Program-made: the position numbers and the translations under genes
In this document: positions 1 to 39,837 of the stretch, in pieces
Layout: each line of letters starts with the position of its first letter
How positions within the stretch are numbered: position 1 is the first letter of the stretch
Notes under the pieces: model-generated
The model's database searches: none
What the model was told of the DNA's origin: nothing
The model's input: the letters and a program-made list of their open reading frames with translations, nothing else
From: a virus
Virus record (IMG/VR): IMGVR_UViG_3300042344_000807
Span: 1 to 39,837 of that record
Direction: 5' to 3' (one strand)
Length of the DNA stretch: 39,837 bases

Positions 1-60
1 GACGGGGGGTGCAACAACCCCGGTATGACCAGACATCGGGACGGGGGGTCCCGCACCTCT

Positions 61-198
61 TCATTTTGCATTCTCCTTGGGCCCGTACGAGGCCCAGATG
101 AAGCCGGCGAGGGCGAGGCCCAAGCCGAGATTGGGTTGATTACACAGTGAGGCGAGCAGCGACCCGCCGAAAAGAACGAAGGTAACGACGACCGGCAT
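61..198 (-). CDS. small hydrophobic (membrane) protein, 45 aa
   Basis: The frame is open further upstream to 405, but the ATG at 196-198 has a GGAG ribosome site just before it, and the residues from this Met look like a real protein. Two hydrophobic stretches (about residues 2-16 and 22-36) fill most of the product, which ends in a short charged tail (PKENAK). This predicts a tiny inner-membrane protein. No family is recognised. A terminator-like hairpin (211-235) lies immediately upstream, so transcription either reads through it or starts very close to the gene. The unexplained upstream extension is low-complexity and probably not translated. Confidence 0.5.
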   Translation of the reverse strand: MPVVVTFVLFGGSLLASLCNQPNLGLGLALAGFIWASYGPKENAK

Positions 199-210
199 CG
201 TGTTCTCCGA

Positions 211-235
211 ATAAAAAAGCCCGCATCCGGCGAGC
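211..235 (-). terminator. rho-independent terminator, leftward
   Basis: On the minus strand a 6-bp GC stem (GCTCGC / GCGGGC, one G-T pair) with loop CGGAT is followed at once by TTTTTT. It would end the transcript of the gene at 428-859. A second strong hairpin lies at about 312-336 (CACCCC...GGGGTG) in the same 3' untranslated stretch. Confidence 0.6.
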
Positions 236-427
236 GACGGTGCTGCCGTGTGGCAAGCAGAAAATACCTCCGGCCGGGGCCTGAGATATTTCCGTGCTGG
301 TCGCACGTCACCCCAGCTTGCAAGCCGGGGGTGCCTATTCTTCAGGGCGCAGGGTGGCGTGGAAAAAGGCCTCAGACATTGCTGGGCATTTTCCCATCCA
401 CCCACCCGTGAGCCCGCCGCAGGCGGG

Positions 428-859
428 TCAGCCTGCGCTCAGGGCGTGCGCCGCCCAGAAAAGGGTCGACGCCTCCCTCTCGCTGTCGGTCTTGATGCCG
501 GCGTCCCACGGCTCGCGCGGGGCGCTGGGCCCGCCGAACGCCGTGTAGAGGACGCATGGCTCATCACCGTGGGGACCGGCGATGACCGTGATGAGACGGG
601 TCTCGCGGGTGGGACGGCTGCACATCCGACTATCGCCTGCACGATTCCCGCGCCTCGCGTAATTCACCTCCCCCTCGGGGACGGGCTCGTCCCCCATGAT
701 CGGGCCGTGCAGCCCGCAGGTCAGGGGCTCGAGGTGCCGGGGCAGCTCGACCGTCTCCAAGAAAAATCCAGAGCGGGCCGCGAATCTCTCCAGCATCCAT
801 TCGATGTGGGCGGGGGACAAACCGTGGTCGAGGTGCGAATCGGCGTGGACCTTCAGCAT
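428..859 (-). CDS. hypothetical phage protein, 143 aa
   Basis: The start is the ATG at 857-859, preceded by AGGAG (minus strand), rather than the longer open frame that continues upstream through the leader. The protein begins MLKVHADSHLDHGLSP, a His/Asp-rich opening, and later contains an ITVIAGPHGDEP segment. It is soluble, with no membrane segment and no motif I can assign to an enzyme family. The clustered HADSHLDH residues could bind a metal, but that is only a guess. The gene is monocistronic: a 55-bp structured leader precedes it and a terminator follows it. The same leader sits in front of an unrelated gene at 2862-3497. Confidence 0.7.
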   Translation of the reverse strand: MLKVHADSHLDHGLSPAHIEWMLERFAARSGFFLETVELPRHLEPLTCGLHGPIMGDEPVPEGEVNYARRGNRAGDSRMCSRPTRETRLITVIAGPHGDEPCVLYTAFGGPSAPREPWDAGIKTDSEREASTLFWAAHALSAG

Positions 860-864
860 GATAG

Positions 865-919
865 CTCCTGCTTGAATAATTCCAGGCAAGCGGACCTGGC
901 CGGCATCAGCCGGGGCCCC
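865..919 (-). promoter_or_regulatory. conserved two-hairpin 5' leader, copy 1
   Basis: This 55-bp sequence matches 3504-3558 with one mismatch. Read on the minus strand it folds into CCGGC-loop-GCCGG and then CCAGG-loop-CCTGG, followed by an A/T-rich stretch and the AGGAG ribosome site of the gene at 428-859. The single difference (C versus G) falls in the loop of the first hairpin, which is what conservation of an RNA structure would allow. Further upstream both copies have a CCCC-ATA-GGGG hairpin. A role as a translation or transcription control leader is inferred. Confidence 0.7.
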
Positions 920-944
920 CGGTATGGGGGAAGTGTTAGGGCAA

Positions 945-1015
945 GAAAAAAGGGCATGAGAAAAATCCTCACGCCCTTTCTTCACGCCCGAACGTGCGCC
1001 CGCCCGTGAGGGCGG
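945..1015 (-). terminator. 3' module: post-stop hairpin plus terminator
   Basis: After the stop of the gene at 1024-1608 the minus strand shows a CCGCCC-TCAC-GGGCGG hairpin (1000-1015). It is followed by a long stem (949-979, AAAGGGC...GCCCTTT) ending in a T run (945-951). The same order, post-stop GC hairpin then U-tailed stem, recurs after the genes at 1780 and 2862. Confidence 0.75.
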
Positions 1016-1023
1016 AGGGATAA

Positions 1024-1608
1024 TTATGCGGCGGCCTCGGCCTCGATGGCCGAGAGGACCGTGTTGACGATCCTGCCAGTCGCGGCGGCGCGAGCCGTCC
1101 GCATCTCTACCGTCTCCTCCTCCTCCTCCTCCTCCTCCTCCGAGGCCGCCTGCGACGCCGCGTAGATGGCGTGCCACATGGCACGCCATGCCGCCTCCTC
1201 CTCCGCGGTGACCAATGTCACCGCACTCCATGCCGCCTCGGCTGCGGAGGTCGCTGCCGACGACCTGCACGCATCCCACGCCGCCGCCGCGGCGGCGCGC
1301 ACCGCCTCGACCAGCTCCGCCCGGGCGCCCGGAGGACGGCCGGCGTCCAACCACGTAAGCACGCTCTCACACGCGGCCCGCACGCCCCAATGCTCGTCGG
1401 CCGGGGTGTGCTCAAGCGCCTCGCGCACGGCGGCCCGCAGGGCGGCCGTCTCGCACCGACGCCACGCGGCGGCGTTAAGCCCCCGCGCGTCCACTGCGGC
1501 GAGGCGCGGCTCCCCCGAGGGGGAGACGTACCCCACCCACTTGGTCCACTCTTTGTACCAGGTGGTGGGGGAGATGGCGGGGGAGACGGTGGTGCTGCTG
1601 ATGCTCAT
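1024..1608 (-). CDS. alanine-rich hypothetical protein with poly-Glu tract, 194 aa
   Basis: It starts at the ATG ending at 1608, with GGAG eight bases upstream. The N-terminal third carries a Trp/Lys-rich stretch (TTWYKEWTKWVGYVSP). The rest is alanine-rich and probably helical, with repeated Ala-Trp and Ala-Ala-Arg patterns, and is broken near residue 158 by nine consecutive Glu residues encoded by a pure GAG repeat. No enzymatic motif or membrane segment is visible. The alanine/tryptophan helical style is shared with the neighbour at 1780-2607, which suggests related origins, although they do not align obviously. The gene has its own leader hairpins and terminator. Its function is unknown. 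Confidence 0.75.
   Translation of the reverse strand: MSISSTTVSPAISPTTWYKEWTKWVGYVSPSGEPRLAAVDARGLNAAAWRRCETAALRAAVREALEHTPADEHWGVRAACESVLTWLDAGRPPGARAELVEAVRAAAAAAWDACRSSAATSAAEAAWSAVTLVTAEEEAAWRAMWHAIYAASQAASEEEEEEEEETVEMRTARAAATGRIVNTVLSAIEAEAAA
1115..1141. repeat. 9-copy TCC/GGA microsatellite
   Basis: Nine perfect TCC triplets inside the gene at 1024-1608 encode nine Glu residues in its C-terminal part. Because the unit is 3 bp, slippage would change the length without breaking the frame. Confidence 0.9.
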
Positions 1609-1628
1609 GTGAGCTCCTTCTCAAAAAC

Positions 1629-1676
1629 CCAGGCCGCAGCCTGGCGGGTAATTTGGGGACATGCCCCGGGGTCCCC
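1629..1676 (-). promoter_or_regulatory. leader hairpins of the 194-aa gene
   Basis: On the minus strand two hairpins precede the ATG at 1608: GGGGAC...GTCCCC (1655-1676) and CCAGGC-loop-GCCTGG followed by GTTTTTGAG (1629-1644 and beyond). The second looks like an intrinsic terminator placed just before the ribosome site, so it could act as an attenuator. The layout resembles the 55-bp leader at 865 and 3504. Confidence 0.5.
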
Positions 1677-1704
1677 CAGAATTGGGGGTGGTCTTGGTGA
1701 GACC

Positions 1705-1771
1705 GAAAAAGGCGCGCGATTTTCCCGCGCCCATTTCGCGCCCACCAAGGGGCGGCCGCCCGTGAGGGCGG
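1705..1771 (-). terminator. 3' module: post-stop hairpin plus terminator
   Basis: Downstream of the stop at 1780 the minus strand has a CCGCCC-TCAC-GGGCGG hairpin (1756-1771), identical to the one at 1000-1015. A GGCGCG...CGCGCC stem with an AT-rich loop (1711-1732) and TTTTT (1706-1710) follow. Confidence 0.75.
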
Positions 1772-1779
1772 GGGGATAA

Positions 1780-2607
1780 TCAGGCGTGCGCGGCGAGGCT
1801 CGCGCGCATTGCCGCGAGACCGGACACGAAGGCCGGGTCTCGCCCCCGCAAGGGCGCCGCCCGTCGGGCAGCCGCCTCCTCGCGCCGCCGCTGCGCGGCG
1901 GCCAACTTCGCCTCCTCGGCGGGGAGGGCCTTGACCCTCTCCGCGAGGGCGCGGGCGGCGCCGAGCTCCCGGCCGTTGGGGAGGCGGAAGCGCCCCCCGT
2001 CCTGGCCGGGCACGTAGGCCCACCCCGCCGGCAGGGCGGGGTGGGTCAAGAACCCCGCGCCCGTCCACGCCCACCCCGCGGCGGGGTCGCAGTACAACCC
2101 CTCGGCCATCGCGCCCACGAGGGCGCGGACCGCGGCGGGCGGGACCGCCGCCCAGGCCGAGCGCACCGCCTCGGAGTCCTGGGTCTGCTGGGCCCGCGAG
2201 GGCCCGCGCTCGCCGCGGGGCAACCGCGGCTCGGGGAGGTGCTGGAACCTCCCACCCGAGGCGCAGGCGACCGCCTGCCGGTTGGACCACAACGTCACGG
2301 TGACCGGTCCGCCGGCCCACCAGCAACTATTGCTGGTGACGAAGAAGGCCCCACACGCTCCCCAGGGGAGCGCCTCGATGGCCGCCGCAGCCGCCCGCTC
2401 CGCCTGCGCCGCCACCTCGATGGCGGCCTCGTACGCGTCCGCGGCGGCGGACGCGTCCTGGTAGTGCTCCGACCAGCCGGCGGGGACGCCCCGGTGCGGG
2501 CAGCCCCCGTAGGCGCGGTCCCACGCCCGCTCGGCGGCGACGCGAGCCGCGTAGGCGGCGTTGAACAGGGCGATGGCGGTGTGGTGGGCGGCGGTGGACT
2601 TCGACAT
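1780..2607 (-). CDS. alanine-rich hypothetical protein, 275 aa
   Basis: The ATG at 2605-2607 is preceded by AAGGAG. The product opens with an alanine-rich helical region containing a short CPHRG segment. A Trp/Gly-rich middle follows, including WWAGGPVTVTLWSN and, near residue 188, GWAWTGAGFLTHPALPAGW. The C-terminus is charged and Ala/Arg/Glu-rich and is probably helical. The middle region looks like a globular beta-rich domain. No known family was recognised. The gene stands alone, with a structured leader (2634-2683) and its own terminator. The codon third positions are extremely GC-rich, as in the neighbouring left-arm genes. Confidence 0.75.
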   Translation of the reverse strand: MSKSTAAHHTAIALFNAAYAARVAAERAWDRAYGGCPHRGVPAGWSEHYQDASAAADAYEAAIEVAAQAERAAAAAIEALPWGACGAFFVTSNSCWWAGGPVTVTLWSNRQAVACASGGRFQHLPEPRLPRGERGPSRAQQTQDSEAVRSAWAAVPPAAVRALVGAMAEGLYCDPAAGWAWTGAGFLTHPALPAGWAYVPGQDGGRFRLPNGRELGAARALAERVKALPAEEAKLAAAQRRREEAAARRAAPLRGRDPAFVSGLAAMRASLAAHA

Positions 2608-2633
2608 GGTAATCTCCTTATGGAGTTGAGCCG

Positions 2634-2683
2634 GTGGGCACCCGAGTCTTACCTGGACTCGGCGGCATCTGTAAAATGCCCAC
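2634..2683 (-). promoter_or_regulatory. nested-hairpin 5' leader of the 275-aa gene
   Basis: On the minus strand GTGGGCA (2677-2683) pairs with TGCCCAC (2634-2640). Inside that stem CGAGTC pairs with GACTCG (2643-2648 and 2656-2661). The structure ends about 27 bases before the start codon, leaving the AAGGAG site free. It is the counterpart of the leaders at 865 and 3504 but with a different sequence. Confidence 0.55.
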
Positions 2684-2773
2684 TTCCCCTGTTTTCGTCC
2701 GGGGCGGGACTAGAGCGGATTTTTACGTGCGCGCTCCCGCACGGGGGTCCCCACACTGGGGACCCGTCGAGCC

Positions 2774-2844
2774 GAAAGAAAAGGACACGAGAAAATTCCT
2801 CGCGTCCCTGTCTTACGCCCCGACGGGCGGCCGCCCAAGGGCGG
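2774..2844 (-). terminator. 3' module: post-stop hairpin plus terminator
   Basis: Downstream of the stop at 2862 the minus strand shows a CCGCCC-TT-GGGCGG hairpin (2831-2844). A 9-bp stem GGACGCGAG / CTCGTGTCC with an AATTTT-type loop (2783-2807) follows, then TTTTCTTT (2775-2782). It has the same architecture as the modules at 945 and 1705. Confidence 0.75.
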
Positions 2845-2861
2845 CGAAGTATCAGGGGTAA

Positions 2862-3497
2862 TTACCGGTACGCACGGCGTACCGCCGTGCGAAATCGGAT
2901 TTGGTGCGGCGTCCGGCGCCGCACGGCCGCCTCGTACTCCGGGCGCAGCTCCCCGCTGGCGCACCCATAGGTCGCAGTACACAACAAATCCGCGCGCTGC
3001 AAGCGCGCGGCCGCCAACTGCAGTCGGCGGTCCTTCCGCGCCGCCGCCTTCGCGCGGCGGGCCAGCACCCGGGGCTGCCGGGTGCGGGTGGGGGCCGCGC
3101 CAACCCAGTCCCCACACAGCGAGCAGTGCTCGTCCTGCGGGGACATGAACGAGTGCCCGCTGCCGCTCCGGCAGGCGAGCCACGTATCGGCCTCGGCCTC
3201 CTCCGCCGCCGACGCGACGGCGGCGCAGAAGTCCTCGAAGGACTCCTTGCAATAAGGGATAAAATCCACAAAGATCTCCGCCTCCGTGCGGTTCGAGCCC
3301 GGCAGCTCCAGCCCCTGGGCCCGAAGGGCGGCATGGAGCACGTCCATGCACGCCGTCCTGGCGCGCGAGCGGGCCATCGCCCGCTCCTGGGTGAACGAGT
3401 TGCAGGCGATGGCCGCCTTTTCGGCGACCTCGAAGGAGGTCCGGAGGGCGGTGTTGGAGACGAGGATGGTGGCGACGTGGTTGATGCTCAGGGACAT
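2862..3497 (-). CDS. hypothetical protein with zinc-knuckle-like segment, 211 aa
   Basis: The ATG at 3495-3497 is chosen because GGAG lies just upstream; the open frame otherwise runs into the leader. The N-terminal half is helical and rich in Ala, Glu and Arg. Around residues 110-130 a GHSF...EHCSLCGDW segment gives a His plus CxxC pattern like the small treble-clef or zinc-ribbon units seen in phage proteins; a similar GHEW...CQQC pattern occurs in the gene at 10682. The C-terminus is Arg/Ala-rich and could bind nucleic acid. No specific family was recognised. The gene is monocistronic, with the 55-bp shared leader upstream and its own terminator. Confidence 0.72.
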   Translation of the reverse strand: MSLSINHVATILVSNTALRTSFEVAEKAAIACNSFTQERAMARSRARTACMDVLHAALRAQGLELPGSNRTEAEIFVDFIPYCKESFEDFCAAVASAAEEAEADTWLACRSGSGHSFMSPQDEHCSLCGDWVGAAPTRTRQPRVLARRAKAAARKDRRLQLAAARLQRADLLCTATYGCASGELRPEYEAAVRRRTPHQIRFRTAVRRAYR

Positions 3498-3503
3498 GGC
3501 GGA

Positions 3504-3558
3504 CTCCTGCTTGAATAATTCCAGGCAAGCGGACCTGGCCGGCATGAGCCGGGGCCCC
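3504..3558 (-). promoter_or_regulatory. conserved two-hairpin 5' leader, copy 2
   Basis: Second copy of the 55-bp leader (54 of 55 bases identical to 865-919), at the same distance from the ribosome site of the gene at 2862-3497. The two downstream proteins are not similar, so the leader was copied or conserved independently of the coding sequence. Confidence 0.7.
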
Positions 3559-3583
3559 ACTATGGGGCGTTTCAGGCGTAAGA

Positions 3584-3642
3584 GCCTCTAAGAACACCTC
3601 TCCCCGCCGATTTTTTTGGCGGCAACAGGTATCCTTAGAGGC
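3584..3642 (-). other. long imperfect hairpin
   Basis: GCCTCTAAG (3584-3592) pairs with CTTAGAGGC (3634-3642). Inside it ATACCT pairs with AGGTGT with one wobble, and CCGCC pairs with GGCGG around a seven-T (or A) loop. There is no terminal T run on either side, so it is not a clear terminator. It may be the 3' domain of the structured RNA next to it or a protein-binding inverted repeat. Confidence 0.5.
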
Positions 3643-3644
3643 CC

Positions 3645-4070
3645 GGCATCACCCAATCGCACTGGGCATGCCACACGCAGCGCCAGGTCTCCCGACTTTG
3701 GCGTTCCGAATCCCCGCCCCTCGTGAGAGGGGAAGGGGAACCTCTTTCAGGTAGGCAAAGCGGCATGAGCCGGGTTCTCCTACCTCCGCGCACCGCACCT
3801 TGTGAGGGCTGTCTCATTGGCGGCTCGAGCTCCCCCGGAGAGGTAGCTGTCATAGCCTCACCCCTACTCTGCGCACAGAGGGGGCGGCGAGCGGTTTCCA
3901 CCCTTGGCCTGTCGACTCACGGGCTGTCCGTGTCCGAGGGTTCCTTGGGTGGTCAGGATGCGGCATGGGTTCCCTGAGGGTTCCCTTGACGGGGATTTTC
4001 CCAAGAGACCTTGCGGTTCCTTGGGCTGGATTCGTGAGGCGTCGAGCGACGCTTCGCCGAACCCCCGCCA
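3645..4070 (-). ncRNA. candidate structured non-coding RNA (leftward), about 420 nt
   Basis: No credible ORF is visible here. Read leftward from the terminator at 4083, the region contains several possible stems: GGTAGG...CCTACC enclosing CGGC-TCAT-GCCG (about 3752-3782), GTGAGG...CCTCAC, CCCCTC-loop-GAGGGG (about 3716-3733), and repeated AAGGAACC/AGGGAACCC segments. A 14-base CCCGGCTCATGCCG segment is shared with the leader at 3504-3558. The boundaries and strand are inferred from the flanking leftward terminator and the direction of the genes. It could instead be a long untranslated leader. Confidence 0.35.
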
Positions 4071-4082
4071 TTCGAAAACACG

Positions 4083-4113
4083 AAAAGCCCGCTACACCTT
4101 TCGGTGTGCGGGC
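4083..4113 (-). terminator. rho-independent terminator with GAAA loop, leftward
   Basis: On the minus strand GCCCGC-ACACC-GAAA-GGTGT-AGCGGGC is followed by TTTT and a T-rich tail. It has a strong stem and a clear strand assignment. It ends the structured transcript that covers 4083-4514. Confidence 0.75.
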
Positions 4114-4514
4114 AAGATGGCGCATCCTGCAGCGTGACGTTTCCATCACGCTCCCAACGGTGACCCGAGTAGTCGCATCGTCCTACTAACGATTGCACGC
4201 GCGACCGCCGTTCTTTCGAACGGTGGCGCCGCACTATGCGACATCCGGCCCCGTTGGGCTTCGCCTCGCAGACACGGCGAACCCATCCCCGCCACCCATC
4301 CGCCCAAGGTCATCGTTCGACCTTGGGCGCACGGGTGGCGGGGTGAGACCCGCTCACCGACCCCCCGAAGGGGATCGGTGCCCACTACCCCCTTGGGGGC
4401 GGTGGCACGCGGGGGGATTTCCCCCGCATGGCGGGCCTCAGGTTCGCCCCTGTCTGCAGGGGCTAGGTGCAATCCCACTACCCCCTTGGGGGTGTGGGAC
4501 ACCTACGCTAGGGT
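4083..4514 (-). ncRNA. candidate large structured RNA, about 430 nt, 3' of the 255-aa gene
   Basis: No plausible ORF is visible, but on the minus strand almost every segment pairs. A long stem has CCCCGCCACCC and CGCCCAAGGTC on one side and GACCTTGGGCG and GGGTGGCGGGG on the other (about 4286-4347). There are GAAA-capped stems at about 4209-4224 and 4132-4152, a CCCC-TTCG-GGGG stem near 4364-4375, and two copies of a 19-base hairpin unit (4381-4399 and 4474-4492). It ends in a perfect GAAA terminator. GNRA and UUCG loops on GC stems are typical of evolved RNAs. It could be an independent ncRNA, or a 3' untranslated RNA processed from the gene at 4515-5282. Confidence 0.5.
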
Positions 4515-5282
4515 CTAAGCCCTAGCCCCGTCACCCGTGCTCGGGGTGACTTCGGGGAGATTGACGGTCACGGACACGCGGGGACCTTGGGTGGTCTCCC
4601 CTTGTGACTTAGTGGCAGCGCGGCGGAGCCGCATCGTTTCCGCCTGACGGCGGGCCTGATGCGCCTTAGCTTGCGCGACCGTCCCGCACTTGAGCGGGAC
4701 CGTGACCCATTGTGTGGTCTCGACCTCGATTTCTCGCGACCGTACCTCACGGATTTTCGTATAGACGACCGCCCCTTGCGTGGCGTGCCCGTCTGCTATG
4801 GCGCGACCGCGCCCACGGTAGGCGTGCGCCTTCCCTTGCTCGACCATCGCACGGATGGTCTCAAAGGCGAAGCGTCGGGCGCGGCTCGTGAGGCGAAGAT
4901 CCTCACCATCGAACCCAAGGTCACTGCCCACCATGCGGCACGCAATGGCGCGTGCCAGCATCATGCCGCCCTGAAAGGCGGCCGCTTGGAGCCACGCCTC
5001 GACGTAGGCACGGCGGAGACGGTCGGGGAGCCGACCGCACTCCTCGTCCATCCGCGCCGCAATGGGCGCGGCGACGGTGACGAGCTCGCGCGTCTCGTGC
5101 TGCCAGCGGACTGACAGCGCGTCGAGCCTCCCCTCTAGCGCACGGGTGATCCGTGCGGCGATAGCAGACTTCGTGGGCTTCACCCGTTCGGGCCGTGCAA
5201 GCGTGTCCCGCATACGCCGCCACGCCTTGACGCTGCCGAATGCAGCGAAGAAGGCGCGGCGGTCCTGCGCGGACCACTGCAT
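4515..5282 (-). CDS. hypothetical protein, 255 aa
   Basis: It starts at the ATG ending at 5282, with AGGAGT seven bases upstream. The product is basic and mostly helical (MQWSAQDRRAFFAAF at the N-terminus). A long central helical part carries a GFDGEDLRLTSRARRFAFE segment, followed by a beta-rich C-terminal part ending in PRVSVTVNLPEV. No catalytic motif, zinc site or membrane segment is seen. The length and composition would suit a phage DNA- or RNA-binding protein, but that is a guess. Its stop codon abuts the densely structured RNA region 4083-4514, so the two may be one transcript. No leader repeat of the 865/3504 type precedes it. Confidence 0.75.
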   Translation of the reverse strand: MQWSAQDRRAFFAAFGSVKAWRRMRDTLARPERVKPTKSAIAARITRALEGRLDALSVRWQHETRELVTVAAPIAARMDEECGRLPDRLRRAYVEAWLQAAAFQGGMMLARAIACRMVGSDLGFDGEDLRLTSRARRFAFETIRAMVEQGKAHAYRGRGRAIADGHATQGAVVYTKIREVRSREIEVETTQWVTVPLKCGTVAQAKAHQARRQAETMRLRRAATKSQGETTQGPRVSVTVNLPEVTPSTGDGARA

Positions 5283-5367
5283 GGTAGACTCCTACTCCTG
5301 TGGGTGAGTGTGTTCGCGAGGGGCACGACCTATGGTCATGCCCATGGCGAAAACACGCACGCACGGC

Positions 5368-5400
5368 CTGCCCCCCCTTGCGGGGGGCACGAGGTGAGAG
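5368..5400. repeat. GC hairpin repeat, inverted copy A
   Basis: The reverse complement (CTCTCACCTCGTGCCCC, then a Gly-codon-like G run) matches the sequence at 5827-5858 in opposite orientation, so two inverted copies flank the gene at 5425-5697. A shorter relative (TCGTGCCCCC...GGGGGC) lies at 5709-5729. Confidence 0.6.
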
Positions 5401-5424
5401 AGAGGGGGGGGAGAAGGTGGGCGA

Positions 5425-5697
5425 TTAGCCCAAATATTCCTTCTCCTCGTTGGTCAACTCGAAGGTCGCCTTGTACGTGGCGATGGCGTTGTTGGCGAGG
5501 CAGTAACCGAAGAGCCCGCGGCGGGCCTTCTGGTAGGCGCGGGCCGCCTCACGGGCGGCGACCGACGTGTTCGTGCGGACCTGCTTGAGGCCGAGCAGGT
5601 CGATGCACATCGCCTCGAAGCGCACGAGGTCGAACCCCGTGGTGGCGGCGGCGGGCGTGACGTTGGCGGAGGTCTTGACGTTGGAAATCGTGGCCAT
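5425..5697 (-). CDS. small hypothetical protein, 90 aa
   Basis: The ATG at 5695-5697 has GGAG in front of it; the upstream part of the open frame overlaps hairpins and is discarded. The product has a Thr/Ala/Asn-rich, likely flexible N-terminus (MATISNVKTSANVTPAAA). A helical region with LVRFEAMCIDLLGLKQV and a compact Ala/Arg/Tyr helix follow, and the C-terminus is acidic and ends in EEKEYLG. No known family was recognised. It is flanked by inverted GC-hairpin repeats and sits between two structured non-coding blocks, so it may be a mobile or recently inserted cassette. Confidence 0.72.
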   Translation of the reverse strand: MATISNVKTSANVTPAAATTGFDLVRFEAMCIDLLGLKQVRTNTSVAAREAARAYQKARRGLFGYCLANNAIATYKATFELTNEEKEYLG

Positions 5698-5708
5698 GGT
5701 GGCTCCAT

Positions 5709-5729
5709 TCGTGCCCCCTCGCAGGGGGC
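5709..5729. repeat. GC hairpin repeat, short copy in 5' leader
   Basis: TCGTGCCCCC-TCGCA-GGGGGC lies just upstream of the ribosome site of the gene at 5425-5697. It belongs to the same hairpin family as 5368-5400 and 5829-5867. Confidence 0.5.
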
Positions 5730-5739
5730 TTCCAGGCAC

Positions 5740-6130
5740 TAGTGGGGGCAGGGTGGGCGTTGACGCTAGGTGGCACCATGCCACCGTGCATCGCGCCGCC
5801 CCCACGGTCTGAATGTAGACGGTCCCCTCTCACCTCGTGCCCCTTGCAAGGGGGGGCACATGGTGAGTCACGTTCAGCCTGTTACACCGTGCATCGCACA
5901 CACGGTAACCCTACCCCCTATCTAGGGTGCGTCGGGCCTAAGCTGCCAGCAGGGATTTAGTCTGCTGGTAATGCATCCGGCCATGCTCACGCTATGTGAG
6001 CCTAGCATTCGGTCACGGTCCTTACATCGGGGAGACACCCGTGTCAGTGTGCTACGTTGTCGCACACCTGATGTCTCACCCGCCGATGTCAAAACCTTGA
6101 CGTAGCGAGCCGGTTGAATTGTCAAAGATC
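5740..6130 (-). ncRNA. candidate structured RNA or long structured leader, about 390 nt
   Basis: No credible ORF is visible. On the minus strand the stems include GTGGGGGC...GCCCCCAC enclosing GGTGGCA-TGG-TGCCACC (5741-5805), GTTACCGTG...CACGGTGTAAC (about 5880-5907), CCAGCAG...CTGCTGG (about 5947-5970), GCTCAC...GTGAGC (about 5984-6003), and CATCGG...CCGATG enclosing GAGACA...TGTCTC (about 6025-6090). The 12-base ACCGTGCATCGC (plus strand) occurs twice. It lies upstream of the 90-aa gene, so it is either a separate RNA or its 5' leader. Confidence 0.42.
5829..5867. repeat. GC hairpin repeat, inverted copy B
   Basis: CTCACC...GGTGAG forms the outer arm and GTGCCCC...GGGGCAC the inner arm of a strong hairpin. 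This copy is inverted relative to 5368-5400 across the gene at 5425-5697. Confidence 0.6.
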
Positions 6131-6680
6131 CGCGGGTCCGTTTGCCCCGCCTCGTTTCTCCTTTCGTTGCGCCGTTGTGTGAACCCACTATGGACGCCCC
6201 GGGTTGCCGCGTAAACAACTTTTTGCACAATCGTGCAAGTACGCGAAATCACTACGCTTTTTTTTGCATCGTGCGCCGTTCGGAGGCCTACATCTGCGAT
6301 CCACTACAGTGCGCAACGCGCCCGCGTTGTACCTAGCGTGCCAAGTTTTCCCCCGATGCGCGTAGTGGTTTTTACTGATTGACTCGGCGGGTGCCCTAGT
6401 GTGTGAGGCGCGCCAGCCGTCAGGTCGGATGGCCGTACCCCAGACAATTATTCCAATTTTCTGACCGGCCCCCGCAATTATTTATTTTCTGTGGCCCCCA
6501 CCAATTTCCTGGCGGCCCTCGCATTTAATTCTGCTCGCCCCAGATAAAGGGTGGGGTACCCTCAGCCCCCTTCGCATCAGGCCTCGAAATAATTGGCCTC
6601 ATATTTTTTGGATTTTTCCCAGGCTCTTCTGGAATATCATTCCTAACTTTATCTTTTCTTGCAGGCTTACTTCTTTTTTC
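6131..6680. other. intergenic divergence region, no genes seen
   Basis: This spacer separates the leftward and rightward transcription units and holds no credible ORF. The left part is GC-rich with short palindromes (for example TTGCAC-AATC-GTGCAA at about 6223-6238) and an eight-T run near 6260. The right part, from about 6440, is clearly AT-richer than the rest of the window and carries the iteron-like repeats listed separately and T-rich tracts (6606-6620, 6670-6680). It is a likely regulatory or replication region. Confidence 0.5.
6445..6541. repeat. four degenerate iteron-like repeats
   Basis: The units begin at 6445, 6475, 6502 and 6522. Each starts with an AATT core (CAATT or CATTTAATT) and most continue through CTG into a GGCCC-type C run. 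The first two share CAATTATT, TTTTCTG and GGCCCCC. Spacing is about 20-30 bp. They may be binding sites for a replication initiator or repressor. Immediately downstream GGCCTC is repeated twice around AATAATT. Confidence 0.4.
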
Positions 6681-6709
6681 TTGCAACTGTACTTGTGTGG
6701 GGTTAGGGT
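6681..6709 (+). promoter_or_regulatory. promoter candidate for the rightward operon
   Basis: TTGCAA (6681-6686), a 17-bp spacer and TAGGGT (6704-6709). Transcription would start near 6716, about ten bases before the ATG at 6726, just ahead of the AGGAGGT ribosome site. The -35 is good and the -10 is weak. Confidence 0.45.
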
Positions 6710-6725
6710 GCGTTCAGGAGGTCAC

Positions 6726-6890
6726 ATGCCCGTCTACGAGATGAAGTGCGAAGCCTGCGGCCGGCAGGAAGAAGCGATTGCAAAGGTCAACGAGGTTGTT
6801 CTTTGTAAGGGTTGCAAGACCGAGATGAAGCGCATCCCTGTGAAGACCGGGTTCTCGTTGAAGGGGCGCTGGTTCAAGGAGGGCTACTGA
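6726..6890 (+). CDS. FmdB-like zinc ribbon protein, 54 aa
   Basis: It starts at ATG 6726 after an excellent AGGAGGT. The opening MPVYEMKCEACGRQEE is the hallmark of FmdB-type small zinc ribbons (MPxYEYxCxxCG). A second pair, CKGC, about 22 residues later completes a four-Cys zinc site. The length is usual for the family. In phages such proteins are common near early regulatory genes and are presumed DNA- or protein-binding; no reaction is known. It heads a coupled operon: its TGA overlaps the next ATG (TGATG). Confidence 0.85.
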   Translation: MPVYEMKCEACGRQEEAIAKVNEVVLCKGCKTEMKRIPVKTGFSLKGRWFKEGY

Positions 6891-7183
6891 TGAAGTTCGG
6901 CGAGTTCATGCTCCAACGTCGATTGGAACTAGGTCTATCAATAGCTTCGGTGGCCAGGTCAATCGGCGTGACCCACACGGCTCTATATTTGGTGGAGACC
7001 GGGAGAAGAAATTCGTTCCGCTCGAAGTACTGGCCCAGGATTGCCCACGTCCTAAAAACCAACACAGACTTCATCAGCACGCTCGAAGGAGCGCAATCTC
7101 TGGACTACCTACGAAGAAAAGTCGTTGAACTAGAACTGGAGATATCTTTCTTGAAGAAGCAACTGGAGGAAAAATGCTCCTGA
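6890..7183 (+). CDS. XRE-like helix-turn-helix protein with coiled-coil tail, 97 aa
   Basis: ATG 6890 overlaps the previous stop and has AAGGAGGG upstream. Residues 1-60 form a classic lambda-repressor-like HTH (LGLSIASVARSIGVTHTAL, then a helix with VETGRR). Residues 68-97 are a heptad-like helix (LRRKVVELELEISFLKKQLEE) suited to dimerisation. It probably binds operator DNA as a dimer and may control this early operon. It overlaps the next gene by 10 bases. Confidence 0.8.
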   Translation: MKFGEFMLQRRLELGLSIASVARSIGVTHTALYLVETGRRNSFRSKYWPRIAHVLKTNTDFISTLEGAQSLDYLRRKVVELELEISFLKKQLEEKCS

Positions 7184-7554
7184 TCGACAGGATGAAGGCT
7201 CGCGGTCTTTCCATCAAGGACGTCGCGCACATGGTGGGCACCGACCAGAGCGCCGTATGGCGCTGGGTCAAAGGCAAAACTTCTCCAAATCGTATGGCTC
7301 GGGCGCGTCTCGCGGAGCTCGGGTTGTACGATAACGAGGAAATCAAGGACGTCCCAGAGGTTCAACGAAGCACCCTGGAGCTCGTTTGCGAGCAACTCGC
7401 GACAATCCAGCAACTGCTGAAGGATGTCGCCAAGAGCCAGGAGATTGAAGAAGCTCTTCGTTGGTACGTCGAGCACGACGACTGCACTGAAGACGACGAA
7501 TATTACTATGAGGGCAAGGCCCGCGCGATGCGCTTGCTGGGCGACCGTGAATGA
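7174..7554 (+). CDS. helix-turn-helix DNA-binding protein, 126 aa
   Basis: ATG 7174 lies inside the end of the preceding HTH gene, with GGAGG upstream (7166-7170). The N-terminal 50 residues give a helix-turn-helix (RGLSIKDVAHMVGTDQSAVWRWV) with a KGKTSPNR wing-like tail, as in Cro/CI-type proteins. A helical linker follows (LELVCEQLATIQQLLKDV), and the acidic C-terminus contains a DDEYYYEGKARAM segment. Two HTH genes in tandem look like a repressor and antirepressor or a co-regulatory pair; which is which cannot be told. The final bases carry both the GTG start of the methyltransferase and the ATG start of its overprinted partner. Confidence 0.78.
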   Translation: MLLIDRMKARGLSIKDVAHMVGTDQSAVWRWVKGKTSPNRMARARLAELGLYDNEEIKDVPEVQRSTLELVCEQLATIQQLLKDVAKSQEIEEALRWYVEHDDCTEDDEYYYEGKARAMRLLGDRE

Positions 7555-8368
7555 GCTGGCTCTTTTCGCGGGCGCTGGTGGAGGCCTACTCGCCAGTCAC
7601 CTTCTCGGGTGGAAGACCATCTGCGCCGTCGAGAACGACCGGTTCGCCTCCGCCGTTCTTCTCGCACGGCAAAATGACGGCTCGCTTCCCCCGTATCCTG
7701 TCTGGGATGACGTGCGAACCTTTGACGGAAGAGCATGGCGAGGCCGTGTTGACGTCATATCTGGAGGCTTTCCCTGCCAAGATATATCCAGCGCAGGGAC
7801 CGGAACCGGAATCTCTGGACCCCGGTCTGGACTCTGGAAAGAAATGTCCAGAATCGTGGGAGAGGTACGACCTCGATTTGTCTTCGCTGAAAACTCGCCG
7901 CGGCTCCAAAAGCTCGGGCTTGAAGTCGTCCTGCGAGATCTTGCCGCCCTCGGGTATGATGTGGAGTGGGGCGTGCTGGGAGCATCCGATGTTGGCGCCC
8001 CCCACCTCCGCAAAAGGATCTGGATCGTCGCGCATACCCACGCCCACGGCCGGCGACGCGAAAGCGTCGGGGAGTCGGAATGCGGGGAGCAAAGCCAATC
8101 CTGGCATCAGCCTGACGGACTGGGTTCGGGGGGATGGCGGGACGGGCCGGACTCAGCCTGGTGGCAAGCTGAACCCAACGTGGGTCGAGTGGTTGATGAA
8201 CTGGCCTCTGGGCTGGACCAACTGCTACCAGGACATTCGAGAATCCCAGAGGATGTGGCTCCAAAGAACACTCGCCGCGCCCGACTCCGCGCCATTGGAA
8301 ATGGCCAAGTGCCCCTCGCCGCCGCAACCGCATTCCGAATCCTGGCCCGAAGAGGAGGATGGCTGTGA
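7547..8368 (+). CDS. C5-cytosine DNA methyltransferase, 273 aa
   Basis: It starts at GTG 7547, overlapping the upstream stop by 8 bases. Motif I is LALFAGAGGGLLASHLLGW. Motif IV is GGFPCQDIS, with the catalytic Cys near residue 77. ENSPRLQ (motif VI) and GAPHLRKRIWIVAH (motif VIII) follow, and RLRAIGNGQVPL is motif X near the C-terminus. The target-recognition region between VIII and X is short, with a WWQAEPNVGRV segment typical of compact phage Dcm-like enzymes. It should methylate cytosine at C5 in phage DNA, probably to evade restriction, since no cognate nuclease is present. Motif VI reads ENS rather than the usual ENV. A second gene is encoded in another frame over almost the whole length. 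Confidence 0.92.
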   Translation: MNELALFAGAGGGLLASHLLGWKTICAVENDRFASAVLLARQNDGSLPPYPVWDDVRTFDGRAWRGRVDVISGGFPCQDISSAGTGTGISGPRSGLWKEMSRIVGEVRPRFVFAENSPRLQKLGLEVVLRDLAALGYDVEWGVLGASDVGAPHLRKRIWIVAHTHAHGRRRESVGESECGEQSQSWHQPDGLGSGGWRDGPDSAWWQAEPNVGRVVDELASGLDQLLPGHSRIPEDVAPKNTRRARLRAIGNGQVPLAAATAFRILARRGGWL

Positions 8369-8372
8369 ATGA
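7551..8372 (+). CDS. overprinted protein in a different frame of the methyltransferase gene, 273 aa
   Basis: ATG 7551 overlaps the upstream stop as ATGA, the standard coupling in this operon. The frame is open for 822 bp across the methyltransferase gene. The product is not random: it opens MSWLFSRALVEAYS. It continues with LTEEHGEAVLTSYLEAFPAK, then SSLKTR, LPPSGMMWSGACW, IPTPTAGDAKASGS, and near the end LNPTWVEWLMNWPLGWT. I recognise this order (WLFSRALVEeYS, FPART, LPrSGM, TPTasD, NPxFVEWLMGWPxGWT) from a widespread family of uncharacterised phage proteins. The family's FPAR/FPAK lies exactly over the methyltransferase FPCQ, so dual coding seems conserved. The function is unknown. Confidence 0.72.
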   Translation: MSWLFSRALVEAYSPVTFSGGRPSAPSRTTGSPPPFFSHGKMTARFPRILSGMTCEPLTEEHGEAVLTSYLEAFPAKIYPAQGPEPESLDPGLDSGKKCPESWERYDLDLSSLKTRRGSKSSGLKSSCEILPPSGMMWSGACWEHPMLAPPTSAKGSGSSRIPTPTAGDAKASGSRNAGSKANPGISLTDWVRGDGGTGRTQPGGKLNPTWVEWLMNWPLGWTNCYQDIRESQRMWLQRTLAAPDSAPLEMAKCPSPPQPHSESWPEEEDGCE

Positions 8373-8451
8373 ACATGAGCTCCGCGAAGCGGACCTTCTC
8401 GAACAACTCAACAAGACCAGGTCGCACAAGCACGGGGGAAAGACTGTATGA
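8365..8451 (+). CDS. micro-protein, 28 aa
   Basis: GTG 8365 overlaps the methyltransferase stop as GTGA and lies six bases after AGAGGAGG. The stop overlaps the next start as ATGA. An in-frame ATG at 8359 sits too close to the ribosome site. The product NEHELREADLLEQLNKTR then SHKHGGKTV is a charged helix with a basic tail. Its precise fit into the coupled operon supports translation. No function is assigned. Confidence 0.6.
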   Translation: MNEHELREADLLEQLNKTRSHKHGGKTV

Positions 8452-8804
8452 CGCTACCGACGCAACCGGTGTACATGGCCGACAACGGCGTAACGCGCTT
8501 CCGCGCGAACGCCATCGTCAACTTCGTTCACGATTGGGCGTGTGACCGTGGCCTCGGGCTCAACGAGCTTGCGGCGATGGACTTCGAGGATGCGGATCGG
8601 CGGCAGTACATGCAGCTTCTCGGCTACTCCATCGCAGGCTATTGCGAGCTCGGCTTCGTCACGTCGGTGGACGCGCGAGAGGTCAGCGAGTCGCGGCTCG
8701 GCAAAGACCCACGAGACGCGCGCATCGAGGCGCTCGAGCAGGAAATCGCCGCCATGCGCCATGCGCACGACACCATCCTCGGGATCTTGAAGAGCTTTGT
8801 ATGA
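8448..8804 (+). CDS. conserved phage hypothetical protein, 118 aa
   Basis: ATG 8448 overlaps the micro-protein stop. The pattern NGVTRFRANAIVNFV, then GLNELAAMDFEDADRRQYMQ and LLGYSIAGYCELGFV, is one I recognise from many phage genomes: a small helical domain with a QLxGYSxxGxxEL signature and no known role. The C-terminal third is a coiled-coil-like helix (RIEALEQEIAAM). It is part of the coupled operon, and its stop overlaps the ATG at 8801. Confidence 0.82.
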   Translation: MTLPTQPVYMADNGVTRFRANAIVNFVHDWACDRGLGLNELAAMDFEDADRRQYMQLLGYSIAGYCELGFVTSVDAREVSESRLGKDPRDARIEALEQEIAAMRHAHDTILGILKSFV

Positions 8805-8911
8805 AGCTCAAGCACGCCAAAGAAGATGCTCTCATCTGGCTGGAGAAGTGGTCACACAACCTCAACAAGACGCGGATTCTGGCCACATGGCCAGAAAGGG
8901 GGAGGCCATGA
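8801..8911 (+). CDS. micro-protein, 36 aa
   Basis: ATG 8801 overlaps the preceding stop (ATGA), and its own TGA overlaps the next ATG at 8908. The product begins MKLKHAKEDALIWLEKW and is a single amphipathic helix followed by a basic, Pro-rich end. It has the same coupled overlaps as its neighbours but is too short for family assignment. Confidence 0.6.
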   Translation: MKLKHAKEDALIWLEKWSHNLNKTRILATWPERGRP

Positions 8912-9072
8912 GCCGGTTCCTAGCGTGGCTTCCTACCCATCTGCAGTGGGCGCCTCACAACATCCTAGCGCATCCTCTCTCGGAGCTGCTGCATCTAGTC
9001 GGCCTGAGCAGGTTGTCGAGTTGGGTGCATGACGTGACCATCCCGCCTCGCGAGAGGGAGACGAGGTCATGA
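8908..9072 (+). CDS. conserved small phage protein, 54 aa
   Basis: ATG 8908 follows GGGGGAGG and overlaps the previous stop. The core PHNILAHPLSELLHLVGL followed by WVHDVTIP matches a recurrent small phage family (PHNLxAHPLxxxxxxxG...xxHDxTxP) that I recognise by its motif order but whose role is unknown. It is a short helical protein, not clearly membrane-spanning. Its stop overlaps ATG 9069. Confidence 0.75.
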   Translation: MSRFLAWLPTHLQWAPHNILAHPLSELLHLVGLSRLSSWVHDVTIPPRERETRS

Positions 9073-9365
9073 TCAACTACAAGGACTGCCCCGAGTGCGG
9101 GGCTCGCAAGATTCACGAGTCCGTGCGGCTCTGTGAGGTCTGCGAGATTGCGCAGCGGTACGAGACGCGACTTGAACAACTACAAGCCAGGCTCGAGAAG
9201 CGCGAGCAGGCGATTGCCGCCTTCGCCGAAACCGTCGCCGCCGCGGATGCCCATTGGAACCGGCCGACGGGAGGTCAACAAGTGACGTTCAGCGGCGACT
9301 TCGGGCATGTGCCGCCCTCGACCCAGAACCGCCTTCGCTGGTGGGCCAGGAGACTGCAGGAATGA
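9069..9365 (+). CDS. zinc-ribbon plus coiled-coil protein, 98 aa
   Basis: ATG 9069 overlaps the upstream stop. Residues 5-28 hold two Cys pairs (CPECG and CEVC) forming a rubredoxin-like or zinc-ribbon unit. Residues 30-62 are a long heptad-type helix (RLEQLQARLEKREQAIAAF). The C-terminal part is Trp/Arg-rich (NRLRWWARRL). It is likely a small DNA-, RNA- or protein-binding adaptor. No specific family is assigned. Confidence 0.75.
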   Translation: MINYKDCPECGARKIHESVRLCEVCEIAQRYETRLEQLQARLEKREQAIAAFAETVAAADAHWNRPTGGQQVTFSGDFGHVPPSTQNRLRWWARRLQE

Positions 9366-9859
9366 ACGAGAACAAGTCGGAGAAGCACCTGTTGGGAGAA
9401 CTGCTCGCCGTCCTCAATGGCGACGGCGGGCAATACGCTGCCGAACATGGGGTAGAGGCCGCATTCAAGCGCGGTCTGGAGCGGTACTATGGACGGGCCC
9501 ACGAACCACCCGGACGGACTGAGTACGTCGTTGGTCTGGAACGTGAGGTCGAACGCCTGCGCGGCATTCAACCTGAACTTCCTCCCCGCCCTCCTGAGGG
9601 AGGTGGTCTGCCTCGCTATGGCCTGCGCTGGGACGGTCCCGACCAGCCTGTCGCCGTTCCGATGGATGACGGCTACTGGACCCCGTTTCACCTCGCCGCC
9701 GCGGCTGCGGCGGTCGCCGCCGACGACCTGCGCGCTTCCAGTGCCAGCGCATCACCAGGCATGTGTCCATACTGCGGCCATCCTGCTGGAAGCTCGGACT
9801 GCCAAAGGAGTCACCCATGGCTGTCGAAGAAATCATCGGGTTCTTGGAGAAGGCGATGA
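9362..9859 (+). CDS. hypothetical protein with C-terminal zinc finger, 165 aa
   Basis: ATG 9362 overlaps the previous stop. A helical N-terminal domain (SEKHLLGELLAVLNGDGGQY) and a short coiled coil (GLEREVERLRG) lead to a Pro/Gly-rich linker and an Ala-rich helix. The latter contains AAVAADDLRASSASAS, strikingly like a stretch in the left-arm 194-aa protein (AEVAADDLHAS in another frame there, so possibly chance). The end has a CPYCGHPAGSSDC zinc-finger-like motif. The last 14 codons overlap the small ORF at 9817, so the true C-terminus is a little uncertain. Confidence 0.72.
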   Translation: MNENKSEKHLLGELLAVLNGDGGQYAAEHGVEAAFKRGLERYYGRAHEPPGRTEYVVGLEREVERLRGIQPELPPRPPEGGGLPRYGLRWDGPDQPVAVPMDDGYWTPFHLAAAAAAVAADDLRASSASASPGMCPYCGHPAGSSDCQRSHPWLSKKSSGSWRRR

Positions 9860-9894
9860 AGGAAGAGCCCAGAGATTCAGGAGCTCAGGAATGA
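9817..9894 (+). CDS. micro-protein, 25 aa
   Basis: ATG 9817 has AAAGGAG six bases upstream, and its TGA overlaps the next ATG (9891) as ATGA. The product MAVEEIIGFLEKAMKEEP plus a short tail is an acidic helix. It overlaps the end of the preceding gene by 43 bases in another frame. The good ribosome site and coupling favour translation. Confidence 0.5.
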   Translation: MAVEEIIGFLEKAMKEEPRDSGAQE

Positions 9895-10355
9895 AGCTCT
9901 CCGACATCCCCAAGCACGTCACGGAACTCTCGCCGCCGTGGTTCCACCACATGCTCAGCCGCGACGGCCAGCATTCGAATGTCTGGGACGTCAAGCCGTT
10001 GTTCCACTTGGACTACTACGACGGCCCACTATCCGGCGTCTTCGAGTGCTTTGGCCGCGTGTTCTACTGCAAGGCCATCTACGCCGAGGACCGGAAGTAC
10101 TGGGTCGCTTGGGAGCTCACCCCCGAGCAGGCGGAGATTGCGCTCGCCAACCATGCCTTGTTCCAGGAGCATGTCGGCACGCACACCGACTACTCCATCG
10201 ACGAAGACGGCGAGGTCGGGCGTCAAGTAGGAGCGACTCGGCCGCAGGCCGAATGGGACAAGTTTTACAAGGCCGAGAAGAAGCGAGTGGACTACAAGGT
10301 CATCGAGGCCGAGCCGTTCTTCGGCGTGTTGTTGAACCCTTTTCGCAGATGGTGA
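9891..10355 (+). CDS. hypothetical protein, 154 aa
   Basis: ATG 9891 follows AGGAGCTCAGGA and overlaps the previous stop; the frame is open upstream, but that part shadows other genes. The product is soluble and rich in aromatic residues (PPWFHHMLSRDGQHSN, LDYYDGPLSGVFECFGRVFYCKAIY), which suggests a compact beta domain with an exposed aromatic surface. The C-terminus is charged and ends in a Phe-rich NPFRRW. No family is recognised. It lies in the middle of the early operon. Confidence 0.75.
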   Translation: MKLSDIPKHVTELSPPWFHHMLSRDGQHSNVWDVKPLFHLDYYDGPLSGVFECFGRVFYCKAIYAEDRKYWVAWELTPEQAEIALANHALFQEHVGTHTDYSIDEDGEVGRQVGATRPQAEWDKFYKAEKKRVDYKVIEAEPFFGVLLNPFRRW

Positions 10356-10358
10356 GAA

Positions 10359-10685
10359 ATGCGAAAGATCGGAAGAATCAAGGGTGGCGCACCCGCAGTG
10401 TATGTCGGCTACGGCTACGGTTTAGCCGTGGCTGTTCTGGATAGCGGTTTGATCGTAGAGGAGTGGTTAGGTGAGGATGAAACCGCTAGCGAGTTCCCGT
10501 TGCCCACGCACGCTGAGTGCGACGGTGCCCGCGCGGTCCTGCGCAAGATGCAGAGCGTGATCTTGGCGCGGGATGCCTGTGCCGCATCGAGACAAACGAT
10601 TCTCGAAATGTACGACGCCGTGAGCAGGGAACGGGACTCGGCGCAGCAGCAACTCGCCAGATTGACCGGGACCAAAGACCTATGA
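10359..10685 (+). CDS. hypothetical protein, 108 aa
   Basis: ATG 10359 lies three bases after the upstream stop. The N-terminal half is a small Gly/Val/Tyr-rich beta region (APAVYVGYGYGLAVAVLDSG). The C-terminal half is helical and coiled-coil-like (SRERDSAQQQLARL). No known domain was identified. The stop overlaps the next start at 10682. Confidence 0.7.
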   Translation: MRKIGRIKGGAPAVYVGYGYGLAVAVLDSGLIVEEWLGEDETASEFPLPTHAECDGARAVLRKMQSVILARDACAASRQTILEMYDAVSRERDSAQQQLARLTGTKDL

Positions 10686-10918
10686 GCAAGTCGATTTGGG
10701 AGCGACGACTCGAAATCGAGCGGCAAGAACGCGCGGAGCGCGATGCACTCTTGGCCCCGCATCGCGCCCGGTTCGAGGTGCAGTTCAACGCGCTCAAAGA
10801 GGAGTGCGAACAGGTCGGTCACGAATGGGCGTTCTCCACGATGTCCATGTTCGGCTACATCCACGAGCGGTGCCAGCAGTGCGCCAAGACCCGAAGCCGC
10901 GACCCAGACGACTATTGA
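10682..10918 (+). CDS. small zinc-knuckle-like protein, 78 aa
   Basis: ATG 10682 overlaps the preceding stop. A charged N-terminal helix (ERRLEIERQERAERDALL) is followed by CEQVGHEWAFSTMSMFGYIHERCQQCAK. This is a Cys-x-x-x-Gly-His and CxxC arrangement like small phage zinc-binding proteins, and it resembles the GHSF...CSLC segment of the left-arm gene at 2862. It ends the first rightward operon; a 367-bp structured spacer follows. Confidence 0.75.
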   Translation: MSKSIWERRLEIERQERAERDALLAPHRARFEVQFNALKEECEQVGHEWAFSTMSMFGYIHERCQQCAKTRSRDPDDY

Positions 10919-10940
10919 CCAGGTGTTCCAAAAAAAGTTG

Positions 10941-10969
10941 TTGACCCGCAACAACCTCCTGCGTAGGCT
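10941..10969 (+). promoter_or_regulatory. promoter candidate
   Basis: TTGACC (10941-10946), a 17-bp spacer and TAGGCT (10964-10969), preceded by an A run (10930-10936) like an UP element. It would drive the structured spacer and the genes from 11286 on. Confidence 0.5.
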
Positions 10970-11184
10970 GACAAGAACGAGGGCCGCAACGCCCTCTGCT
11001 GCGGTGACGGCAGAATAAAGACAGTCACTGGCAAGTTCCGCCCAAGCCAAAAGAGGGTGGAGGTAGCGCCTACCTTCGGCGACTGGAGCAGGCCCAAGTT
11101 CGGACCTGACGAGTGGTCATCGAATCGACCGCCTACCGCCGTGTAGGCGCCTCTAAGAGGCGGATGTTGCGGTCCATCGGCACT

Positions 11185-11248
11185 CCCCTGACCCTGATGA
11201 AAAGGGCTGACACCTCCGCGTCTCACTCCGCGGCTGCAGGGTCAGGGG
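11185..11248 (+). terminator. long hairpin, 12-bp perfect arms
   Basis: CCCCTGACCCTG (11185-11196) pairs perfectly with CAGGGTCAGGGG (11237-11248), enclosing a small CCGCG...CGCGG hairpin. It is followed by TTAATCATG, with no real T run. It could be a terminator or RNA-stability element ending the preceding structured transcript, or a protein-binding site upstream of the HAD gene. Confidence 0.5.
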
Positions 11249-11285
11249 TTAATCATGTACCCTCCACGCAACTCTGGGGGAGCAC

Positions 11286-11882
11286 ATGAACATCATCTTC
11301 GTTGACCTGGACCACACGCTCTTGGACACCTTCCAAGAGACGCCAGAAGGTCTTCGCGCCGCCCTGACGAGTGCGAGAAATCGTGGTCTGCGGCAAGGGT
11401 GCCTCGACCACATGGCCCGCTGCCTTGAGCACGCGGAGCGTGCCGTCATCTCGTCCTTCCGCATGGAACGAGTACTCGTGCGCCCAGGTGCCGAGCTCGC
11501 TCTTCAAGCCTTCCGTGAACTTGGCGAAGTCCACGTCTACACGGGGGCCGACCCCATCTATGCTCGATGCGCGCTCGAGGCTGTTGGCCTGCTCAAGCAC
11601 GTCAACAAGGTCTTCACCACGCGGCAGGAGAACGACCTCTCGTTCATCGCCAACAAACCATGGATCCTGATCGACGACTGGCTGGCCGTCGAGAAGCTGA
11701 CGAAGCTCGGCTGCTACGTCGCGGAGCCCCACCTTCTTCGGGTGGACCCGCTGCACTTCGGTGACCCAGAACCTGTACCGTTGACCAACTACATTCCAGA
11801 GGCCTGCGCGATGCTAATCGCGCAACACCTCCGACTTTCTGCTGGACAGCAGTACACGCCTCAGTTACTCTTTAGGGACTAA
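11286..11882 (+). CDS. HAD-superfamily phosphatase, 198 aa
   Basis: ATG 11286 has GGGGGAG upstream. Motif I is NIIFVDLDHTLLDT, giving the nucleophile and acid Asp7/Asp9. Motif II is the Thr in VYTGAD, and motif IV is ILIDDW (Asp130/Asp131). A cap-like helical insertion lies between motifs I and II. This layout suits a small HAD phosphatase like phage nucleotidases or FCP1-type enzymes, acting on a phosphorylated metabolite, nucleotide or possibly nucleic-acid end; the substrate cannot be read from sequence. It heads a second rightward gene run. Confidence 0.85.
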   Translation: MNIIFVDLDHTLLDTFQETPEGLRAALTSARNRGLRQGCLDHMARCLEHAERAVISSFRMERVLVRPGAELALQAFRELGEVHVYTGADPIYARCALEAVGLLKHVNKVFTTRQENDLSFIANKPWILIDDWLAVEKLTKLGCYVAEPHLLRVDPLHFGDPEPVPLTNYIPEACAMLIAQHLRLSAGQQYTPQLLFRD

Positions 11883-11895
11883 CCTAAGGAGTCGC

Positions 11896-12213
11896 ATGAT
11901 GCTGAAGATGACCTGCACTCAAGCGGGCTTCACGCACAACCTCGTTCATGGAACCCTGCTCGTTCAGAAGGATGACCTGCAGTTTCGGGTGTTCAAGAAC
12001 AAGGAGAACGTCGAAGTCTACATGGCCTTGGCGGCTGATGACCTCGCAGCACAAGGTACTGGATTTCGTGAGGCGCTCGAAGAGCACATCAATGTCTTGA
12101 AGTCCCGACTCGCGTACTGCGAGTCGATGCTCGAGACCTCGGCAAGGCTGGATGTGGCGGTATGGACGCAAAGACAAAGGTACGGCCTTCGTTTCAAACG
12201 AGTGGCGACGTGA
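11896..12213 (+). CDS. hypothetical protein, 105 aa
   Basis: ATG 11896 follows AAGGAG. The first two thirds look like a small beta domain (LVHGTLLVQKDDLQFRVFKNKENVEVYMAL) and a helical tail follows (EEHINVLKSRLAYCESMLE). There is no recognised family and no membrane segment. Its end overlaps the next gene by 4 or 52 bases, depending on that gene's start. Confidence 0.72.
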   Translation: MMLKMTCTQAGFTHNLVHGTLLVQKDDLQFRVFKNKENVEVYMALAADDLAAQGTGFREALEEHINVLKSRLAYCESMLETSARLDVAVWTQRQRYGLRFKRVAT

Positions 12214-12857
12214 GGTTGCTTCTCGGCAAGTTCCGAATCACGCCCGACGACGCCATCCGCGAGCGCATCTACCAGATTCAGGCGGAGACCATCTGCGGCG
12301 GGAAGATCTGGTCGGCCGCTGGCATCATCATCGCCGAGCTCACCGAGGCACTCCGAGAGCTGGGCTACACCCTGCCCAACCCTCGGCTGACGCGGCAGAG
12401 CCACAACTACATCATGCGCCCCCAGGACATGAAGACGTGGACGCAGCCCATGCGCCCGCGCTTTCGCCACCTGGAGTGCTCGGTGGGCCAAGATTGCCGG
12501 GATGCGCTAGTCGACCTCTCTAAGCGGGAGCGCGGCATCGCGTTCACCGAGACGGTCCACAACCTGCTGATGTCGCGCATCAACAAGAGCATCCCGACGT
12601 ACATGTTCAACCAGCGCACCTACAAGGCTAAGCAGGCGCGCGACCGGACCAAACCTGTCCAGACCGTGGACAGTAAGGACTACGACGCACTCTTCCTGAA
12701 GCTCTGCGCGGAGCGCAAGGCGCGGGACGTTTGGCACCGGAAAGGTGGACCAGCGCCCCAGTCTACTGTTGATGACCATCTCGGTCGGACCCAAGGCGAC
12801 TTCCACCCAGACCGCGTGGCGAACGACAAGAACTCCTACATCTCAAGGAACAAGTGA
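12162..12857 (+). CDS. hypothetical protein, 231 aa (or 215 aa from GTG 12210)
   Basis: The longest form starts at ATG 12162 with no good ribosome site and overlaps the upstream gene by 52 bases. A GTG at 12210 overlaps the upstream stop as GTGA, the coupling style used elsewhere in this phage, so it may be the real start. The product is basic: an N-terminal helical region with ITPDDAIRERIYQIQAE resembles a small winged-helix fold (IIIAELTEALRELGYTLPN). Then comes a Lys/Arg-rich C-terminal half. It is possibly nucleic-acid binding. No family is assigned. Confidence 0.72.
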   Translation: MDAKTKVRPSFQTSGDVRLLLGKFRITPDDAIRERIYQIQAETICGGKIWSAAGIIIAELTEALRELGYTLPNPRLTRQSHNYIMRPQDMKTWTQPMRPRFRHLECSVGQDCRDALVDLSKRERGIAFTETVHNLLMSRINKSIPTYMFNQRTYKAKQARDRTKPVQTVDSKDYDALFLKLCAERKARDVWHRKGGPAPQSTVDDHLGRTQGDFHPDRVANDKNSYISRNK

Positions 12858-13195
12858 TGAAGAGCTACCAGCCGACCTTCCCGTGGGCGGAGAACACGCA
12901 CGACTACAACCTCACCAAGCTCATCGAGACGCTTGGTCACACCGACACGGACATCGTCATCCGTCTTGAGGACGTCGAGGGCCTTCGTGATGCGCTCCAA
13001 GCCCTCGTCGGGCAGCCCACGCGGCAGAGCCTCCAAGCCGACATCGAGGACCTCCAGTCAGAGGTGAAGTACCTCGGTGAAGAGCTTGCCGCCGAGGAAC
13101 GCCAGCATCGGGAGTTCGAGGATGAAATCCTCGACCTGACGCGTAAGCTCGATGACGCGAACAAGAAGCTCGAGGAGCTTGAAGCGGACTTCTGA
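12857..13195 (+). CDS. coiled-coil protein, 112 aa
   Basis: ATG 12857 overlaps the upstream stop (TGATG), with AAGGAACA upstream. The N-terminus has a short globular part (TDTDIVIRLEDVEGLRDAL). From about residue 58 to the end there is an unbroken charged heptad helix (QADIEDLQSEVKYLGEEL, RKLDDANKKLEELEAD). It probably oligomerises. The function is unknown. Confidence 0.75.
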   Translation: MKSYQPTFPWAENTHDYNLTKLIETLGHTDTDIVIRLEDVEGLRDALQALVGQPTRQSLQADIEDLQSEVKYLGEELAAEERQHREFEDEILDLTRKLDDANKKLEELEADF

Positions 13196-13839
13196 TGGAC
13201 TGGACGGCAGACTCCGTCGTCGACTACTGGCGCAAGCAGCTTCACCTGTGCAGAGCTGAGCGCCGCGGTGGGTTCTGGTACGTCCAGCGGCCAAAGGCCA
13301 CGGTGCGCATCCAACTCGCCACTCTCAAAGCCGGCGGCCCTTCCCTGACGATGGTCGCAACCGCCAACAGGAACAACACCTGGGGCAACAGCACCCTGTC
13401 GACCACCACCTACTACAAATGGCTTGCCTTCTTGGGCAAACACCCGATTGTGCCGGACCTCATGATCAGACGAACCGTTGAAGAGCTTGAGGCCTCCGCT
13501 CGCTGGGTGACCTCGGGCGGGCCCATTGCCGAACCTGAACCTCTGCCGCGCGCCGAAGGCGAGCCGATTCCTGAGCTCCTCGTGGAGTGGCTTGAGGAGA
13601 AGATCGAGAACTCTGGCACCGTCATCTCGGATGTCCAGGCCCGGGCGGAGTTCGGCTTCAAGAAGTACGGGCAGTACCTCATGAGCGACGACGGCCGCGA
13701 CACCATCAACGATGCTCGGCAAGAGGCCATCGACCTGCTCAAGTACATGTTCAAGGCGCGGGTTCGCGGCGAAGACCTGACCGAGCTCAAGGACGTCCTC
13801 GCCGCCATCGTCACCCTCTACAAGGACACCAACCAATGA
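13195..13839 (+). CDS. protein with MazG-like C-terminal helical domain, 214 aa
   Basis: ATG 13195 overlaps the upstream stop. The N-terminal half (YWRKQLHLCRAERRGGFWYV) is unassigned. Residues from about 150 on carry FGFKKYGQYL, then DGRDTINDARQEAIDLLKYM. This matches the KYG...NGRDxxxDAxxEAxDLxxY signature of a common phage all-alpha NTP-pyrophosphohydrolase-like (MazG-type) domain. If active it would hydrolyse non-canonical or excess dNTPs to monophosphates, but the full EExxE set typical of MazG is not evident, so it may be a non-catalytic relative. Confidence 0.75.
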   Translation: MDWTADSVVDYWRKQLHLCRAERRGGFWYVQRPKATVRIQLATLKAGGPSLTMVATANRNNTWGNSTLSTTTYYKWLAFLGKHPIVPDLMIRRTVEELEASARWVTSGGPIAEPEPLPRAEGEPIPELLVEWLEEKIENSGTVISDVQARAEFGFKKYGQYLMSDDGRDTINDARQEAIDLLKYMFKARVRGEDLTELKDVLAAIVTLYKDTNQ

Positions 13840-14114
13840 GCGGGCTGACCGAACGCCAGGCCGAGATCCTTCGTTTCATGATCCAGTTCATCGTGAAGTA
13901 CCACACGCACGCCACGACCAACGACATCATGGAGGAGTTCAAGATGAACTCCCGAAGCGCAGCGAACGCCCACATCCAGGCGCTCATCAAGAAGGGTTAC
14001 TTGGAGTACGTCATCAAGGGGCCGGACAGCGAGCGCGGGTCTTGGAAGGTGGTCCGCGAGCCAGAGGGCAAGCGCATCCAGTTCGGGGTCTACGTCCAAG
14101 CTGACGTTAAGTAG
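13836..14114 (+). CDS. LexA-like winged-helix DNA-binding protein, 92 aa
   Basis: ATG 13836 overlaps the previous stop. SGLTERQAEILRFMIQFI, TTNDIMEEFKMNSRSAANAHI and QALIKKGYLEYV follow the N-terminal DNA-binding domain of LexA (helix-turn-helix plus wing), but no autoprotease domain is present. It is the last gene before the promoter and lysis-type cluster at 14135, so it is a plausible regulator of it. A similar wHTH is at the C-terminus of the protein encoded at 19984. Confidence 0.82.
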   Translation: MSGLTERQAEILRFMIQFIVKYHTHATTNDIMEEFKMNSRSAANAHIQALIKKGYLEYVIKGPDSERGSWKVVREPEGKRIQFGVYVQADVK

Positions 14115-14134
14115 TAAATATTTTCTAAAGCGAC

Positions 14135-14163
14135 TTGACTTGAGGGCTGGATAGCGTTAAAGA
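14135..14163 (+). promoter_or_regulatory. promoter candidate upstream of lysis-type cluster
   Basis: TTGACT (14135-14140), 17 bp and TAAAGA (14158-14163). The -10 and its flank (CGTTAAAGA) are identical to the candidate at 18494-18522. The predicted leader (about 14170-14259) has CCGGT-GGAGG-ACCGG, three AACTTG repeats and GCGGC-GAA-GCCGC hairpin segments before the start at 14260. Confidence 0.6.
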
Positions 14164-14210
14164 ACACCTCACGACAACGTAAGCCGGTGGAGGACCGGTG
14201 CTCAAGGCGA

Positions 14211-14227
14211 ACTTGAACTTGAACTTG
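14211..14227. repeat. short tandem repeat in leader
   Basis: AACTTG occurs three times in tandem (GAACTTGAACTTGAACTTG) in the 5' leader of the SleB-like gene. Confidence 0.7.
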
Positions 14228-14259
14228 CGGCGAAGCCGCATTTACCCGTGAGGTGGTTG

Positions 14260-14721
14260 ATGTTCTCCCTACTTCTTCTCGCCGCATTGGCTTCTCCGAA
14301 GCCCCTTGACCCGAGCGACCCTGAGTCGCTGGTGGCCAACATCATCTGTGGCGAAGCTGGGAATGACGATGCCCTGGGGATGCTCGTGGCGCACGTCATC
14401 GAGAATCGAATGGCCCTCTTGGACGGCACCCGCGAAGAGAAAATCGTTAAGGTCCTGATGGCGCCCAAGCAGTTCAACGGGCGCTGCCGCATCAAGGAGC
14501 CTGCCTACGTTCGCGTGCTCGCGCGGCAACTGGTCAACGGCGACATGAAGCAGGTCTGGAAGCCGGCATGGATGAATCAGCGAGTCCGGTGGTTCACCGA
14601 GGAAGCAACGGCCAGCAAGTGGCTGAAGAAAGTCGGCAAGAAACGACCGCCAAGCTGGCTGTCCAGCGTGAAGGTGTCCAAGCGTTTCAAGGGCGTTTAC
14701 TTTTTCGAGAAGAACCAATGA
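14260..14721 (+). CDS. SleB-like cell wall hydrolase with signal peptide (endolysin candidate), 153 aa
   Basis: ATG 14260 has GAGGTGG upstream and gives a clean signal-peptide-like start (MFSLLLLAALASP). An in-frame GTG at 14248 is the alternative. The mature part carries VANIICGEAGNDDALGMLVAHVIENRM, matching the SleB/hydrolase-2 fold (hIxxEAxGE...Ax.VVxNR) with its catalytic Glu. It should cleave peptidoglycan in the periplasm after Sec export. Its position next to small membrane proteins supports a lysis role. It could instead be a cell-wall remodelling enzyme. Its stop overlaps ATG 14718. Confidence 0.8.
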   Translation: MFSLLLLAALASPKPLDPSDPESLVANIICGEAGNDDALGMLVAHVIENRMALLDGTREEKIVKVLMAPKQFNGRCRIKEPAYVRVLARQLVNGDMKQVWKPAWMNQRVRWFTEEATASKWLKKVGKKRPPSWLSSVKVSKRFKGVYFFEKNQ

Positions 14722-15107
14722 CACTACTCAAGGACTTCATCAACTGGGCTATGCGGGTCTTTCGCAAGCCTACTCGCCTCGTCTCGTGGGAGCCGGGCAG
14801 CGACAACTCGTTTCGCGCTACTCCTGGTTTCATCGACAGGGATGGTATGGGCGGGTCGAAGCTGGGTGCCGAGATCATCAAGGCCCGACGCGAGATGCTC
14901 TCCGACCGGATCATGCAGACGACCTTCGAGATGCCGGTCGATCAGCGTCCGCACTTCTACAGCTACAAGGGCGGCTTGGAGTACCGCGCGACTGCGCTCC
15001 CGGCCGATAGGTCAACGCTCTGGACCGAAGGTGTGAAGGTCGACCCAGATTTCGAGAACAACCGAATCCGCGCTGGCATGCGCGATGACGAAAGGACCTC
15101 TCCATGA
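14718..15107 (+). CDS. hypothetical protein, 129 aa
   Basis: ATG 14718 overlaps the upstream stop. The N-terminus is amphipathic and basic (TLLKDFINWAMRVFRKPTRL). The rest is soluble, with the segment GFIDRDGMGGSKLGAEIIKARR. No family is recognised. It lies between the hydrolase and the two-TM protein, with ATGA overlaps on both sides, so it is probably part of the lysis-type cluster. Confidence 0.7.
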   Translation: MTLLKDFINWAMRVFRKPTRLVSWEPGSDNSFRATPGFIDRDGMGGSKLGAEIIKARREMLSDRIMQTTFEMPVDQRPHFYSYKGGLEYRATALPADRSTLWTEGVKVDPDFENNRIRAGMRDDERTSP

Positions 15108-15283
15108 AGTACCTCGAAGGCGCCGCGATCATGCTCATCAGCAATCTGCTGGCCACCCACATCCACGGCCTTGGTGTCGGGATGCTCATCGCCGGGTTGT
15201 CCGCGGTCACGACGACCATGGTCCTCGTGTTCGCCGCCCACTTCGTCACCAACCTCCTGTTCCCGAAGCGCGCCGAGGGCTAA
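15104..15283 (+). CDS. two-TM holin-like protein, 59 aa
   Basis: ATG 15104 overlaps the previous stop, and the TAA overlaps the next ATG (TAATG). The product has two hydrophobic helices (about residues 6-24, AAIMLISNLLATHIHGLGV, and 27-50, AGLSAVTTTMVLVFAAHFV) with a basic C-terminal tail (PKRAEG). Size, topology and position two genes after the SleB-like hydrolase fit a class II holin that would open the inner membrane. No sequence family match is claimed. Confidence 0.7.
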   Translation: MKYLEGAAIMLISNLLATHIHGLGVGMLIAGLSAVTTTMVLVFAAHFVTNLLFPKRAEG

Positions 15284-16086
15284 TGGCCAGGGAGCGGGTA
15301 CGGAAGTCGCACGAGATTGAGCTCGCCAGGAAACTGGGGCAGGCGCTGGACAAGTACGTCCAAGCCTGTGGCGGCGAACCGAAGCGGAAGACGCCGTGGA
15401 CTCGTCACTGCCTGTGGCAGGTCTACTTGGGGATGCGGAACATCTTCCACACCGACAGTTGGATGGCCGCCAAGTTCACGAGCCCCGGGTACGTCGCAGA
15501 GATGCGGCGGCTTGAGCTCTTCCTTTACAGCTTGGGGTACGTCCCCAAGCACGCCTCGCGCGACATTGGCATCCACCGCCGCACCATCCACGGCTGGCTC
15601 TCGTTTCGGGAAGCAATCACCCCCGAGGACGCAGTGAAGCTGCGTCAGCTCGGGTTCGAGTTCGACCCTTGGTTCTTGGACGCCTTGGCCAACAAGCACG
15701 AGTACCAGCGCGGCATTCGTGAGCGGGGCCGCGAGGCGTTCTTGGAGCACCACGTCATCCCGAGGATTATGGACAAGCAGACCCACGACACGGCTACCTA
15801 CTTGGCGCGGCAGACGGCCAATGCTTGGCGAGAGCCCGAGCTGCTACAGGTTTTCGCGGACATCGTCATGCAGTGCCATGGCGCGGCGGAGCACGGGCAT
15901 TGGGGAGTTGAGGTTGAGCTCGCCTTCCTTGAGCCGCCACAGGTCATGGCCTTGGCCTACTGGCTCGGGGCTGAGCAAGGCTTTGGCACCGCCCTGCCTG
16001 AGCGGAATCTTCTACGAGTATTTTGGTCGAACCTTGAGCCGAAGTCGTGGGGCAGGATTGAGGTGGACGATGTCAGCGCCGAGTAG
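15283..16086 (+). CDS. hypothetical protein with HTH-like segment, 267 aa
   Basis: ATG 15283 overlaps the holin-like stop. The product is basic and helical. Around residues 92-130 there is KHASRDIGIHRRTIHGWLSF, then ITPEDAVKLRQLGFEFDPW, which resembles a helix-turn-helix followed by a second small domain. The rest contains ELLQVFADIVMQCHG and an aromatic C-terminal region. It may be a DNA-binding regulator. No known family was identified. Confidence 0.75.
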   Translation: MARERVRKSHEIELARKLGQALDKYVQACGGEPKRKTPWTRHCLWQVYLGMRNIFHTDSWMAAKFTSPGYVAEMRRLELFLYSLGYVPKHASRDIGIHRRTIHGWLSFREAITPEDAVKLRQLGFEFDPWFLDALANKHEYQRGIRERGREAFLEHHVIPRIMDKQTHDTATYLARQTANAWREPELLQVFADIVMQCHGAAEHGHWGVEVELAFLEPPQVMALAYWLGAEQGFGTALPERNLLRVFWSNLEPKSWGRIEVDDVSAE

Positions 16087-16102
16087 TTGGAGGCTTCACC
16101 AG

Positions 16103-16348
16103 ATGGCCTTCACCGTCGGGATGCCCGTGGTCTGCGTTGACGCCGTGACCGGTACTGTCCGGTGGACGGGTGTCGTCAGCAAACGCTCAGAGGCGAACGG
16201 CGCACTCGAGGTTCTTCCTGACGGCAAGGCCCGCTACAACCGCAACGGGAAAGAACTACGATACAAGTTCTCCGCCTACGGTATGCCCTTAGGGAACTTC
16301 GTTGGCTGCGCCATGCAGCTTAAGCCGCAGATACCCGAGGAACAGTAG
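16103..16348 (+). CDS. small beta-rich hypothetical protein, 81 aa
   Basis: ATG 16103 follows TTGGAGG by nine bases; the open frame extends upstream over the previous gene and is not used. MAFTVGMPVVCVDAVTGTVR and RWTGVVSKRSEANGALEV look like a small SH3- or KOW-like beta barrel. The C-terminal part is Gly/Lys-rich. The function is unknown. Confidence 0.65.
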   Translation: MAFTVGMPVVCVDAVTGTVRWTGVVSKRSEANGALEVLPDGKARYNRNGKELRYKFSAYGMPLGNFVGCAMQLKPQIPEEQ

Positions 16349-16368
16349 GACACGCCAACCGCTTGCGC

Positions 16369-16374
16369 TATCCT
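16369..16374 (+). promoter_or_regulatory. -10-like hexamer directly upstream of an ATG
   Basis: TATCCT ends seven bases before ATG 16382, which has no Shine-Dalgarno sequence. This suggests a leaderless start. No convincing -35 is present. Confidence 0.35.
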
Positions 16375-16381
16375 GCGCGGC

Positions 16382-16831
16382 ATGCCTATGCCGAAGAAAA
16401 CACCTTCAGGTCCTGCCTCGGACATCGTGAAGATCGATGTTCGTCTGGACATGCTGGTTCGAGACGTGGCCAAGCTCGACTCGGTCCTTCAGCAGCACAT
16501 CGCGACGATGCAGGCACGGGACGATTCGATCATCCGCGGTGTCGAGCGCGTTCGAGGCGACCTTGAGCGGTTCGACCAGCAGCGCATGCTTGAGGTCCTC
16601 CAGAGCGCGCACACGACGCATCAGGAGAAGCTCTTCGAGCTCATCAGCAAGCACTTGGCGGCCCAAGAGGAGACCAAGAAGCGCAAGGATGAGCGCCTCG
16701 CCATCGTCGCAAAGGCGGTGTGGGAGAAGGGTGGCTCTGCACTGATCCTTGGCCTCGTGCTGCTCTTCCTCGGCATCCTTCAGCAATTGACCGGGATTCA
16801 GACGATCCCGGGTCTGGGGCTAAAGCCGTGA
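16382..16831 (+). CDS. coiled-coil protein with C-terminal TM helix, 149 aa
   Basis: ATG 16382 has no clear ribosome site but sits seven bases after TATCCT. Residues about 14-105 form long charged helices (IVKIDVRLDMLVRDVAKLDS, RVRGDLERFDQQRMLEVL). Residues about 119-137 are one hydrophobic TM helix (SALILGLVLLFLGILQQL). N-terminal coiled coil plus C-terminal anchor recalls XhlA-type phage lysis proteins, but it is longer, and it could be a membrane-tethered partner of the adjacent two-component system. Its stop overlaps the GTG of the response regulator. Confidence 0.75.
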   Translation: MPMPKKTPSGPASDIVKIDVRLDMLVRDVAKLDSVLQQHIATMQARDDSIIRGVERVRGDLERFDQQRMLEVLQSAHTTHQEKLFELISKHLAAQEETKKRKDERLAIVAKAVWEKGGSALILGLVLLFLGILQQLTGIQTIPGLGLKP

Positions 16832-17253
16832 AGCGAATCCTCTTGGTGGAGGACGACGACGCAGACGCAATGCTCGCGGAGCGGGCAATCTCGCGCGTAC
16901 TTCAACCGACTGGCATGGCCTACGAGGTCATTCGAGCTCGAGACGGCATCGTAGCCTGCGACAAGCTCTTCGATGGCGAGAAGCTCAGGCAGAGCTTTGA
17001 CTTGGTTCTTCTCGACCTCCATCTGCCCAGGATGTCTGGCATCGACTGCCTCAAAGTGATCCGCGCGAATCACAGCGGGTGGAAGTTGCCCGTGGTGATC
17101 ATGACCACGTCCAATACCCAGACTGACATCGAGAAGGCCTACCTGAACCGAACTAACGGCTACGTCGAGAAACCTCTTCGTCCCGTGGACTTCAACCAGG
17201 TCATCCAGAAGACCTTCAGCTTCTGGCTTGACCTCAATCAGGTACCACAATGA
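16828..17253 (+). CDS. REC-only response regulator, 141 aa
   Basis: GTG 16828 overlaps the upstream stop as GTGA. KRILLVEDDDADAML gives the acidic pocket (Asp9/Asp10). LVLLDLHLPRMSG carries the phosphoacceptor Asp63. VVIMTTSNT supplies the conserved Thr, and GYVEKPL the conserved Lys115. All residues needed for phosphorylation are present, with no output domain, as in Rcp1- or CheY-like single-domain regulators. The DLHLPRMSG...MTTSN...AYxxxxNGYVEKPL pattern is most like the Rcp1 class. It would be phosphorylated by the kinase encoded immediately downstream (ATGA overlap) and signal by protein-protein contact. It is probably part of the lysis-adjacent operon. Confidence 0.93.
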   Translation: MKRILLVEDDDADAMLAERAISRVLQPTGMAYEVIRARDGIVACDKLFDGEKLRQSFDLVLLDLHLPRMSGIDCLKVIRANHSGWKLPVVIMTTSNTQTDIEKAYLNRTNGYVEKPLRPVDFNQVIQKTFSFWLDLNQVPQ

Positions 17254-18482
17254 GGTCCATGCTAAGCCGGTTGCGGCATCGAATCTGCTGTGGGCCGCGG
17301 GACGTTGCAGAAGTTGTTGCTGTGGTCGCCGTCAATGTTCTGGTTGGCGTCATCATCAACAGGTTCATCGTGACCTTCACCCCTGAGGTCATACTCCTGT
17401 CCTCATTCTGGGCGGCAACAGTCGCGCTGCTCATCACGACTCTGCAGATGAAGACCGCGGCGATGCGGGTGCAGCACCAGTTGATGTACTGGTCCAAGGC
17501 GACAAACGACCTGATGGCCATTGCGCCCATCTGCTTTCATCGCCACGAGATCGTGTTCAGTTGGGTCAACGAGGCTTGGACTCGGCAGACAGGTTGGGAT
17601 CAGGAAGAGCTGCTCCAGATGTCGGTTGAGGACATCATTGAACCCGAGGACCTCGAGAGCTTGGCATGGATTGACGCCGTCACGGGTTTGAACTGCGGGA
17701 CAGGCAACCGCGGCAGTATCCGTTGCAAAGACGGGCGCGGGCGAATCTTCGAGTGGCGGTATGTGAAGAACGGCGAGTTCATTCTCGTCTGCGGTACCGA
17801 CATCACCGACGCCATGCAGATGGCGGCCGAGCTCTCCAGGTTCGCTTCAATCACCGCGCACCAATTGAAGGGGCCGGCGAGAACAGCTTCTGCACTGGCG
17901 ACTTCTGTCCTTGAGGACTACGGGCACACGGTCCCAGAGCCGGCTAGGGATCGGCTGAAGCTCATCAGCGAGCGTTCCCAGTCCTTAGCTGAGACTGTGG
18001 TCGCCATCAGCATGCTGACGGGGCTTCGCAACAAGAACGTCGAGGCCTACCCAGTCAACATCATGCCCCTCATCTTGGGGGCGGCGAAGAAGGCTAAGGA
18101 GGTGCGGACTGGAATGGTCTACCTCCCAAGCCACGACAAGCTCATGGCGATGGGGGACACGGTCCTACTAGGCGAGGTCTTCTACAACCTCATCGAGAAT
18201 GGGCTGAAGTTCAACCAAGCCAAGGCGCCGTGCGTGTCGGTCGAGGTTGAACCAGACGACCTGATGGTCAGCATCAAGTTCGTCGATAACGGTGTCGGCA
18301 TCGCACCTGAATACCGCGCCCAGTTGTTCGCCATGTTCTACCGCGCCCACAGTGAGTTCCCAGGAACTGGGGTTGGGCTCGCGCTCGCGCAGGCAATCCT
18401 GTCCAAATTGGACGGCTCCATCCGGTACATCCCGTTGCCGATGGGCTCAGCCTTCGTGGTCTCGTTGAGGCCCAGTATTTAG
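17250..18482 (+). CDS. membrane PAS-domain sensor histidine kinase, 410 aa
   Basis: ATG 17250 overlaps the response regulator stop. Two TM helices (about 20-40 and 46-66) anchor it with almost no periplasmic loop. Residues about 85-195 form a PAS domain (IVFSWVNEAWTRQTGW...GTDITDAMQ). The dimerisation helix has FASITAHQLKGPART, with phospho-acceptor His204 but HQLKGP instead of the usual HELRTP. The N-box is NLIENGLKF, G1 is DNGVGI, the F-box is FAMFYRAHS, and G2 is GTGVGLALAQAIL. All catalytic boxes look intact. The short loop suggests it senses an intramembrane or cytoplasmic cue through PAS. With the upstream regulator it forms a complete phage-borne two-component system. Confidence 0.93.
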   Translation: MRSMLSRLRHRICCGPRDVAEVVAVVAVNVLVGVIINRFIVTFTPEVILLSSFWAATVALLITTLQMKTAAMRVQHQLMYWSKATNDLMAIAPICFHRHEIVFSWVNEAWTRQTGWDQEELLQMSVEDIIEPEDLESLAWIDAVTGLNCGTGNRGSIRCKDGRGRIFEWRYVKNGEFILVCGTDITDAMQMAAELSRFASITAHQLKGPARTASALATSVLEDYGHTVPEPARDRLKLISERSQSLAETVVAISMLTGLRNKNVEAYPVNIMPLILGAAKKAKEVRTGMVYLPSHDKLMAMGDTVLLGEVFYNLIENGLKFNQAKAPCVSVEVEPDDLMVSIKFVDNGVGIAPEYRAQLFAMFYRAHSEFPGTGVGLALAQAILSKLDGSIRYIPLPMGSAFVVSLRPSI

Positions 18483-18493
18483 TAAGATACTAC

Positions 18494-18522
18494 TTGAACC
18501 TCTCGCCGCATTACGTTAAAGA
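18494..18522 (+). promoter_or_regulatory. promoter candidate upstream of exonuclease gene
   Basis: TTGAAC (18494-18499), 17 bp and TAAAGA (18517-18522), with CGTTAAAGA identical to the promoter at 14135. The predicted start site, near 18529, excludes an upstream in-frame ATG at 18522 and supports ATG 18540. Confidence 0.6.
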
Positions 18523-18539
18523 TGCCAGCGGAGGTGTTC

Positions 18540-19334
18540 ATGGAGTTCAGAGACTCTTGCATCCTCGTGGTCGACACGGAGACCACGGGCAGTGACCCGA
18601 AGCAGGCGCGAATCGTCGAGATTGGCGGCGTCCTCTACGACCCGAAGGTTGGTCGCAAGGCGCTTCAGCGGTACATCAACCCGGGCTGCCCAATCCCACC
18701 CGAGGCGACTGCTGTACATAGAATCACTGACGCCATCGTCGCTGATTCGCCTGCATTCGCGGAGGTGGCCGAGGGTATCGCCGAGCGGTTCCGCTCGGCT
18801 GACGTGATTCTTGGGTACAACCTGCTCGACTACGACTTGCCCTTGATTGAGGCGGAGTTCGCTCGAGCTGGTATGCCCATCGTCATCGACCGCTCCAAGG
18901 TCATCGACCTGATCATCTTCGCTCGTTGGCACTTGCGGTCGATGCGCAGCCGGAAGCTCGGCGACGTCTGTGCGCACTACGAGATCGACCTCACCAACGC
19001 GCACAGCGCGAAGGCCGACGCGCTGGCGACGCATGACCTGCTCTACCACATGCTCGACGACGGTTTCCTTCCTTCGGACGTGCAGGAGGCCGTCGAGGTG
19101 CAGGCGAAGGCGGCTGAGCTCATCAAGACCGAGTCGGAGGCCTGGTCGTACTGGCTCTACCGCGACCGCAAGTTCCCCAGCGTCATTCGGGTAGGCGCAG
19201 GCAAGCACGTCGGGCGTCCCCTGAACGCGGTCCCGAAGGACTACATCAAGTTCATCCTTGAGAAGATGGAAGGGCTCCATCCAGGTGCCGAGGCGGCGTT
19301 TCGCGCTGAGCTTCGTGAGCGAGGTGCGAAGTGA
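18540..19334 (+). CDS. DnaQ-like DEDDh 3'-5' exonuclease, 264 aa
   Basis: ATG 18540 follows GGAGGTG and lies about 11 bases after the predicted transcription start. ExoI is VVDTETTGSD (Asp12, Glu14). ExoII is ILGYNLLDYDLPLI, and ExoIII is AHSAKADALATHDLL with the His-x4-Asp of the DEDDh class. This predicts a metal-dependent 3'-5' exonuclease acting on DNA or RNA ends, like DNA polymerase III epsilon or phage exonucleases. The C-terminal 90 residues (SEAWSYWLYRDRKFP...KHVGRPLNAVPKDYI) are an extra domain similar to that seen in exonuclease X-type proteins. Its stop overlaps the methyltransferase GTG. Confidence 0.9.
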   Translation: MEFRDSCILVVDTETTGSDPKQARIVEIGGVLYDPKVGRKALQRYINPGCPIPPEATAVHRITDAIVADSPAFAEVAEGIAERFRSADVILGYNLLDYDLPLIEAEFARAGMPIVIDRSKVIDLIIFARWHLRSMRSRKLGDVCAHYEIDLTNAHSAKADALATHDLLYHMLDDGFLPSDVQEAVEVQAKAAELIKTESEAWSYWLYRDRKFPSVIRVGAGKHVGRPLNAVPKDYIKFILEKMEGLHPGAEAAFRAELRERGAK

Positions 19335-19984
19335 GCCGGAAGAACACGCCAAGTGGCGGCACCGACTTCTACCCCACGCCTGCGTGGTGTGTGGACATCA
19401 TCATTCCCGAGGTCATCAAGGAGATTGGTCGAACCGTGATCGCGCGCAAGTCTGCGCGGCAGGAACTCGGCTGCATCTTCGAGCCCGGGGCTGGGAATGG
19501 CGTGATCTTGGAGCGTGTGGCTGATGCGCTCCGCCCCTTCGGCTACGACCACTTCTTGGGCAACGAGATCGACGAGTCGTTCGTGTCTGACTGCGAGATG
19601 CGCGGGATGCAGATGGAGGTCGGCGACTACTTGGGGATGCCGAAGGCGTCCCCGGTCATCGACCTGGTGGTGATGAACCCACCCTATGGTGGCGCCATGA
19701 ACACCGCGCAGAGGTTCATCGACAAGGCCATTCGCGAAGTCTGCGACGGCGGCGCGGTGTTCGTCCTGCTTCGAAGCAGTTGGTTGCTAGACGGCGCGAA
19801 GCGGCACGGACGGACAAAGTGGTTGAAGAATGATGTCGGGATGCCCACGAAAATCTTCGGGCTCACCCGCCGCCCTTCGTTCACCGGAAACAACAAGACG
19901 GATGGCGCTACCTACTGCTGGATGATGTGGCGCAAGGGGAACTTCCCCAAGACCATCGAGTACCAAATCCTGGAGGTTGAGTGA
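19331..19984 (+). CDS. N6-adenine DNA methyltransferase, 217 aa
   Basis: GTG 19331 overlaps the upstream stop as GTGA. FYPTPAWCVDIIIPEV and the SAM-binding FEPGAGNGVILE (motif I) are followed by VVMNPPYGGAM (motif IV, NPPY at residue 116) and a FTGN segment. This is the order of small phage Dam-like or Class I N6-adenine methyltransferases. It would methylate adenines in phage DNA, probably as anti-restriction, and together with the C5 enzyme at 7547 gives two modification activities without a nuclease. No target-recognition specificity can be read. Confidence 0.9.
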   Translation: MSRKNTPSGGTDFYPTPAWCVDIIIPEVIKEIGRTVIARKSARQELGCIFEPGAGNGVILERVADALRPFGYDHFLGNEIDESFVSDCEMRGMQMEVGDYLGMPKASPVIDLVVMNPPYGGAMNTAQRFIDKAIREVCDGGAVFVLLRSSWLLDGAKRHGRTKWLKNDVGMPTKIFGLTRRPSFTGNNKTDGATYCWMMWRKGNFPKTIEYQILEVE

Positions 19985-20400
19985 TGACGCCCGGGTTCTT
20001 TCTTCAACGCCTGGATGAACGACCTTCCGAGATCGTTCAGCAGTTCATGCCGCACCTTCCCTACCCTCTGCTCCAGAAGGCAGAGAGCCTGCGCTTGGCG
20101 CTCCTTGAGGTCGAGGGCGAGATCAAGACGCCCGAGCCAGAGGCTCAACTGGACCTGTTCCACATGGGCGACAAGAACCGCAAGATGCTTGAGTTCATCG
20201 TTCGCAACATCCAAGAGGCTGGGCGACATCCGAGCTACGAGCAGATTCGCATCCATCTCGGATGGAAGAGCCTGTCGAGCGTGCAGTACGCCCTCACCCA
20301 GCTCATCGAGTCTGGGCACATCGAGAAGATGGGTCGCACGTACAAGGTCATCAGGGACTCCAGCAACCGCCGCGTCACCTTCAACGTGGGGGGCGCATGA
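19984..20400 (+). CDS. LexA-like winged-helix protein, 138 aa
   Basis: ATG 19984 overlaps the preceding stop (TGATG), with GGAGG upstream. The N-terminal half (FFLQRLDERPSEIVQQFM) is helical. The C-terminal half, MLEFIVRNIQEAGRHPSYEQ then IRIHLGWKSLSSVQYALTQLI and SGHIEKMGRTYKV, is a winged helix of the LexA N-domain type. It is a likely transcriptional regulator. No autocleavage domain is present. Confidence 0.8.
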   Translation: MTPGFFLQRLDERPSEIVQQFMPHLPYPLLQKAESLRLALLEVEGEIKTPEPEAQLDLFHMGDKNRKMLEFIVRNIQEAGRHPSYEQIRIHLGWKSLSSVQYALTQLIESGHIEKMGRTYKVIRDSSNRRVTFNVGGA

Positions 20401-20720
20401 GGTTCGAGCGCATCTGGATTCCGATGCTCAACAAGAGCAACACCGTCACGCAGGGCGAGGTCTTCAAGTTCTACCAGGCAGGTCCATGGGCCGTGACCTT
20501 GCCCGCCAACTTGGGTCGCGGCTTCGTGGTCACGCATCTTCCCTCGGGCGCGTTCGCGCTCCCGTTCGGTAAGGGCGGCGACCTGGACTACGAAGTTGCG
20601 CGGAAGGTCGTGGATGACCTCGCGGCAAAGGTCTCGCACTCCAAGGCCCTGTCGTCGAAGGACCTGTCGGTCGTTCGTTCGATTGTCGAGGACCTCAATG
20701 AAATGAGGTGGGACGTATGA
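20397..20720 (+). CDS. hypothetical protein, 107 aa
   Basis: ATG 20397 overlaps the upstream stop. Beta-rich N-terminal half (FERIWIPMLNKSNTVTQGEV, KFYQAGPWAVTLP), then a helical Lys/Asp-rich end (LSSKDLSVVRSIVEDLNEM). No family was recognised. It is part of the coupled run leading to the terminase. Confidence 0.7.
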   Translation: MRFERIWIPMLNKSNTVTQGEVFKFYQAGPWAVTLPANLGRGFVVTHLPSGAFALPFGKGGDLDYEVARKVVDDLAAKVSHSKALSSKDLSVVRSIVEDLNEMRWDV

Positions 20721-20929
20721 TTGTGGTCAACAAAATCGGCTTCGCCTCAAAGGCAGACGCGCTCGGGCTGGCGAAGGCAATCTGGAAGCTGCAGGAGGAA
20801 GAGGAGACCCACGTCTACTGCGAGGTCTGCTTCGACGACAACTCGGTGAACTTGATTGGGCGCCCCGAGGACATCAAGGCCATCGTTGGTGGTCTGCCTC
20901 CGTTGGAGAGCGACCCCCGCGAGTGTTGA
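20717..20929 (+). CDS. small hypothetical protein, 70 aa
   Basis: ATG 20717 overlaps the previous stop. A small alpha/beta domain (IGFASKADALGLAKAIWKLQ, THVYCEVCFDDNSVNLIG), acidic overall. Its function is unknown. An inverted repeat and promoter follow it. Confidence 0.68.
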   Translation: MIVVNKIGFASKADALGLAKAIWKLQEEEETHVYCEVCFDDNSVNLIGRPEDIKAIVGGLPPLESDPREC

Positions 20930-20967
20930 TTTTGGCATAAGTAAGTTTTACCCTTACCTTATGCCCG
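20926..20967 (+). promoter_or_regulatory. promoter with overlapping palindrome and leaderless start
   Basis: TTGATT (20926-20931), 17 bp and TACCCT (20949-20954) end six bases before ATG 20961, so the transcript may start at the A of the ATG. The inverted repeat GGCATAAGTAAG / CTTACCTTATGCC (20934-20965, one extra C) spans the -10 and the start codon and is a good operator candidate. Confidence 0.5.
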
Positions 20968-21266
20968 AAGAAACCTTGGTCCTCCGCGGAAGAGTCCGCA
21001 ACACGATCCTCAGCTTCGTCGTGAAGCAGGGTGTCACCTACGCCAACACGGTCGCCACCCTCTATGACGACCTCTGCACAGGTGCCGAAACGACCCTAAT
21101 CTCGAACGGTGACGCGAGGCTGGTCTGGGCACGAGTCCATCTTCATCACCTGAAGAAGATGGGCTTGGTGACCTCTGCCGAACGAAAGCGACCGAACGGC
21201 AGCATTGGCCGCGGGAGATACGTCGAGTGGCGGGCGACTGCACTCGGTGAATCCGTGGTGCGATGA
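20961..21266 (+). CDS. winged-helix-like hypothetical protein, 101 aa
   Basis: ATG 20961 has no ribosome site and appears leaderless. The product (LRGRVRNTILSFVVKQGVTY, LVWARVHLHHLKKMGLVTSA, RGRYVEWRATALG) has a helical core and a basic wing-like strand, reminiscent of a small winged helix. It is the first gene of the packaging module. It may be autoregulatory through the palindrome over its start. Confidence 0.7.
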   Translation: MPEETLVLRGRVRNTILSFVVKQGVTYANTVATLYDDLCTGAETTLISNGDARLVWARVHLHHLKKMGLVTSAERKRPNGSIGRGRYVEWRATALGESVVR

Positions 21267-21796
21267 TGAAGGAAGACCTTCCGCCGCCAATCGACCTCCC
21301 AGAGCCCGCGCCTGTTGTTGTTCTTCAGCCCGCGGGTCGCGGCAGCCAGGTTAAGGCGCTCCAAGAGATCAACGCGATGCTGGAGTCGAGGCGCACAAGC
21401 GTCCGGCCGGCGAGCGTGTCGGAGGACGTCTGGTCGCTGGTCGAGGACCTGCGGAGCAACGGCTCCCTCTTCGACCTCTCGGTGGAGCTCGCGCGGCTTG
21501 AGCGTGAGCAACTCCGCATCGACGCGCTGCTTGAGGACAACGAGATCCTCAAGAGTGAGGCGGTGCGGCTGAAGGTGCAGATCGCCAAGGTCTCTGCCGA
21601 GGTGAAGGAGAAGGCCGTCGTGACCACGCTGAAGATGCGTGACGTCATCACGATGGACATGCTCGGCAACCTCATGGACTCCGTCTATGCCGTGCTTCGC
21701 CGGCACATTTCGGACCCACATCAGCTTCAAGGTATTGGCGTCGACCTGGCCCTGGCGCTTCGTGCGACCCTGGCTGCAATGAAACGTGACGCATGA
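21263..21796 (+). CDS. candidate terminase small subunit, 177 aa
   Basis: ATG 21263 overlaps the upstream stop (ATGA). It lies immediately before the large terminase (ATGA overlap at 21793), where small subunits usually sit. The N-terminus is Pro-rich, followed by SVSEDVWSLVEDLRSNGSLF and a long helical core (ELARLEREQLRIDALLEDN, RLKVQIAKVSAEVKEKAVV) able to oligomerise. No sequence family match is visible, so the assignment rests on position, size and helical composition. Confidence 0.6.
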   Translation: MMKEDLPPPIDLPEPAPVVVLQPAGRGSQVKALQEINAMLESRRTSVRPASVSEDVWSLVEDLRSNGSLFDLSVELARLEREQLRIDALLEDNEILKSEAVRLKVQIAKVSAEVKEKAVVTTLKMRDVITMDMLGNLMDSVYAVLRRHISDPHQLQGIGVDLALALRATLAAMKRDA

Positions 21797-23880
21797 ACTT
21801 CAGCTTCGAAGCCCCCAAATCCGCGCCTGCCGATCTTGGAGAATGCGGGCACACCAAAGGGCTTGTCGGCAGCTTCTACGTCAAGTCCGGTAACGCCACT
21901 TCATCCAAGTTCGACAGCATCGTTTCAGCCTTCTCCCAGAAGTTCTTGGGCGAAGGTTCTGTCCCTCTGGATCGGCCAATCCTGCCGCCTGAAGAGTGGA
22001 TTGAGAACCAGTACTACTCGGGCCCGTTCGCGGGTGACTTCCTGTGGCCCGAGAAGAAAAAGATGTTCATTTCCACCGCCCAAGGCGACGTGACTGAGGT
22101 CATCCTCACGGGCGCCATCGGTGTCGGCAAAACACAAATCCTAGTACTGCTGGCGATGTACGACTACTACCGGTTGTCGTGCTTCTCGAGCCCGCAGAAC
22201 TTCCTGAATCTGCCGAGCACTTCGCCTCTCGTCATCGTGATGGTCTCGATGAAGAAGGAGAAGGCGAAGGCCAAGCTGTTTGAGCCGCTGCTCACGGCAA
22301 TCGACGCAACGCCGTACTTCCAGTACGAGTTCCCACGAAATCAGGAGCTCTCCTCGAAGATCGCGTCGAAGACGAAGAACATCATCATTCGTCCTGACGT
22401 CACCAGCGAGTCGGCCATCCACTCCGAAGACGTGCTCGGGTTGTACGCCACCGAGTGCAACTTCTACGCAGTCGTCGAGGAGTCCGCGAAGAAGCGAGGC
22501 GAGACGCTCGACGTTGCCGAGGACCTGGTCGAGAACTGCTTCCGCCGTATGGAGTCGCGCTTCATGCGGAACAACACGCTGCAGCTTTGCCGCGTGGTGC
22601 TCGACTCGTCTCGGCAGTACCCGGACGACTTCGTTGAGCGGCGAGAGCGAACCGCGCTGGCAGGGGATGCTGCCTACCCGACGGTCGTCTTCTCGATGTC
22701 GCAGTGGGAAGCGAAGAAGGGCGTCAAGGACAACGCGGGAAACCTGATCTTCTCTGGCCGCACTTTTCCAGTGGAAGTGGGCTCAGGGAACAGGGCGTCG
22801 AGAATCTTGGCGGCGGATGAGGTCGAGCACGCGACTGGTCGAGTGGTCTGGTGCGCCGAGGAGATGCGAGCGTCCTTCCTCAAGGACCTCGATGGCTCAT
22901 TGCGCGACTTGGCCGGAGTCTCGGTCGAAGGCCTGCGCCCCCTGATTCCTCAGCGTGAGAACTTCGTCCGTTGTTTGCGACTTGAGGTTGACGGCTACGC
23001 GGACTACCAATGCCGCCACCCGTTCTCCTCGCAGACCACCACCTTGTCCGACTCGGTGGAGTTCTACCTGAACATGCTGGTCGACCCCGTGACCAAGCGG
23101 CCGCGGGTGAACCCCAACATGCTTCGGGCAGTTCACGCCGACCCTGGCGTTACGTCTGACGCCTTCGGTTTGGCGATGGGGCACGTCTCGAATTTGGTGA
23201 CGGTCAACAGACTCACCGAGGGCGAGACAACGCGTTCCTGCGGCGAATGCTTTGGCGCGAAGGTCTGCAGTTGTCCCCGATGCTTGGGCACTGGAAAGCG
23301 GCGAGTTGGCAGGACTGAGGTCCGCTGCGCCTCTTGCCGCGGCCAGAAGACCGTCGTCTGCCCTGTCTGCAACGGGACCGGCATGTACGGCACGCCCATG
23401 GACCGACCTCGGGTCTACATGGATCTTGTCCTTCAGGTGCTTCCTCCCAAGAGCGGGCGAATCCAGTTCGACAACATCGAGGCCGTCCTCAACAAGATGC
23501 GGGCGAACGGGTTCATGATCGGCTGCGTGACGGCTGACGGTCACCAGTCCGAGCAGTTCCTGCAGCACCAACTTTCAAGGGCGGGGACGGTGATCGCGGA
23601 GCACCTCTCGGTCGACAAGACCAAGGACCCCTACTACTGCTTCCGTGATGCCGTGATGGACATCGCGGCGGACGGCAAGCGACGGTTCTCCATCTACGAG
23701 TACGAGCCTCTGCTTCAGGAAATCTTCCGACTCGAGGATCGCCGCGACAAGATTGACCATCCTCACAACGGGTCAAAGGACGCAGCGGACGCTGTGGCTG
23801 GTGTGGTATTCAACTGCCACCGTTTCCCGTTCCTGTTGGAGCCGTGGGACAGCGGCGATATGCTGGTGCGAACTTTTTGA
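21793..23880 (+). CDS. terminase large subunit with inserted DnaJ-like zinc domain, 695 aa
   Basis: ATG 21793 overlaps the preceding stop. The N-terminal ATPase has Walker A GAIGVGKTQI (Lys113) and a Walker B-like FYAVVEE (about 225-230). The C-terminal RNase H-like nuclease has AVHADPGVTSDAFGLAMG (Asp450), GCVTADGHQSEQF (Asp582) and KDAADAV (Asp663). It translocates and cuts phage DNA during packaging. Between the first and second nuclease motifs, residues 483-530, lie four CxxC units followed by G-x-G (C483/C486, C494/C497, C512/C515, C523/C526), as in the DnaJ zinc domain. This suggests two zinc ions. It is longer than typical phage terminases because of this insertion. Confidence 0.93.
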   Translation: MNFSFEAPKSAPADLGECGHTKGLVGSFYVKSGNATSSKFDSIVSAFSQKFLGEGSVPLDRPILPPEEWIENQYYSGPFAGDFLWPEKKKMFISTAQGDVTEVILTGAIGVGKTQILVLLAMYDYYRLSCFSSPQNFLNLPSTSPLVIVMVSMKKEKAKAKLFEPLLTAIDATPYFQYEFPRNQELSSKIASKTKNIIIRPDVTSESAIHSEDVLGLYATECNFYAVVEESAKKRGETLDVAEDLVENCFRRMESRFMRNNTLQLCRVVLDSSRQYPDDFVERRERTALAGDAAYPTVVFSMSQWEAKKGVKDNAGNLIFSGRTFPVEVGSGNRASRILAADEVEHATGRVVWCAEEMRASFLKDLDGSLRDLAGVSVEGLRPLIPQRENFVRCLRLEVDGYADYQCRHPFSSQTTTLSDSVEFYLNMLVDPVTKRPRVNPNMLRAVHADPGVTSDAFGLAMGHVSNLVTVNRLTEGETTRSCGECFGAKVCSCPRCLGTGKRRVGRTEVRCASCRGQKTVVCPVCNGTGMYGTPMDRPRVYMDLVLQVLPPKSGRIQFDNIEAVLNKMRANGFMIGCVTADGHQSEQFLQHQLSRAGTVIAEHLSVDKTKDPYYCFRDAVMDIAADGKRRFSIYEYEPLLQEIFRLEDRRDKIDHPHNGSKDAADAVAGVVFNCHRFPFLLEPWDSGDMLVRTF

Positions 23881-23887
23881 GGTCGCC

Positions 23888-25444
23888 ATGAAGTACGATT
23901 TCACTCCTGACCTGAACCGTGACGCGTCGGACGTCCTGATCCGCAAGGTCCAGGTCCAGCGTGACCGGCCCAAGACCATCAGCGATGACCCGACGCTGGA
24001 CCTCCAGTTCCACGCTGATTTCGTCGTGCCGCGCCACACGCCTGGCGTGTGGCTCCAGTACATGGACGTCAACACGCGGCTTGGAAGCTGCGTTCGGCAG
24101 ATTGCGCGAAGCTCGGTCGGCCTCGGCGCTCGAGCTCAGGTGGACTCCCGACTCCTCAAGGAGTTCGAGGGTCGTCCCAACAAGCTCGCGCAGTTGGAGC
24201 GCCAGCGTCAGACGCTGGACGACTTCATCCGCCGCCCCAACCCGAACTCCTTCCTCCCGCTTTCGCACGAGATCACGAAGGCGGAGATGGACTACCAGGG
24301 CTGCGGCAACGCCACCTTGGAGATTCTTGAGGAGAACCGCGAAGCAGGAGGCGATGTTCAGGGCCTGCTGCATGTGCCGTTCACCTTCATGCGCATCGAC
24401 AAGTACCGGGAGCGGTGGATTCAGGGCTCCCTGATCAACCTGTACGATGTCGAGACGCGCAGCGAGACCGCGGTCAGGTTCAACGGTCTGTACTACCGCG
24501 TGTTCGGGGACGTGAACCCCGACCACAAGTACATCAACCGCAAGACCGGCGAGTTCTACGCGCAGTGGCCGGCGGGCTTGGACCCCGACCTCAAGGGGAA
24601 CGCGATCCTCCACCTGAAGAACTACCACCCGCTCGACAGCTACTACGGGGCGCCGTCGTACGTTTCTGCACTGAACGCCATCATGGGCAACGACCAGATG
24701 GGCCAGTTCATGGTCTCGTTCTTGGAGAACGGTACCCACGTCCCGATCCTCGTGATCGTCGAGGGCGGCAACCTGACGGACGGCTCCACGGAGCGCATCG
24801 AGGCCATCTTCAATGCGGAAGGTAAGGGCGTCCACAACGCCAATCGTGCCGCCATCATTGAGCCTCGAGTCCAAGGCGCTCTCGGTCAGGGCGCGAAGAT
24901 CCGCATCGAGCGCGTGGAGCTCGGTATCAAGGATTTGGCTGGCCTCTCACAGCGCGCCATGGAGAACAATGACGAGATCGCGGAGGCCTTCCGCATGTCG
25001 CCTGCGTTCTTGGGCGGCAATGCGACGGGCACGACGCGCGCTGCGGCTTCGCAGAAGCACATCACCATGGAAGGCGTCATCAACCCGCGTTCGGAAGAGT
25101 GGGAACAACTGCTGACTGAGGCGCTCGCGCCTCGCATCGCCCCTGGGGCCGTGTTCAAGTTCAACCGTCCGAAGAATCTCGACCCGGTTCAGATTTCCTC
25201 GGTGGTCTCGAAGATGAAGGACGGCCTCTCGGTCAACGACATCCGCGACCAGTTCAACCGCATCATCGACGGCGCGGACCTGCCTGTCCTGATGATCGAC
25301 GCCCAGACCGACGCCAACATGCAGAAGCCCTCGCGCATCCTCGCCTACGAAGAGGCGACGATTGGAAAGGCCCCCGCGCCCGCGGCGGAAGACCCCACAA
25401 ATGCGGTGCCTCTCCGGCCTCTGCCGGGTGGATTGACGCGGTAA
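23888..25444 (+). CDS. portal protein, 518 aa
   Basis: ATG 23888 follows GAGGTC; upstream in-frame sequence overlaps the terminase end and is not used. Phage portal (PBSX/HK97-like) features include HTPGVWLQYMDVNTRLGSC near the N-terminus and ILHLKNYHPLDSYYGAPSYV (the DxYYGxPxYxxAxxA motif). A C-terminal MSPAFLGG...TRAAASQKHITMEGVI region also fits. It forms the dodecameric ring through which DNA enters. Gene order terminase-portal-protease supports the call. The last 40 residues are Pro/Ala-rich and flexible. Confidence 0.93.
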   Translation: MKYDFTPDLNRDASDVLIRKVQVQRDRPKTISDDPTLDLQFHADFVVPRHTPGVWLQYMDVNTRLGSCVRQIARSSVGLGARAQVDSRLLKEFEGRPNKLAQLERQRQTLDDFIRRPNPNSFLPLSHEITKAEMDYQGCGNATLEILEENREAGGDVQGLLHVPFTFMRIDKYRERWIQGSLINLYDVETRSETAVRFNGLYYRVFGDVNPDHKYINRKTGEFYAQWPAGLDPDLKGNAILHLKNYHPLDSYYGAPSYVSALNAIMGNDQMGQFMVSFLENGTHVPILVIVEGGNLTDGSTERIEAIFNAEGKGVHNANRAAIIEPRVQGALGQGAKIRIERVELGIKDLAGLSQRAMENNDEIAEAFRMSPAFLGGNATGTTRAAASQKHITMEGVINPRSEEWEQLLTEALAPRIAPGAVFKFNRPKNLDPVQISSVVSKMKDGLSVNDIRDQFNRIIDGADLPVLMIDAQTDANMQKPSRILAYEEATIGKAPAPAAEDPTNAVPLRPLPGGLTR

Positions 25445-25461
25445 AGGCTGCCACTTACCAT
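25433..25461 (+). promoter_or_regulatory. promoter candidate at portal/protease junction
   Basis: TTGACG (25433-25438), 17 bp and TACCAT (25456-25461). The only nearby starts, ATG 25460 and ATG 25469, lack a ribosome site. With start near 25468, ATG 25469 would be leaderless. Confidence 0.4.
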
Positions 25462-25912
25462 GCCCGACATGAACAAGGTCTCCCTCTTCGTTCCAATCAT
25501 GAAGACGAGCGACGCGCAACGCGTCGTGAAGGGGCCTGTGCTGCGTCCAGATATTGAGGACCGGCAGGGCTCCGTCATCTCGGCGATGGACATCGAAGAG
25601 GCAGCTCACCGCTTCATGCTGAAGTACGTTGAGGGCAACGCCACGACGGGCTTCATGCACAGGGACTTCGACCGCGCACGGTCACGGTTCCCTGTCGTCG
25701 AATCCTATGTGACCACCATCGAAGAGACGATTCCCCGAGATAATCGCGCTGCCCTGCCAGACGACAAGGGCAACGGCGACATCGTGATCCCTAAGGGGAG
25801 CTGGATGCTCGCGGTGAAAGTGCTTGACGAAGATGTGTGGACTGCAGTTCAAAATGGCGTAATCAAAGGGTTCTCGATTGGCGCAATGGCCAAGAGAACC
25901 TACGAGGAGTGA
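25460..25912 (+). CDS. XkdF-like prohead protease, 150 aa
   Basis: ATG 25460 (or ATG 25469, see promoter). VLRPDIEDRQGSVISAMDIE, AAHRFMLKYVEG, FPVVESYVT and PKGSWMLAVKV...VWTAVQNGVIKGFSIG follow the phage XkdF/prohead serine protease family. The pattern is xxPdxxDxqGDxIsxexIExAaxxF, then the VES region and GfSIG. It matures the capsid and sits between portal and capsid genes as expected. The family's Ser is probably in the GFSIG segment. The length is compact for the family. Confidence 0.85.
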   Translation: MPDMNKVSLFVPIMKTSDAQRVVKGPVLRPDIEDRQGSVISAMDIEEAAHRFMLKYVEGNATTGFMHRDFDRARSRFPVVESYVTTIEETIPRDNRAALPDDKGNGDIVIPKGSWMLAVKVLDEDVWTAVQNGVIKGFSIGAMAKRTYEE

Positions 25913-25914
25913 CG

Positions 25915-28107
25915 ATGGACTTCGATTTCAGCTCGATTGCCAAGGATGCTGTCCGCGTTGAAAAAGCGCGCCGGCATCGCCTGAGCAACATTGACCCTGA
26001 AGAGGTCTCGCTCGTCACCGAGCCTGCGATCCTGACCGAAGCGGAGAGCCACAATCACGAGGGCTTCACCGTCATCAAGAACGCGGACGACCTGCCGGAG
26101 TTCGTCTCCAAGTTCTTCGCTTCCAGCGAGAACGAGGTGATTGGTGATGTCATCAATCGCCTCCTCGACACCATCCGCAAGAAGATCCTCGTCAAGACGA
26201 AGAGCACCCAGGACTACTACGTTGACGCGATTCGCATTTACCGCGACCGCGTCCTCATGGGCCCCAAGTTCGTTGACGCCATCATGGCGGCGGAAGCGCC
26301 GAATCCCATGTACTTCATGGCGACGTACACCCAGCTTGCTGACGGTTCCTTCGACATCACCGACCTCATGGAAATGCCGGTCTCCTTTGGGCCGCGCGAT
26401 GTTTCCATCGAGTCTGACGTTGGGGCCGCAGTGGAAGTGGAAGCGGGCTGGAAGCCTGACGACATGAAGAAGGCTGAGGACTTGGCCGTGGGTGATTTCG
26501 TCTCTTACGAGATCCCCAAGCCTCCCGGCCCCCCGATGATCGGCAAGGCCCGCGTCATCGGCATTCGCCGGTCTGGCAAGGTCCAGCTTCGTGGTACCGG
26601 CGAGGTTCTTGAGGCCACGGCCGCGAACCCCGTCGCCACGCTGCTCTCGTACTACGAGACCGAAGAGGATGAGTGGCTTCCGTCTGACCGACGGATTTTG
26701 AAGCCCTTCTCCGACCTGAAGAAGCTCCCCTCCATAAGCGAGGAGGAGTACGAGAAGGCGCTGCCCGATTCAGTCGAGTCCCGCGTCCGCGACATGATGA
26801 CGGAGCACAACGCGAAGTACTCCGGCGAAGGCAAGCAGGCCACGATGGAGATGCTCCGTCAGGTCTACAATCGCGGCATTGGCGCTTACCGCACGAACCC
26901 TTCCAGCGTTCGCCCCAATGTCAGCTCTGCTGAGCAGTGGGCGTTTGCGCGTGTTCGCGTTTTCCTCGCTGCCCTCGGCACTGGGAAGTTCCCGCGCCGA
27001 CCGTTCGACACTGACTTACTCCCCAAGTCGCACCCCGCTTCCACGCAGAAGTCGTTCACGGACGACAGCATCGTGACCATCATCGAAGCTGGCGGCGAGG
27101 ACGAGATTGTCGAGGCGGAGGTCGAAGTTCTTCGGTTCTTCGAGGACAAGGACCTCGACAACTACGAGCGGTTCAATGACTCGCTCCCCGAGCTTGAGCT
27201 TGTGGATGATGGCGTCGACTACGACGTTGTCACCAAGGTCTCGGACAGCGAAGGCAAGCTCCCTGGCGGAAGCCTGATCAGCTCTGACGAGCTCCGCCCG
27301 AATGCCGCGATGCGCTCCGCTGCGCGTCGTGGTTTGCGCGCCTACGAAGAAGGCCGCGGTGGCGATGGGCTGGTGGAAGAAACCATCCGCCGCGCCCGTC
27401 GCATGGCTGCCGGCGACCCGATGCCCGAATACTGGGCGGTCGTCAAGGGCCCAGCTTGGTTTGCACGTCACCGTGTGGACTGGACGGCTGGGCAGGATGA
27501 CCGTGTTGGAAGCGAAAGCCCCGGTTTCGTTGCGTGGTTGCTTTGGGGCGGAACTGCTGCTATGAACTTTACGAAGCGACTCAAGGCTCAATACGAGAGC
27601 CGGCTTGCACGGGAGAAAAAGATGGACGTCGAAGAGACTGTCGCGCCTTCCCCGCCCGAAGAGGCGGTGAAGAAGTCCGGGGAGGAGCCTGCGGCTGAGG
27701 CCGAGGCTGCTCCCGCGGAGACCGTCGCTTCGGAGCAGGCCGAGGCTCACAAGGAGCCTGAGGTTGCTGCACCGGAGCCCGAGGCTGCGTCGGCTGAGCC
27801 GGCGGTTGTCACCGAGAAGACGGCGGTTAACCCCGCCGACATCATGGCCGCGCTCGTCGCTGCCAAGAAGAACTTCAAGGTGACGGTCGTGGATGGCCAG
27901 ATGCAGATTGATGTGCAGGGCGATGAGCCGGAAGCGGCTCCCGCTCCTGTGGCCAAGGGCGTCGCCCTCCCGGCTCGACCTGTCTCTGACAGCCTCGAGG
28001 CGACTGGCAGCGCCACGTACACGAACAAGAGCAACGAGCCCACAATCACCAGCCCGCAGGATGCCTACCTGCAGCACGCGCGGCGTCAGACCACCTACGC
28101 CCTCTGA
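25915..28107 (+). CDS. composite head protein with Ala/Glu-rich scaffold-like C-terminus, 730 aa
   Basis: ATG 25915 follows GAGGAG. Residues 1-280 begin with RRHRLSNIDPEEVSLVTEPA, as in phage proteins next to XkdF. Around 290-350 is a domain with ATMEMLRQVYNRGIGAYRTN and EQWAFARVRVFLA. Around 460-545 a second has MRSAARRGLRAYEEGRG, RARRMAAGDP and FVAWLLWGG. I recognise both as phage structural modules of unknown function, usually near head genes. Residues about 560-690 are Ala/Glu/Pro-rich and highly charged, like a scaffold. It lies between protease and capsid, so it probably serves as scaffold or minor head protein. Confidence 0.78.
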   Translation: MDFDFSSIAKDAVRVEKARRHRLSNIDPEEVSLVTEPAILTEAESHNHEGFTVIKNADDLPEFVSKFFASSENEVIGDVINRLLDTIRKKILVKTKSTQDYYVDAIRIYRDRVLMGPKFVDAIMAAEAPNPMYFMATYTQLADGSFDITDLMEMPVSFGPRDVSIESDVGAAVEVEAGWKPDDMKKAEDLAVGDFVSYEIPKPPGPPMIGKARVIGIRRSGKVQLRGTGEVLEATAANPVATLLSYYETEEDEWLPSDRRILKPFSDLKKLPSISEEEYEKALPDSVESRVRDMMTEHNAKYSGEGKQATMEMLRQVYNRGIGAYRTNPSSVRPNVSSAEQWAFARVRVFLAALGTGKFPRRPFDTDLLPKSHPASTQKSFTDDSIVTIIEAGGEDEIVEAEVEVLRFFEDKDLDNYERFNDSLPELELVDDGVDYDVVTKVSDSEGKLPGGSLISSDELRPNAAMRSAARRGLRAYEEGRGGDGLVEETIRRARRMAAGDPMPEYWAVVKGPAWFARHRVDWTAGQDDRVGSESPGFVAWLLWGGTAAMNFTKRLKAQYESRLAREKKMDVEETVAPSPPEEAVKKSGEEPAAEAEAAPAETVASEQAEAHKEPEVAAPEPEAASAEPAVVTEKTAVNPADIMAALVAAKKNFKVTVVDGQMQIDVQGDEPEAAPAPVAKGVALPARPVSDSLEATGSATYTNKSNEPTITSPQDAYLQHARRQTTYAL

Positions 28108-28118
28108 GGAGAAAAGAC

Positions 28119-29678
28119 ATGTCGTTCAATATGTGGAAGCACCACGGCCTCAAGGACCGTGAGAAGATCGCGAAGGCGTACTTGGTTGAGGGCAGCACGT
28201 CTGACCTCAACGCGGGTGGCCGTCTGGACCCCGAGGTTCAGGAGGCAGCCTTCCAGTTCATGCGGGCGCAGTCGACGCTGCTCTCGCCCAAGCTGTCGGC
28301 GCAGTGGCAGCCGCAGGGTCCGTCGGCCTTCTACCCGCCGAACGCGCCCTCGACCTACCCGAACGTCGCTTTCCCCACGGGCGGTCTCCCCCCGTCGGCG
28401 GTTGGTGGCCCCGGCATCGACTTCATCGTCCACCGCGGCGGCAAGATGTCGGGCCGCGTTGAGAACACCTTCGCTGGCGGCACTGTCATGCGCCCCGCGT
28501 CGGAGTTCACGGCGCACCCCGGGCCGTCCTCGAAGCCCCTCTCGATGCGCGTCAGCAACGAGTTTCAGCTCAAGAAGATGCAGACCTTCATCACCTTCTC
28601 GAAGGAGATGGTCTACCAGACGTTCTACGAGGACCGCTTCCAGGACCTCCTCATGAGCCGCGTCATGCCGCTCATGGTGAACGACCTTGAGCAGATGGCT
28701 CTCCTCGGCGACGACGACATCGTCCCGAGCGATGACCGCACGGCCCTCTTGTCGGCGAACGACGGCTGGCTGAAGCAGATGCGCGCTCGTTCGACGCGCA
28801 TCCACTTCGATGGCAACTTCGTCGAGCTCCCTCTGTTCTTCGAGATGATGCGGAGCTTCCCGAAGCTCTACATGCCGCGTGAGAAGTACTTCTTCTGCAA
28901 CCCGGCTGTCATCCTCGACTGGATCCAGGCGATGAGCGTTCGCGCCGGTGGCGCGCTCGAGGCCTCGATGGCGCTCACGGGTGCGGCCCCCGCTCCCCTC
29001 GGCGTTCAGTTCTGGCCGATCCCGCTGCTCCCCACGGACGACGCGATCAACACGATCACGACGGCTGTCCCGGGTCGCGCTCTGGGCACCAAGGCGGACT
29101 ACTTCAAGTTCCCGACCGACGGTTACCAGATCAGCCTCAACATCGACAACACTGGCGCCAACACGATCACGTTCCCGCACATCAACGACGCTTCGCTCAT
29201 GGATCGCCAGATCTCCGCGCAGCGCGTCGCCAACATCATCAACGACGCGCTCGTTGCTGCTGAGGGCTCGGCGTACCGCGACGTGGCCCGTGTTGACCAG
29301 TTCGGCCGCATCGAGTTGACCTCCCCGACCTCGGGCGCTGCCTCCTCGGTGGTGGTCGCGGCTGGCGCGGCGAACGGCCTCCCGACGCTCGGCCTCACGG
29401 CTGGCACGTACAGCGGCGCGGCCGCTGGCGCGGGCAACACACTCTACCAGGGCTCCTCGCTCTTCCTCACGACCCCCGCCAACCTCCAGTGGCGCGTGTC
29501 GGTGGCGGCGCCGGACTCGGGCGAGGGCGGCTTCCAGCAGTACCTCAAGTACGAGCAGGAGACGGACTCCTACCGGTACGACGCGTACTCGTGGCACGAC
29601 TTCACGCTCGTGGAGCACTCGGCCGCGGTCCTCGTCGAGGGCCTCCGCGTGGCCTCCGGCAGCCAGAGCCCGGTCTGA
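28119..29678 (+). CDS. major capsid protein, 519 aa
   Basis: ATG 28119 follows GAGGAGA. Placed directly after protease and scaffold-like genes, with a long N-terminal region, a LMVNDLEQMALLGDDDIV segment and SFPKLYMPREKYFFCNPAVI-type strands, it fits a HK97-fold capsid protein. Residues about 335-440 carry an extra domain (TITFPHIND, AQRVANIINDALVA, GRIELTSPTSGAASSVVV) resembling the strand-helix-strand units of phage baseplate/sheath proteins. The C-terminal 80 residues (SVAAPDSGEGGFQQY...HDFTLVEHSAAVLVEG) return to the usual capsid ending. No separate decoration gene is adjacent. Confidence 0.87.
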   Translation: MSFNMWKHHGLKDREKIAKAYLVEGSTSDLNAGGRLDPEVQEAAFQFMRAQSTLLSPKLSAQWQPQGPSAFYPPNAPSTYPNVAFPTGGLPPSAVGGPGIDFIVHRGGKMSGRVENTFAGGTVMRPASEFTAHPGPSSKPLSMRVSNEFQLKKMQTFITFSKEMVYQTFYEDRFQDLLMSRVMPLMVNDLEQMALLGDDDIVPSDDRTALLSANDGWLKQMRARSTRIHFDGNFVELPLFFEMMRSFPKLYMPREKYFFCNPAVILDWIQAMSVRAGGALEASMALTGAAPAPLGVQFWPIPLLPTDDAINTITTAVPGRALGTKADYFKFPTDGYQISLNIDNTGANTITFPHINDASLMDRQISAQRVANIINDALVAAEGSAYRDVARVDQFGRIELTSPTSGAASSVVVAAGAANGLPTLGLTAGTYSGAAAGAGNTLYQGSSLFLTTPANLQWRVSVAAPDSGEGGFQQYLKYEQETDSYRYDAYSWHDFTLVEHSAAVLVEGLRVASGSQSPV

Positions 29679-29707
29679 ACCTGAACTGACCTCGAAGGGT
29701 GAGAACC

Positions 29708-30259
29708 ATGAAGTACGTCCTCATGCTGGTCTTGGTGCTCGCGCCGTATCTGACGGCGCTCGCCCAGGGCGCGGATGGGGGACCTTCGTCGGGCGACGCC
29801 AAGGTACCGGTGAAAGCCGATGCCGCGGTTGTCGTGTCTCAGCCTGCTGTCGTTTCTGCAGCCCCTTCCGTCGAGGCCTCCGTGGCGCCTTCCGTCCCAG
29901 CTTCGGCTGCGGCGAGCGTCGCTGCGGATGACCTCGCGGGTGGTGTTGTTTCTGCTGCAGAGAAGACGAAGGCTGCCTTCGACGGGCCAACGGTCTTCGG
30001 GATTGCCTCGGCCATCTCGGCGATTGTGCTCGTGCTGATTTCGCTCTTGCGGCGATTCGGCGGGTTCCTCCTGAAGGAAGGTCAGGTTGGCAAGTTCGTT
30101 CTGATCTTGTCGGCTCTGGTCGGCGGTCTCTCGACCGTCACACCCGGAACCCAGTGGTGGCAGGCGCTTTTCATGGCGCTCGCCCCTCTGGCCTCGGTTG
30201 GCTTCCACCAGACAGTCGTTAAGCCGGTCGCCCGAAAGCGCATCGTCAAGAACGGCTGA
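29708..30259 (+). CDS. signal-peptide plus multi-TM holin-like protein, 183 aa
   Basis: ATG 29708 follows AGGGTGAG; an in-frame GTG at 29699 is less likely. The N-terminus is a signal-peptide-like MKYVLMLVLVLAPYLTALAQG. Residues about 25-75 are an Ala/Val/Ser/Pro low-complexity linker. Residues about 95-183 hold two or three TM helices (FGIASAISAIVLVLISLL, FVLILSALVGGL, ALFMALAPLASVGFH) and a basic tail (KPVARKRIVKNG). The membrane part resembles phage holins. Its place right after the capsid gene and before a strong terminator is unusual for a holin; it may be a membrane-attached assembly factor. Confidence 0.72.
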   Translation: MKYVLMLVLVLAPYLTALAQGADGGPSSGDAKVPVKADAAVVVSQPAVVSAAPSVEASVAPSVPASAAASVAADDLAGGVVSAAEKTKAAFDGPTVFGIASAISAIVLVLISLLRRFGGFLLKEGQVGKFVLILSALVGGLSTVTPGTQWWQALFMALAPLASVGFHQTVVKPVARKRIVKNG

Positions 30260-30264
30260 TTGTA

Positions 30265-30322
30265 GAAAGCCCGCAATGTCTCGCAGTTACGCTTGCGAGG
30301 TGTTGCGGGCTTTCCTATTTTT
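30265..30322 (+). terminator. strong rho-independent terminator
   Basis: GAAAGCCCGCAA...TTGCGGGCTTTC arms with an inner CTCGCA...TGCGAG stem, followed by CTATTTTT. It separates the head genes from the fibre gene. Confidence 0.85.
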
Positions 30323-30348
30323 GGCGCATCCCACACGAGGGCCGCGCC

Positions 30349-33300
30349 ATGCAACTTGTTGTCACCAACACGACTTCTCCGCTTGTCGAGATCATCCTGC
30401 CTGGCATTGGCAAGGTGCTCGCGACGCCTGTTGCTCAGACCTTTGAGGTCAACGATGCGGTTGGTCCGAGCTCGCTCGGCTTCAACCCGTTCGAGGTTCT
30501 TGTCCTTGAGGCTTCTCGAGGCCGCCTCGAATATTCGTTCCTGCCGGAAACGGGCGATCAGGGGAGCGGTGGCTCTGGCACCCCTGGGCCTCCCGGGCCT
30601 CCTGGAGCTGACGGCGCAGATGGTGCTGATGGCGCGGACGGAGCTGATGGCGCTGATGGCGCGGACGGAGCTGATGGCGCTGATGGCGCTTCGGCCTACG
30701 ACCTTGCGGTGGCTAACGGATTCGTTGGCGATGAGACGGCTTGGTTGGACTCTCTGAAGGGAGCCGATGGGGCTGACGGCGCTGACGGCGCTCCCGGTGC
30801 CGACGGCGCAGATGGTGCTGACGGCGCGAATGGTTACAGCTTTGATTTGAAGGGGACCAAGAGCCTCATCTCGGATCTCCCCTCAAGCGGCCAGCAGATT
30901 GGTGACGCTTGGGTGGTTGACGAGGGCGGCGGTCATCTCTGGATCTATTCTGAGGCGCTGACGTGGGTCGATGCAGGTCAGATCATCGGCACTCCCGGGG
31001 CCGATGGGGCACCCGGTGCGGACGGGGCTGACGGCGCCGACGGGGCTGACGGCGCATCTGCCTATGAAGTTGCGGTCGCCAACGGTTTCGTCGGTAACGA
31101 GGCTGCATGGCTCGCGTCTCTCGTGGGCCCCGCGGGCGCCGATGGTGCTGACGGGGCGCCGGGAGCCGATGGTGTCGACGGGGTCGACGGAGCGCCGGGG
31201 GCCGATGGCGCTCCCGGTGCCGACGGGGCCGATGGCGCGTCTGCCTATGAAGTTGCCGTTGCAAATGGCTTCGTTGGAGATGAAACGGCTTGGCTCGCTT
31301 CTCTCGTCGGTGCTGCTGGTGCCGATGGTGCCGACGGCACTCCTGGGGCAGATGGTGCCGACGGCGCTCCTGGGGCCGATGGTGCCGACGGGGCTTCTGC
31401 ATATGAAGTCGCCGTCGCGAACGGCTTCGTTGGAGATGAAACGGCTTGGTTGGCCTCACTGGTTGGTGCGGCCGGGGCTGATGGGTCCGACGGTGCTCCA
31501 GGCGCAGATGGGTCCGATGGCGCCCCAGGCGCGGATGGGGCTGACGGTGCGTCTGCCTATGAAGTCGCTGTCGCCAATGGATTCGTTGGCGATGAGGCTG
31601 CTTGGTTGGCCTCACTGGTAGGCGCCCCGGGAACTGACGGTGCTGACGGCGCTCCTGGTGCCGATGGCGCTGACGGTGCTGACGGCGCTCCTGGTGCCGA
31701 TGGCGCTGACGGTGCTCCAGGTGCCGACGGCACTGACGGCGCTGACGGCGCGGATGCCCTGTGGAACTTCCGTGGCGCGTATGGCGCGGGAGACTCCTAC
31801 GCCATCGGCGACGTCGCAACCTATGGCGGCGAGACTTGGTACCGGACGAATGCACATGGCGGCAATGTTGGCGACACGCCTTCGGCCGTCAGCCCGTACT
31901 GGACGTTGCTGGCTCAGAAGGGCACCGATGGAGCCCCCGGAGCTGATGGCGCTCCTGGGGCTGACGGCGCTGATGGTGCCGACGGCGCCCCGGGCGCTGA
32001 TGGTGCCGACGGGGCACCAGGGGCCGACGGCACGGACGGTGCTTCAGCCTACGAGGTGGCTGTCGCCAACGGGTTCGTTGGTACCGAGGCCGCGTGGCTT
32101 GCCACGTTGGTTGGTCCAGCGGGGGCTGACGGTGCTGATGGCGCTCCAGGGGCCGACGGCGCCCCGGGCGCTGATGGTGCCGACGGGGCTCCCGGGGTGG
32201 ACGGCGCGGATGGCGCTTCCGCTTACGAGATCGCGGTTGCCAATGGTTTTGTTGGCGATGAGGCTGCATGGCTCGCTTCTCTCATCGGACCCGCTGGGGC
32301 CGACGGGGCCGACGGGGCGGCTGGCACGACCACGGTTGTCGGGCTGACCGACCGCTACGAGGAACTGCCCGCTCAAAGTTTCTCCGAGTTTGCCCACGCT
32401 GGCACGGTCGCAGCGAGCCCGACGCGGGACATCCAGACGGCTCTCAACGCGATCCCGAGCGGCGCCGCACATCAGGTGATCGTCGGCCCCGGCTCCTACG
32501 CCGGTTCGACCGTGACCATCCCAAGTAACCTGAGCAACGTCGCTATCATCGGCCCCACGGCGGGCGACTTTGGCGGGACGGTGGCGTCGCTCTCGTCTGG
32601 GCGCGGTCTGACCATCGGCAACAACGCGGTGCGGGTCCGTGTCGTCAGCCTGCAAATCGAGGGTCTGACGACCATCTCGACCTCGGGCTCGGGCGTCCAC
32701 CGGATCGAGCGGTCGCAGCTCGAGGGCGGCCTGACCATCGGCGCCATCTCGTCGACCATCTACGTCGTCGGCTGCACGCTGGGGAACGTCACGGTCGACG
32801 CGGGATTCACGGGGTTGCTGGTCATCGACCGGAGCCTATTCGCGGGCAGTTTCACCAACAACGCGCTCCTGACCCGCGTACTCATCACGGATTCAGCGGG
32901 GCTCGCGTCAGCGCCGTCTACGACCGCGGTCCTGAACGGCCGGTTCCAGCTCTCGAGCGGCGCGACTCAGTACTATGCGGACGGGACGCTGCTCCTCAAG
33001 GCGCCCCTGACGGCCATCAACAGCCTGACGCCTGCGGCCGACCGCATCGCCTACTACACGTCTGCGAGCGCGGGTGCCATGACGGCGCTGACCTCGTTCG
33101 GTCGTTCGCTCATCGACGACGCGGATGCGGCGACAGCGCGGACCACGTTGGGGCTTGGCACTGCAGCGACCTCGGCTTCGACGTCGTTCCAGGCGGCTGA
33201 TGCGACGCTGACTGCGCTCGCGGGCGTGACCACGGCGGCAAACAAACTGGCCTACTTCACGGGCACGGATACGGCGACCGTCACCGACATCACGACGGCA

Positions 33301-34518
33301 GGCCGAGAAATCCTGTCGACGGCTTCGAGTGGTACGTCCGGCCAGGTCCTGACGAGCTCTGGCGGCGGTGCGCCGACGTGGACCACGGTCTCAAGCGGAA
33401 GTAGCACCTCGACTGGGTACTACGGGTCCTTCTTCGACACTACCACCCAGACCCACACGAGCGCCAATACCGCTAAGGCGATGACCCTCAACCAGACGCC
33501 TCCTGCGGCTGGTACCGAGGCGAGTGGCGTTTCCATCGTCAGCGGTAGCCGCATCACGGTTGCGAATGCCGGCGTGTACAACATCCAGTTCTCAGCTCAG
33601 CTCGACAACTCGGACAACCAAGATCACGATGCGGACATCTGGATCGCGCTGAACGGGACGACGGTTGCCAACTCGAACACGCAGGTCACCGTCCCCCATA
33701 GACATGGCAGCACCAATGGCAACGCTGTAGCGGCATGGAACTTCGTCCTGACGCTCGCGGCAGGCGACTACATCGAGCTCATGTGGTCGGTGCAGGACGT
33801 CTCCATCTCGCTGCCGACCTACAGCGCGGTCTCCCCGCATCCCGCGACCCCGAGCTTGATCGTCACGGTCAGTCAAGTCGCGGTGCTCGGCAGCATCTCC
33901 CCCTATGCGGCTGACTCGTGGACCTACGAGTGGGCCAACCCGAGCGGCGCGCTGCCCTCGGGATGGGCGCTCACGGAGTCGCCGAACGCCGCGACCGTGA
34001 CCTATCCGACGGTCGGCACGGGGACGGCCATTCGCATCGTCACCGGCACGTCGAGCACGGGCTACCTGTCGCGCACGTTCTCCGAACTCACGACGGAAAC
34101 GGAGTGGGAGGCGCAACTCGAAATGTTGGCGAGCACGATGGGCGTGAACGGGAACAACTACATCGTCATTCGCGACGGCACGAAGCGCGTGGGCGTGTAT
34201 CCGGGCACTGGTGGGCACGTCATTGAGACCACGACGGCGACTGCGGCGAGGCCAATTGTGACCGGGACGTATTACATCCTCACGATTCAGCGGACCAAGG
34301 GGCTGATGCGGTTCTGGACGAATACGGATCTCATCGAGACGAAGCTGTATACGGCGATGCAGGCCGACACGAACAACGCCGGGCAAATTCGCATCGGCAC
34401 TGCGACAGCGGCGAGCGGAATCGTCAACGAAATCCGGTCGTTCAAGATTCGTTTCGGCGCAGTCAACGACAAGCCGCCGAGCGTGCGATTCAACGGCATT
34501 TTGCAGGGGTCGCCGTAA
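30349..34518 (+). CDS. collagen-like tail fibre / receptor-binding protein, 1389 aa
   Basis: ATG 30349 follows GAGGGC. Residues about 80-660 are Gly-x-y triplets (mostly GAD) interrupted by seven copies of an ASAYEVAVANGFVGDExAWLA module. Near 160-215 is a GYSFDLKGTKSLIS...HLWIYSEALTWVDAGQI domain, and near 470-525 a carbohydrate-binding-like FRGAYGAGDSYAIGDVATYG...YWTLLAQKG module. Residues about 660-870 look like a right-handed beta-helix. Residues about 1020-1180 are a C1q/TNF-like jelly roll (YYGSFFDTTTQTHTSANTAK...AGVYNIQFSAQL), and the end is a lectin-like beta domain. It is trimeric and receptor-binding by inference. There are no frame breaks. Confidence 0.9.
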   Translation: MQLVVTNTTSPLVEIILPGIGKVLATPVAQTFEVNDAVGPSSLGFNPFEVLVLEASRGRLEYSFLPETGDQGSGGSGTPGPPGPPGADGADGADGADGADGADGADGADGADGASAYDLAVANGFVGDETAWLDSLKGADGADGADGAPGADGADGADGANGYSFDLKGTKSLISDLPSSGQQIGDAWVVDEGGGHLWIYSEALTWVDAGQIIGTPGADGAPGADGADGADGADGASAYEVAVANGFVGNEAAWLASLVGPAGADGADGAPGADGVDGVDGAPGADGAPGADGADGASAYEVAVANGFVGDETAWLASLVGAAGADGADGTPGADGADGAPGADGADGASAYEVAVANGFVGDETAWLASLVGAAGADGSDGAPGADGSDGAPGADGADGASAYEVAVANGFVGDEAAWLASLVGAPGTDGADGAPGADGADGADGAPGADGADGAPGADGTDGADGADALWNFRGAYGAGDSYAIGDVATYGGETWYRTNAHGGNVGDTPSAVSPYWTLLAQKGTDGAPGADGAPGADGADGADGAPGADGADGAPGADGTDGASAYEVAVANGFVGTEAAWLATLVGPAGADGADGAPGADGAPGADGADGAPGVDGADGASAYEIAVANGFVGDEAAWLASLIGPAGADGADGAAGTTTVVGLTDRYEELPAQSFSEFAHAGTVAASPTRDIQTALNAIPSGAAHQVIVGPGSYAGSTVTIPSNLSNVAIIGPTAGDFGGTVASLSSGRGLTIGNNAVRVRVVSLQIEGLTTISTSGSGVHRIERSQLEGGLTIGAISSTIYVVGCTLGNVTVDAGFTGLLVIDRSLFAGSFTNNALLTRVLITDSAGLASAPSTTAVLNGRFQLSSGATQYYADGTLLLKAPLTAINSLTPAADRIAYYTSASAGAMTALTSFGRSLIDDADAATARTTLGLGTAATSASTSFQAADATLTALAGVTTAANKLAYFTGTDTATVTDITTAGREILSTASSGTSGQVLTSSGGGAPTWTTVSSGSSTSTGYYGSFFDTTTQTHTSANTAKAMTLNQTPPAAGTEASGVSIVSGSRITVANAGVYNIQFSAQLDNSDNQDHDADIWIALNGTTVANSNTQVTVPHRHGSTNGNAVAAWNFVLTLAAGDYIELMWSVQDVSISLPTYSAVSPHPATPSLIVTVSQVAVLGSISPYAADSWTYEWANPSGALPSGWALTESPNAATVTYPTVGTGTAIRIVTGTSSTGYLSRTFSELTTETEWEAQLEMLASTMGVNGNNYIVIRDGTKRVGVYPGTGGHVIETTTATAARPIVTGTYYILTIQRTKGLMRFWTNTDLIETKLYTAMQADTNNAGQIRIGTATAASGIVNEIRSFKIRFGAVNDKPPSVRFNGILQGSP
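30601..32327 (+). repeat. collagen GXY tract with seven 24-aa modules
   Basis: Runs of GCN-GAY-type codons encode GAD/GAP triplets. Modules beginning ASAY lie near 30688, 31057, 31231, 31399, 31549, 32044 and 32218. The nucleotide repeats are near-identical, so recombination could change module number. Confidence 0.85.
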
Positions 34519-34555
34519 AACAAGTGCGCCGAAAAGCGGCGCGAGGAGTTCGACG

Positions 34556-34705
34556 ATGAGGACCATTTTCCTGTTCTGTTTCGCGCTGTTCGTGTCGGCC
34601 TGCGGTGGCGCCGCTGCACCCGATGCTGCCGTGGCGCACGACGCGGAAATCCCCAAGCTGGCCAAGCCAGATGCGGCTGTGGCGCCTGCGAGCGCGGCTC
34701 ACTAA
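34556..34705 (+). CDS. phage lipoprotein, 49 aa
   Basis: ATG 34556 follows GAGGAG. The product MRTIFLFCFALFVSACGG has a signal helix and lipobox (LFVSAC), giving lipidated Cys16 and a mature protein of about 34 residues rich in Ala, Pro, Asp and Lys. It sits directly behind the fibre/receptor-binding gene. In T5 the receptor-blocking lipoprotein Llp lies beside the receptor-binding protein gene, so superinfection exclusion is one possible role. An outer-membrane spanin subunit is another. No sequence similarity to either is claimed. Confidence 0.75.
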   Translation: MRTIFLFCFALFVSACGGAAAPDAAVAHDAEIPKLAKPDAAVAPASAAH

Positions 34706-34797
34706 GACCAATCTTTGGTCTCGTCCGCGTTTCTCGTGGACTACGTTGCCGTTTGGGGCTTGTTTCGGCATTCTCGACGCAACCACTGAGGATGGAC

Positions 34798-35694
34798 ATG
34801 CAACCGTCGCGCATCTACACCACCCCGACCTCCTTGGCCCAGTCGAGGTTCGTCCTCGATGGGTACACGGCTGCCGAGGTCTGGGACATGATCCGCGACG
34901 TGAGCGCGGAGATCGACTCGATCACCCAGCACCTCTTCAACGGCGAGTACGGTACCTACGAGTGCGACGGCCGTGGTCGTCGTATCGCGTACCATCCTCG
35001 AGGCTGGTGGTTCTGCCACATCGAGTCCATCACGCACATCTTCAACCGGACCAACGAAGAGGCGAATAGTCGGTACCGGGACCGCATCACCTTTGAAGGC
35101 GACAAGGTCCTGAATCCGAACGACTACGTCCTCAAGGCTGGCCTGGTCGAGAGCGTTTTCCGCGACTTCGCGGGTGGCCCTCGGAACGTCCAGGTCGTTG
35201 GCGTTGTTGGCCGCGTGGAACCTTTCCACATGTTTTCGTCGGTCACGACCACGGAGATCGACGAGACGTCTGACTACGTCGACGTCGCCGACGCCTCTGG
35301 GTTCCAGCCCAGGGACGTGCTCGACATCTTCACGGACGAGGCCTCGGTTCGCGTCATCATCAACCGAATCGACCGGACCTTGAGCCGGCTGTACTTCGAT
35401 CCGCTTGGGGCTGAAGTGGTCGTTCCAGTCGATGCGACTGTTCGTACCTTCGGTGCGACCCCGAGAGCGATTGAGCTCGTTTCGAACTACCTCGTCGGCG
35501 TCACGCTCCGCGAGCGGTCGGCGAACGTGAATGGGCAAGAGCCTGTTCTGCAAGGTCGAATCCGCCGCGAGAAGACGGACGACTACGAGATCGAGTTCCA
35601 GATTTCAGACCCCAACGCCACCCTGACGGGCAGCAAGAAGTTCGACTCCCTGCTGGCCCCCTACATCTTGTCTTCGGACGTGAGGATTATATGA
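34798..35694 (+). CDS. head-tail connector/adaptor protein, 298 aa
   Basis: ATG 34798 has GAGG seven bases upstream; ATG 34792 lies too close to it. The opening SLAQSRFVLDGYTAAEVWDM and EIDSITQHLFNGEYGTYECD, then the PRGWWFCHIESIT strand, resemble phage head-tail connector (gp6/gp15-like) proteins. Residues 120-200 include DYVDVADASGFQPRDVLDIF, a small beta module. The gene order fibre-lipoprotein-connector-neck suits a connector, though the fibre gene is in an unusual place. Confidence 0.7.
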   Translation: MQPSRIYTTPTSLAQSRFVLDGYTAAEVWDMIRDVSAEIDSITQHLFNGEYGTYECDGRGRRIAYHPRGWWFCHIESITHIFNRTNEEANSRYRDRITFEGDKVLNPNDYVLKAGLVESVFRDFAGGPRNVQVVGVVGRVEPFHMFSSVTTTEIDETSDYVDVADASGFQPRDVLDIFTDEASVRVIINRIDRTLSRLYFDPLGAEVVVPVDATVRTFGATPRAIELVSNYLVGVTLRERSANVNGQEPVLQGRIRREKTDDYEIEFQISDPNATLTGSKKFDSLLAPYILSSDVRII

Positions 35695-36038
35695 GCGCAT
35701 TGAGCAACCAGTTCGGCGGCAGCGCGAAGTCGGCCAACCAGGCCGTCACGGATGCCGGCAACGTCATCCTTGGCCCCATCGAGATTCAATCCTACAGCCG
35801 CGTCGGCGTCTACGTTCAGAACATCGGCGCGGACACGCTCGACACCGCGAAGCTGCAGACGTCTCCCGAGGCTGATGGGCCCTGGATTGACGTGACGGAT
35901 GCGGAGCTCACCGCGCTGGCGGCGGGTGATGCTGGGTACTTCTCGGTCAACAACCTCGGCCTGAAGTACATCCGCCTGCACGGCATCACGGGGGCTGGCG
36001 ACAGCACGAACACCACGTCTTGGTTCTGCGTGGGCTGA
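35691..36038 (+). CDS. small virion protein (beta-sandwich), 115 aa
   Basis: ATG 35691 overlaps the previous stop. It has flexible Ser/Ala-rich residues at the N-terminus, then IEIQSYSRVGVYVQNIG, LQTSPEADGPWIDVTDAEL and LKYIRLHGITG. This strand pattern matches small immunoglobulin-like or decoration/neck proteins of phages. The exact role is unknown. It is coupled to the next gene (TGATG). Confidence 0.7.
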   Translation: MSALSNQFGGSAKSANQAVTDAGNVILGPIEIQSYSRVGVYVQNIGADTLDTAKLQTSPEADGPWIDVTDAELTALAAGDAGYFSVNNLGLKYIRLHGITGAGDSTNTTSWFCVG

Positions 36039-36463
36039 TGCGTCGACCCTTCTTCATGGGCAACAGCAACGTGGGCATACGCCTGTTGCGGAAAGCGGAC
36101 ATCCCCAAGGATCCGCTCTTCGGAACTCGTGCGTCCACGGTGCTCAACGCCTATGGAGAGGTCATCGTCGTTCCCGGCCAACCCCGATTTGCGAACAACA
36201 AGCGTGTCGACCCGAAGTATTCGGGAGACGCCGAGCGCGTCGACGCCTACGTCATGTTCGCTCGGGACGACTTGCTCAAGCGGAGCGTGGACCCAGAGGC
36301 TCTGAAGGGCGCGAAGATCGCCTTTTACGACCGCGCTGGGACCCAAGTCTCTGAGGACTTCGAGGTCATCGGTTTCGACCCGCGAGGTCATCTCCCCACC
36401 GTGGGTCCAATCCTCGTGCGGTGCAAGCTGAGGTCGTTGAAGGACCTCAAGGGAGCGGCGTGA
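36038..36463 (+). CDS. neck / head-closure-like protein, 141 aa
   Basis: ATG 36038 overlaps the upstream stop. The N-terminus MRRPFFMGNSNVGIRLLRKA is basic and extended. YVMFARDDLLKRSVDPEALK and GHLPTVGPILVRCKL are strand-rich. Position between the connector and tail-completion genes suggests head closure or a neck protein. No family was recognised from sequence alone. Confidence 0.65.
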   Translation: MRRPFFMGNSNVGIRLLRKADIPKDPLFGTRASTVLNAYGEVIVVPGQPRFANNKRVDPKYSGDAERVDAYVMFARDDLLKRSVDPEALKGAKIAFYDRAGTQVSEDFEVIGFDPRGHLPTVGPILVRCKLRSLKDLKGAA

Positions 36464-37185
36464 TGTTCACGTTCCACTACGGCATGCCGCTCCCAAAGTT
36501 TCACCTGGACATCCCTCAGCGGAACATGGACGTGTTCCGCAGGATGCGGAACGCGAACCTAAGCCCCGAGTTCAGGGCGTACTCCAACTCGATTCTTCGG
36601 ATGGTCGGCAGTCGCGCGGTGAAACATGCCGGTGACTACATCAAGGCCATTCGGCACCCGGACAAGCTCAAGCCGAGCCCCATCACGCTACGGCTGCGTG
36701 AGGTGGTCGGCGACAACAGCAAGGCGGCCCTCTACCAGACTGGGCAACTCCTCAACGGCCTCTTCGCTGAGGTCAGCGGTAGTGGGCTGGAGTTTGGTGT
36801 ACGCGGCCCTCGAGCCGGTGTTGCCCGCATCCAAGAGAACGGCTTCGTCGTTCGTGTCAGCAGGAAGATGATCAACGGCTTCGTCGCCATTGGCCGCCAG
36901 CACCGCGTCGAGGAGATCGTCAAGTGGGCGAAATCCAAAGAAGTGGCGGCTGGAGTCGGCCTTGGGGAAAACACTGGCGGAAGCGCCGTCATCAAGATTC
37001 CTGCTCGCCCCTTCTTGGGCCCCGCGCTGAATCGTGCCGCGCAAGAGGTTCTGCAGAGCAGTGCCCTGGTTGGCCTTGACGCGGCGCTTGTTGAGGTGAT
37101 CTCCAAGAAGATCATTGGCGGCGTGGTCGAGTTCGACAGCCTCAACAAGTTCGGCATGGCCTATACCATCCGCCCGGTGACGTAA
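36463..37185 (+). CDS. tail completion (HK97 gp10 / Mu gpG-like) protein, 240 aa
   Basis: ATG 36463 overlaps the previous stop (TGATG). GVRGPRAGVARIQENGFVVRV and, near residue 185, IKIPARPFLGPALNRAAQEV fit the conserved RPFLxP C-terminal motif of phage virion-morphogenesis/tail-completion proteins. The length is greater than minimal family members. It acts at the head-tail joint by inference. Confidence 0.78.
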   Translation: MFTFHYGMPLPKFHLDIPQRNMDVFRRMRNANLSPEFRAYSNSILRMVGSRAVKHAGDYIKAIRHPDKLKPSPITLRLREVVGDNSKAALYQTGQLLNGLFAEVSGSGLEFGVRGPRAGVARIQENGFVVRVSRKMINGFVAIGRQHRVEEIVKWAKSKEVAAGVGLGENTGGSAVIKIPARPFLGPALNRAAQEVLQSSALVGLDAALVEVISKKIIGGVVEFDSLNKFGMAYTIRPVT

Positions 37186-37187
37186 CG

Positions 37188-38450
37188 ATGCCTGAGTTCA
37201 TCCTCGACCGAACCAGCATCAGCACGGTGTCGACCATCTCGACAGGTGCTGGCGATGTTCCTTCCGTCGCCTACGACCGCGAGGGGATTCGCCTGCGGCT
37301 GATTGGCGTGGACCCCAGCCGGTTCAATCCTCGGGGAACCTACGAGCCGACGGGCTGGTTCCAGACGCAGGCCATTCCGATGTCCGCGCTGACTGAGGTC
37401 TTCGGCATCTGGGTGACGGCGACCTGGCCAAACGGGACCGACGCCTCAGCGGCGTGCGCCTTCCAGATTTCTCTGGATGGCGGCGCGACGTTCTTGGCTT
37501 GGACGGGCGTAGCATGGGTCGCACAGCCTGCGGATGGCGCCTACACGACCATCGAGAACTTCAACGACAACTGCGAGACCCTACCACTGCTCAACCCAAA
37601 GTCGATGGCGCTTCGGTGCCGGTTGAGCCGCGGCAATCTCGGGACACCGAGAGTCCAGCACATCTCCTTGTACTTGGAGTGGACGTACAACCCGTCCATC
37701 GACATGTACGAGTACATCAACGCGCGGCTGCAGGAAGTGCGGATGCCGGTCACCATGCACCAAGTGGCGACCTCAATCCTTCCCACCGTGACGCTTGAGA
37801 CGAACTACACCATCGACAATGCGGCTCCCGTGAAGGTGTTCAACCTGAACGACGACCCGAACAAGAACTCGAACATCTTCGCCGGTGTGGCGGGGCAGGC
37901 CGTTACACTCAGCGTTGCCCCCGCGATTGGCGACGTGATCGAGATCCAGTACTCGCATCAGCCGCCCATCGTGCTTGTCCACCAAGACGAGATGATCAGG
38001 ACCACCACGGTCCCGTCCCTCGAGCTCTACGTGGATGGGGTGGCGAAGCCTGTTCGCCATGATGTCGGACCCCTGTTCGACTACAAGCGCGGGGCGGAGA
38101 ACAAGAAGACTCGAGTCCGTCAGCACCACCAGACCTGGGAGTTCCCAGTGAAGGTGGAGGTCACCACGGATATGCCGAGAGTTGCCCTAGAAACTGCGGA
38201 GAGAATCAGGTACGCACTCAGTCGTGGTTCCTGTAGATCCCCCAACACCGGCCTCATCATCACGACCGAGGAGAAAATGGTCGCAGAGAACCGTGCCGTC
38301 CTCACACAGGGCATCGACGTGGCCTGTTGGGAGGGTATGGTTCGAGTGACGTACTTCTCCAACATCTACGAGAACTTCGAAGGCGTTCAGCAGATTTTCA
38401 TGGGTGTTGGAAGTTTCGCAGACCGCTGGACGTACCACGAAGTTCAATAG
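37188..38450 (+). CDS. tail-terminator-like structural protein, 420 aa
   Basis: ATG 37188 lies three bases after the previous stop. The N-terminal half is beta-rich (WVTATWPNGTDASAACAFQI). The middle has DNAAPVKVFNLNDDPNKN. The last 120 residues (VETAERIRYALSRGS-type pattern, then ENRAVLTQGIDVACWEG and FSNIYENFEGVQQ) recall the C-terminal part of phage tail-terminator proteins. Direct placement before the sheath gene is the usual terminator position. It is probably a terminator fused to an additional domain; the assignment is moderate. Confidence 0.6.
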   Translation: MPEFILDRTSISTVSTISTGAGDVPSVAYDREGIRLRLIGVDPSRFNPRGTYEPTGWFQTQAIPMSALTEVFGIWVTATWPNGTDASAACAFQISLDGGATFLAWTGVAWVAQPADGAYTTIENFNDNCETLPLLNPKSMALRCRLSRGNLGTPRVQHISLYLEWTYNPSIDMYEYINARLQEVRMPVTMHQVATSILPTVTLETNYTIDNAAPVKVFNLNDDPNKNSNIFAGVAGQAVTLSVAPAIGDVIEIQYSHQPPIVLVHQDEMIRTTTVPSLELYVDGVAKPVRHDVGPLFDYKRGAENKKTRVRQHHQTWEFPVKVEVTTDMPRVALETAERIRYALSRGSCRSPNTGLIITTEEKMVAENRAVLTQGIDVACWEGMVRVTYFSNIYENFEGVQQIFMGVGSFADRWTYHEVQ

Positions 38451-38498
38451 TACCATTCTGGTCGGCCTAAGCCCCCGACCGCAGCCTTGGAGACCCAA

Positions 38499-39837
38499 AT
38501 GGCACTCAGCAACAACTTCGCCCCTGGTGTTCGCGTCGAAGAGGCGGCTCCGGTGGCCGCCCCTATCAACACCGGCCGCACTCTCACGGCCATGATGGGC
38601 TCCGCCTTGCGTGGTCCCGTCAATGACGTCCGCCTGATCACGAGCTGGTCGCAGTTCGTGTCGACCTACGGCGGCTTCAGCACGAATGTGGACCTCGCCA
38701 CGCACATCTGGCAGTTCTTCGCCAATGGCGGCGCTGCGGTTCGCGTTCTCCGCGTTGCTCCCTCGGACGCCGTCGGCGCCGACAGCAGCTCGGACGTGGT
38801 CAGCAACACCAACAGCCCGATCTTCACGGTCTACGCCGCGAACCCCGGCGAGTGGGGCAATGACCTCGCCCTGAACCTCGTGCTCAAGAGCATCGAGAGC
38901 ACGGCTGGGCAGCAAGTCATTGACGGTGACGGTAATGACCTGCCCAACACGGCGGCCAACGCTGAGTCGCTCGATGCGGCTCGCATCCCCGTCTCGAACA
39001 TCACGAAGCTCGCCCCGGGTGACCGCGTCGACATCTTCGACACGGCGGGTCTGCCCTACGCTGATTCGGTGCTGGTCCTCGCGGTCGATTCGACCACGAA
39101 CTCCGTCATCATCGAGAAGCCGAGCTCCGACGTCAACGGTTCGGGCTACTTCCTCAAGACCAACTCGCAGCACCGCGCCAAGACCTTCGCGGTCGAGGAC
39201 CTTGCTGACGAGGCGACGAGCATCCTGCTCGACTCCACCGAGGGTGTGAACAAGGGCTCGCTCCTCAGCCTCTACCTCTACTCGCACTGCGAGACGGACT
39301 CGGCGCGCAGCCTCGCGGTCAAGAGCCACGTCGTTGTCGAGCGCGTCAGCGGCAACCGCGTCTACTTCACGGCTCCCGCGGTCAATGTTGGCGACAATAC
39401 GTTGCCGGCTCAGACCAAGGCTGCTTTGAAGTACACCTCGGATGCTACGGCTGCGGTCACCTTCGAGGCGAAGGACGCCGGTCCCACGGGCAACCGCGTG
39501 ACTATCGTCATCACGACTGCCGCGACGGGTAACAGCGTTTCGGTGAGCGGCAAGACGATCTCCATCAACTCGGATCCTGCGGCAGATTACACGGCGGCCA
39601 CGCTCAAGACGGCCATCGAGGCGGACGCGGCTGCGGACGCCCTCGTGTCGGTCTCCTATCCTGTGGGCGACGCGGCCAAGAACATCGACAGCACACTCCC
39701 AGCGACCCGCCTCACGGGTGGCGCGAAGCTGTTGGTCACGAGCCAGGAGTTCGGCGCGATTGTCTCCCTCGGTGAGTCCGAGGTTGCCCGTCACGACTTC
39801 CTCTCGCTCATCTCGACCAACAAGGACTTCGTCGAGT
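38499..39837 (+). CDS. tail sheath protein, N-terminal part (runs off right edge), at least 446 aa
   Basis: ATG 38499 follows TTGGAGA. NNFAPGVRVEEAAPVAAP, then PINTGRTLTAMMGSALRGPV, and FVSTYGGFSTNVDLATHIWQFFANGGAAVRVLRVA are the standard N-terminal hallmarks of contractile-tail sheath proteins (PGVYVEE...P, G..RGP, F...G). A Gly/Asn-rich Ig-like insertion follows (about residues 90-330). No stop occurs before the end of the window. It shows the phage is myovirus-like. Confidence 0.92.
   Translation, partial: MALSNNFAPGVRVEEAAPVAAPINTGRTLTAMMGSALRGPVNDVRLITSWSQFVSTYGGFSTNVDLATHIWQFFANGGAAVRVLRVAPSDAVGADSSSDVVSNTNSPIFTVYAANPGEWGNDLALNLVLKSIESTAGQQVIDGDGNDLPNTAANAESLDAARIPVSNITKLAPGDRVDIFDTAGLPYADSVLVLAVDSTTNSVIIEKPSSDVNGSGYFLKTNSQHRAKTFAVEDLADEATSILLDSTEGVNKGSLLSLYLYSHCETDSARSLAVKSHVVVERVSGNRVYFTAPAVNVGDNTLPAQTKAALKYTSDATAAVTFEAKDAGPTGNRVTIVITTAATGNSVSVSGKTISINSDPAADYTAATLKTAIEADAAADALVSVSYPVGDAAKNIDSTLPATRLTGGAKLLVTSQEFGAIVSLGESEVARHDFLSLISTNKDFVE

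Follow-up and report, generated by a model that had tools for sequence, protein, structure and literature searches.

A conserved gene overprinted on a phage C5-cytosine methyltransferase gene and its probable role as the second subunit of a split enzyme

The locus and its two reading frames

The window analysed here is the whole of IMG/VR record IMGVR_UViG_3300042344_000807 (39,837 nucleotides, a 39.8-kb record), which the portal, exonuclease and tail-fibre-like protein among its other genes mark as a tailed phage. Two open frames of 273 aa each, referred to below as M and W, occupy the same stretch of its plus strand. The features of the locus are as follows.

7174-7554, + strand: upstream ORF, HTH-regulator-like, whose stop overlaps the W start (sequence)
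7547-7554, + strand: dual start GTGAATGA, with the M GTG at 7547, the W ATG at 7551 and the upstream stop TGA at 7552-7554 (sequence)
7547-8368, + strand: frame M, putative catalytic (alpha) subunit of a C5-cytosine methyltransferase; GTG start; motifs I, IV, VI, VIII and X
7551-8372, + strand: frame W, overprinted gene (putative beta subunit) with a variable, recognition-like region and motif IX; ATG start
7556-7585, + strand: motif I of M (LALFAGAGGG; sequence); the same bases form the WLFSRALVEAY region of W
7763-7780, + strand: catalytic motif IV of M (GGFPCQ; sequence); the W frame here reads EAFPAK
8006-8032, + strand: motif VIII of M (LRKRIWIVA; sequence, HhaI alignment to residue 162)
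8022-8168, + strand: variable, indel-rich region of W (PTPTAGDAK...), with the lowest conservation and largest length variation in W; proposed target recognition
8169-8219, + strand: motif IX in W (LNPTWVEWLMNWPLGWT), assigned by HMM alignment, hhalign and column identity
8220-8281, + strand: extra spacer of about 63 nt between motifs IX and X; site of HNH ORFs in relatives
8282-8314, + strand: motif X of M (RLRAIGNGQVP; sequence, phrog_363 match to residue 266, AF2 helix 256-269)

An earlier note, made from the letters of the window, had placed both ORFs at these coordinates, and its description of the locus holds throughout. The ATG of W does lie on the TGA of the upstream ORF, as ATGA, an arrangement that makes translational coupling between the HTH-regulator-like ORF and the W start possible. 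The methyltransferase motifs that it listed for M are all present, motif VI as ENS and motif X as RAIGNGQVP, as is every peptide that it quoted from W; FPAK lies over the catalytic FPCQ codons at an offset of one base. Elsewhere in the window, a second DNA methyltransferase-like gene is found at 19331-19984 (phrog_799, E=1.5e-26).

Frame M as an incomplete C5 methyltransferase

Frame M matches PF00145 (E=3.4e-35) over residues 5-170 only, the match stopping at 168/324. Motifs I, IV (PCQ), VI (ENV/ENS) and VIII occur in order, in columns that are invariant in A4, and M aligns with HhaI and HaeIII only as far as motif VIII (HhaI: through residue 162). In the AF2 model of A4, residues 1-164 are confidently predicted and correspond to the C5 large domain, and the motif X helix at 256-269 is likewise confident; residues 175-251 are mostly disordered, mostly with pLDDT <50. 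The best PDB matches returned by Foldseek for the M model were M.HaeIII (1dct, E=1.8e-14) and M.HhaI. Motif X follows motif VIII in the M frame of the window, and neither motif IX nor a recognisable target-recognition domain was found in M, either in the PF00145 match or in the AF2 model. The absence of motif IX from M, on which the earlier note did not comment, is the key to the identity of W.

Conservation of frame W

To gauge W independently of its own sequence, loci were collected from IMG/VR by frame M alone: all 80 contained a W match in the same register, and 75 of them were non-redundant. As a null model, synonymous codons were shuffled gene by gene, leaving the M protein and its codon usage unchanged. 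Against this null, W was stop-free in 74 of the 75 non-redundant loci (1.7 expected) and contained a single stop in all (265 expected), while the third frame held 803 stops against 700 expected. In the codon alignment of 74 genes, mean W identity was 0.435 (shuffles: 0.274); of the 238 W columns, 150 exceeded every one of the 200 shuffles and none fell below. Shared ancestry inflates such conservation counts, yet the M of the window is only about 50-60% identical in protein sequence to that of most of the loci. For the window by itself, synonymous shuffles of M gave P about 0.009 for an open W frame, with 3.4 stops expected. Codon-position counts in close pairs, which contain too few changes, have W changing faster than M, so that the constraint on W would be the weaker of the two.

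The second frame is thus both open and conserved beyond the effect of the first, which is the pattern of dual coding. A conserved overprinted gene had been suggested in the earlier note, to be abandoned if the second frame proved unconserved across aligned methyltransferase homologues; W turned out to be open in these homologues, conserved beyond what M explains, and furnished with a conserved start codon of its own. On these sequence comparisons, we regard it as essentially certain that W is a second real gene and that the locus is a case of overprinting.

Start codons and initiation

The start codon of W falls largely within codon 2 of M, and usage at that codon is highly restricted. Among 84 non-redundant genes, asparagine was encoded as AAT in 74/74 cases (background 32%), arginine as CGT in 8/8 (background 6%) and histidine as CAT in 2/2, so that W always receives an ATG or a GTG. 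Among loci with the +4 offset, the first codon of W was ATG in 88 and GTG in 10, accounting for all 98. The first 60 residues of W are also conserved above the null (0.516 vs 0.327). A Shine-Dalgarno test at the M start found a modest excess only (68/84 vs 50.8 expected).

The initiation region reads GTGAATGA in the window and ATGAATGA in many relatives. Either form probably serves as a single initiation region for both proteins, which would couple their amounts. In the window the upstream stop codon lies inside this region, and reinitiation could therefore supply both the M and the W starts.

Motif IX and a putative recognition region in W

Searches of Pfam and NCBIfam with W gave no family match. 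Among the PHROG families, W matches phrog_1008 ('DNA methyltransferase', E=3e-15), and W proteins also match phrog 26627, 35493 and 27243, which carry no description. The best conserved block of W, LNPxWVEWLMGWPxGWTDL, aligned in frame to RRLTPLECERLQGFPDGWTD of a single-chain C5 methyltransferase in an HMM/profile alignment; the single-chain segment RRLTPLECERLQGFPDGWTDI, which the W profile pairs with this block, stands directly before motif X. When the W alignment was compared by hhalign with 24 single-chain C-termini, the same pairing was recovered (E=5e-5), although at 67% probability and over 30 columns only, so that motif IX is called from a short alignment; when A2 (12 type-B rows) was used instead, the comparison was not significant. 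Column identity in W at this block is 0.71 against 0.28 in the null. We take the block to be motif IX.

Directly before motif IX lies the part of W that is most variable in both sequence and length. It behaves as a target-recognition region would, and may well be one. A near relative of the window, L001, carries a 24-codon in-frame insertion in this variable region, another PTPTSSENNY-type repeat, with both frames still open, which suggests turnover of the recognition region.

Structural prediction for W alone was poor (AF2 pLDDT 60, pTM 0.30), as might be expected if the subunit folds on its partner; the model had no fold match in the PDB, and a PDB sequence search with W profiles returned no C5 methyltransferase and nothing relevant. 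The earlier note assigned W no function; taken together, these results point to W as the motif IX and target-recognition subunit of the same enzyme, rather than an unrelated overprinted protein.

Motif X and HNH-like ORFs

Motif X was found in M only at 190 loci, in W only at 24 and in both at 0, with no call by pattern at 20; some of the loci counted are near-copies. In fifteen loci of the W type (type B), the stretch between motifs IX and X contains a third-frame ORF that resembles HNH endonucleases:

L003, 3258-3614
L009, 3174-3521
L041, 3318-3629
L033, 2688-3017
L039, 3000-3455
and ten more type-B loci

These ORFs carry a CxxC-HH-N-H pattern, and five of six scanned matched PF01844 at E about 1e-3 to 1e-2, below the cut-off of Pfam. 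At these loci M stops near the HNH-like ORF, and W continues through to motif X. Across the HNH-like ORF, W is open at 15 of 15 loci, where 0.09 were expected, and contains 0 stops against 86.5; two frames thus carry protein in that stretch. In the tree, type-B loci with such ORFs are found at scattered positions. Most simply, a homing insertion would have displaced the frame downstream of it, and motif X would thereby have moved from M to W with the enzyme kept.

The distance between motifs IX and X is 116 nt in the window, compared with 53 nt in nearly all of 113 loci. The window has no HNH ORF, and its W has the LMN variant that is common in loci with one. Its spacer (8220-8281) reads NPRGCGSKEHS in the third frame, faintly like the start of an HNH zinc finger. 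It is possible, if speculative, that the spacer is the scar of a lost insertion.

A different irregularity is seen in L109 (2501-3640), where M changes frame at a PDQTR tandem repeat and enters the motif IX of W; this is either a natural fusion of motifs I-VIII with IX or a sequencing slip.

Distribution of W

Searches with W profiles and patterns recovered relatives in phages of Salmonella, Acinetobacter, Vibrio, Klebsiella, Mycobacterium, Microbacterium, Streptomyces, Synechococcus, Microcystis, Bacteroides and Porphyromonas. Further relatives reside on plasmids (cyanobacterial, Streptomyces, Bacteroides, Leptospira, Acinetobacter, archaeal and others), including one of a methanogenic archaeon, and in bacterial genomes and prophages of many phyla. 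The overprinted gene had been attributed to phage methyltransferases; this is correct for phages, but the family also extends to prophages and plasmids of many phyla. In more distant loci, W can be recognised only in its core (about residue 65 onward).

Of the 225 loci classified, 222, among them the loci recovered with W alone, have a +1-frame overlap between W and a C5 methyltransferase; W is a stand-alone gene in none of the 225. One of the three exceptions is the Dcm control. The other two, L037 and L040, were considered as same-frame fusions and rejected; they appear to be type-B loci or fragments in which the motif X profile of M hits the W ORF.

No W was found in another frame of E. coli Dcm and 27 relatives, nor in the full-length single-chain C5 enzymes from ten genomes in which overlap loci are also present. 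Among 60 relatives of one single-chain enzyme, 52 had no W and four (L322, L325, L326 and L334) had a weak, partial W-like +1 frame (E 1e-4 to 1e-7). These four are related to single-chain C5 methyltransferases, and their W-like match ends before motif IX; they are possibly intermediate forms.

In a tree of the catalytic part, the 117 W-bearing genes form one clade (97/92), in an analysis whose bootstrap fell short of full settling and which contains several long branches. L131, from the E. coli PCP07014 prophage, is annotated as a pseudogene with an internal stop; the interruptions of its M and W frames lie almost together (around 2864).

Comparison with known systems

M.EcoHK31I is a two-polypeptide C5 methyltransferase that acts at YGGCCR; according to Lee, Kam and Shaw in 1995, its 176-aa beta subunit is reportedly read in another frame within the gene of the 309-aa alpha subunit. 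The beta gene of M.AquI is essentially separate, unlike the beta frame described here, which overprints alpha. In M.EcoHK31I, motifs I-VIII and X are on one (larger) polypeptide and IX is on the other (smaller), with the target-recognition domain predicted in alpha; M.AquI is split between I-VIII and IX-X (PMC3404938). The window resembles M.EcoHK31I in having motifs I-VIII and X on its first predicted polypeptide and IX on its second, and we liken the two by this distribution of motifs alone. It differs in that its beta, which begins 4 nt downstream of the alpha start, covers the gene essentially from end to end, in that its variable region lies beside motif IX in W, and in that its family is phage-borne and spread across many phyla. 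The M.AquI arrangement is not that of the window, where motif X is in M, but is shown by the 24 type-B relatives, which have both IX and X in W.

The type-B relatives also recall the ShiLan-type insertions of actinophage DNA methylases, in which, in the part of that report drawn on here, an HNH is likewise hidden out of frame in a phage methylase gene; there the second frame is the inserted HNH only, and that part mentions no W-like subunit (PMC11855218). PHROGs 1008, 26627, 35493 and 27243 hold W-type proteins as families of their own, under descriptions that lack a function or a link to the overlapping catalytic gene. The literature searched, in which few subscription papers were included, contained no description of this overlap in phage methyltransferases; an overlap so nearly complete, its distribution and the switching of motif X between the two frames appear to be undescribed there.

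Proposed enzyme and alternative readings

M and W, in our view, are likely to form a split C5 methyltransferase on the plan of M.EcoHK31I, M being the alpha and W the beta subunit. M would provide the AdoMet-binding and catalytic core (motifs I-VIII) together with motif X, while W, one base out of phase and starting 4 nt downstream, would contribute motif IX and the variable recognition region, along with a conserved part for docking. In such a heterodimer, M would bind AdoMet and catalyse, W would supply recognition and motif IX, and the two would jointly methylate cytosine within a specific sequence, presumably shielding phage DNA against host restriction. Translation of W, its pairing with M, methylation and protection are predictions of this reading.

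Were W instead a real overprinted protein with a function outside methylation, for example an inhibitor, a regulator or a host-takeover protein, one might expect what is seen of its first part, as W ahead of the variable region (about residues 1-150) has no known homologue and W alone does not model as a C5 methyltransferase domain. Such a protein, however, would not readily account for a W that never occurs apart from the methyltransferase, whose best conserved block is the very motif IX absent from M, and with which M exchanges motif X such that the two never both carry it; we consider a separate function improbable.

Slightly less probable still is a programmed frameshift out of M, yielding a fused enzyme to which M gives motifs I-VIII and W gives IX (and X). 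A single shift would restore the full motif order at loci with X in W, and the M frame of L109 does enter the motif IX of W. Yet W is provided with a start codon of its own, conserved and 4 nt downstream of that of M, its first 60 residues are conserved although they would be useless in a fusion, and the common type, with motif X in M, would need two shifts.

The least plausible reading, an accidental frame held open by GC content and the conserved motifs of M and repeatedly mis-annotated, may draw on the window-only P value and on further long spurious ORFs in the GC-rich window, but is ruled out by the shuffles that keep the M protein and codon usage, which reject it at the level of locus, column and start codon, and is at odds with the single-chain C5 methyltransferases, nearly all of which, among those tested, are without W.

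With the two-subunit reading preferred, we further favour, with rather less assurance, the view that such split C5 methyltransferases make up an old class spanning many phyla, whose catalytic subunit is overprinted along its whole length by the recognition subunit. In this class, out-of-frame HNH insertions between motifs IX and X would repeatedly have passed X across the subunits, and all three forward frames would be coding in some loci.

Implications

It is rare for two conserved proteins of bacteria or tailed phages to be overprinted over a long stretch of the same strand. Here, a single enzyme would be split over two frames in phages, prophages and plasmids of many phyla, and only its M half is recognised by Pfam and NCBIfam. 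Annotation usually keeps one frame and drops the other, so in databases many phage proteins named 'DNA cytosine methyltransferases' are probably only half of an enzyme, and cloning a recoded version of the annotated frame, such as gene synthesis routinely produces, would destroy the second subunit. The locus would also offer a clean test of co-evolution between two proteins that share every base.

Follow-up and report, generated by a model that had tools for sequence, protein, structure and literature searches.

Bacteriophytochrome/Rcp1-type two-component pairs, which we take to include Cph1-Rcp1 and DrBphP-DrRR, offer the nearest comparison for the locus described here. These systems resemble our locus in using a single-domain response regulator (RR) with a C-terminal arm, and they share an HDLxEPLR-type H-box with most of the other phage kinases that we aligned. 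However, the histidine kinase (HK) of our locus has no chromophore domain among its Pfam matches and carries a PAS sensor with two transmembrane (TM) segments. Moreover, the genes are arranged as RR and then HK, are phage-borne, and are joined by a gene for a coiled-coil TM protein (CC-TM).

Phage-borne signaling genes have been reported previously, and the following comparisons apply to the portions of the cited papers that were covered. The C. difficile phage phiCDHM1 carries AgrD, AgrB and AgrC, and thus has a phage-borne histidine kinase as does our locus, but this is a quorum-sensing kinase for which the authors found no response regulator (PMC3901668). A histidine kinase is also present in pelagiphages, where it resides with curli (T8SS) genes in a conserved cluster; this kinase is curli-linked, and the text covered describes no HK-RR pair (PMC9599517). 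Some soil phages carry phoR (PMC10987575), and a review of jumbo phages mentions a divergent receiver domain that is never found with kinases (PMC7824862).

The Microcoleus phage My-WqHQDG (OR578706.1) encodes an HK, an Rcp1-like RR (31-33% identity) and a coiled-coil protein with a single C-terminal TM segment, as does our locus. It differs by having an extra receiver and an HK-then-RR order, and its host, judging from the phage name, is cyanobacterial. The genes of this cluster are annotated only as hypothetical or as receiver domain protein.

Gene neighborhood of the trio

The stretch of DNA analyzed (the window) is an IMG/VR virus record of 39,837 bases, in which the CC-TM, RR and HK genes span positions 16382-18482. 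This trio forms the end of a run of packed or overlapping genes that starts with a gene for an endolysin-like hydrolase at 14248 (Table 1). The gene overlaps named in the original prediction are real: CC-TM and RR share a GTGA at 16828, and RR and HK share an ATGA at 17250.

Table 1. Genes of the run that ends with the trio, and selected genes downstream.
Feature	Coordinates	Strand	Basis
Endolysin-like cell-wall hydrolase (Hydrolase_2/SleB-like)	14248..14721	+	PF07486 E 4.6e-4; phrog_938 endolysin 1.9e-5
129-aa gene, same overlapping run	14718..15107	+	No matches (Pfam, PHROG)
59-aa holin-like protein, two hydrophobic stretches	15104..15283	+	Hydropathy
267-aa protein, weak Terminase_5-like match	15283..16086	+	PF06056 E 0.0019, below cut-off
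81-aa gene of no assigned family	16103..16348	+	ORF
CC-TM, coiled-coil protein with one C-terminal TM, proposed switch output at membrane	16382..16831	+	Hydropathy, composition
RR, single-domain Rcp1-like response regulator, C-terminal arm	16828..17253	+	Pfam, PDB, alignment, dN/dS
HK, histidine kinase with two TM, PAS, transmitter	17250..18482	+	Pfam, PDB, alignment, dN/dS
DnaQ-type exonuclease, next gene downstream of HK	18522..19334	+	PF00929 2.7e-26
Terminase large subunit (TerL), used for phage placement	21793..23880	+	tblastn against annotated phage terminases

The PF07486 score of the hydrolase, 21.2 bits, lies below the curated cut-off of 27 bits. For the 59-aa holin-like protein, the weaker hydrophobic stretch scores 1.47, and searches of Pfam and PHROG gave no family match. 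A scan with Rfam returned nothing at gathering scores. Within positions 13000-22000 no sigma-70-like promoter was found, and five terminator-like sites are present, one of them on the + strand (15652), a number not above that of shuffled sequence.

Several other features of the window were observed. The product of positions 19981-20400 has a LexA-type DNA-binding domain (PF01726 6.4e-7), with no peptidase family among its matches. Residues ~480-536 of TerL form a cysteine-rich CxxCxGxG-type stretch (BSD2_CRD E 0.0016, below cut-off), an unusual-looking insert for a terminase whose cysteines are also present in two related contigs (L029 and L006). Positions 30349-34518 encode a collagen-repeat protein of the tail type, 1389 aa long, whose many tandem repeats align to a sister contig only piecewise. 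The left arm (1-6800) reaches a GC content of 73% and matches a sister contig (L013) in patches at 74-95%; this arm therefore probably represents rapidly varying DNA of the phage itself rather than flanking host sequence. A sister contig (L015/L016) extends ~13 kb beyond the right end of the window, and by eye this extension appears to carry tail sheath, tape-measure and baseplate genes. Given this tail-like extension, the window represents part of a larger genome, which probably encodes a contractile tail.

Kinase, regulator and membrane protein

The regulator is a protein of 141 amino acids with a GTG start codon, and it matches Pfam Response_reg with an E-value of 9.7e-16. It retains E8/D9/D10, D63, T93 and K115 and, as expected of the Rcp1-like class, combines the Asp/Thr/Lys set with a C-terminal arm and the absence of an output domain. 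Its best PDB match is 6xvu, presumably the Deinococcus bacteriophytochrome regulator, followed by 8avv (a bacteriophytochrome-regulator chain), with Rcp1 (1jlk, 1i3c) and RcpA (1k68) within the first seven. These matches bear out the earlier description of the regulator as Rcp1-like.

The kinase is 410 amino acids long, with hydrophobic segments that start at residues 23 and 47. Its membership in the histidine kinase family, as first proposed, is confirmed by profile matches to HATPase_c (5.4e-18) and PAS (4.3e-5). Pfam HisKA gave no match to this protein at E<=0.01, and kinases of known structure, such as 3dge, which we take to be HK853, align with residues 197-395 and so cover the phosphoacceptor helix. 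H204, N313/N317, D346-G348-G350, F360/F363 and G372-G374-G376 are all present and align with the corresponding boxes of 10 other phage kinases. The protein therefore has the phosphoacceptor His and the N, G1, F and G2 boxes of a histidine kinase transmitter. On the basis of the residue check, the Pfam matches and this alignment, the phage does carry a complete HK-RR pair with the originally named residues intact. An unusual sensor class had also been suggested. This is only partly right: the HQLKGP box of HK is indeed divergent, but it is a variant of the HDLxEPLR-type box that most of the other phage kinases in our alignment have.

Hydropathy places a single TM segment of CC-TM at residues ~121-139. 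The upstream stretch is charged and poor in Pro and Gly and, judged by this composition, is a predicted coiled coil. XhlA-type phage lysis proteins likewise place a single C-terminal TM segment after a coiled coil, and the window protein shares this topology. However, it matches no Pfam family at E<=1, and therefore we do not claim an identity as XhlA or holin. A weak PHROG match (0.007) leads to a family of unknown function. Among 10 CC-TM proteins, two are weakly matched by phrog_1193 ‘hemolysin’, those of loci L044 (3.5e-4) and L069 (0.009), and weak ‘holin’ PHROG matches also occur among the CC-TM proteins of these two loci.

Retention and recurrence of the trio

A terminase profile search identified two sister contigs, a third close contig that is cut off, a diverged relative (L029/L164, 96.7 kb) and a second cut-off contig resembling it. 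The original prediction had named relatives with an absent or degenerate pair as evidence against it, and the outcome was the opposite: all three clear relatives that span the locus retain the pair and indeed the entire trio, and the other two of the five contigs end before the locus. A sixth, very distant terminase match (25%) has no trio in the 14.8 kb examined of its 75 kb.

The two sisters share ~97-98% DNA identity with the window over the shared region. Comparison of the window with each of them yields dN/dS values of 0.057 and 0.055 for RR and of 0.19 and 0.11 for HK, and thus both genes are under purifying selection. The values for CC-TM (0.64 and 0.24) reflect weak constraint and are based on few changes.

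In the diverged relative, TerL and portal are 56% and 45% identical to those of the window. We compared 25 window genes located upstream of 21263 with the full 96.7 kb of this contig. Five have a match there, and three of these five are the trio, with identities of 26% for CC-TM (E 1e-4), 38% for RR and 33% for HK. The order of the trio is conserved and it lies ~2 kb upstream of TerL. The other two matching genes are those at 20262 (a 45-residue part, E 4e-4) and at 8448 (38%, at a distance). Neither the hydrolase, the holin-like gene, the exonuclease nor the methyltransferase of the window has a match across these 96.7 kb; the upstream hydrolase of the relative is instead SLT-like (E 0.0015, below cut-off), and its kinase has no stretch that aligns to PAS. 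Because both the sister contigs and the diverged relative retain these genes, we conclude that the trio is not a product of chance.

To compare viral and cellular loci, an RR profile was used to collect 57 viral loci, to which the Microcoleus phage and the window were added. This collection reduces to 25 non-redundant viral loci with an adjacent kinase, in which the set of the window is counted once (as L027); for loci outside the restricted subset given below, viral status is taken from the IMG/VR classification. A genome scan supplied 80 cellular loci, 76 with a small receiver, of which 24 are non-redundant with a detected adjacent kinase; the detector consisted of two phage kinases (phmmer), and some cellular kinases may be missed. 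INPHARED gave 38 records that match HK (30 listed) and 12 that match RR, most of which, to judge from their names, look like unnamed fragments or like host DNA within phage assemblies; these were left out, and only the Microcoleus phage was used. As phage markers, Terminase_6N was too narrow (4 of 30 records) and phrog_2 was dropped because it has matches in 11 of 14 control genomes; phrog_9 matches were also set aside.

An abutting CC-TM gene, in some cases as a fusion to a receiver, is present at 17 of the 25 viral HK-RR loci and at 0 of the 24 cellular ones (Fisher p 2.2e-7), as scored by a filter that was fixed after the viral loci had been inspected. By eye, L066 is an eighteenth viral locus with CC-TM. 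Among ORFs of 85-320 aa that lie elsewhere in these loci, the filter is passed by 6 of 1738 in the viral set and by 9 of 2197 in the cellular set. When the viral set is restricted to annotated phage records and to contigs on which genes for virion or lysis proteins were seen, the counts are 10/15 (hand-entered, with L066 by eye) versus 0/24 (p 4.7e-6). A looser earlier test, with redundant loci and no requirement for abutment, gave 27/53 viral and 3/66 cellular loci. Eight of the 25 viral loci fail the strict filter, including L054, L064 and L070, which have clear capsid and portal genes. As a check on this filter, a small extra set was assembled with a kinase profile, wherein 11 new contigs include five with adjacent HK and RR genes. 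The strict CC-TM topology is seen in one of these five (L180, a receiver fusion), and two further loci have a coiled-coil gene whose single TM segment is N-terminal, such that either topology occurs in 3/5. With this either-topology criterion, which was suggested by the extra set itself, the first set yields 18/25 viral loci (L070 joins) and 0/24 cellular loci.

Four arrangements are evident. The order CC-TM, RR, HK occurs in the window and its sisters, L029 and L053; HK, RR, second receiver, CC-TM in L026, L039, L044, L045, L066, L069, L071 and L076; HK, RR, second kinase, CC-TM in L048; and a receiver-CC-TM fusion followed by HK and RR in L034, L040, L049, L059, L063 and L074. In L039, L044, L045, L058, L066, L069, L071 and L076, the second receiver that separates RR from CC-TM has a C-terminal part that is long and helical. 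For L045, this protein is predicted to comprise a receiver and long helices (mean pLDDT 72). It is possible that the second receiver serves as a relay that links RR to CC-TM.

Thus HK, an Rcp1-like RR and a membrane coiled coil constitute a recurrent phage module, which the window and its sisters carry in full. The original view of the unit as an HK-RR pair was right in that the pair is complete and under selection, but the actual unit is a trio that includes CC-TM. Likewise, a full HK-RR pair is uncommon in phages, as had been stated, but it recurs at the 25 non-redundant viral loci.

A Mantel test shows that distances among HK and among RR sequences covary, with r 0.64 in viral loci (n=25) and r 0.71 in cellular loci (n=19 of 24); in neither case did any of 5000 permutations reach the observed value. 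This covariation shows co-inheritance of HK and RR that is not specific to phages. In a tree of the HK transmitter plus RR from 44 loci, the window set (L027) and L029 form a pair with 100/100 support on a long stem. The presence of CC-TM requires five label changes on this tree, but only one of these is imposed by well-supported branches. Many branches of the tree are open, and RR similarity was the basis for choosing the cellular rows, which makes the tree weak on deep origin.

Proposed switch and alternative explanations

Endolysin or endolysin-like genes lie near the module in the window, in L029 (the SLT-like gene mentioned above) and in L048 (phrog_181 6.9e-25), and the three genes match different families. 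No further case was seen in a scan of 61 of the 133 listed neighbors, which covered the best 25 of 96 PHROG and best 25 of 29 Pfam families; the L048 endolysin is one of the 61 neighbors but does not appear among these families, and the number of such modules is therefore at least three. The module resides among virion genes in L045, L071, L048 and L053. The endolysin neighbors, the weak hemolysin and holin PHROG matches and the position among virion genes lead us to view lysis as the likely membrane event, and the output of the trio is probably lysis-related. Arguing against lysis are the lack of a Pfam match for the window CC-TM and the existence of HK-RR phages that lack a strict CC-TM (L054, L064 and L070).

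We tentatively favor, as an explanation that falls somewhat short of probable, a phage-dedicated two-component switch with a membrane coiled-coil output that gates a late event, most likely lysis. The kinase would read a membrane or cytoplasmic cue via its PAS domain and the short hairpin of its two TM segments, autophosphorylate at H204, and presumably pass the phosphate to D63 of RR. Since RR has no DNA-binding or output domain, it must act by protein contact. Its likeliest partner would be CC-TM, which is encoded just before RR and retained with it. Phosphorylation would alter the state of CC-TM in the inner membrane, and the altered protein may then gate a late membrane event such as lysis. 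We read the trio as a path in which the kinase would signal through the regulator to the coiled-coil protein at the membrane, because CC-TM is retained with RR and is fused to a receiver in other phages. The gene overlaps, the purifying selection, the recurrence of the module and the persistence of the trio although 20 of the 25 upstream genes are unmatched in the diverged relative are consistent with such a switch. Points against it are the eight viral loci that fail the strict filter, the three cellular loci that pass the looser test, the single strict case among the five extra loci and the weak constraint on CC-TM. In addition, HK has its own TM segments, and thus membrane placement needs no CC-TM. 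A broader version of this proposal, in which tailed phages (some with contigs >250 kb) share a widespread and unrecognized class of switches in which a relay acts, through its receiver, on a coiled-coil effector in the membrane and so times membrane opening or lysis to a cue, strikes us as possible but doubtful.

Other explanations place the function elsewhere. HK and RR might feed into host networks (kinases, chemotaxis, second messengers), with CC-TM as a bystander or scaffold and the trio kept for a better host state. A single-domain Rcp1-like regulator would suit this role, and seven of eight fetched plasmid relatives of RR adjoin a kinase-like gene, several of them with further receivers (the eighth is without annotation). 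In addition, action on host regulators has been proposed for published phage kinases, in the portions of the papers covered, as with AgrC in phiCDHM1 (PMC3901668) and with phoR (PMC10987575). However, CC-TM still accompanies RR and HK in the diverged relative, is associated with none of the 24 cellular loci, and is fused to a receiver in several phages, and on this evidence we judge such host rewiring to be unlikely.

Alternatively, HK could sense an envelope disturbance caused by incoming phages or crowding, whereupon CC-TM would keep a second phage from injecting or would postpone lysis, following a T4 rI/rIII-like logic. Both the membrane-located kinase and the single-pass coiled-coil output would serve this purpose, and tail-fiber or tail-spike genes that adjoin some modules (L045 and L048) would fit another membrane role such as this one too. 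Yet no known exclusion or lysis-inhibition family was matched by the window CC-TM in Pfam or by the CC-TM proteins among the best 25 of 31 families, and we consider this possibility improbable. The trio might also be ordinary cargo, a recently captured host pair with a coiled-coil gene adjacent by chance. Rcp1-like regulators occur widely in bacteria: RR matches 712 plasmid records, and an RR relative is encoded in at least 514 of at least 593 matched genome stretches. Against this stand the purifying selection, the recurrence of CC-TM, the long-stemmed pair that L027 and L029 form in the tree, and the best cellular RR identity of ~43% among the matches listed. With no close cellular pair among those matches and with the long stem of the window pair in the tree, recent host capture was rejected as the main reading, and the cargo explanation appears highly improbable.

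The preferred switch is notable for its setting, in that two-component signaling is found here in an unexpected place and with an unexpected partner, and in that the unit exceeds, in size and in generality, what the original prediction saw. Even if the output were not lysis, no description of an HK-RR-membrane coiled-coil module was found in the titles and abstracts searched in open-license PubMed Central. The timing of phage lysis is usually attributed to the accumulation of holin alone. Because similar trios are found in very different phages and not beside the sampled bacterial pairs, our findings suggest that some phages use two-component signaling to control a host-membrane event, possibly lysis. 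The receiver-membrane fusions and the occurrence in unrelated phages speak for this idea, which is testable with a unit of three genes. If true, a relay that ends at a membrane coiled coil would let phages sense the cell and act directly at its membrane.
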